Of a stretch of DNA of 32,406 nucleotides, positions 1 to 32,406 are shown in pieces. The notes below the pieces were generated by a model. It had not been told where the DNA came from, did no database searches, and saw only the letters and a program-made list of their open reading frames with translations. The position numbers and the translations under genes are program-made. The first letter of the stretch is position 1. Every line of letters starts with the position of its first letter. Origin of the DNA: Azospirillum sp. B506 (GTDB lineage Bacteria; Pseudomonadota; Alphaproteobacteria; Azospirillales; Azospirillaceae); assembly GCF_000333595.1 (NCBI RefSeq), contig NZ_BADK01000609.1, positions 1 to 32,406 of the forward strand, in the 5' to 3' direction.

Positions 1-2
1 CG

Positions 3-719
3 CTGGTCGGCATCACCGCCTCGATCCATGGCAGCCGCATCGCCGCCATGGCCAACCGGCTCGCCCTGTGGCGGGCCGGCGCGTCGTCGGTCCGCATCAC
101 CGCCGATGCGCCCTTCCCCATCGACCGCCTGGACGCGCTGGTCGTCGGCGGCGGCGACGACATCGACGCCTCGCTCTACGGCGAATCCGCCCGTCCGCAG
201 ATCCGCATCGATCCCGAACGCGACCGGCTGGAGATGAGGGCGCTGGACTGTGCCGCGAAGATCGCGCTGCCGGTGCTGGGCATCTGCCGCGGGTCGCAGA
301 TGATCAACGTCCATCGCGGCGGGTCGCTCCACATCGACATCCACGAGGTGTACGAGGAGGCTCCGCACATGCGCACCGTGCTGCCGCGCAAGCGCATCCG
401 GATCGAACCGGACAGCCGGCTCTACCGCATCCTCGGCATCGCCGAATGCCGGGTGAACGCCCTGCACCATCAGTCGGTGGACCGCGTCGGCGACGGCCTG
501 CGCGTCGTCGCCCGCGAACGCGCCGGCGTCGTCCAGGGCATCGAGGCACCGGACGATCCCTTCATGATCGGCGTGCAGTGGCATCCGGAATATCTGGTCG
601 CCGACAGCCGCCAGCAGGCCCTGTTCCGCCGTCTGGTCGCCACCGCCGCCGGCACCGCCCCGCTCGACGATTTCGCGGAAGCGCCGCCGCGCCGCCGCTC
701 GGTCCGCGCACCCGGCTGA
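3..719 (+). CDS. Class-I glutamine amidotransferase / gamma-glutamyl-GABA hydrolase-like (C26 family), 5' truncated
   Basis: The reading frame is open from the window edge, and the residues LVGITASIHG before the first internal ATG (48) look like the family's usual 'P(x)IGIT' N-terminus, so the gene begins outside the window. The nucleophile elbow LGICRGSQ (about nt 276-299) supplies the catalytic Cys, and QWHPEY (about nt 576-593) supplies the His/Glu of the triad. The segment VVGGGDDIDASLYGE is the substrate-side loop typical of peptidase C26 proteins such as PuuD, which hydrolyse gamma-glutamyl amides (for example gamma-glutamyl-GABA in putrescine catabolism). Substrate cannot be fixed from sequence. 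The C-terminus ends in an Arg-rich tail. The neighbours do not suggest a pathway. Confidence 0.85.
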   Translation: MVGITASIHGSRIAAMANRLALWRAGASSVRITADAPFPIDRLDALVVGGGDDIDASLYGESARPQIRIDPERDRLEMRALDCAAKIALPVLGICRGSQMINVHRGGSLHIDIHEVYEEAPHMRTVLPRKRIRIEPDSRLYRILGIAECRVNALHHQSVDRVGDGLRVVARERAGVVQGIEAPDDPFMIGVQWHPEYLVADSRQQALFRRLVATAAGTAPLDDFAEAPPRRRSVRAPG

Positions 720-800
720 AGGCGCGGGCGCAGGCGGCGAAAGGGCTGGCGGCGCGGACAGGTCGCTGCACCGGACACCCTCCCCGCTCCACAAACGACG

Positions 801-835
801 CGGGCGCCGCCGGAGGGATGGCTCCGGGGCGCCCG
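801..835 (-). terminator. Hairpin downstream of the 858-1289 gene
   Basis: CGGGCGCC at 801 pairs with GGCGCCCG ending at 835, and an inner CGGAG/CTCCG extends the stem around a GGATGG loop. It lies 22 bases past the stop of the minus-strand gene. On that strand it is followed only by a short T-containing stretch (cgtcgtttg), so it is a plausible but not textbook terminator. It could also serve the converging amidotransferase gene. Confidence 0.5.
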
Positions 836-857
836 TGCTGTTGCCGCAACAGGGGGG

Positions 858-1289
858 TTACTGGCTGCCGCCGTTGTCCGGGCCGCAATTCGGCGTGCCC
901 GGCGGGCAGTGGGTGCCGGTCGCGGTCTGGTTGTCGCGCGGGATGTTGCTGCCGGTGTTGTTGCCCATGCCCGACGGCGCGGTGGTCACGCCCGGCACCG
1001 GCGAGGTCGAGGACCCCGACATGGTGCTGCCGGAGGTGCCGGTCGACCCCGACATGCCGTTGGAGTTCAGCGGACCGCCCGTCGTCGAGCCGGCCGACGG
1101 CGAGGTCGTGGCGCCCGGCGGGGTGTGGACGATGCCGTCCGGTCCGACATTGGTGGTGCTGCTCGGGGCGGTTTGGTATGCGCCGCTGCCCTTGAGGGTA
1201 CCGGGGTTGGCTTGCTGAGCGGTCTGGGCCATGGCCGGGGCGGCCATCAGGAGAACTGCCGAAACAGCACCGATCATCAGGTTACGCAT
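858..1289 (-). CDS. Small exported Ser/Gly/Thr/Pro-rich protein of unknown function
   Basis: A 143-residue protein with a clear Sec signal peptide (MRNLMIGAVSAVLLMAAPAMA, cleavage after AMA-Q). The rest is low-complexity sequence rich in Ser, Gly, Thr, Pro and Asn, with two Cys near the C-terminus (THCPPGTPNCGPDNGG) that could form a disulfide. No catalytic motif or known domain is visible. The start is supported by an AAGGAG ribosome site about 8 bases upstream. It is likely a periplasmic or surface-associated disordered protein. It stands alone, with its own upstream region (1290-1578) and a hairpin after its stop. Confidence 0.7.
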   Translation of the reverse strand: MRNLMIGAVSAVLLMAAPAMAQTAQQANPGTLKGSGAYQTAPSSTTNVGPDGIVHTPPGATTSPSAGSTTGGPLNSNGMSGSTGTSGSTMSGSSTSPVPGVTTAPSGMGNNTGSNIPRDNQTATGTHCPPGTPNCGPDNGGSQ

Positions 1290-1578
1290 CCTCGAACTCC
1301 TTCATGGTGGCAACGCCTCGCACTCGGGCGTCTTTGGTCAGGCGTCTTTGGAACGACACGGATGCCGTGTCTGGAGCCGCAACGCGGCGTCCGGCCAGAG
1401 CCTCGCGTCTTTCATGGGTAAGAACAGGGGAATCCGGGCATGATCTCGGTCCGCATCAGCGCTTTTTTTCGGAAACCGGCGACAAAAGCGTGCCCGTCCA
1501 GGCTGGCTCGACGACCCACCGAGGCCCGCCCGGCGATGCTTTCCCCTTGCGGAAGAGGGACTCTGGCAGTGAGGCCGT
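1290..1578. other. Intergenic region between two minus-strand genes, with a short direct repeat
   Basis: This 289-base gap holds the AAGGAG ribosome site of the downstream gene and, at 1327-1337 and 1341-1351, two perfect copies of GGCGTCTTTGG spaced 14 bases apart. A T-run at 1464-1470 (cgctttttttcgg) is also present. No convincing gene, terminator or operator was recognised. Confidence 0.4.
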
Positions 1579-2349
1579 TTACCGGGTCTCGGCGACCCGG
1601 CCGTCGTCGGAGATGACGATTTCGACGCGGCGGTTCTGCTGGCGGCCGGCATCGGTGCCGTTGCTTGCCACGGGCTGCGCCTCGCCCATGCCCTGGGTGA
1701 CGATGCGGGCCGGCGAGACCCCGCGCATCGTCAGGGCGTCGCGGACGGAATTGGCGCGGGCCTCCGACAGGCGCAGGTTGGTGGTGTCGCTGCCGGTGCT
1801 GTCGGTGTGGCCTTCGATCCGGATGGTACGGCCGGGCTGGGCCTGCAGGAACCGGGCGAGCCGGTCGATGCGCTCATAGGCGCCGGGGGTCAGCTCCGCC
1901 CGACCGGTGGCGAACAGGATGTCGCCCAGCGTCATGACCAGACCGCGCTCGGTCCGCTGCGCCTGGAGGTCGCGCAGCTGCTGCTCCAGCTCGGTGTTGC
2001 GGGCCTGGAGGCGGTAGGTGTCGGCATTGGCGACCACGGTCTGGGCGCCCTTCACCCCGGCCGTCTCCTGGGCGATCTGCACCCGGCGGCTGGCGATGTA
2101 GGCCTGGTGATCCACCTCGGCGGCATCGGCGCCCTGGTCGCGCATCGCCTCGGCCCGGCGCAGGGCCGTCTCGGCGTCGCGCAGCTGCAGCGGAGCGTTG
2201 CCGGCGACCTGCGGGTTGGCCGCGGCGAGGCTGTAATCCTGCCGCGCCTGGGTCAGGGCGGCGCTGTCGGTCGGCTGGGTGGCGCAACCGGCCAGACCGA
2301 GACCGAGACCGGCCAGCACGAGGACGGTACGGGGAACGAACGCGGTCAT
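1579..2349 (-). CDS. OmpA-family lipoprotein with N-terminal DUF4398 region
   Basis: 256 residues. A lipobox LAGC puts the lipidated Cys at residue 22, so the protein should be anchored in the outer membrane. Residues about 30-130 are Ala/Gln/Arg-rich helical sequence of the DUF4398 type, ending in a coiled-coil-like stretch (RLQARNTELEQQLRDLQAQ). Residues about 140-245 form an OmpA C-terminal domain, with GDILFATGRAELTP, IEGHTDSTGSD and LSEARANSVRDAL. The conserved Asp and Arg of this domain bind the diaminopimelate of peptidoglycan. Its start overlaps the stop of the upstream lipoprotein gene by 4 bases (2346-2349), so the two are translationally coupled. The likely role is tethering the outer membrane to peptidoglycan. 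Confidence 0.9.
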   Translation of the reverse strand: MTAFVPRTVLVLAGLGLGLAGCATQPTDSAALTQARQDYSLAAANPQVAGNAPLQLRDAETALRRAEAMRDQGADAAEVDHQAYIASRRVQIAQETAGVKGAQTVVANADTYRLQARNTELEQQLRDLQAQRTERGLVMTLGDILFATGRAELTPGAYERIDRLARFLQAQPGRTIRIEGHTDSTGSDTTNLRLSEARANSVRDALTMRGVSPARIVTQGMGEAQPVASNGTDAGRQQNRRVEIVISDDGRVAETR

Positions 2350-2906
2350 TGACGCACCTCCGGATAGCTGTAGCCCCAGCTGTTGCCGCCACTGGTCCCG
2401 AGAGAGCCGGCCGGAGCCGGCGGAACGGCGGCCGGCGCCCCGGAGCTGGAGCCGCCATAGCTGGAACCGCTCAGGTCGGACGGCGGCGCCGTCAGGGTCG
2501 AGCCGCTGTAGACCGGCGCCGCATTCGGCATGGCGGCCGACCGCGGATTGTTGGGGACCGCGGATTTCACCACCGCGGTCGCGGCCTGCTGGGTCACCGC
2601 GCGCTGCGCAGTCACCGTGGCCAGTTCGGCATCGACGCGGGCCTCCTCGGCGAGGCGGCGGGCGCGGGTGCGCTCGTCGGCGCGCATCGCCTTATCGGCG
2701 GCGGCCAGCTTGTCGCGGGCGCTTTGCAAGGCCACCGGGGCATACTGAAGGGCATTGGCGCGCTCGGCCTCCTGCACCGCCTGGGAGGCGGCGCCGAGCT
2801 GGGCGGTGGGCGGCGGCACATCGGAGGCGCAGGCGGCCATGCCGAGCGCCGCCGACAGCACGGCGGCGGCTCGCCACCGGATCGTCGTTGCGGGTTTGCG
2901 GGTCAT
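2346..2906 (-). CDS. DUF4398-domain lipoprotein
   Basis: 186 residues. The N-terminus ends in MAAC, placing the lipidated Cys at residue 26. Residues about 30-115 are an Ala-rich helical DUF4398 region (ASQAVQEAERANALQYAPVALQSARDKLAAADKAM) resembling the N-terminal part of its downstream partner. The C-terminal third is Ser/Gly/Pro-rich and looks disordered. It is the first gene of a two-gene operon, with an ATGA-type overlap to the OmpA lipoprotein. The shared DUF4398 module suggests the two proteins pack together in the periplasm; this is inference. Confidence 0.85.
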   Translation of the reverse strand: MTRKPATTIRWRAAAVLSAALGMAACASDVPPPTAQLGAASQAVQEAERANALQYAPVALQSARDKLAAADKAMRADERTRARRLAEEARVDAELATVTAQRAVTQQAATAVVKSAVPNNPRSAAMPNAAPVYSGSTLTAPPSDLSGSSYGGSSSGAPAAVPPAPAGSLGTSGGNSWGYSYPEVRQ

Positions 2907-3027
2907 CTGGTCGGTTCCTTTCGGATCGGGCTTCCCGCCGGAAACGGGGACTGGCCGGAAGGCGATGTTCGTTTGGCGGTATCTGGCGCCTCAAACGCCC
3001 CGGCCGGGGCGAAGGTTCCGCGCGTCC

Positions 3028-3690
3028 TCAGCCACCGCTGCGTGAAATCCCCTCGCGCTCCGCCCGGTGTTCCTCCCTGCGCTCCTCCCTGCGGGTGTCG
3101 CGGCGGTGGCGGACCAGCCGCAGCACATAGGTCGCCAGCAGGACGATGAACAGCACCAGCGCCCCCGGCACCATCCAGTCGGCGATCCAGGGGAAGCCGA
3201 CCCGCACCAGATAGCCGGTGCCGGCCAGCACCAGCGACCACAGCGACGCCCCGGCGGCGGCATAGAGCAGGAACACCCCCATCGGCAGCCCGCAGGCCCC
3301 GGCGGGAACGGAGATCAGCGTGCGCAGTCCGGGCAGCGGCTGGCACAGCAGCACGGCGACGCCGCCGCGCCGGGCGAACCATCCGGTGGCGCGGTGGACC
3401 TGCTCCGGCTTCACCGTCAACCAATGGCCGTGGCGACGGAGGAAGGCCTCGAACCGCTCGCGCCCCATCCAGTGGGCCGGCAGGTACCACACCAGTTCCC
3501 CCACCGCCGACCCCGCCCCGGCGGCCAGCGCCACCAGCAACAGGTTGAACTCGCCGGTCGCAGCTGCCATGCCGGCCAGCGGAATCACCGTCTCCGCCGG
3601 CACCGGAGGCAGCACCCGGGCAAGAATCAGCATCAGGAAGATGCCGAGATAGCCGAACTGCTGCACGATCTGGATGATCCACTCGGTCAT
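3028..3690 (-). CDS. DedA / VTT-domain membrane protein
   Basis: 220 residues with about five hydrophobic segments. The family hallmarks are present: the amphipathic PPVPAETVIPLAGMAA loop and the second re-entrant motif PLPGLRTLISVPAGACGLP, where the conserved Glu and Arg are visible. DedA proteins act in the inner membrane in lipid-carrier (undecaprenyl-phosphate) and phospholipid flipping and in proton-motive-force homeostasis. The C-terminal 25 residues are highly charged (RHRRDTRREERREEHRAERE). The gene is divergent from nnrU. No strong ribosome site precedes the ATG, but the N-terminus aligns well with the family. Confidence 0.88.
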   Translation of the reverse strand: MTEWIIQIVQQFGYLGIFLMLILARVLPPVPAETVIPLAGMAAATGEFNLLLVALAAGAGSAVGELVWYLPAHWMGRERFEAFLRRHGHWLTVKPEQVHRATGWFARRGGVAVLLCQPLPGLRTLISVPAGACGLPMGVFLLYAAAGASLWSLVLAGTGYLVRVGFPWIADWMVPGALVLFIVLLATYVLRLVRHRRDTRREERREEHRAEREGISRSGG

Positions 3691-3784
3691 TGGCTCAACG
3701 GGGTCGGGGGAGGAGGAGGGGTCTTACCGTGAACCGCGCCGGCCTTGCCGGCGTTCCCGCGATGCCGGCCCAATCCCGGATGTC

Positions 3785-3798
3785 TTGACCCCAATCAA
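3785..3798. promoter_or_regulatory. FNR/NnrR-type box upstream of nnrU
   Basis: TTGACCCCAATCAA matches the FNR-family consensus TTGAT-N4-ATCAA at 9 of the 10 defined positions, with intact TTGA and TCAA half-sites. Its centre lies 44.5 bases upstream of the nnrU ATG. Genes of the nnr group are classically controlled by the FNR-family regulator NnrR, which fits. A class-II placement (-41.5) would put the transcription start within about 3 bases of the ATG. Confidence 0.65.
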
Positions 3799-3835
3799 GG
3801 CGCAGGCCGCCCATCCACGCTTTGGTGTCCGCATC

Positions 3836-4507
3836 ATGACCGCACCCCTCGCCCTCGCCGCCGCCCTGCTGTTCCTCAGCCATGCCCTGCCGTCCTGGCC
3901 GGGGGTGCGGCCCGCCCTGATCGCCCGGCTCGGCCGCGGCGGCTTCGCGACGATCCATTCCGTCGGTTCGCTGGCGACGCTGGCCCTCTTCGTGCTGGCC
4001 TATCGCGCCGCCGATGGCGGGGAGGTGCTGTTCACGCCCATCGATTGGGCAGCGCCACTGGTGGCGGTGGTGATGCCCATCGTCTTCCTGCTGCTGGTCG
4101 CCCGCATCACCACCCGCTTCGGCAGCCAGGGCGCGCCCAACCCGCCGCGCGGCATCTACCGCCTGACCCGGGCACCGGGCAGTCTGGCGCTGCTGCTGTG
4201 GGCGCTGGCCCATCTGAACGCCACCGGCGACGGACGCCGCGTTCTGCTGTTCGGCACCATGGCGGCCATCGCCCTGTTCGCGCTGGTGAAGAACGAGATC
4301 GTGCTGCGCCGCAGCCCCGCCGGCCGGGCCTTCCAAGGGGAAACCGCGCTGCTGCCGCTGAACGGGCCGCAGGGCTGGCGTGGCGCGCTGCGCGGACTGG
4401 CGGAAATGGGACCGGCGCGGCTGGCCGGCGGGCTTGCCGCCTATGGGGGCATGCTAATGCTGCACCCGCTGCTCTTCGGGGTGAATCCCCTCTACTGGAT
4501 AGGTTGA
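3836..4507 (+). CDS. nnrU: NnrU family membrane protein
   Basis: 223 residues from the ATG at 3836 (MTAPLALAAALLFLSHALPSW). The frame extends further upstream, but that extension is not membrane-like and would overlap dedA. The protein has about five to six transmembrane segments. The family signatures are an N-terminal 'LFLSHALPS', the arginine-rich cytosolic PRGIYRLTRAPGSLALLLWALAHL segment, and a C-terminal hydrophobic hairpin. NnrU is associated with nitrogen-oxide respiration and nitric-oxide metabolism, but its biochemical role is unsettled. No ribosome site is seen before the ATG, which may mean a leaderless or very short-leader transcript from the FNR-type box. Confidence 0.88.
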   Translation: MTAPLALAAALLFLSHALPSWPGVRPALIARLGRGGFATIHSVGSLATLALFVLAYRAADGGEVLFTPIDWAAPLVAVVMPIVFLLLVARITTRFGSQGAPNPPRGIYRLTRAPGSLALLLWALAHLNATGDGRRVLLFGTMAAIALFALVKNEIVLRRSPAGRAFQGETALLPLNGPQGWRGALRGLAEMGPARLAGGLAAYGGMLMLHPLLFGVNPLYWIG

Positions 4508-4602
4508 GCGGGACGGCGGACCGGCGCATCTGTTGGGGGCGGGACAGGAGCAGCGCCCGCCTTTCATCGCGCCCCACCGCCACCGATCCAGGAAGCCCCC
4601 GC

Positions 4603-5037
4603 ATGAAAATCCGCGAGATCATGACCCGCGACGTGCAGACGGTACGGCCCGACGACAGCATCCGCCGGGCCGCGCAATTGATGGATCAGTTGAACGTCGG
4701 CATCCTGCCCGTCTGCGATGGGCGGGATCTGGTCGGTGTGGTCACCGACCGCGACATCACCATCCGGGCGATCTCCGCCGGCAAGCAGCCCGACCGCTGC
4801 AAGGTGTCGGAGGTGATGACCGGCAATCCCCGCTATTGCTACGAGGACGACCCGGTCGGCAGCGTGACCGAACTGATGGCCGGACAGCAGATCCGGCGGG
4901 TGCCGGTGGTGGACCGCAACGACCGGCTGACCGGCATCGTCTCTCTGGGGGACCTTGCCACCGATGCCAAGAACGACCGCGCGGTTCAGGACGCGCTGGA
5001 ACGGATTTCCTCGCCCTCCGAGCCGGACCGGAGCTGA
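4603..5037 (+). CDS. CBS-pair domain protein
   Basis: 144 residues made almost entirely of two CBS motifs: residues 1-60 (IMTRDVQTVRPDDSIRRAAQ...VGVVTDRDI) and residues about 68-125 (VMTGNPRYCYEDDPVGSVTELM...TGIVSLGDLA). CBS pairs bind adenosyl ligands (AMP, ATP, SAM) and act as energy sensors. Stand-alone versions like this are common in alphaproteobacteria and usually of unknown partner. The start is supported by an AGGAAG site 9 bases upstream. A short Ser/Glu-rich tail follows. The next gene starts 38 bases downstream on the same strand, so the two may be co-transcribed. Confidence 0.9.
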   Translation: MKIREIMTRDVQTVRPDDSIRRAAQLMDQLNVGILPVCDGRDLVGVVTDRDITIRAISAGKQPDRCKVSEVMTGNPRYCYEDDPVGSVTELMAGQQIRRVPVVDRNDRLTGIVSLGDLATDAKNDRAVQDALERISSPSEPDRS

Positions 5038-5075
5038 CCGGCCGCCCCATACCGCAACAGCAGGAACCGACCATC

Positions 5076-5354
5076 ATGGAACACACCTTGGGTCCGGACG
5101 ACCCGCGGGTCCGTGACCGGGCCTATCGGATTTGGGAAGACGAAGGGCGGCCCGACCACCGCCATCTCGACCATTGGGCGCAGGCCGCCCGCGAGATCGA
5201 GGAGGAGGACCGCCGCAATTCCGGCGGCCCCCCTGGCAGACCCCATGTCAACAGCCCAGAGGCCGGATTGGCCGTCCCCGATGACGCCGCCGCCCGCAAC
5301 CAGCGGGAAGCGGCGGAGCATCTGGGCCGGTCCTCCGTTCCGTCAGAGGGGTGA
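5076..5354 (+). CDS. DUF2934 domain protein
   Basis: 92 residues. Residues 8-45 (DPRVRDRAYRIWEDEGRP...LDHWAQAAREIE) match the short DUF2934 motif (RAYxIWExEGRPxGrdxxHWxxAE), a helical element of unknown function often found in small stress-related proteins of rhizobia and azospirilla. The rest is a charged, probably disordered tail. An AGGAA site lies 10 bases before the ATG. It converges on the cold-shock gene, with 17 bases between the stops. Confidence 0.82.
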   Translation: MEHTLGPDDPRVRDRAYRIWEDEGRPDHRHLDHWAQAAREIEEEDRRNSGGPPGRPHVNSPEAGLAVPDDAAARNQREAAEHLGRSSVPSEG

Positions 5355-5371
5355 CGGGACGGCCGAAGCGG

Positions 5372-6115
5372 TCACTCGACCTTGAGGCTGACCGCTTCCA
5401 TGCCCTTTTCGGTCTGGCGGACGGTCATGCGCACGCGCTGCCCGTCGTCCAGCCCGCGCAGGCCGGCGCTTTCCAGCGCCCGGGCCGGAATGAAGACGTC
5501 GCGCCCGCCGTCGTCCGGCTGGGCGAAGCCATAGCCCTTGCCGCCGTTGAACCACTTCACCGTGGCGCCCATCTCGCTGGTCGGACCGCTGGCAGCCTGC
5601 TGCGGCCGACGGGGGCCGCCGCGATCCTGGAAGCCGCGATCCTGGCCGCGATCCGGTCCACGACCCTGGAAGCCGCCCCGATCGCCGAAGTTGCGGTCGC
5701 GCGGAGCGCCGCCTTCGCGACGCGCGCCGAAGCCCCGGTCACCGCCCCGGTCGCCAAAGCCCCGGTCACTGCCCCGATCACCGAATCCACGGTCGCCGCG
5801 ATCCCCGAAGCTGCGCTCGCGCCCCTGCGGGCGGGCCGGCGCGGCGGTGGAAAGGTCGACGGAGTGCAGGACGCTGACCTGCTGGCCCTTGCGGTCCTCG
5901 ACGATGTCGACGACGACGGTGGCACCGTCCGGCAGGGTGGTGTGGCCGGCGGGCACGACGAGCGAGGCCGGCAGCAGGGCGTCCTTGCCGCTGTCGCCGA
6001 CCTTGACGAAGCCGTAGCCGCGTTCGGGGTTGAACCATTTCACGGTGGCCGTCACCTGGGTGGCGACGACGTTGGGCTGGCGATAGACGTGGCTGCGGGG
6101 CGGCTGATTGTGCAT
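5372..6115 (-). CDS. Double cold-shock-domain protein with GDRGF linker
   Basis: 247 residues from the ATG at 6115. Two CSDs are present: residues about 21-85 (TATVKWFNPERGYGFVKV...) and residues about 181-247 (GATVKWFNGGKGYGFAQPDD...DVFIPARAL). Both carry the RNP1-type KWFN and GYGF nucleic-acid-binding motifs; the first lacks the usual DVFVH motif and has DALLPASL instead. Between them, residues about 97-175 are a disordered linker with repeated FGDRG/DRGF units, similar to RGG RNA-binding tails. Such proteins act as RNA chaperones. The longer upstream frame (to 6220) is not protein-like, so the ATG at 6115 is preferred. Confidence 0.88.
   Translation of the reverse strand: MHNQPPRSHVYRQPNVVATQVTATVKWFNPERGYGFVKVGDSGKDALLPASLVVPAGHTTLPDGATVVVDIVEDRKGQQVSVLHSVDLSTAAPARPQGRERSFGDRGDRGFGDRGSDRGFGDRGGDRGFGARREGGAPRDRNFGDRGGFQGRGPDRGQDRGFQDRGGPRRPQQAASGPTSEMGATVKWFNGGKGYGFAQPDDGGRDVFIPARALESAGLRGLDDGQRVRMTVRQTEKGMEAVSLKVE
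5606..5815 (-). repeat. Degenerate repeat coding for the FGDRG/DRGF linker
   Basis: Within the cold-shock gene, residues 101-170 contain about eight imperfect copies of a five- to nine-residue unit (FGDRG, DRGFGDRG, FGDRGGD). The DNA repeats are correspondingly similar but not identical, so this looks like an ageing coding microsatellite that can vary in copy number between strains. Confidence 0.7.
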
Positions 6116-6312
6116 GGGAAACCCGAACTCCGACAAACAGAAGCGGCGCCCTCGCCAGTCCATCTGTGGACCGGTGGACGCCAACCCCTGACACATCGCC
6201 CGTCCGGGCGCTCTTGGCAAGTCGGGACCGCTCCGAATGCACCGAATGGGCTATGGAATCGTCGCCGCGCCATCGCGGCCGTGAGATCGCCGGAACGGGA
6301 TCGGGATGGCCG

Positions 6313-6498
6313 TCAGCCCATCAGGCGATCCATCAGACGGTCGGGCGCCGGCGGCGGTTCGCGAGGCGGCACGGGGATCGGACCCGGCGGCTCGCCCAGC
6401 GGCGGACGCGCCGGATCGCCCGGAACCGGGAGCGGTTCGTCGGGCACCGACGGTTCGCGCGGCGGCGCCGGCGGAAAGGGGCCGAGTTGGAAGGTCAT
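6313..6498 (-). CDS. Small proline-rich protein
   Basis: 61 residues from the ATG at 6498, with a GAGGAG ribosome site 7-8 bases upstream (cgaggagcgctgcATG). About one third of residues are Pro, in PPREPxP and GEPPGPIPVPP patterns. There is no signal peptide or known domain, and it ends RLMDRLMG. It follows the 6528-7088 gene on the same strand by 29 bases, so it is probably its operon partner. It is real mainly on the strength of the ribosome site and context; no function is assigned. Confidence 0.5.
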   Translation of the reverse strand: MTFQLGPFPPAPPREPSVPDEPLPVPGDPARPPLGEPPGPIPVPPREPPPAPDRLMDRLMG

Positions 6499-6527
6499 GC
6501 AGCGCTCCTCGCGTCTTTGGAGAACCA

Positions 6528-7088
6528 TCAGCCGCCATGGCCGCCGGGGGCGGTTCGCGACAGGCGCCGGGCATCGTTCAGGCTGGTCATGCAGCGCGTC
6601 TCGTCGCCATCGCGGGCGGCGCTGCGGGCGGCGGTGACCAGCGAGTCCAGCTGGGCGTTCCGCGCCGCCTGCCCCATCAGCCCGTCACCCCCGCCGGAAC
6701 CGCCGGGTCCGCTGTCCGGCGTTGCCCGCGCATTGGCCTGCGGCGCGACCGACGGAGCGGTCGGCATGTTGCTGCCGATGGCCGGCGGCTCGACCACCGA
6801 CCGGTCGCCGACGGCCGGCGGGGTCACCATGCCGCCGGACTGGGCAAGCTGCTCGCTGGAACCGGCCCCCGCCCCCAGCTCGTCGCGCGGGGTGGAACCG
6901 GATTGGCCGGGGACGGCGACCGGCGGCGGTTCGGTCGACAGCCCCAGGTCGGCGGCGAACTGCTCCACCATCGCGCCACAGCTTGCCTGCCCCGTTCCAG
7001 CCGTCTGCGCCGTTGCCGGCTGGCTGGCGAAAAACCCGACCGCCATGACGACGGCGATGGGGCCAAACCTCGTGAACTCTGTCCGCAT
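6528..7088 (-). CDS. Exported hypothetical protein with C-terminal helical region
   Basis: 186 residues with a signal peptide (FGPIAVVMAVGFFASQPATA, cleavage near ATA-Q). A short region with Cys follows (ASCGAMVEQFAADLGL), then a Pro/Gly/Ser-rich middle and a helical C-terminus (residues about 140-180, QLDSLVTAARSAARDGDETRCMTSLNDARRL) containing a second Cys. The arrangement of two short helices each with one Cys, separated by a disordered linker, suggests a disulfide-closed periplasmic protein. A GAGGAG ribosome site precedes the ATG. No family recognised. Confidence 0.65.
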   Translation of the reverse strand: MRTEFTRFGPIAVVMAVGFFASQPATAQTAGTGQASCGAMVEQFAADLGLSTEPPPVAVPGQSGSTPRDELGAGAGSSEQLAQSGGMVTPPAVGDRSVVEPPAIGSNMPTAPSVAPQANARATPDSGPGGSGGGDGLMGQAARNAQLDSLVTAARSAARDGDETRCMTSLNDARRLSRTAPGGHGG

Positions 7089-7292
7089 CGGTCGCGTGCT
7101 CCTCGGATCGGCTATGCATGGCGGCGTGTTCCGACCGATTCAACGGCAGGGGGCGCCGGGCGGTTCCAGCCGACTTGCGGAAGATCGGCCCGGCCATGCG
7201 TCATGCTCATTTCGCAGGCAGCGGGGGACGGCTGTAGAGTGCCGGTCCCCGTCCGCAATCCCCCTCCTCAACCAACGGTCCGCAGTTCCATC

Positions 7293-8231
7293 ATGATCGC
7301 CAACATGGCCGCGCTGGGCGCGGCGCTGTGCTGGGCCGCGGGCGGCCTGATCGCCATCGGACCGGTCCGGGTGCTCGGCTCCATCGCCTTCAACCGCGTG
7401 CGCCTGACCATCGTCGCCACCGCCCTGCTGGTCGCCACCACGCTGATGGGCGGCTGGCAGACGCTGGATGCCGGTGCCGCGCTGACGCTGGCCCTGTCGG
7501 GGCTGCTGGGCATCGTGGTGGGGGACATGGCACTGTTCTGGTCGCTCAGCCGGCTGGGGCCGCGCCGCAATGTGGTGATCTACGCCGCCAACGCGCCGCT
7601 GACCGCCCTGCTCGCCTACGCCCTGTTGGGGGAGGCGCTGGGTCCCTGGACCATCCTGGGCGTGGCGCTGGTCACGCTGGGGGTGATGCTGGCGGTGGCG
7701 CTGCGCTCCGGCTCCACCCACAGTTGGGAGGCGATCCAGGGCAGCCTGCTGGCCGGCGTGTCGGTCTGCCTGCTGGCCGCCGTCGGGCAGGCCGCCGGTT
7801 CGATCATCGCCAAGCCGGTGATGGCGGCGGGCGCGGATCCGGTCGCCTCGGCCGCCGTGCGGGTCACCACCGCGGCGCTGATGTTCACGGCCATCGGCGC
7901 CCTGTCGGCGATGCGCGGCGGCACTGCCGCGACAGCGGGCGGTGGGCGGTCCGACAGGCTGCTGGCCGGCCTGTTCGTGCCGCGCGGACTGACGCCGAAG
8001 CTGATGCTGCAGATCGCCGGCAACGGACTGCTCGGCGTCGGGCTGGGGATGACGCTGCTGCTGGTCGGGCTGGCCCACGGCAATGCCGGGGTGGTCGCCA
8101 CCCTGTCGGCCCTCAGCCCGGTTCTGATCCTGCCGATGATTTGGCTGCTGACCGGCCAGCGCCCGTCTCTGGGCGCCTGGGCCGGTGCCGCGGTCGCCGT
8201 CGCCGGCGTCGCCCTGATCGTAAACCGGTGA
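7293..8231 (+). CDS. EamA/DMT-superfamily transporter
   Basis: 312 residues, ten predicted transmembrane helices in two EamA repeats (residues about 1-140 and 155-312). The first half ends with the typical 'YAANAPLTALLAYALLGEALGPWTILGVALVTLGV' helix pair, and the second with 'ALSPVLILPMIWLLTGQRPSLGAWAGAAVAVAGVALI'. Family members export or import amino acids, nucleotide sugars or other small metabolites. The substrate is not predictable here. The longer frame upstream runs through antisense to 6528-7088 and is rejected. The gene converges with the histidine kinase, with 23 bases between the stops. Confidence 0.85.
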   Translation: MIANMAALGAALCWAAGGLIAIGPVRVLGSIAFNRVRLTIVATALLVATTLMGGWQTLDAGAALTLALSGLLGIVVGDMALFWSLSRLGPRRNVVIYAANAPLTALLAYALLGEALGPWTILGVALVTLGVMLAVALRSGSTHSWEAIQGSLLAGVSVCLLAAVGQAAGSIIAKPVMAAGADPVASAAVRVTTAALMFTAIGALSAMRGGTAATAGGGRSDRLLAGLFVPRGLTPKLMLQIAGNGLLGVGLGMTLLLVGLAHGNAGVVATLSALSPVLILPMIWLLTGQRPSLGAWAGAAVAVAGVALIVNR

Positions 8232-8254
8232 TCCTCAACCGGTAAGGGGCCGTC

Positions 8255-10870
8255 TCATCGCGCCGTCTCCACCGCCGCGCCCAGGGTGGGCAGCGCCGCC
8301 TGGAGCGCGGTGGTGGCGCGGTTGACGGCGTCGCGCAGCTCTGACTTCAGCGCCGGAACGTCGGGCCGCTGCTGCTCGCAGGCGTGCTGCAGGCTGCGGG
8401 CGGTGCGCGACAGTTCCAGCAGGCCGACATTGCCGGCCAGCGACACCATGGCATGGGCGTCGGCCGCCACGGTTTTCGACGAGTCCGCAGCGCCGATGCG
8501 GTCGGCGCGAACCGCGAGTTCGGACAATGTGCCGGCGATGAAGCGCGGCAGCACGTCGGCCCCCAGCGTTTCTGCCAGCGTATCCAGCGTGGCACGGTTC
8601 AGCACCGGGACGCTGTCGGAGACCGGGGCCACACCGGCCAGCACCGTCGCCTCTTCCATGCCGTCCCCCTCCGGGCCGCTCCCGGCGCCGGCGTCGAGCC
8701 AGCGGTCGACCGCCGACAGCAGCGTGTCGCGCTCGATCGGTTTGGTCACATGGTCGTTCATGCCGACATCCAGACAAAGCTGCAGCTGATCGGTCAGCGC
8801 GTTTGCGGTCAGCGCGATGATCGGCACGGCGCCCCGCCGTCCGCCAAGCTGGCGGATCGCCGCAGTCGCCTGCAGGCCGTCCATCCGCGGCATCTGCATG
8901 TCCATCAGCACAAGGTCGAACTCGCCCCTGCGCATCGCCTCCACCGCCAGCACGCCGTCCTCGGCCACCTCGACGGTGTGGCCCGCCTTGCAGAGGATCG
9001 AGGAGGTGACGATCTGGTTCATCGGCACGTCTTCGGCCAGCAGGATGCGGGCGCTGCGCGCTGCCGCGCCATCCTTGCCGCCGCTCGCCGATCCGGATGC
9101 GGCAAGTCCGGGCGCGGCGGCGACCGGCAGCGGCAGCTCGAACCAGAAGGTGCTGCCGACGCCGGGGCTGCTCTGCACGCCGATGCGCCCGCCCATCAGT
9201 TCCGACAGCTGTTTGGAGATGATCAGGCCCAACCCGGTGCCGCCATAGCGCCGGGTGGTGGAGCGGTCGCCCTGGCTGAAACGCTGGAACAGGTTGGCCT
9301 GATCGGCCGCAGGGATGCCGGGGCCGGTGTCGCTGACGGAAAAGCGCAGCAGGGCCGGCGCCCCGCCATCCCGGCCATCGTCACGGCCGGTGTCCCGGCC
9401 GTCCGCCACCCCCGACAGCAGACCGGCCGATACCAGCACCGAGCCGCGTTCGGTGAACTTGACCGCATTGCCGACGAGGTTCAGCAGGATCTGGCGGATG
9501 CGCGCCTCGTCGCCACGGACGAAGCGCGGCACGGTGCCGCCCAGCGACAGTTGCAGCAGCAGCCCCTTCTGCGAGGCGGCATTGCTCATCAGGTCGCGGC
9601 AATCGCGCAGCAGCCGATGCAGATCGAAGGAGCGCTCCTCCAGCTCCAGCTTGCCGGCCTCGATCTTTGAGTAATCCAGAATGTCGCCGATGATCGCCAG
9701 CAGCCCGCGCCCGGCTTCGCGCTGGAGCGCCACATACTGACGCTGTTCCGCCGACAGGTCGGTGCCCAGCAGCAGGTCGGCGAAGCCGATGACGCCGTTC
9801 AGCGGCGTGCGGATCTCGTGGCTCATCGAGGCGAGGAATTCCGACTTCACGCGATTGGCCGCCTCCGCCTCGGCGCGGGCGGCGGACAGCGCCTCCTCGT
9901 AGCGCTTGCGCTCGGTCACGTCGCGGACGACGCCGACCACCACGAAGCCGCCCTCCGACCCCACCGTCGGACGCATGCTGGATTCGACCCACAGGTAATG
10001 GCCGTCGCGGTGGCGCAGCCGGTGGGTAAAGGTGACGGGGGGCGACCCGGGCCGCATCCCGGCAAAGGCCATCGCCGCACTTTCCAGGTCGTCGGGATGC
10101 AGCAGGTTGGCCGGGGCGCATCCGACGATCTCCCCCGGATCATGACCCAGGATGTCGCGCACCGACGGCGACAGGTAATGCACCGACCCGTCGGCCTTCA
10201 TCTCCAGGATCATGTCGGTGGCGTTGTCGGCCAGCAGACGGTAACGGGCCTCGCTCTCCCCCAACTGCCGCTCGGCATCGTGATGGCGCTGCTCGCGCAG
10301 CAGCAGACCGCCCAGGAACAGGGTGCCGAGCGGGACGATCGCCAGCAGCGGCGGCGCCGTGCGCAGGCCGACCTGCAGCGCAAGATCCAGCGAGGGCAAC
10401 AGCAGCAGGGTGAACAGCGACACCAGCGTCAGCAGCAACCCGAATCCCAGCAACGGGCCGACGCCCAGCGCCACCCCGCGCCGCTTCACCCACAGCGCGA
10501 AGCCGACACCGGTCAGGAAGGACAGCAGCGCGTTGGCAGCGCCGGCTTCCATCCCCGCCCCGCCCAGGAAGATGCGGTAACCGGCGACCGTCGCGGCGGT
10601 GATGGCGGCGGAGAGCGGACCGCCGAACAGGGCGCTCAGACCGATCAGCGGCGCCCGCGCGTCGATGAAGATGCCCGGCCCGATGTGGATCGGATGGACC
10701 ATCGAAAAGACGGCGGTCAGCGCCATCACGGCGCCGAAGACGATCTGGCGGGTGTTCAGGCTCCAGCCGCCGGACCGGCGGATCAGGAAGGTATAGGCCA
10801 GGACGACGAAGGCGCTCGCCGCGATGTTCTCGGCAAGGTCGTACGCCATCGAAGAAAAATTGTCCAACAT
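8255..10870 (-). CDS. Hybrid sensor histidine kinase: 5TM LytS-type sensor, PAS, HisKA, HATPase, REC, HPt
   Basis: 871 residues. Residues about 20-190 form a multi-helix 5TMR-LYT-type sensor ([23 protein letters not shown]). Residues 203-325 are a PAS domain with a PAC tail ([10 protein letters not shown]). HisKA carries the phospho-acceptor His351 in [10 protein letters not shown]. The ATPase domain has an N-box around N464-N468 ([10 protein letters not shown]), DTGPGIP and GGTGLGL boxes. A receiver at residues about 607-725 has the phospho-acceptor Asp657 ([13 protein letters not shown]) and Lys710. A C-terminal HPt-like domain has His806 ([13 protein letters not shown]). All phosphorelay residues are present, but no output protein is encoded nearby, so the relay target is elsewhere. 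[14 protein letters not shown] insert lies in the ATPase domain. Confidence 0.93.
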
Positions 10871-10995
10871 GACCCGGCCGCCGTCCCCACCCGATCTCCC
10901 GTTACCTCTATACCACGGAAGGGTGTCGCGAAACCGCTAACACCAACGCGCGGACCGCGGATTGGCGGGGACAAAAGCCGGACTTCCGGCCGCTC

Positions 10996-11658
10996 TCACG
11001 CCTCCGCGTCGGGCTGGAGGTCGGGAAAGGCGGCGGCGAAGGCCGGCAGGGCGCAACAGGCCTCGTCGATGCGCCGCAGGGTGGGATAGGCCTCCAGCGG
11101 GCAGCCGAACCGGCGGGCGTTCAGCATCTGCGGCACCAGCAGGATGTCGGCCAGGCCCGGCTCGTCGCCATGGCAGAAGCGGCCGGTGCGCGGATCGCCG
11201 GCCAGCCGCGCCTCCAGCGCGGTCAGCCCGACGGCGATCCAATGCCGGTACCAGCCATCGACCTCCTCCTGGCCGTGGCCCATCGTCTTCAGATGGTTCA
11301 GCACCCGCAGATTGTTCAACGGATGGACGTCGCAGGCCACCGCCAGCGCCAGCGCCCGCACCCGCGCCCGGCCCAGCGCATCGGCCGGCAGCAGCGCCGG
11401 GGTGGGATGCGTCTCGTCGAGATATTCGATGATGGCGACCGACTGGGTCAGCACATGGTGCCCGTCCGGCCCATCTTCCGGCCCGTCGACCTCCAGCGCC
11501 GGCACCAGATGTTCCGGGTTGAGGTCGGAATAGGGCGGCCTGGCCTGTTCGCCCTTGCGCAGATGAACGAAGGCCTGATCCGGCGCCAGCCCCTTCAGGT
11601 TCAGGGCGATGCGCACGCGGTAGGCGGCGGAGGAGCGGAAGTAGGTGTGGAGTTTCAA
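10996..11658 (-). CDS. maiA: Maleylacetoacetate isomerase (zeta-class glutathione transferase)
   Basis: 220 residues if translated from the TTG at 11658. The N-terminus (M)KLHTYFRSSAAYRVRIALNLKGL is where the family normally begins, and SSAAYRVRIAL is the zeta-class active-site motif. LTQSVAIIEYLDET is the glutathione-contacting loop, and DVHPLNNLRVLNHL and GDEPGLADILLVPQ are typical of the C-terminal domain. The enzyme converts maleylacetoacetate to fumarylacetoacetate, between HmgA and Fah. An alternative GTG at 11712 overlaps the livF stop (GTGA) and would add 18 unconserved residues. Being the last gene of the liv operon, it links that transporter to homogentisate catabolism. Confidence 0.9.
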   Translation of the reverse strand: MKLHTYFRSSAAYRVRIALNLKGLAPDQAFVHLRKGEQARPPYSDLNPEHLVPALEVDGPEDGPDGHHVLTQSVAIIEYLDETHPTPALLPADALGRARVRALALAVACDVHPLNNLRVLNHLKTMGHGQEEVDGWYRHWIAVGLTALEARLAGDPRTGRFCHGDEPGLADILLVPQMLNARRFGCPLEAYPTLRRIDEACCALPAFAAAFPDLQPDAEA

Positions 11659-11708
11659 GGGATTGGATCCATTTTTGCGGTGCGGCGGCAATCTGGAATC
11701 GAACGCTA

Positions 11709-12413
11709 TCACAGCCCCAGATAAGCCTGCCGCACCCGTTCGTTGCTGAGAAGCGCGGCGCCGCTGTCGCTCAGCACGATCTCGCCGGTCTCGATCACAT
11801 AGCCGCGGTCGGCGATGGCGAGGGCCGCATGGGCGTTCTGCTCGACCAGCAGGATGGTGGTGCCCTCGCGCTTCAGCCGCTGCACCGCATCGAAGATCTC
11901 GGTCACCAGCAGCGGCGCCAGCCCCATGCTTGGCTCGTCGAGCAGAAGCAGGCGCGGCTTCGCCATCAGCGCGCGGCCCAGCGCCACGATCTGCTGCTGG
12001 CCGCCCGACAGGGTGCCGGCGGGCTGATCGCGTTTGACCTTCAGCACCGGAAACATCTCGTACAGGCGGTCGATGTCGTCGTCCGGCTTGCCGCTGCCGC
12101 GGCGGTAGGCGCCGAGGCGGAGGTTGTCCTCGACCGTCTGCGGGCCGAACAGCTGCCGCCCCTCCGGCACCTGCACCACCCCTTCGGCGACGCGGCGCGA
12201 CGCCTTCATCCTTGTGATGTCGCAGCCGTCGAAGGTGATGCGCCCGCTGCTGGCGGGGTGGACGCCGGACAGGGTGCGCAGCAGCGTCGTCTTGCCGGCG
12301 CCGTTGGCGCCGACCAGCGCCACCAGCTCGCCCTCGCGCACGGTCAGGCTGGCCGATTTCAGCGCGTGGATGCGGCCGTAATGGCTGTTGAGTCCCTCGA
12401 TCTCCAGAAGCAT
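11709..12413 (-). CDS. livF: Branched-chain-type ABC transporter ATP-binding protein LivF
   Basis: 234 residues. It has a Walker A GANGAGKTT, ABC signature LSGGQQQ, Walker B LLLLDEPSMGL and an H-loop-region sequence TILLVEQNAHAAL. The overall length and the motif MFPVLKVKRDQPAGTLSGGQQQIVALGRALM are characteristic of LivF. It would form the ATPase heterodimer with LivG and drive transport through LivHM. There are 12 bases between livG and livF. The operon ends in maiA, so the cargo is more likely an aromatic acid or aromatic amino acid than leucine. Confidence 0.93.
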   Translation of the reverse strand: MLLEIEGLNSHYGRIHALKSASLTVREGELVALVGANGAGKTTLLRTLSGVHPASSGRITFDGCDITRMKASRRVAEGVVQVPEGRQLFGPQTVEDNLRLGAYRRGSGKPDDDIDRLYEMFPVLKVKRDQPAGTLSGGQQQIVALGRALMAKPRLLLLDEPSMGLAPLLVTEIFDAVQRLKREGTTILLVEQNAHAALAIADRGYVIETGEIVLSDSGAALLSNERVRQAYLGL

Positions 12414-12425
12414 GGGAGGCCCTCC

Positions 12426-13250
12426 TTACGGTGCCGCGCCGAGATAGGCGGCGATGACGTCCGGGTTGGCCGCCACCTCCTGCGGCGTGCCTTCGGCCAG
12501 CATGCGGCCCTGGTTCAGCGCGGTGATCCGGTGCGAGATGCCCATCACCATCTTCATGTCATGCTCCACCAGCACGATGGTGACGCCGGTCGCCGCCACC
12601 CTCTTGATCACCGCGTCGATCTCGCGGCTTTCGGTGGCGTTCAGGCCGGCCGCCGGCTCGTCCAGCAGCAGCAGCTTCGGTTCCGACGCCAGCGCGCGGG
12701 CGATTTCCAGCCGCTTCAACGCGCCGTAGGGCATCGAGGCGGCGTCGGCGTCGATGTATTTCTCCAGCCCGACCTCGGTCATCAACCGCGCCGCCCGCTC
12801 CTTCGCCTCGCGGTCCTTGCGCACCAGGGAGGGGAAGCGGAACAGCGCCGGCAGCAGCCGGGTGTTCAGGTGCAGGTGCCGCCCGACCATGACGTTCTCC
12901 AGCGCCGTCATGTTGAAGAAGATCTGCAGGTTCTGGAAGGTGCGCGACATGCCGCGGGCCGCCAGCCTGTAGGGCGCCATGCCCGACACGTCGGCCCCGT
13001 CGAACAGCACCCGGCCGCCCGACGGCTTGTAGACACCGGTCACCAGGTTGAACAGGGTGGTCTTGCCGGCACCGTTCGGCCCGATGATCGAATGGATGTC
13101 GCCGGCGGCGATGGTGAAACTGAGATCACCGATGGCGAGCACGCCGCCGAACTCGCGGCTGAGATGCTCCACCGTCAGGATCGGCGGGCCAACGCGGCGG
13201 GCCTGCGCCGTGGTGTCGGGAGACAGCTCTGTGGTCGCCAGCATCTTCAT
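12426..13250 (-). CDS. livG: Branched-chain-type ABC transporter ATP-binding protein LivG
   Basis: 274 residues with a Walker A GPNGAGKTT, a LivG-type signature MPYGALKRLEIARAL in place of LSGGQ, and Walker B LLLLDEPAAGLN. It carries the LivG-specific C-terminus (ALNQGRMLAEGTPQEVAANPDVIAAYLG). Its start overlaps the livM stop by 4 bases, showing translational coupling. About 20 residues precede the conserved 'ILTVEHLSREFGG' start of the domain; MKMLATTELSPDTTAQ is slightly longer than average. Confidence 0.93.
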   Translation of the reverse strand: MKMLATTELSPDTTAQARRVGPPILTVEHLSREFGGVLAIGDLSFTIAAGDIHSIIGPNGAGKTTLFNLVTGVYKPSGGRVLFDGADVSGMAPYRLAARGMSRTFQNLQIFFNMTALENVMVGRHLHLNTRLLPALFRFPSLVRKDREAKERAARLMTEVGLEKYIDADAASMPYGALKRLEIARALASEPKLLLLDEPAAGLNATESREIDAVIKRVAATGVTIVLVEHDMKMVMGISHRITALNQGRMLAEGTPQEVAANPDVIAAYLGAAP

Positions 13251-14194
13251 GCCCGCCTCCGCGCCGGGAGCAGCGCCGCCAGGGTGGGAAGCAGCCCCTT
13301 GGGCATGAACACCATCGTCGCCATCAGGATGCCGCCCAGCACGATCTGCTGGTAGTCCTGGAAGACCGTCAGCGCCTGCGGCAGCAGCGTCAGCACCACG
13401 GCCCCGACGACGGCGCCGAAGGTCGAGGCCATGCCGCCGAACACCACCATCGTCACCAATTCGATGGACTTGAAGAAGTCGGCCTTGGCCGGGGTGATCA
13501 GGCCGGCGTAATGGGCGAACAGGCTGCCGGCCACGCTGGCGAACACCGCCGACAGGACGAAGACCAGCACCTTGAAGCGCGCGGTGTCGACGCCGACCAC
13601 CTCCGCCGCCACCTCCGATCCGTGGACGGCGCGGAGCGCCCGGCCCATCGGGCTGTCGATCAGGTTCAGCGACAGCCAGACCACACCGACCAGCAGCACG
13701 CCGACCACCCAGTACCAGACCTTCTCGCCATACAGCTCGACGCCGAAGATCCTGAACGGCTCGACCATCATGCCGTCGGGACCGCCGGTCAGGCCGCTTT
13801 CGGTGCGCAGCACGATGGACACGATGATGCCGATGCCGAGAGTCGCCATGGCGAGGTAATGGCCCTTCAGCCGCAGGATCGGCTTGGCGACCAGGAAGGC
13901 CAGCAGACCGACGAACAGCGCGCCGGCCAGCAGCGCCAGCAGCGGCGGCCAGCCATAGGCACCGACCAGCACACCGGACGCATAGGCGCCGATGCCGAAG
14001 AAGCCGGCATGGCCCAGGCTGATCTGCCCGGCATAACCGATCAGCAGGTTCAGCCCGACGCAGACGACGGCGTTGAAGCCGGCCAGGATGGCGATGTCCA
14101 GATAGAAGTTGTTGGGCAGGACGGCCGGCAGGACCGCGATCACCGCGCCCAGCGCCAGAAGCCCGGTCAGCCGCCCGTGAAGGAGTGCGTTCAT
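13247..14194 (-). CDS. livM: Branched-chain-type ABC transporter permease LivM
   Basis: 315 residues, strongly hydrophobic with about eight to ten membrane segments. LivM hallmarks are GLNLLIGYAGQISLGHAGFFGIGAYASG near the N-terminus and GRALRAVHGSEVAAEVVGVDTARFKVLVFVLSA, the cytoplasmic coupling loop contacting the ATPases, in the second half. It sits 13 bases after livH and overlaps livG by 4 bases. Confidence 0.93.
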   Translation of the reverse strand: MNALLHGRLTGLLALGAVIAVLPAVLPNNFYLDIAILAGFNAVVCVGLNLLIGYAGQISLGHAGFFGIGAYASGVLVGAYGWPPLLALLAGALFVGLLAFLVAKPILRLKGHYLAMATLGIGIIVSIVLRTESGLTGGPDGMMVEPFRIFGVELYGEKVWYWVVGVLLVGVVWLSLNLIDSPMGRALRAVHGSEVAAEVVGVDTARFKVLVFVLSAVFASVAGSLFAHYAGLITPAKADFFKSIELVTMVVFGGMASTFGAVVGAVVLTLLPQALTVFQDYQQIVLGGILMATMVFMPKGLLPTLAALLPARRRA

Positions 14195-14207
14195 CGGCTA
14201 TAAGTCC

Positions 14208-15083
14208 TTACACCCGTTCGGTGCCGCGCTTGCCGAACAGCCCGTTCGGCATGAAGAGAAGGACGGCCAGGATGATGACGAAGGCCACCGCATCCTTGTA
14301 GGCCGAGGAGATGTAGCCGGCGCCCAGCGCCTCGGCGATGCCGACGATCAGCCCGCCGGCCACGGCGCCCGGCCCATGGCCCAGCCCGCCCAGCACCGCG
14401 GCGGTGAAGCCCTTCAGCCCCAGCATGATGCCCATCTCGGTGTAGGAGAAGGTGATGGGCGCCACCACCGCGCCACCGACCGCCCCCAGCGCCGCCGACA
14501 GCGCGAAGGAGGCCAGCACCACCCGCTTCACGTCGATTCCGACCAGTTGGGCGGCCAGCCGGTTGTGCGAGGTGGCAAGGATCGCCTTGCCGGTCAGCGT
14601 CTTCGCGAAGAACAGGCCGATGGCGACGATCAGCACGCCGGCCGTGCCCACCACCCACAGCGACTGCGGCTGCATCGAGGCGCCAAGGATCTGGATCGGC
14701 GTCTCGCCCGAGAAGGCGTCCAGCCGCTTGAAATCCTTGCCCCAGACCAGCTCGGCAACCCCGCGCAGGAAGATCGACGCGCCGATGGTGATGATGATGA
14801 GGGTGACGGTGGAGGCGTTGCGGGCGCGTTCGACCGCGAATTTCGCCACCAGCACGCCGACCAGCATGGCGCCGCCGCAGCCGATCAGGATCGCCAGCGG
14901 CAGCGGCACGCCCGACGCCGTCAGGGTGGCCGACGCCATGCCGCCGATCATGATGAACTCGCCCTGGGCGAAATTGATGACGTGGCTGGCGTTGTAGATG
15001 ATCGAGAAGCCGAGACCCGCCAGCGCATAGATTGCGCCGATGGTCAGCCCCGACAGCAGATATTGCAGCAGTTCCGCGAACAT
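14208..15083 (-). CDS. livH: Branched-chain-type ABC transporter permease LivH
   Basis: 291 residues from the ATG at 15083, with an AGGAA site 8 bases upstream; the longer frame (to 15290) runs through a repeat element and is not protein-like. It begins MFAELLQYLLSGLTIGAIYALAGLGFSIIY, the standard LivH start. It has HVINFAQGEF and, in the coupling loop, GKAILATSHNRLAAQLVGID. It is the first gene of livHMGF-maiA. It forms the inner-membrane channel with LivM. Confidence 0.93.
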   Translation of the reverse strand: MFAELLQYLLSGLTIGAIYALAGLGFSIIYNASHVINFAQGEFIMIGGMASATLTASGVPLPLAILIGCGGAMLVGVLVAKFAVERARNASTVTLIIITIGASIFLRGVAELVWGKDFKRLDAFSGETPIQILGASMQPQSLWVVGTAGVLIVAIGLFFAKTLTGKAILATSHNRLAAQLVGIDVKRVVLASFALSAALGAVGGAVVAPITFSYTEMGIMLGLKGFTAAVLGGLGHGPGAVAGGLIVGIAEALGAGYISSAYKDAVAFVIILAVLLFMPNGLFGKRGTERV

Positions 15084-15115
15084 CGTTGGGTTCCTGATGT
15101 TCCTCTCCCGCGCAC

Positions 15116-15320
15116 ATCTCCCCCTCTCCCCCCCGGGGAGAGGGTCGGGGTGAGGGGGATGCAGAGGGTGGATTGGGGAAGATGCGAAGCGCATGCCGGC
15201 AGATGAACCCGCGCCATGCATCCCCCTCACCCTAACCCTCTCCCCGCTTTCGGCGGACCGAAGATCCGCCTGTCGCGTCAGCGCAAACAAAGTTTGCGCG
15301 TGAGCGGGGGGGAGAGGGGA
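15116..15320. repeat. REP-like palindromic intergenic repeats between livK and livH
   Basis: Two inverted copies of a C/T-rich sequence sit here. Copy A (about 15116-15162) reads CTCCCCCTCTCCCC, CGGGGAGAGGG and then TCGGGGTGAGGGGGATGCA. Copy B (about 15217-15320) begins TGCATCCCCCTCACCCTAA and closes with GGGGGGGAGAGGGGA. Copy B contains nested hairpins: GGCGGA/TCCGCC around 15252-15270 and GCGCAAAC-AAA-GTTTGCGC at 15281-15299. Such dispersed elements are common in GC-rich proteobacteria. Here they lie after livK and before livH and could lower read-through, favouring LivK over the membrane components. Confidence 0.7.
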
Positions 15321-15335
15321 TCCGGGCCGCGCTCG

Positions 15336-16514
15336 TCACTTCACCAGTGCCCAGTCGCCTTGGCGAACCTCCACCATGTGGAAGGCGTCCAGCGTCAGGC
15401 CCATATGGTCCTTGGCGCTCATGGTCACGGTGCCGCCGGTGCCGACATAGCCCTTGGTCTGCTCGATGGCGTCGCGCAGCTTGGCCTTGTCGGTGCCGCC
15501 GGCCCGCTTCACTGCGTCCAGCGCGATCATCAGCCCGTCATAGGCGTGGCCGGCGAAGGTCGACACCTCGGTGTTGAAGCTGTCCTCATAGACCTTGGTG
15601 AAGTCGGTCACGACCTTCTTCTGCGGGTCGCTGTCGGCCAGTTGCGCCGCGACGACCAGACCGGCGGCCGGCAGGCGGACGCCCTCGGCGGCTCCGCCGG
15701 CCAGCCGGATATATTCCTTCGACGCCACGCCATGCGACTGGTAGAGCGGCAGCGCGATGCCGAGCTGGCGGTAATTCTTGGTCACCACCGCCGGGCCCTG
15801 GCCCAGGCCGAACACCAGCACCGCCTGGGCGGAAGCGTTGTTCTTGATCTTGGTCAGCTGGGCGGTGACGTCGGTGTCCTTGGCGCCGTAGGTCTCGTCG
15901 GCGACCAGCTCGATCCCGCGCTCCTTGGCGACGGCGACGGTCTGCTCGCGGCCGGACTTGCCGAAGCCGCTATCCTCGGACAGCAGCGCCAGCTTGGTCA
16001 GCCCGCGCTTCCTCATGTCCTCCATCACTTTTTCCGCGGCCATGCGGTCGGTGTGCGGGGTCTTGAACACCCACTTCTTCACCGGTTCGACGATCACCAC
16101 GGCACCGGCCAGCGAGATGAAGGGCACGCCCGCCCGCTCCACCAGCGGCACCGCCGCCATGGTCGCCGCGGTCGTGGTGCCGCCGACGATCACGTCGACG
16201 CCGTCGCTCTCGATCAGGCGCTTGGTGAAGGACGCCGCCTTGTCAGCGGCGCCGCCATCGTCATAGACCGTCAGTTGCAGCGGACGGCCATCGACCCCGC
16301 CCGCCTTGTTGATGCGGTCGGCATACAGCTCCAGCACCTTCTTCTCCGGATCGCCGAGGAAGGAGGCCGGGCCGGTGGCCGAGACGATGGCGCCGACCTT
16401 GATCGGGTCCGCCGCCTGGGCGGCCGCGGACATCAGGCCGGGCACCGCCGTCACCGCGGCTACGGCGGTGAAAGCGGCGGTGAAAGCGAAGGTGGCGAGC
16501 AGGCGTTTGCGCAT
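15336..16514 (-). CDS. livK: Periplasmic substrate-binding protein of the Liv-type ABC transporter
   Basis: 392 residues from the ATG at 16514, preceded by a GGAGG ribosome site; the frame extends to 16724 but that extension is not conserved-looking. It has a signal peptide (MRKRLLATFAFTAAFTAVAA...AAAQA-ADPIKVG). The mature protein is a type-I periplasmic-binding fold: IKVGAIVSATGPASFLGDPEKKVLEL, LQLTVYDDGG, DVIVGGTTTAATMAAVPLVERAGVPFISLAG, FAGHAYDGLMIALDAVKRAGG. Aromatic-acid-binding members belong to the same family, and the presence of maiA and the hmg cluster around it suggests an aromatic ligand; this is inference. The promoter carries a MarR-type box. Confidence 0.9.
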   Translation of the reverse strand: MRKRLLATFAFTAAFTAVAAVTAVPGLMSAAAQAADPIKVGAIVSATGPASFLGDPEKKVLELYADRINKAGGVDGRPLQLTVYDDGGAADKAASFTKRLIESDGVDVIVGGTTTAATMAAVPLVERAGVPFISLAGAVVIVEPVKKWVFKTPHTDRMAAEKVMEDMRKRGLTKLALLSEDSGFGKSGREQTVAVAKERGIELVADETYGAKDTDVTAQLTKIKNNASAQAVLVFGLGQGPAVVTKNYRQLGIALPLYQSHGVASKEYIRLAGGAAEGVRLPAAGLVVAAQLADSDPQKKVVTDFTKVYEDSFNTEVSTFAGHAYDGLMIALDAVKRAGGTDKAKLRDAIEQTKGYVGTGGTVTMSAKDHMGLTLDAFHMVEVRQGDWALVK

Positions 16515-16599
16515 GATGTCCTCCCAACTGCTGCCCCGCTTGTCGCCGGACCGGGCGGTGGCCCGTCCCCGGCGCTGCGGGATGATTTGTCTCGCATAA

Positions 16600-16615
16600 T
16601 GTTGCAAACGAAATT
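16600..16615. promoter_or_regulatory. MarR-type operator candidate upstream of livK
   Basis: TGTTGCAAACGAAATT matches the hmgA/marR box (reverse complement AGTTTCAAACGAAACT) at 13 of 16 positions, including the run CAAACGAAA. It lies 86-101 bases upstream of the livK ATG. Confidence 0.6.
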
Positions 16616-16732
16616 GTTTCGGAAGAAAAATTTCCTTGCGCTCAACCACAATCGAAGTGCGGATGTTGCCGCCCGCCCCCCTTTCCCTTTGCGATCTCTC
16701 CGGCCAAGCCCGGGGGCTCGTCATTTCGCTTT

Positions 16733-16773
16733 ATGACACATATTTCCTTTATGATTCCAACCTAGTGTATCAT
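16733..16773. promoter_or_regulatory. Paired inverted half-sites (candidate PaaX operator) upstream of paaX/livK
   Basis: ATGACACA (16733-16740) and TGTATCAT (16766-16773) are inverted half-sites separated by 25 bases. The same arrangement with the same spacing occurs before the diiron oxygenase gene. The half-site ATGAYAC resembles the RTGATTC core of the E. coli PaaX box. Its position suggests autoregulation of paaX and possibly control of livK. Confidence 0.65.
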
Positions 16774-16948
16774 ATTAATGATTGTCAAACGGAAAGTCCG
16801 TGCCGCCTCATATCCGGCGCCGGCCGGCCGCTCCGCGCTGTCGTGGCACTGGCCCAACCGGCCCCGGTTTTCGTATACAACTCCGTCGCGCCACCCGACT
16901 GCGCACCATCGGCATCGCAATCCGCATCGATAAGGACTCCCCCACCGC

Positions 16949-17893
16949 ATGGCCCGCCCGCGCCGCCCCGAAGACCTTGCCGCCCAGTTGACCGAGGCGA
17001 TCGCGCCGCGGGCGAAGTCGCTGATCATCACCCTCTATGGCGACGCGGTACTGCCGCATGGCGGATCGCTGTGGCTGGGCAGCCTGATCGAGCTGATGGG
17101 TCAGTTCGGGATGAGCGAGCGGATCGTCCGCACCTCGGTCTTCCGGCTGTGCAAGGACGACTGGCTGACCAACACCCAGATCGGCCGGCGCAGCTTCTAC
17201 CGGGTCACCGACAGCGGGAAGGAACGTTTCGCCGCGGCGGAGCGACGGATCTATGCACCGCTGGCCCGCGAATGGGACCGCGGCTGGGACCTGCTGATGG
17301 TGCCGCCCAACGCACTGGATGCCGAGACGCGCGACGCCCTGCGGCGGGAGCTGATCTGGCAGGGATTCGGCGCCGCGTCGGCCACCGTCTACGCCCATCC
17401 CAACTGCGACGAGGCGGCGATGCACCGCTCGTTGGCCGAACTGGGGGTGGCGGACAAGATCGTCCACATGAAGGCCAGCCTGGACCGGGCCGAAGGGTTC
17501 GGGGCATTGCGCGATCTGGTGCGCGGCTGCTGGGACATCGATCAGCTTGAACACGACTATGCGGCCTTTCTGGATCACTTCCGTCCGGTCTGGGCGGCGG
17601 TCGATGCCGCCGATGCGCCCGACCCGGCCGCCTGCTTCGTCCTGCGCACACTGATGATCCATGATTTCCGCCGCATCCTGCTGCGCGACCCGATGCTGCC
17701 GCCCGATCTGCTGCCGGCGGACTGGCCGGGCCAGGAAGCGCGGATGCTGACGCGGAATCTCTACCGCCGCCTCGCCGGCCCGTCGGACTCCTTTCTGATG
17801 CAGGCGGCGACCACCGCCAATGGCCCCCTGCCCGACGCCCAGCCCTCCTTCCACGGCCGCTTCGGCGGTCTGGAGAGCGTCCCGGCCGGCTGA
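16949..17893 (+). CDS. paaX: PaaX-family transcriptional repressor
   Basis: 314 residues. The N-terminal winged helix (residues about 15-90: AKSLIITLYGDAVLPHGGSLWLGSLIELMGQFGMSERIVRTSVFRL) is the PaaX DNA-binding domain. The central region (WDLLMVPPN...FGAASATVYAHPN) and the C-terminus (FVLRTLMIHDFRRILLRDPMLPPDLLPADWPGQEA) are distinctive of PaaX. In E. coli this repressor controls the phenylacetate (paa) operon and is released by phenylacetyl-CoA. Here it is followed by a diiron oxygenase and a reductase, not by paaA-K. The effector is therefore uncertain: phenylacetyl-CoA or a related arylacetyl compound. An AAGGA site lies 12 bases before the ATG. Confidence 0.92.
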   Translation: MARPRRPEDLAAQLTEAIAPRAKSLIITLYGDAVLPHGGSLWLGSLIELMGQFGMSERIVRTSVFRLCKDDWLTNTQIGRRSFYRVTDSGKERFAAAERRIYAPLAREWDRGWDLLMVPPNALDAETRDALRRELIWQGFGAASATVYAHPNCDEAAMHRSLAELGVADKIVHMKASLDRAEGFGALRDLVRGCWDIDQLEHDYAAFLDHFRPVWAAVDAADAPDPAACFVLRTLMIHDFRRILLRDPMLPPDLLPADWPGQEARMLTRNLYRRLAGPSDSFLMQAATTANGPLPDAQPSFHGRFGGLESVPAG

Positions 17894-17945
17894 CGTCCGG
17901 GCTTTCGATACGCAGCGCCAGGAAAAACTCCGCTTTGCGAACGAA

Positions 17946-17959
17946 TTGATCTGGATCAA
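17946..17959. promoter_or_regulatory. Perfect FNR-type box upstream of the diiron oxygenase gene
   Basis: TTGATCTGGATCAA is an exact match to TTGAT-N4-ATCAA, and the palindrome extends four further bases on each side (17942-17963). It lies in the paaX-diiron gap, 171 bases before the ATG. Binding by an FNR/FixK/AadR-type regulator would make expression respond to oxygen limitation. Confidence 0.75.
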
Positions 17960-18024
17960 TTCGGCGTATTCTTGCGTATTTCTTTTTGAATCAATCGATT
18001 AGAGGCGACCCTCACGCGGATTAA

Positions 18025-18065
18025 ATGATACAGATATCGTTGATAGTGAGCATATTCTGTGTCAT
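18025..18065. promoter_or_regulatory. Paired inverted half-sites (candidate PaaX operator) upstream of the diiron oxygenase gene
   Basis: ATGATACA (18025-18032) and TGTGTCAT (18058-18065) are separated by 25 bases, exactly the spacing of the pair at 16733-16773. Flanking bases are also similar (right side CATATAAA here, CATATTAA there). The site lies 66-106 bases before the ATG and downstream of the FNR-type box, a position suited to repression. Confidence 0.68.
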
Positions 18066-18130
18066 ATAAAAACCATAGGGCGCCGATGGAAATGTGAGCG
18101 CCCGCGGAATGCTCCCGGAGGAAACGCCCC

Positions 18131-19159
18131 ATGTCCAAGGACTACACCCCCATCGCCAATACGATGGAGCTGCCCCCCGCCACGCCGCAGCCGAACGTCT
18201 ATCCGCTGTCCTGGGTGTCGCAGACCAAGAAGCTGGAAGAGGTCTACACCGCCGCCCAGCGCGAGAACTGGGACCCGGCCAAGCTGCCCTGGGACAGCTT
18301 CGACGTGTCGCGCTACAGCTGGGAGGAGCGGGAGGCCATCGCCTATTGGTGGACCATCCTGTCGGTGTTCGACGCCTCCGCCCCGCCGGTCTTCGCCCAT
18401 GCGCTGATCAAGACCTACGAGGTGCATGAGGAGGACCCGGTCCGCCGCTGCTTCTTCTCCGTCACCCGCGACGAGCAGAACCACGAGCAGATGTGCGGCC
18501 TCGCCATCACCAGACTGCTGGAGGCCACCAGCCCGCTGACCTACGAGCCGAGGACCGATCTCGGCCGCCGGCTGCGGAAGAACGCCCACTGGCTCTACTA
18601 CAATGGCGGGCGCTATTGGGACGGCTACAAGAAGGCGGTTCCGAAATACTCGCTGGCCGTTCTGTTCAGTTCCTTCCTGATGGGCGAGATCGCGGCGGCG
18701 ACCATCTTCCACCAGATGGCGGCCGGCTGCAGCGAGCCGGTGTTCAAGGAGGCCTTCCGCAACATCGGCCGCGACGAGGGCCGCCACATGGCGATCTGCA
18801 TGTCGGTGATGGAGCGCGACTATCCTCATCTGGCGGTGGAGGACCGGTCGATCATCACCAAGCAGATCCGGGCCGGCTACCTGTTCCTGTCCGCCGTGCT
18901 GTTCGAGCCGCCGCCCCAGTTCTGGGACCTGCCCGACGACTTCATCGCCACCCAGCGCGAGGCCGAGGCCATCGCCCGCAACGCCGGTTTCCACATCCCG
19001 GATTACGAGACGAAGAAGGAGAACTGGCGCAACGCCATGCTGAACCTGAAGGGTGTGCTGGACCGCTACGGCATCCCCTTCCCGGCGATCCCGGAGGTCG
19101 GCATCACCGGCGAGGAAGTCCGGGACGTCGACATGGACGAGATCATTCCGGTGTTCTGA
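18131..19159 (+). CDS. Ferritin-like diiron oxygenase, candidate aromatic-acid hydroxylase
   Basis: 342 residues, soluble, helix-rich. Two ExxH motifs mark a carboxylate-bridged diiron site: E115-x-x-H118 (RDEQNHE) and E216-x-x-H219 (RDEGRHM). Candidate remaining ligands are D81 (helix WWTILSVFDAS) and E186 (FLMGEIAAA), whose spacings (34 and 30 residues) fit the ribonucleotide reductase R2 / bacterial monooxygenase superfamily. It is not PaaA, and I could not place it in a named family. The following gene encodes a matching 2Fe-2S/FAD electron-transfer protein, so a two-component monooxygenase is likely. Its position next to paaX and within a homogentisate cluster points to hydroxylation of phenylacetate or a similar acid. 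GGAGGAAA lies 6 bases before the ATG. Confidence 0.8.
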   Translation: MSKDYTPIANTMELPPATPQPNVYPLSWVSQTKKLEEVYTAAQRENWDPAKLPWDSFDVSRYSWEEREAIAYWWTILSVFDASAPPVFAHALIKTYEVHEEDPVRRCFFSVTRDEQNHEQMCGLAITRLLEATSPLTYEPRTDLGRRLRKNAHWLYYNGGRYWDGYKKAVPKYSLAVLFSSFLMGEIAAATIFHQMAAGCSEPVFKEAFRNIGRDEGRHMAICMSVMERDYPHLAVEDRSIITKQIRAGYLFLSAVLFEPPPQFWDLPDDFIATQREAEAIARNAGFHIPDYETKKENWRNAMLNLKGVLDRYGIPFPAIPEVGITGEEVRDVDMDEIIPVF

Positions 19160-19186
19160 ACAACTCCGTCCGACCTTTCCTGTCTC

Positions 19187-19221
19187 CCCCTCCCTCCCCC
19201 TCTTCGTGGGGCAGGGAGGGG
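19187..19221 (+). terminator. C-rich/G-rich hairpin between diiron oxygenase and reductase genes
   Basis: CCCCTCCCT-CCCC (19187-19199) pairs with GGGG-C-AGGGAGGGG (19208-19221) around a CTCTTCGT loop with one bulge. It lacks a T-tract, so it is more likely an mRNA-stabilising or read-through-modulating element in the 106-base intercistronic gap than a full terminator. Confidence 0.5.
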
Positions 19222-19265
19222 ACATTGCGTCCCCACGTCTCCAATCCCGCCCAAGGATCCCCCCG

Positions 19266-20333
19266 GTGAGCCGCATCCGCCTCCACCCCTCGGGCCGCAC
19301 GGTCGAGTGCCGTGACGGCGAGACCGTCCTGTCGGCGCTGGAACAGGCCGGCTACGCCCTGCCCAACAACTGCCGCGCCGGCGCCTGCGGCGAATGCAAG
19401 GTCAAGGTCCTCAGCGGCCAGTTCGACCAGGGCATGGTGCTGGACATGGCGCTGTCCCAGCCCGAGCGGAAGGACGGCTATGGCCTGATGTGCATGGCCA
19501 AGCCGATCTCCGACGAGCTGGTCATCGAATACGGCACCGCCGACGCCCAGCCCAAGCTGTTCCCGCCGCGCGAGAATGTGCTGTTCATCGTCACCGACCG
19601 CATCCCGCGCACGCCCCGCATCGTGGAACTGCGTCTGCGCCCGCTGGGACAGCCGCTGCGCTACTGGCCGGGCCAGTATGTGATGCTGGGCGATGCCGCC
19701 GCCGGTGCGCCGCCGCGCTGCTATTCCATCGCCAACGCTCCCCGTCCGGACGGCGAGATCGCGCTGCAGGTGACCCGCGTCGACGGCGGCCCGACCAGCA
19801 GTTGGATCCACGACCGGCTCGCGGTCGGCGACATGGTGAAGCTGTCCGGCCCCTACGGTACCTTCATCGGCGACCCGTCGGTCGACAGCCCGGTGCTTTG
19901 CATGGCGGCCGGCTCCGGCCTCGCTCCCATTGTGGCGCTGACCGACGCGGCGCTGCGCCGCGGCTACCGGCCGCCGGTGACGCTGCTGGTCTCCGCCCGC
20001 ACGACGGCCGATGTCTATCAGCAGGGTCTGCTGAGCTACTGGCAGGCCAAATACCGCAATTTCAAGGTCAAGGTGACCCTGACGCGGGAAGAATCTCCCA
20101 ACCACTTGAAGGGCCGCATCCCGGCGATCCTGCCCGGCCTGTTCCCCGACCTCTCCGGCCATTCCGTCTTCACCGCCGGCAGCCCCGGTTTTGTCGAGGC
20201 CTGCGTCGCCGCCGCCCGCGCGCTGGGCGCGCAGGACGAGCGGATCCACAGCGAAGGTTACGTCTCCCAGCACATCCCGGAAACGGTGCCGGCCGACCGT
20301 CTCATGGCGATGACTGTGGGGGCCGCAGGGTAA
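19266..20333 (+). CDS. 2Fe-2S/FAD/NAD(P)H oxidoreductase, electron-transfer component of the diiron oxygenase
   Basis: 355 residues from the GTG at 19266, with an AAGGA site 8 bases upstream (19253-19257). Longer upstream frames overlap the diiron gene in another frame. Residues 1-90 are a plant-type ferredoxin domain with C36-x4-C41-x2-C44 and C76 (NNCRAGACGECK...GLMCMAKP). Residues about 100-200 bind FAD (R151-C-Y-S-I motif and GPYGTF), and residues about 205-340 bind NAD(P)H (MAAGSGLAPIVAL...FTAGSPGFVEA). The order ferredoxin-FAD-NAD is that of DmpP, MmoC and BenC, and differs from PaaE, whose ferredoxin is C-terminal. It would pass electrons from NAD(P)H to the diiron protein encoded just upstream. 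Confidence 0.92.
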   Translation: MSRIRLHPSGRTVECRDGETVLSALEQAGYALPNNCRAGACGECKVKVLSGQFDQGMVLDMALSQPERKDGYGLMCMAKPISDELVIEYGTADAQPKLFPPRENVLFIVTDRIPRTPRIVELRLRPLGQPLRYWPGQYVMLGDAAAGAPPRCYSIANAPRPDGEIALQVTRVDGGPTSSWIHDRLAVGDMVKLSGPYGTFIGDPSVDSPVLCMAAGSGLAPIVALTDAALRRGYRPPVTLLVSARTTADVYQQGLLSYWQAKYRNFKVKVTLTREESPNHLKGRIPAILPGLFPDLSGHSVFTAGSPGFVEACVAAARALGAQDERIHSEGYVSQHIPETVPADRLMAMTVGAAG

Positions 20334-20348
20334 CGGCTCCCACGATCC

Positions 20349-22445
20349 TCACGCCCGGCGCACCCCCGCGATGAAGCCGTCGATCTCGCGGGTGAGGTCC
20401 TTCGACTGGCTGGCCAGCGCGGCGGCGGCGGCGAGAAGCTGATCGGCCGCCACCCCGGTTTCCCCGGCACCGGTCCTGATCTCGCCCATCCCGCCGCTGA
20501 CCTCCTGCGCGCCGTCGGCGGCCTGGATCACGCTGCGGGCAATCTCCTGGGTCGCCGCCGCCTGCTGGTCGACCGCCGCGGCAATGCCCGACGCGATGCG
20601 GCTGACCTGGGCGATGGTCTCGCTGATGCCATGGACGGCGGTCACCGCCTCCTGCGTGGCGTCGCGGATACCCTTGATCTGCGCGACGATGTCCTCGGTC
20701 GCCTTGGCGGTCTGGTTGGCAAGGCTCTTCACCTCCGACGCCACCACGGCGAAGCCCTTTCCGGCCTCTCCCGCGCGGGCCGCCTCGATGGTGGCATTGA
20801 GCGCCAGCAGATTGGTCTGGCCGGCGATGGAGTTGATGAGTTCCACCACGGCACCGATCCGCTCCGCACTGTCCGCCAGGACGGCCACCGCCTCGTCGGC
20901 CCGCTTGACGTCGGACACCGCGGCGTCGGCGATGCGGGCGGATTCGCCGACCTGCCGGCCGATGTCCTGGACCGAGGCCGACAGCTCCTCCGTCGCGGCG
21001 GCGGCCGTCTGCACATTCTCCGCCGCGGCGCGGGCGGAGGAGGCCACCTGCTCCGACCGGCCGAGGCTCTGGTCGGCGATGCCGGTCAGGCCGCGGGCGG
21101 TCGATTCCAACTGCTGGGCGGCAGACGCCAGCGCCCCGGTCAGCCCGCCGACGCGCTCCTCGAACCCCGTCTGCAGCCTGGCGAGCGCCGCGGCACGCTC
21201 CTCCTTGGCCTGCCAGTCGGCCTTCTGCTGGCGGTCCAGCTCACGGGCACGGACCAGCCCCTCCTTGAACACCTCCACAGCGCGGGCCATGCCGCCGGCC
21301 TCGTCGTCGCGGCCGGCCCCGGGCACCGCGGTTTCCAGATCGCCGGCCGCCAGCCGGGTCATCGCCCCGGTCAGCGACGCCACCGGACGGGCGATGCCGT
21401 CGCCGACCTTCCACGCCACCAGACAGCCGAGCGCGACGCAGCCCAGGCTGACCAGCACCGTCAGCAAGGTCAGCCGGTTGGCGTCGGCCATCACGCTGGA
21501 CTGCGGCGCCGCCACCAGGAAGGACCAGACCCCGTCGGCGCCGGCAAAGCGGATCGGCGCCAGCCGCAGGTAATGCGGCCCGCCGTTCAGCGGCACGATC
21601 CCGTCGAAGGCCCGCCCTTCCGCCACGGCGCGGCGGGCGGCCTCCGGCAGGTCGTCGGCAGCCTTGGACAGCCGGCTGCCGTCGGGATGGGCGACATAGA
21701 GGCCGGAGCCGGTCAGCACCGCGGCGTAACCGTCGCCATAGGGCTTCACCGCGCGCACCAGATCGGTCAGGCCGGTCAGCGCCATATCGACGCCGGCCAC
21801 GCCGATGACGCGCCCCTCCCTGCCGCCGTCCATCACCGGGGCGGCGGCGCTGGTCATCAGCCGCTTGGTGAAATCGTCGAGATAGGGTTCGGTCAGCACC
21901 GCCGTCCGCGCGGCGGCCGCCGCCTTGTAGTAATCCTTCTCCTGCACGTCCGCGAAGGCATAGCCCTCGCTGTCGTCGGCCTGAACGCCCTTATCGCCCA
22001 CGCCCTTATCGCCCGGCAGCCACAGCAGGCTCATCCGGCCGGTCTTCGGCAGACCCAGGATCTCGACGCTGCGGTCATGCTCGGCGAACTCCCGGTCGCG
22101 GCCGTCGAAGCCGTCGTCGGCCATGTCCACCCACACGCCGGCATAGAGCGGATTGGCCTCCGCCGTCCGGCGCAGGAAGCGGTTGACCGTCTCGCGCCGC
22201 GGGCTTCCGGTGGAGCGTTCCACCTCGACCAGCGCCGCGCTGGCGCTGGCGGCGTTGAGCGCGGTGGACAGGTCGGCGGCAACCCGGGCGCCCTGCCGGT
22301 CCGCCGTCTCGGCGGCAAGCAGAACCGCCGCATTGTGGGCGGCATCGCGCGTCAGAACCAGCGACACCGCGGTAACCGCCGCAGCCCCCGCCGCCAGCAC
22401 GGCCGCCACACCGATGATGATCTTCGTCCTGAACCTGGCCTTCAT
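20349..22445 (-). CDS. Methyl-accepting chemotaxis protein with periplasmic Cache-type sensor
   Basis: 698 residues from the ATG at 22445; the frame opens at a TTG at 22472 that adds nine residues. TM1 is at residues about 8-32. The periplasmic part (about 33-320) looks like a dCache domain ([52 protein letters not shown]). TM2 ([19 protein letters not shown]) leads to a HAMP segment and a signalling domain with the conserved hairpin tip ([25 protein letters not shown]). It converges on the reductase gene with only 15 bases between the stops. Its place inside the aromatic cluster suggests that it senses the cluster's substrate, but the ligand is unknown. Confidence 0.93.
21985..22014 (-). repeat. 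Perfect 15-bp tandem duplication inside the chemoreceptor sensor
   Basis: ACGCCCTTATCGCCC occurs twice in a row (21985-21999, 22000-22014). It encodes [10 protein letters not shown] in a loop of the periplasmic domain. The identity of the two copies suggests a recent, in-frame expansion. Confidence 0.85.
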
Positions 22446-22643
22446 CGCGACACCGTCGTCCGGTCCGCCCAAAGTTCCGGGATCAGCGGAAAGGCGGCAC
22501 CAAATGGGGAAAAGGGGGCCACCTTATATTCGATAACGATCGGCCTGCATGTCGATTCTTGCGATTTGATGACAGAGCGTTCAATCGGGAGGGGGCCTAT
22601 GGACTCAGCCCCCGCCGACGACCCCTTGCCTTCCACTCCCGCT

Positions 22644-23660
22644 TCATGCGCCCTCGTAGCGCACCACCTGCTGGTCGATGGCGCCGAACACGCTGGCGCC
22701 GGCCGCGTCGAACAGCTCGATCCGCACGCGGTCGCCGAAGCGCAGGAAGGGGGTCTTCGGCGCGCCATGCTCGATGGTCTCGATCATCCTCAACTCGGCA
22801 AGGCAGGAATAGCCGACGCCGCCGGCCGCGACCGGCTTGCCGGGACCGCCGTCCAGCTTGTTCGACACCGTGCCCGAGCCGACGATGCTGCCGGCCGCCA
22901 GATGGCGGGTCCTGGCGGCATGCGCGATCAGCGTTGGAAAGTCGAAGGTCATGTCGACCCCGGCATCCGGGCAGCCGAAGGCTTCGCCGTTCAGCGTCGT
23001 CACCAGCGGACGGTGCAGCTTGCCGCCGTCCCAGGCGCCGCCCAGCTCGTCCGGCGTCACCGCGACGGGGGAGAAGCTGGAGGCCGGCTTGGACTGGAAG
23101 AAGCCGAAGCCCTTGCCCAGTTCCGCCGGGATCAGGTTGCGCAAGCTGACGTCGTTGACCAGCATCAGCAGCCGGATCTGCCCGCGCGCCGCTTCGGCCG
23201 AAACGCCCATCGGCACGTCGCCGGTGACGACGGCGATCTCCGCCTCGAAATCGATGCCCCAGGCTTCGGTCGCCGCCGGGATCGGGTCGGTGGGGGCGAG
23301 GAAGCCGTCGGAACAGCCCTGATACATCAACGGGTCGGTCCAGAAGCTGGGCGGCATCTCGGCACCGCGCGCCTTGCGGACCAGCTCCACATGATTGACG
23401 TAGGCAGACCCGTCCGCCCACTGGTAAGCGCGCGGCAGCGGCGATGCCGCCGCGGCCGGATCGAAGGGTTGGCCAGCCGCCGGATCGGCGTTCAGCGCGC
23501 GGTAGACCTCCTCCAGCTTCGGCGCCAGCGCCGTCCAGTCGTCCAGCGCCGCCTGCAGGGTGCGGGCGATCTCCGGCACCGGGGTGGCGCGGGTCAGGTC
23601 GCGCGACACCACCACCAGACTGCCGTCGCGCCCGCCCGCCTTCAAACTTGCCAGCTTCAT
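22644..23660 (-). CDS. fahA: Fumarylacetoacetate hydrolase family protein
   Basis: 338 residues of the two-domain FAH family. The N-terminal half has a helical region (ALDDWTALAPKLEEVYRALN) and PLPRAYQWADGSAYVNHVELVRKARG. The C-terminal catalytic domain has the metal-binding Glu/Asp pattern (WGIDFEAEIAVVTGD) and MLVNDVSLRNLIPAELGKGFGFFQSKPASSFSP, TRHLAAGSIVGSGTVSN. The expected reaction is fumarylacetoacetate to fumarate and acetoacetate, the last step of homogentisate breakdown. It is the second gene of an operon with hmgA (49-base gap), which supports this over other FAH-family hydrolases. Confidence 0.88.
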   Translation of the reverse strand: MKLASLKAGGRDGSLVVVSRDLTRATPVPEIARTLQAALDDWTALAPKLEEVYRALNADPAAGQPFDPAAAASPLPRAYQWADGSAYVNHVELVRKARGAEMPPSFWTDPLMYQGCSDGFLAPTDPIPAATEAWGIDFEAEIAVVTGDVPMGVSAEAARGQIRLLMLVNDVSLRNLIPAELGKGFGFFQSKPASSFSPVAVTPDELGGAWDGGKLHRPLVTTLNGEAFGCPDAGVDMTFDFPTLIAHAARTRHLAAGSIVGSGTVSNKLDGGPGKPVAAGGVGYSCLAELRMIETIEHGAPKTPFLRFGDRVRIELFDAAGASVFGAIDQQVVRYEGA

Positions 23661-23709
23661 TGGTCTCTTCCCTTCCTACAGGATCTGGGTTCGGCGACCT
23701 TAAGGCCGC

Positions 23710-24834
23710 TCATTTCGCCTTCCAGCTGTCGGCGTAGCCGCCCCACTCGACACCCTCCATCGCCGGATAGACGTCGAGCGGGTCGCGGGTGTCGATCATC
23801 ACCGCGACCTCATCGGTCTCCTTGCGCTCGAACCTCTGCGCCACCTCGTAGGCTTTCGGGTGCGGTCCGTGCGGGAAGCCCGAGGGATGGTAGGTGACCA
23901 TGCCGGGATGGATGTTGTCCCGCGAGAAGAACTGGCCGCGGTGATAGAACAGCACCTCGTCGAAATCCTCGTTGGAATGATAGTAGGGCAGCTTCAACGC
24001 CTCCGGGTCCGACTCGATGGGCCGCGGCACGAAGGTGCAGACGATGAAACGTCCGGCGATCCAGGTGCTGTGCGCCGACGGCGGCAGATGGTAGCGGTGG
24101 CTCATCAGCGGCCGGATGTCGCGCCAGTTCAGCCGCACCGGGGCGAGGTCGCCATGCCAGCCCACGGCATCCAGCGGGTTGAACGGATAGGTCATGGCGC
24201 AGAGCTGCCCGCGCTTCTTCACCCGGACCAGCGTCTCACGCTCGTGCTTCTGCGCCTGGAAGGCGTCGTCCAGCGCCGGCACGTCCAGCACCGCCGGATC
24301 GAAGATGGCGTGAGTGCCGACCAGCCCCTTGTGCGGCAGCTTGTAGGCGTCGCCGGTGGCCTCGACCATCAGCACCATCGCCGCCTCGTCGGTTTCCAGC
24401 CGCCAACAGGTGTTGCGCGGCAGCACGACATAGTCGCCCTCCCGCACCTCCAGATGGCCGTAGTCGCAGAACAGATGGCCGCCGCCCTGATGGAAGAACA
24501 GCAGGTCGTCGCCGTCGGCGTTGCGGACGAGATGATCCATCCTGCCCTTGAACCGCCACAGCCGGACCTGGGTCGCCCCATTGCCCATCAGGGCCGGCGC
24601 CTCCAGGGGGCAACCGGGCATGTGATCGAGATGGTTCAGGTCGAAGGCGCGCGGGCGCAGCGGCCCGTCGAAGCTGGTCCAGCCGGTCGGCGGATGGGCA
24701 TGGTGCATCTGGGTCGCCGGGCCGAAGAAGCCCTCGCGCCCCATCTCGCGCTCGTAAGTCCCGGCCGGGAGCCGGACATGGGCCTGGCGCGACGCGGTGC
24801 CCTCGATTTTCGGAAACGAAATCCAGTTCTTCAT
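23710..24834 (-). CDS. hmgA: Homogentisate 1,2-dioxygenase
   Basis: 374 residues, shorter than the usual 430-440, so it belongs to a compact subfamily. The C-terminal cupin carries the likely Fe ligands H286 and E293 (YYHSNEDFDEVLFYHRG) and H322 (SGFPHGPHP). The N-terminal part has the family features ATQMHHAHPPTGWTSFDGP and LLFFHQGGGHLFCDYGHLEVREGDYVVLPRNT. The enzyme opens the ring of homogentisate to maleylacetoacetate. A GGGGAAG ribosome site precedes the ATG. It is divergent from marR, and the shared gap contains the best copy of the MarR-type operator. The downstream gene is fahA; the isomerase maiA is 12 kb away in the liv operon. Confidence 0.9.
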   Translation of the reverse strand: MKNWISFPKIEGTASRQAHVRLPAGTYEREMGREGFFGPATQMHHAHPPTGWTSFDGPLRPRAFDLNHLDHMPGCPLEAPALMGNGATQVRLWRFKGRMDHLVRNADGDDLLFFHQGGGHLFCDYGHLEVREGDYVVLPRNTCWRLETDEAAMVLMVEATGDAYKLPHKGLVGTHAIFDPAVLDVPALDDAFQAQKHERETLVRVKKRGQLCAMTYPFNPLDAVGWHGDLAPVRLNWRDIRPLMSHRYHLPPSAHSTWIAGRFIVCTFVPRPIESDPEALKLPYYHSNEDFDEVLFYHRGQFFSRDNIHPGMVTYHPSGFPHGPHPKAYEVAQRFERKETDEVAVMIDTRDPLDVYPAMEGVEWGGYADSWKAK

Positions 24835-24905
24835 GGCGCTTCCCCTGCATGCCGCCGGCCATTCCGCAGCGGGCGCCGGCAGGCTTGTTCAGTCGCCGCC
24901 ATTTT

Positions 24906-24921
24906 AGTTTCGTTTGAAACT
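24906..24921. promoter_or_regulatory. MarR-type operator in the hmgA/marR divergent promoter
   Basis: AGTTTCGTTTGAAACT has perfect inverted arms AGTTTC and GAAACT around a 4-base centre. It is midway in the 155-base hmgA-marR gap. Related boxes with 13/16 identity occur before livK and the FAD monooxygenase gene. The natural reading is autoregulation of marR plus control of hmgA-fahA. Confidence 0.7.
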
Positions 24922-24989
24922 GTTGCAAGGACCAAATTCCAGCGCAGGATGGGGGCATCGCAGTTCCCCACACAGACGATGCCCCGCCG

Positions 24990-25535
24990 ATGCCGCCCGC
25001 CCGCCGTTCCCGAAAAGCCTCAGCCACGTCCACCTCCAGCCCGGCGGAGCTGCCGGCGCTGCACCTGACGCGCTTCCTGCCCTACCGGCTGTCGGTCCTG
25101 GCCAATACGGTCAGCCACACGCTGGCCAAGCTGTATGAGAAGCGGTTCGGCATCACGATCCCGGAATGGCGGATCATCGCCATCCTCGGCAGCGGCGAGA
25201 CGATGAGCGCCGGCGAGATTGCGCAGCGCACGGCGATGGACAAGGTGCAGGTCAGCCGCGCCATCAGCCGCATGCTCGAGTCCGCGCTGATCCTGCGCGA
25301 ATCGGGCGACACCGACCGGCGCAAGGCGCTGCTGACCCTGACGCCCAAGGCGCTGGCGATCTATGCGGAGATCGTGCCGATGGCCCTGACCTATCAAGAG
25401 GAGGTCACCGACGCCCTGTCGATCGACGAACGCGGGCAACTCGACACCCTGCTGTCCAAGCTGCAGGCCCGCGCCGACCAGCTGGTCACCCGCCCGGCGC
25501 CAGTTGCCGTGCAGACGGAGCAGGCGGAAGGGTAG
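24990..25535 (+). CDS. MarR-family regulator of the homogentisate cluster
   Basis: 181 residues. The winged-helix core at residues about 45-135 (FGITIPEWRIIAILGSGETMSAGEIAQRTAMDKVQVSRAISRMLESALILRESGDTDRRKALLTLTPKA) includes the conserved recognition helix and the DxRR wing (DTDRRK). N- and C-terminal helices form the dimer interface. The first 25 residues are Arg/Ser-rich and may be disordered. It is divergent from hmgA-fahA across a 16-bp operator-like palindrome. MarR proteins of this kind usually repress until an aromatic ligand binds; homogentisate or its precursor is a reasonable guess. Confidence 0.9.
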   Translation: MPPARRSRKASATSTSSPAELPALHLTRFLPYRLSVLANTVSHTLAKLYEKRFGITIPEWRIIAILGSGETMSAGEIAQRTAMDKVQVSRAISRMLESALILRESGDTDRRKALLTLTPKALAIYAEIVPMALTYQEEVTDALSIDERGQLDTLLSKLQARADQLVTRPAPVAVQTEQAEG

Positions 25536-25541
25536 GACCGT

Positions 25542-26180
25542 TCAGCCCCCCTTCACCTTGTGCAGCGGCTGGCCGGTGCCGGCATCGACCCTGCCGCGGC
25601 CGGGTTCCTCCGCCTCCAAGGGCGAACAGGCAACCATGGTGGCGAGCGACCGGCGGGCGAGCCGCTGGTATTCGTCCGTTCCCTCCGACTTCCAGGCGAT
25701 CTCGTCGGGGTGCAGGTCGCGCACGACTTTCCCCGGCAGGCCGGCGACCAGCGTGCGCGGCGGCACGACGAAACCGGCCTTGACGAAGGCCATCGCCGCG
25801 ACCACCGACTCCTCGCCGATCTCCGCCCCATCCATCACCACCACATTCATGCCCACCAGCGCGTTGCGGCGGACGATGCAGCCGTGCAGCACCGCGCCAT
25901 GGCCGACATGCCCATCCTCCTCGACGATGGCGTCATGGCCGGGGAAGGCATGGAGCGTGCAATTGTCCTGCACGTTGCTGCCCCTGTGCAGGACGATCCG
26001 GCCGAAATCGCCGCGCAGGCTGGCGCAGGGCCCGACATAGCAGTCCGGCCCGACCACCACATCGCCGATCAGCACGGCGGAGGGGTGGACGAAGGCGGTG
26101 GGATCGATCACCGGGATCACGCTGTCGATGGCGTAGACGGTGGGGCGCGGCAGGGCGGGAGCGACTGTGGAAGCGGTCAT
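25542..26180 (-). CDS. paaY: PaaY-like hexapeptide-repeat (gamma-carbonic-anhydrase-fold) thioesterase
   Basis: 212 residues. Residues about 15-165 form a left-handed beta-helix with the PaaY pattern: FVHPSAVLIGDVVVGPDCYVGPCASLRGDFGRI, VQDNCTLHAFPG, EDGHVGHGAVLHGCIVRRNALVGMNVVVMDGAEIGEES. The His residues expected for metal binding are present. The C-terminus (GTDEYQRLARRSLATMVACSPLEAEEPGRGR) resembles that of E. coli PaaY, which distinguishes it from generic gamma-carbonic anhydrases. PaaY is a thioesterase that removes dead-end CoA thioesters in phenylacetate breakdown. It converges with marR (6 bases) and is divergent from the FAD monooxygenase gene. Confidence 0.87.
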   Translation of the reverse strand: MTASTVAPALPRPTVYAIDSVIPVIDPTAFVHPSAVLIGDVVVGPDCYVGPCASLRGDFGRIVLHRGSNVQDNCTLHAFPGHDAIVEEDGHVGHGAVLHGCIVRRNALVGMNVVVMDGAEIGEESVVAAMAFVKAGFVVPPRTLVAGLPGKVVRDLHPDEIAWKSEGTDEYQRLARRSLATMVACSPLEAEEPGRGRVDAGTGQPLHKVKGG

Positions 26181-26323
26181 GATCGGGCGGTCCTCGGCGT
26201 CTCTGTTCGGTCTTTTGCCGCAAGGCTACACCGCCGCACCCTGTACGCGATACTGATTTTCAGCTATAGTAACCATGCCCTGTATCGCTTCTCCGGCGCC
26301 CTTGCCGGGAACGATGCAGAGGC

Positions 26324-26337
26324 TTGATTGGTATCAA
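26324..26337. promoter_or_regulatory. Perfect FNR-type box upstream of the FAD monooxygenase gene
   Basis: TTGATTGGTATCAA is an exact TTGAT-N4-ATCAA match, centred 97.5 bases before the ATG. A -41.5 placement would put the transcription start near 26372, leaving a normal leader of about 56 bases, so class-II activation is geometrically possible. Confidence 0.72.
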
Positions 26338-26345
26338 ATGAAACT
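26330..26345. promoter_or_regulatory. MarR-type operator overlapping the FNR-type box
   Basis: GGTATCAAATGAAACT matches the reverse complement of the hmgA/marR box at 13 of 16 positions, sharing the CAAAYGAAA run. It overlaps the right half of the FNR-type box by 8 bases, so the two regulators could not easily bind together. Confidence 0.58.
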
Positions 26346-26427
26346 GTATCGTTGGCAACAATAACAATCCGGCCAACGCGCCCGATCCGGTTTTGCCGGT
26401 CCTGGTTTCCTGGGGAGGAAACGCCCA

Positions 26428-28083
26428 ATGCACGCGACCTTCAGCTATCCGAAATACAGCTTCATACCCTCCGACGAACAGCGCACCGGCACCATCCGGC
26501 GCCATCCGGTGGTGGTCATCGGCGCCGGCCCGGTCGGGCTGACCGCGGCACTCGACTTCGCCCGCAAGGGTGTGCCGGTGGTGGTGCTGGATGCCGAGGA
26601 CACCGTCAGCGTCGGCAGCCGCGCCGTCTGCTATGCCAAGCGCGCGTTGGAGGTGTGGGACCGGCTGGGCGTCGGCCGGCGCATGATCGACAAGGGTGTC
26701 GTCTGGAAGATCGGCAAGGTCTTCAACGGCGACCGCATGGTCTACCAGTTCGACCTGCTGCCGGAGCCGGACCACAAGATCCCCGCCTTCATCAACCTCC
26801 AGCAATATCACCTGGAGGATTTCCTGGTCACGGAAGCCCTGAAGAGCGACCTGATCGACCTGCGCTGGCTTTCGCGCGTCGTCTCCGCCCGGCAGGAGGC
26901 CGACCATGTCGTGCTTCAGGTGGAAACGCCGGACGGCGTCCATGCGGTCGAGGCCGATTGGGTCATCGCCTGCGACGGCGCCAAGTCGTCGGTGCGCAAG
27001 ATGCTGGGGCTGGAGTTCCAGGGCGAGGTGTTCAAGGACCGCTTCCTGATCGCCGATGTGGTGATGAAGGCCGATTTCCCGGCGGAGCGCTGGTTCTGGT
27101 TCGACCCGCCCTTCCACCGCAAACAGTCGGCCCTGCTGCACATGCAGCCCGACAATGTCTGGCGCCTGGATTTCCAACTGGGATGGGACGCCGACCCGGA
27201 GGAGGAGAAGAGGCCGGAGCGCGTCATCCCGCGCGTCCAGGCGATGCTGGGCGCCGACACGCCGTTCGAGCTGGAATGGGTGTCGGTCTACACCTTCCAA
27301 TGCCGGCGGCTGGAGCGGTTCCGCCATGGCCGCATCCTGTTCGCCGGCGATTCGGCGCATCAGGTCTCGCCCTTCGGCGCCCGCGGCGCCAACAGCGGCG
27401 TGCCCGACGCCGACAATCTGGTGTGGAAGCTGGCCCTGGTGCTGGACGGCAAGGCGCCGGAGTGGCTGCTCGACAGCTACAGCGACGAACGGGTGGCGGC
27501 GGCCAGGGAAAACATCCTGAACTCCACCCGCTCCACCGACTTCATCACGCCGAAGAGCGAGATGAGCCGCATCTTCCGCGACGCCGTGCTGGAACTGGCG
27601 GTCGACCATCCCTTCGCCCGCGCGCTGGTCAATTCCGGCCGGCTGTCCACCCCCACCACCTACACCGACAGCCCGCTGAACACGCCGGACGGCGACGCCT
27701 TCGCCGGCCGGATGGTGCCGGGCGCTCCGGCCACCGACGCGCCGGTGGAGCGCGACGGCCAACCCGGCTGGCTGATGGAGGCGCTGGACGGCCGCTTCAC
27801 CGTGCTCTACGCCGCCGGTGACGGGGCGGTTCCGGCGGAGGTGGCGGAAGCGTTGGACGCTCTCGCCGCCGGACCGCTGCCGTTGGTCTGGTACGCCGTG
27901 ACCGGGCGCCGCCGTGGCATCGCCGGAGAGCTGGTGGATTGCGCCGGGCGCCTGCGCGAGCGCTACGACCTGACGCCCGGCAGCGTCTATCTGATCCGCC
28001 CCGACCAGCACGTCGCCGCGCGCTGGCGCCGCTTCGACGACGCCGCCCTGTCCGCCGCGCTGAACCGTGCTGTCGGCCGCTGA
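26428..28083 (+). CDS. FAD-dependent aromatic hydroxylase, MhaA-like (3-hydroxyphenylacetate 6-hydroxylase candidate)
   Basis: 551 residues, class-A flavoprotein monooxygenase. The FAD fold starts at VVVIGAGPVGLTAALDFARKG (G32-A-G-P-V-G). The DG motif is CDGAKSSVRK, and the GD motif is RILFAGDSAHQVSPFGARGANSG. A thioredoxin-like C-terminal domain (residues about 430-551) is typical of the MhpA/PheA group. The next gene encodes a 65-residue DUF2783 protein. In Pseudomonas putida U, MhaA plus the small coupling protein MhaB hydroxylates 3-hydroxyphenylacetate to homogentisate, and the same pairing beside hmgA-fahA makes this the best guess. Other 3-hydroxyaryl acids are possible. The ribosome site is identical to that of the diiron gene over 13 bases. 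Confidence 0.85.
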   Translation: MHATFSYPKYSFIPSDEQRTGTIRRHPVVVIGAGPVGLTAALDFARKGVPVVVLDAEDTVSVGSRAVCYAKRALEVWDRLGVGRRMIDKGVVWKIGKVFNGDRMVYQFDLLPEPDHKIPAFINLQQYHLEDFLVTEALKSDLIDLRWLSRVVSARQEADHVVLQVETPDGVHAVEADWVIACDGAKSSVRKMLGLEFQGEVFKDRFLIADVVMKADFPAERWFWFDPPFHRKQSALLHMQPDNVWRLDFQLGWDADPEEEKRPERVIPRVQAMLGADTPFELEWVSVYTFQCRRLERFRHGRILFAGDSAHQVSPFGARGANSGVPDADNLVWKLALVLDGKAPEWLLDSYSDERVAAARENILNSTRSTDFITPKSEMSRIFRDAVLELAVDHPFARALVNSGRLSTPTTYTDSPLNTPDGDAFAGRMVPGAPATDAPVERDGQPGWLMEALDGRFTVLYAAGDGAVPAEVAEALDALAAGPLPLVWYAVTGRRRGIAGELVDCAGRLRERYDLTPGSVYLIRPDQHVAARWRRFDDAALSAALNRAVGR

Positions 28084-28105
28084 CCCCCCTGTATCGGAGC
28101 CTCCC

Positions 28106-28303
28106 ATGGCCAAACTGATGACCGAGCAGCGCTTCGCCAGCCCGGACGATGTCTACCAGCTGCTGATCGACGGCCACCGCGAGCTGACGCCCGACCAGAG
28201 CACCCGCCTGAACGCCAAGCTGATCCTGCTGCTCGCCAACCACATCGGCGATGCCGAGGTGCTGGCGGAGGCGCTGCGGGTCGCGCGGCAGGGGGTGGAC
28301 TAG
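28106..28303 (+). CDS. DUF2783 small protein, putative MhaB-like coupling protein
   Basis: 65 residues from the ATG at 28106, with GGAG 7 bases upstream; the frame opens 13 codons earlier but that part overlaps the end of the hydroxylase gene. The sequence (QRFASPDDVYQLLIDGHRELTPDQSTRLNAKLILLLANHIGD) is a helical DUF2783 domain. The 22-base gap after the flavoprotein gene indicates one operon. By analogy with MhaB, a coupling protein of about 8 kDa needed to link NADH use to hydroxylation, it probably assists the upstream enzyme; this is inference from size and position. Confidence 0.82.
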   Translation: MAKLMTEQRFASPDDVYQLLIDGHRELTPDQSTRLNAKLILLLANHIGDAEVLAEALRVARQGVD

Positions 28304-28356
28304 GGAATCCCCCCATTCCCTCCCCCCCTGACGCCAAGCCCAGGATGACGTACAAA

Positions 28357-28389
28357 GGCGCAGTCCCTTCCCGTCGCGGAGACTGCGCC
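28357..28389 (+). promoter_or_regulatory. Hairpin just before the alpha/beta-hydrolase start codon
   Basis: GGCGCAGTC (28357-28365) pairs perfectly with GACTGCGCC (28381-28389), leaving a 15-base loop. The stem ends 4 bases before the ATG at 28394 and encloses the GGAG (28378-28381) that would serve as ribosome site, so it could limit translation. A smaller GGGAAT/ATTCCC stem at 28303-28320 may end the upstream operon. Confidence 0.45.
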
Positions 28390-28393
28390 AACC

Positions 28394-29767
28394 ATGACAC
28401 TGCACCGCCTGTTCGCCTTGCTGTTCATGCTGCTGTGCTGCGGCCCCGCCTTGGCGGAAGGGCTGACGCAGGCGGCGCTGTCGATCCCCGCCCACTTCCC
28501 CGACGGCAGCACCGCCACGCTGGAGGCGATGCTGCTGCGGCCGGACGGCCCCGGGCCATACCCCGTCGCCATCCTCAGCCACGGCACGCCGCGCGACGCG
28601 GCGGAACGGGCACAGATGACGCCGCTGCGCTATCTGCCGGAAGCGCGGGAATTCGCGCGGCGCGGCTGGGCGGTGGTGGCGGTGATGCGGCGCGGCTATG
28701 GCGGATCGGACGGCCCCTACAGCGAGACGACCGGGTCCTGCAACAACCCGGACTATCTGCGCTCCGCCCGCCAGAGCGCCGAGGATCTGCGTCAGGCCAT
28801 CCGCTATGTCTCGGGCCAGCCCTTCGCCGACGCCAGCCGCATCCTGGCGGTGGGCGTATCGGCCGGCGGGCTTGCCAGCATCGCGCTCAGCGCCGATCCG
28901 CCACCGGGGCTGAAGGCGGTCATCAGCTTCGCCGGCGGCCGCGGCTCGGTCGCCGACAACCAGGTCTGCCAGGAGGATCGGCTGATCGGCGCCTTCGGCA
29001 CGATGGGCCGCACGTCGCGCGTTCCCTCCCTGTGGATCTATGCCGAGAACGACCTGTTCTTCGGCCCCGACCTCGCCCGGCGGCTGTGGCAGGCCTTCAC
29101 CCAGGCGGGTGGACGGGCGGAGTTCATCGCCGCCCCGCCCGACGGCAAGGACGGGCATTTCTTCTTCAGTGCCGCCATTGCGCAATGGACGCCGATGGTC
29201 GACGGCTTCCTGGCGAAGAACGGGCTGGTGCTGCGCGACATGCCGATCGCCGTGTCGCTGCCGCAGCTGCCGCCGCCGGCCGAATTGTCCGCCGCCAACC
29301 GCGCCAAGTTTCCCGCCTATGTCGCGGCCGGAGGCAACAAGGCCTTCGCCGTTTCCCCCGATGGCGCCTATAGCTGGAAGTCCGGCCTGCGCAGCCTGGA
29401 CGAGGCGCAGAGGACGGCGCTCGAAAGCTGCGCCACGCACACGCAGAAGGGCTGCCGCATCGCCTATCTCAACGACCGCCCGGCTGGCGGCGCCAGCGAT
29501 CAGACCGCAGCGGCGGCCCCTCCGCGCAACACGCGCGTCAGGCTGGAACCGCCGCCGGAACTGTCGGCCGCCGGACGCGAAAAGTTCGACGCCTATGTCT
29601 CGGCGACCGGACGCAAGGCCTTCGCCGTGTCGCAGGACGGCGCCTTCGGCTGGAAATCGGGCGTGCCCAGCGAGGATGCCGCCCGCCGCGGCGCGCTCGA
29701 CAACTGCGCCAAATACACCCGCCACACCTGCTATGTCGTGATCGTCGACGACCGGCCGCTGCGTTGA
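28394..29767 (+). CDS. Exported alpha/beta hydrolase with two C-terminal tandem repeats
   Basis: 457 residues with a signal peptide (LFALLFMLLCCGPALA-EG). Residues about 25-285 form a dienelactone-hydrolase/acylaminoacyl-peptidase-like alpha/beta hydrolase: oxyanion region ILSHGTPRD, nucleophile S156 in GVSAGG, acid D220 (AENDLF) and H255 (DGHFF). Two copies of a 70-residue module follow (residues 292-363 and 386-455). Each has the pattern PPPxELSAAxRxKFxAYVxAxGxKAFAVSxDGAxxWKSG...LxxCxxxTxxxCxxxxxxDRP, with a conserved Cys pair that could form a disulfide. The modules may bind a surface ligand or the substrate. It is not obviously part of the aromatic cluster. Confidence 0.8.
   Translation: MTLHRLFALLFMLLCCGPALAEGLTQAALSIPAHFPDGSTATLEAMLLRPDGPGPYPVAILSHGTPRDAAERAQMTPLRYLPEAREFARRGWAVVAVMRRGYGGSDGPYSETTGSCNNPDYLRSARQSAEDLRQAIRYVSGQPFADASRILAVGVSAGGLASIALSADPPPGLKAVISFAGGRGSVADNQVCQEDRLIGAFGTMGRTSRVPSLWIYAENDLFFGPDLARRLWQAFTQAGGRAEFIAAPPDGKDGHFFFSAAIAQWTPMVDGFLAKNGLVLRDMPIAVSLPQLPPPAELSAANRAKFPAYVAAGGNKAFAVSPDGAYSWKSGLRSLDEAQRTALESCATHTQKGCRIAYLNDRPAGGASDQTAAAAPPRNTRVRLEPPPELSAAGREKFDAYVSATGRKAFAVSQDGAFGWKSGVPSEDAARRGALDNCAKYTRHTCYVVIVDDRPLR
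29267..29764 (+). repeat. Tandem 70-residue modules in the exported hydrolase
   Basis: The two modules share KAFAVSxDGAxxWKSG, the ELSAAxRxKFxAYV helix and two Cys at equal spacing, while the DNA has diverged. This indicates an old internal duplication. They are joined by a linker of about 20 residues (GGASDQTAAAAPPRN). Confidence 0.75.
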
Positions 29768-29795
29768 CCGAGCGGGCGGACAGAACGGCGACATG

Positions 29796-29829
29796 AAAAA
29801 GGCCCGTCCGGATCCCGGACGGGCCTTTT
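29796..29829. terminator. Strong bidirectional Rho-independent terminator
   Basis: AAAAA, then GGCCCGTCCGG-ATC-CCGGACGGGCC (29801-29825), then TTTT. The 11-bp GC-rich perfect stem is flanked by A-run and T-run, so it works on both strands. It separates the converging exported hydrolase gene (+) and infC (-). Confidence 0.93.
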
Positions 29830-29848
29830 CCGTAACGTCACCCCGGCG

Positions 29849-30385
29849 TCAGCGCGGAGCCAGAACCATGACCATCTGGCGGCCTTCGAGCTTCGGCATC
29901 TGCTCGACCTTCGCCAGCGCCTCCAGCTCGTCGCGGACGCGGACCAGCACATTCATGCCCAGGTCCTGGTGCGCCATTTCACGGCCGCGGAAGCGCAGGG
30001 TCACCTTGACCTTGTCGCCTTCCTCAAGGAAGCGGCGTGCGGAGCGCATCTTCACGTCATAGTCGTTGTCATCGATGTTCGGCCGGAGCTTGATCTCCTT
30101 GACCTCGATGATCTTCTGCTTCTTGCGGGCCTCGTTCGCCTTCTTCTGCGCCTCGTACTTGAACTTGCCATAGTCGAGGATTTTGCAGACGGGCGGTTCG
30201 GCCTGAGGGGCGATCTCGACCAGATCGAGACCGGCATCCTCGGCGGCCAGCAGAGCATCGCGCAACGACACCACCCCGATCATCTCGCCGTCGGCACCGA
30301 CGAGACGAACGGAACGAGCCGAGATCTCCCGGTTAACCCGCGGTCCATCGCGGGTCGGGGCGGCTTCGGACGGGATCCTGGCTAT
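29849..30385 (-). CDS. infC: Translation initiation factor IF-3, probably starting at ATA
   Basis: 178 residues when started at the ATA at 30385. The N domain has [28 protein letters not shown]. The linker is [32 protein letters not shown], and the C domain has [29 protein letters not shown]-3 binds the 30S subunit and checks initiator tRNA and start codon. The ATA start is proposed because a GGAGAAG site sits 5 bases upstream (30391-30397), and the resulting N-terminus [19 protein letters not shown] has normal length. The alternative is a GTG at 30412 with no ribosome site seen. Rare start codons on infC are the known basis of its autoregulation. thrS lies upstream on the same strand. Confidence 0.93.
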
Positions 30386-30390
30386 GGACG

Positions 30391-30397
30391 CTTCTCC
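30391..30397 (-). promoter_or_regulatory. Ribosome binding site that selects the infC ATA start
   Basis: On the minus strand GGAGAAG is followed by CGTCC and then ATA GCC AGG. The nearer ATG (at 30399 on the minus strand, before the ribosome site) is in another frame, so this site can only serve the ATA. Confidence 0.65.
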
Positions 30398-30419
30398 ATG
30401 GTCTGAAACCACGCGGAAA

Positions 30420-30443
30420 CCGGCCGTCCAGAGGAGCGGCCGG
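30420..30443 (-). promoter_or_regulatory. Hairpin in the thrS-infC gap
   Basis: CCGGCCG (30420-30426) and CGGCCGG (30437-30443) form a perfect 7-bp stem with a 10-base loop. It lies between the thrS stop and the infC ribosome site, with no T-tract, and may influence infC expression. Confidence 0.4.
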
Positions 30444-30460
30444 CGGCGTCACGCGGTCGG

Positions 30461-32406
30461 TTAAAACGGCGAATCGGTTGCGACCTCGCCCGCCGGCGAT
30501 TTCGCATCCTCAACCAGTTTAGCAACCGCCGCGTCGAGGGCAAGAATTTCCTGATCCTTGCCGCCCAGCACGCGGAGCGCGACCGTCCGTTCGTCCGCCT
30601 CCCGCTTTCCGACAACCAGCATCAGCGGCACCTTCTGCAGGCTGTGCTCGCGGACCTTCAGGTTGATCTTCTCGTTGCGGGTGTCGAGTTCGACGCGCAG
30701 GCCCTTGCGCTTCAGCAGGGCGGCGACTTCCTCGGCATAACCGTCGGCCTCGCTGGTGATGGTGGCGACGGTCACCTGGACCGGCGACAACCAAAGCGGG
30801 AACTTGCCGGCATAATGCTCGATCAGCATGCCGATGAAGCGCTCCATCGACCCCAGGATCGCGCGGTGCAGCATGATCGGGCGATGGCGGGCGCCATCCT
30901 CGCCGATATAGCTGGCATCGAGCCGTTCCGGCAGGTTCGGATCATACTGCAGGGTGCCGCACTGCCAGGTCCGGCCGATGGCGTCGGTCAGGTGGAACTC
31001 CACCTTCGGGCCGTAGAAGGCACCCTCGCCCGGCAGCTCTTCATACTCCAGCCCGGCATCGCGCAGCGCCTGGGCCAGCGCGCCCTCGGCCCGGTCCCAC
31101 AGCTCGTCGGCACCGGTGCGGACATCCGGACGCAACGCCAGCTTCACCGAGATCTTGTCGAAGCCCAGATCCTTGTAGACGCCGAGCTGCAGCTTGAAAT
31201 ACTCGGCCGCCTCGCTCTGCACCTGATCCTCGGTGCAGAAGATGTGGGCGTCGTCCTGGGTGAAGGCACGCACGCGCATGATGCCGTGCAGGGCGCCCGA
31301 CGGCTCGTTGCGATGGCAGGCGCCGAACTCCGCCATGCGGATCGGCAGGTCGCGGTAGGATCGCAGGCCGTGGCGGAAGATCTGGACATGGCCGGGGCAG
31401 TTCATCGGCTTGATGCCCAGCAGCTTCTCGCCGCCGTCGGCCTCCACCTTGAACATGTTGTCGCCATACATGTCCCAGTGGCCCGACGCCTTGAACAGCG
31501 AGCTGTCGATCAGCTGCGGCGTCTTCACCTCGACATAGCCGGCGGCCTTCAGCTTGGTGCGGATGTAGTTTTCCAGCGTCCGGTAGAGGGTCCAGCCCTT
31601 CGGATGCCAGAAGACCGAGCCGACCGCCTCTTCCTGGACATGGAACAGGTCCAGCTCCTTGCCCAGCTTGCGATGGTCGCGCTTCTCCGCCTCCTCGATC
31701 TGGTGCAGGTAGGCCTTCAGCTCCTTCTCGTCGCGCCAGGCGGTGCCGTAGATGCGCTGGAGCATGGGGTTGCGGCTGTCGCCGCGCCAGTAGGCGCCGG
31801 CCACCTTCATCAGCTTGAAGCCCTGGCCGACCTTGCCGGTGGTCATGGCGTGGGGACCGCGGCACAGATCCAGCCAGTCGCCCTGGCGGTAGATCGACAC
31901 CGGCTCGCCCTGCGGGATCGCCTCGATCAGCTCGGCCTTGTAATGCTCGCCGAGATTCTTGAAGTAGGCGACCGCCTCGTCGCGGTCCCAGACCTCGCGG
32001 ACGATCGGGATGTCGGCCCCGACGATCTCGCGCATCTTCGCCTCGATCTTCTCCAGATCCTCGGGCGTGAACGGCTCGTCGCGCGCGAAGTCATAGTAGA
32101 AACCGGTGGCGATCGACGGGCCGATGGTGACCTGCGTGCCGGGATAGAGCTTCTGCACCGCATCGGCCAGCACATGGGCGGCGTCGTGGCGGATGACGTC
32201 GAGGGCGTCGGCGTGGGTGCGCGTGACGATCTCGATCTTGGCGTTGGTAGTGACGGTGGTGGTGAGGTCCTTCACCGTGCCGTCGATCTTGACGGCAAGC
32301 GCATCTTTGGCCAGGCGCGAACCGATGGACTGGGCAATCTCAAGCCCCGTCACCGGCCGGTCGAACTCCCGCACGCTGCCGTCGGGCAGCGTGATGGCGA
32401 TGTTGA
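30461..32406 (-). CDS. thrS: Threonyl-tRNA synthetase, N-terminus cut by the window end
   Basis: About 648 residues are visible. The frame stays open to the window edge, and the residues [28 protein letters not shown] are the usual N-terminal TGS domain lacking only a few residues. The editing (SAD) domain has [19 protein letters not shown]. The class-II core has the zinc-site motif [48 protein letters not shown], and motif 3 [20 protein letters not shown]. The C-terminal anticodon-binding domain begins near [11 protein letters not shown]. It charges tRNA-Thr and is followed by infC, an arrangement common in bacteria. The internal GTG at 32374 is not the true start. Confidence 0.95.

What the first reader, a model, noticed from the sequence alone, without database searches (positions are those of the whole stretch)
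26428..28303. Flavoprotein hydroxylase plus DUF2783 protein as an MhaAB-type coupled enzyme
A 551-residue class-A flavin monooxygenase followed after 22 bases by a 65-residue DUF2783 protein reproduces the layout described for P. putida U MhaA and MhaB. This gives DUF2783, an unknown domain, a testable role as a coupling protein.
Basis: partly seen in the sequence, partly recalled or inferred. Interest (0 to 1): 0.58.

Follow-up and report, generated by a model that had tools for sequence, protein, structure and literature searches.

The report
Hydroxylase with near-obligate DUF2783 partner
Next to a homogentisate-breakdown gene set sits a flavin hydroxylase with a tiny helper protein (DUF2783); related hydroxylases almost always carry such a helper, and the helper is a distant relative of a known "coupling protein", which gives an unknown protein domain a job that can be tested.

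Summary
In detail: a 551-aa class A flavin hydroxylase (26428-28083) and, 22 bases on, a 65-aa DUF2783 protein (28106-28303). MhaB, the P. putida coupling protein, appears to be a remote DUF2783 member: Pfam's model misses the five Pseudomonas proteins tested, but it passes its cut-off in MhaB-type proteins beside MhaA-clade hydroxylases of Thiothrix and Comamonas, and profile-profile comparison agrees. The pairing is near-obligate: of 398 genomes sampled, the same 59 carry the hydroxylase subfamily and DUF2783; of its 76 gene copies found there, 72 have the small gene directly downstream and 2 are fused to it. All 13 MhaA-bearing Pseudomonas genomes (of 298) and all 80 named MhaA loci have it too. 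The window pair lies in a clade sister to true MhaAB (39% identity to MhaA), beside a divergent homogentisate-dioxygenase-like gene, a fumarylacetoacetase gene and a MarR regulator, with an operator-like site conserved in the genus. Best reading: a two-subunit hydroxylase that feeds a homogentisate-type pathway and needs DUF2783 as a stoichiometric partner, probably for coupling. Coupling, binding, substrate and docking site are inferred, not shown. New member of a known kind; the family-wide link to DUF2783 is what is new here.

The parts
26428..28083 (+). Class A flavin-dependent aromatic hydroxylase, 551 aa, subfamily NF006002/PRK08132 (MhaA-like)
   Evidence: class A fold in models of relatives
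28106..28303 (+). DUF2783 (PF10932) protein, 65 aa, MhaB-like partner subunit
   Evidence: remote homology to MhaB
28084..28105 (+). 22-base gap with likely ribosome site (ggag)
   Evidence: read directly
26332..26350 (+). Operator-like site TATCAAATGAAACTGTATC upstream of the hydroxylase
   Evidence: exact; 0.15 matches with up to 3 mismatches expected in the window, 4 found; pattern made from the window; conserved in 23 of 25 genus loci with a close FMO
24904..24926 (+). Related site (AGTTTC-GTTT-GAAACT) between the HmgA-like gene and marR
   Evidence: 3 mismatches
24990..25535 (+). MarR-family regulator, candidate regulator of both sites
   Evidence: synteny
23710..24834 (-). Short homogentisate-1,2-dioxygenase-like protein, 374 aa
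   Evidence: (TIGR01015 78.5 bits, far below cut-off 510.75)
22644..23660 (-). Fumarylacetoacetase (FAA hydrolase)
25542..26180 (-). PaaY-like hexapeptide protein
   Evidence: 290.9 bits, under cut-off 319.6
10996..11712 (-). Maleylacetoacetate isomerase (maiA)
   Evidence: 265.9 bits, cut-off 171.05

Best explanation
The two genes encode one two-subunit hydroxylase. The FMO binds FAD, takes electrons from NAD(P)H and hydroxylates a phenolic aryl-acid, most likely 3-hydroxyphenylacetate or a close analogue, to homogentisate or a homogentisate-like hydroquinone for the neighbouring dioxygenase and fumarylacetoacetase. The DUF2783 protein, three helices in models of two relatives, binds the FMO in fixed ratio and, like MhaB, makes oxygen activation productive, so that reduced flavin hydroxylates substrate instead of leaking H2O2. 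Shown here: both genes, homology of DUF2783 to MhaB-type proteins, near-obligate linkage, native fusions, genomic context and a shared operator-like site. Inferred: binding, coupling, substrate, site of docking.
For: The same 59 of 398 genomes carry both families over their cut-offs, and the same 28 of 45 in the genus (sets compared). Of 76 FMO copies over cut-off, 72 have the small gene directly downstream and 2 are fused to it. Four FMOs below the cut-off had no match directly downstream (L169-L172). The iterated profile hit 292 adjacent ORFs and 4 others among 36,570 ORFs, duplicates included; the 4 are explained in the full report. MhaB link: Pfam's own model passes its cut-off in 4 MhaB-type proteins; hhalign of all clade II MhaB vs canonical DUF2783 95.4%, E 1.7e-8. 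Native fusions in two separate subclades, L064 and L087. PMC3053370 passages call MhaB a coupling protein of a 3-HPA 6-hydroxylase. Context: clade I FMOs lie within 7 kb of canonical HmgA in 16 of 64 loci, of the short HmgA-like gene in 22 of 64, of fumarylacetoacetase in 31 of 64. Operator-like site.
Against: No biochemistry on any clade I pair was found. The window pair is not orthologous to MhaAB. The original MhaAB paper is not held, so the coupling claim rests on a later paper's description. One clade I FMO in the genus (L167) has no partner nearby and one FMO (G287) has it 1.5 kb away on the other strand. Part of the homogentisate linkage comes from one genus, and clade II FMOs are rarely near HmgA (1 of 64).
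Confidence: 0.56

Rival explanations
1. DUF2783 is an assembly factor: it helps the FMO fold, load FAD or stay soluble and is not needed during turnover.
For: Small helical protein (models of relatives), co-encoded one to one; linkage alone cannot tell subunit from chaperone.
Against: Native fusions in two lineages suggest a permanent 1:1 part. MhaB is described as a coupling protein.
Confidence: 0.2
2. Two-subunit enzyme as in the best explanation, but with another substrate (for example 4-hydroxyphenylacetate or another hydroxylated aryl acid) and a product other than homogentisate.
For: Sister clade to MhaA, 39% identity. The neighbouring dioxygenase is divergent (25% identity to a canonical HmgA over 314 columns), while a canonical HmgA (cut by a contig end) and a 4-HPPD lie elsewhere in the genome.
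Against: Outside the genus, clade I FMOs recur beside canonical HmgA, including FMO, DUF2783, HmgA, Fah, MaiA orders in L191 and L193, which favours homogentisate.
Confidence: 0.3
3. MhaB/DUF2783 is a flavin reductase partner, as in HpaBC-type two-component monooxygenases.
For: A review table lists MhaB in the same column as the HpaC components (PMC10816480, passage seen).
Against: About 60 aa, three predicted helices in relatives, no flavin or NAD(P)H domain match for the window protein; the FMO has its own FAD domain and class A fold.
Confidence: 0.02
4. Operon neighbour without physical interaction.
For: Linked genes share phylogeny, so the mirror-tree correlation (0.89) is not proof.
Against: Adjacency holds across many genomes, in all three groups of FMOs compared, in second copies within a genome, and as fusions.
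Confidence: 0.05

Closest known systems
MhaAB, 3-hydroxyphenylacetate 6-hydroxylase of Pseudomonas putida U
   Same: Large FMO followed by a ~60-aa protein of the DUF2783 superfamily (as judged on Pseudomonas relatives); link to homogentisate.
   Different: Window FMO 39% identical to a 566-aa Pseudomonas MhaA, sister clade; partner is a canonical DUF2783 (91.9 bits), whereas the five Pseudomonas MhaB tested fall under Pfam's cut-off.
BxeA2727/BxeA2726 of Paraburkholderia xenovorans LB400
   Same: FMO, DUF2783-like protein, then hmgA.
   Different: Groups with the MhaA side of the tree; the genome taken as LB400 has a second, clade I pair with canonical DUF2783 on another replicon (L338) that is nearer to the window's.
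bll2330-bll2329-bsl2328 of Bradyrhizobium diazoefficiens
   Same: FAD-dependent oxidoreductase followed by a DUF2783 protein in a listed operon (PMC6710368, passage).
   Different: Preceded by a VOC protein and listed among genes lower in an nnrR mutant; no enzyme function given in the passage.
MobA 3-hydroxybenzoate hydroxylase / phenol hydroxylase type class A FMOs
   Same: Fold over the whole FMO in the model of L264: 2dkh Z 37.9, rmsd 2.8, 496 aligned.
   Different: Recalled as working without a small partner.

Membership tests
NF006002/PRK08132 FMO subfamily | NCBIfam model over curated cut-off | tested here: met
   870.6 bits, cut-off 416
DUF2783 (PF10932) | Pfam gathering score over the full profile | tested here: met
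   91.9 bits, cut-off 25, positions 1-59 of 59
MhaAB (3-HPA 6-hydroxylase) | FMO followed directly by a ~60-aa partner | tested here: met
MhaAB (3-HPA 6-hydroxylase) | Small partner homologous to MhaB | tested here: met
   Remote, tested on Pseudomonas relatives, not on the strain U protein: 23-32% identity to four Pseudomonas MhaB; hhalign 95.4% for all clade II MhaB, 72% for Pseudomonas-type MhaB alone, 0.4% for the reversed control
MhaAB (3-HPA 6-hydroxylase) | FMO in the same clade as MhaA (orthology) | tested here: not met
   Sister clade (77 leaves with the window, 101 with Pseudomonas MhaA and LB400 A2727); 39% identity
MhaAB (3-HPA 6-hydroxylase) | Hydroxylates 3-HPA to homogentisate; coupling needs the small protein | not testable with these tools
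   Needs enzyme assays; context only
Class A flavoprotein monooxygenase | Own FAD-binding domain and PHBH-type fold | tested here: met
   PF01494 224.3 bits; model of natural-fusion relative L064 vs PnpA 6ain Z 41.6, rmsd 3.0, 383 aligned
Two-component (reductase plus oxygenase) monooxygenase such as HpaBC | Partner is a flavin reductase | tested here: not met
   65 aa; the only Pfam match of the window protein at E up to 0.001 is DUF2783; the partner part is three helices in two models of relatives. No enzyme assay

The most novel reading that the evidence does not exclude
A whole subfamily of class A flavin hydroxylases, present in about one in seven genomes sampled from the phylum, is obligately two-subunit: DUF2783/MhaB is a dedicated effector that gates flavin reduction or shields the oxygenated flavin, a mode of control not established for class A enzymes.
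Probability: 0.42. Interest if true: 0.66.

Novelty: new member of a known kind. Interest (0 to 1): 0.5.

Why it matters
DUF2783 has no assigned function, and in the paper library searched its name occurs in one paper, in a table. Showing that MhaB-type proteins belong to the same superfamily and that DUF2783 is a near-obligate partner of one FMO subfamily turns it into a concrete hypothesis with ready test systems: the window pair, the native fusions and the Pseudomonas pairs. It also questions a review table's grouping of MhaAB with reductase-oxygenase systems, and offers a route to ask how a ~60-residue helical protein can control uncoupling in class A hydroxylases, a practical problem in biocatalysis.

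Tried and rejected
Interface: two AlphaFold models were made, but no coordinates or PAE were available, so the docking site could not be read; pTM (0.88 and 0.85) says little about a part that is about a tenth of the chain or less. Structural look-ups matched the FMO part only; the DUF2783 part was barely tested and no absence of a known fold is claimed. Sequence matches of the small protein to solved structures were designed helical proteins and other weak matches at E 0.012 or worse, taken as chance. Mirror-tree correlation (r 0.89 overall, 0.81-0.84 within groups, shuffles at most 0.45) was not used as evidence of binding, because linked genes share phylogeny. Residue co-evolution was not attempted: too few independent pairs. 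Inverted repeats alone gave only a partial answer on the operator; the pattern search and the genus comparison did better. In-frame TGA flags in copies of the genus of G322 were looked at only roughly: three frames (L339-L341) end normally near the FMO C-terminus. A search for 4-hydroxyphenylacetate 1-hydroxylase, a possible alternative activity, found no paper; one for Azospirillum with homogentisate and phenylacetate gave five papers, none opened.

Results against the reading, told once more: Pfam does not recognise the five Pseudomonas MhaB tested (best 17.1 bits, cut-off 25) nor LB400 A2726; only 22 of 88 MhaB-type proteins match PF10932 at E up to 10. The six clade II proteins sent were picked as high scorers of my own profile, so 4 of 6 over cut-off is not a rate. 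Three partner calls (L158, L159, L160) were weak at first (7.1, 2.9, 10.3 bits) and counted only after profile iteration. One search scored only three candidates per genome, so extra FMO copies may be missing. In plasmids, 53 records hold an FMO match at E up to 1e-60 and 38 a DUF2783 match at E up to 0.01; the difference was not examined. In the genus of G322, 130 of 144 genomes have the FMO, but partners were checked there in only five loci. Two genus loci (L181, L195) lack the operator-like site, besides two of the 25 with a close FMO.

Full report
What is there. The window holds a 551-aa flavoprotein gene (26428-28083, +) and, 22 bases downstream, a 65-aa gene (28106-28303, +). The first is a class A flavin monooxygenase of NCBIfam subfamily NF006002/PRK08132 (870.6 bits, cut-off 416) with PF01494. 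The second is DUF2783, PF10932, 91.9 bits over the full profile.

The two gene types travel together. In 398 genomes drawn by the tool from the window's phylum (taken as Pseudomonadota, because G082 has the contig length of Comamonas testosteroni NFYY023), PF10932 is over its cut-off in 59 and NF006002 is over its cut-off in 59; the two lists are the same genomes (Fisher p 5e-72, which ignores relatedness). In the window's genus both are found in the same 28 of 45 genomes. Counting by FMO rather than by DUF2783, which avoids picking loci because they have the partner, one search lists 76 gene copies over the cut-off (my count from its table; the two pieces in G207 counted once). In 72 the small gene lies directly downstream on the same strand, in 2 it is fused to the FMO (L087 in G059, L064 in G207), in 1 the contig ends inside the FMO (L168), and in 1 the small gene lies about 1.5 kb away on the other strand (G287; L090/L173). 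A third fused copy, cut by its contig and below the cut-off, is L088 in a genome of the same genus as L087. Over everything fetched, part of it found through DUF2783, there are 190 distinct FMOs: 185 with a separate adjacent partner, 2 fused, 1 cut by a contig end, 1 with the displaced partner and 1 without (L167, a second copy in a genome whose other copy has one). Four FMOs below the subfamily cut-off had no match directly downstream (L169-L172). As a control, the iterated DUF2783 profile was run on all 36,570 ORFs of 40 aa or more in the loci, duplicates of a place included: 292 hits were adjacent to an FMO and 4 were not. Of the 4, two are the displaced G287 gene seen in two loci, one is the fusion fragment L088, and one is a hit in the same frame as the adjacent L079 partner.

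MhaB is a remote DUF2783. PMC3053370 (passages) gives MhaA as 566 aa and MhaB as a 60-aa coupling protein. In a search of 298 genomes of the genus of G190, 13 have an NF006002 FMO at E up to 1e-130. That genus is Pseudomonas by inference: the FMO scores and partner sequences of L215 and L219 are the same as those of named Pseudomonas loci L231 and L232. Four of the 13 FMOs are exactly 566 aa from a likely ATG, and all 13 are followed by a small gene of about 60 aa. All 80 named loci, the best 80 of 570 candidates, have one too. Pfam does not call the Pseudomonas proteins: none of five reaches the cut-off, the best 17.1 bits. But Pfam's own model passes its cut-off of 25 in the equivalent proteins of Thiothrix eikelboomii (L282, 34.1), an uncultured Thiothrix (L306, 29.9) and Comamonas testosteroni (L295, 28.8; L305, 25.2), whose FMOs are 62% identical to the Pseudomonas query L218. 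In all, 22 of 88 such proteins match PF10932 at E up to 10. Profile-profile comparison in the Python box gave 72% and E 3.4e-5 for Pseudomonas-type MhaB vs canonical DUF2783, 95.4% and 1.7e-8 for all clade II MhaB, over 99% for intermediates against either side, and 0.4% for the reversed control. These are E-values of single comparisons. I did not have the P. putida U sequence itself.

Where the window pair belongs. A FastTree tree of 175 FMO frames from the loci plus the window, two LB400 proteins and four outgroup FMOs puts the window in a 77-leaf clade (support 0.82), with the Pseudomonas MhaA proteins and LB400 A2727 in the other, 101-leaf clade (0.94). Identity to a 566-aa Pseudomonas MhaA is 39%. 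The same genome has a second pair with a canonical DUF2783 (102.5 bits) on another replicon (L338), on the window's side of the tree. So the window pair works like MhaAB by anatomy but is not its orthologue. The fusions L064 and L087 lie in different subclades, which suggests two fusion events.

Context and regulation. Directly upstream lie paaY (-), marR (+), a short HmgA-like gene (-) and a fumarylacetoacetase gene (-). The short HmgA-like gene is found near the FMO in 21 of the 27 other genus loci fetched. Its protein is divergent (TIGR01015 78.5 bits, cut-off 510.75; 25% identity to a canonical relative over 314 columns). In that alignment a histidine, a glutamate and a histidine fall at what I recall as the iron-ligand positions. 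The same genome has a canonical HmgA cut by a contig end and a 4-HPPD elsewhere. Among loci of at least 11 kb, clade I FMOs lie within 7 kb of canonical HmgA in 16 of 64, of the short form in 22 of 64 and of fumarylacetoacetase in 31 of 64; clade II in 1, 0 and 2 of 64 (the clades there are split by which query scores higher, and many clade I loci are from one genus). A site TATCAAATGAAACTGTATC lies at 26332-26350, with a related site between the HmgA-like gene and marR at 24908-24926; 4 matches with up to 3 mismatches in the window against 0.15 expected (the pattern was made from the window). The site scores at least 14 of 17 upstream of the FMO in 23 of the 25 other genus loci whose FMO is close to the window's, and in 0 of 15 further loci, two of which (L181, L195) are the remaining genus loci; pieces inside the coding region never exceed 12. 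This supports one regulon, with MarR as the likely regulator (inferred).

How it probably works. Models of a natural fusion (L064, 720 aa) and of an MhaAB-type pair read through its stop (L264, 644 aa) show the partner as three helices at pLDDT of mostly 86-96 joined by a low-confidence linker. The FMO part matches class A enzymes: 2dkh, 3-hydroxybenzoate hydroxylase, Z 37.9, rmsd 2.8, 496 aligned; PnpA 6ain, Z 41.6, rmsd 3.0, 383 aligned. The partner thus shows no sign of a flavin or nicotinamide site and is unlikely to be a reductase, against its column in a review table (PMC10816480, passage). The simplest reading is a stoichiometric subunit that makes the FMO's oxygen chemistry productive, as stated for MhaB. 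An assembly factor is the main rival.

Literature seen. PMC3053370 (passages and two references), PMC6710368, PMC10816480, PMC10983741 and PMC12117332 (passages). The original MhaAB paper (J Biol Chem 2005, 280, 26435) is not held; nothing of it was seen beyond its citation. DUF2783 occurs in one paper of the library searched, in a table row of the passage seen. No paper that links DUF2783 with MhaB was therefore found; this covers only the open library, and the listings showed none either.

Noticed in passing
16949-20333 (+), with 10996-16724 (-): A PaaX regulator (312 bits), a 342-aa ferritin-like protein weakly like AurF (21.6 bits, cut-off 29.6) and a 2Fe-2S/FAD/NAD reductase, beside a branched-chain-type ABC transporter and maiA on the other strand. 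The diiron-like gene lies in 18 of 27 genus loci fetched (loci are cut at about 9 kb each side). It could be an unrecognised hydroxylase that makes the phenolic substrate of the window FMO, for example from phenylacetate.
   Followed up: partly
23710-24834 (-): A short, divergent homogentisate-dioxygenase paralogue beside a fumarylacetoacetase, while a canonical HmgA and 4-HPPD sit elsewhere in the genome: its substrate may not be homogentisate.
   Followed up: partly
L090 and L173 (G287): An NF006002 FMO whose DUF2783-like gene lies about 1.5 kb away on the opposite strand, next to a frame that looks by eye like an ABC-transporter permease.
   Followed up: partly
L167 (G426): A clade I FMO with no DUF2783-like gene nearby, in a genome whose second FMO copy has one: a natural test of whether a partner can serve two enzymes.
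   Followed up: partly
L337 and L338 (G872, taken as LB400): Two FMO-DUF2783 pairs in one genome; the published MhaAB is the divergent one, and the canonical-DUF2783 pair is not mentioned in the passages read.
   Followed up: partly
28394-29767 (+): An alpha/beta-hydrolase-type protein with a DUF4189 match, 90 bases after the DUF2783 gene; a relative lies just after the pair in 15 of 27 genus loci.
   Followed up: no
PF10932 model (Pfam), tested on A5 and single proteins: Pfam's model misses many MhaB-type proteins (22 of 88 match at E up to 10); a wider model or a clan would join them.
   Followed up: yes
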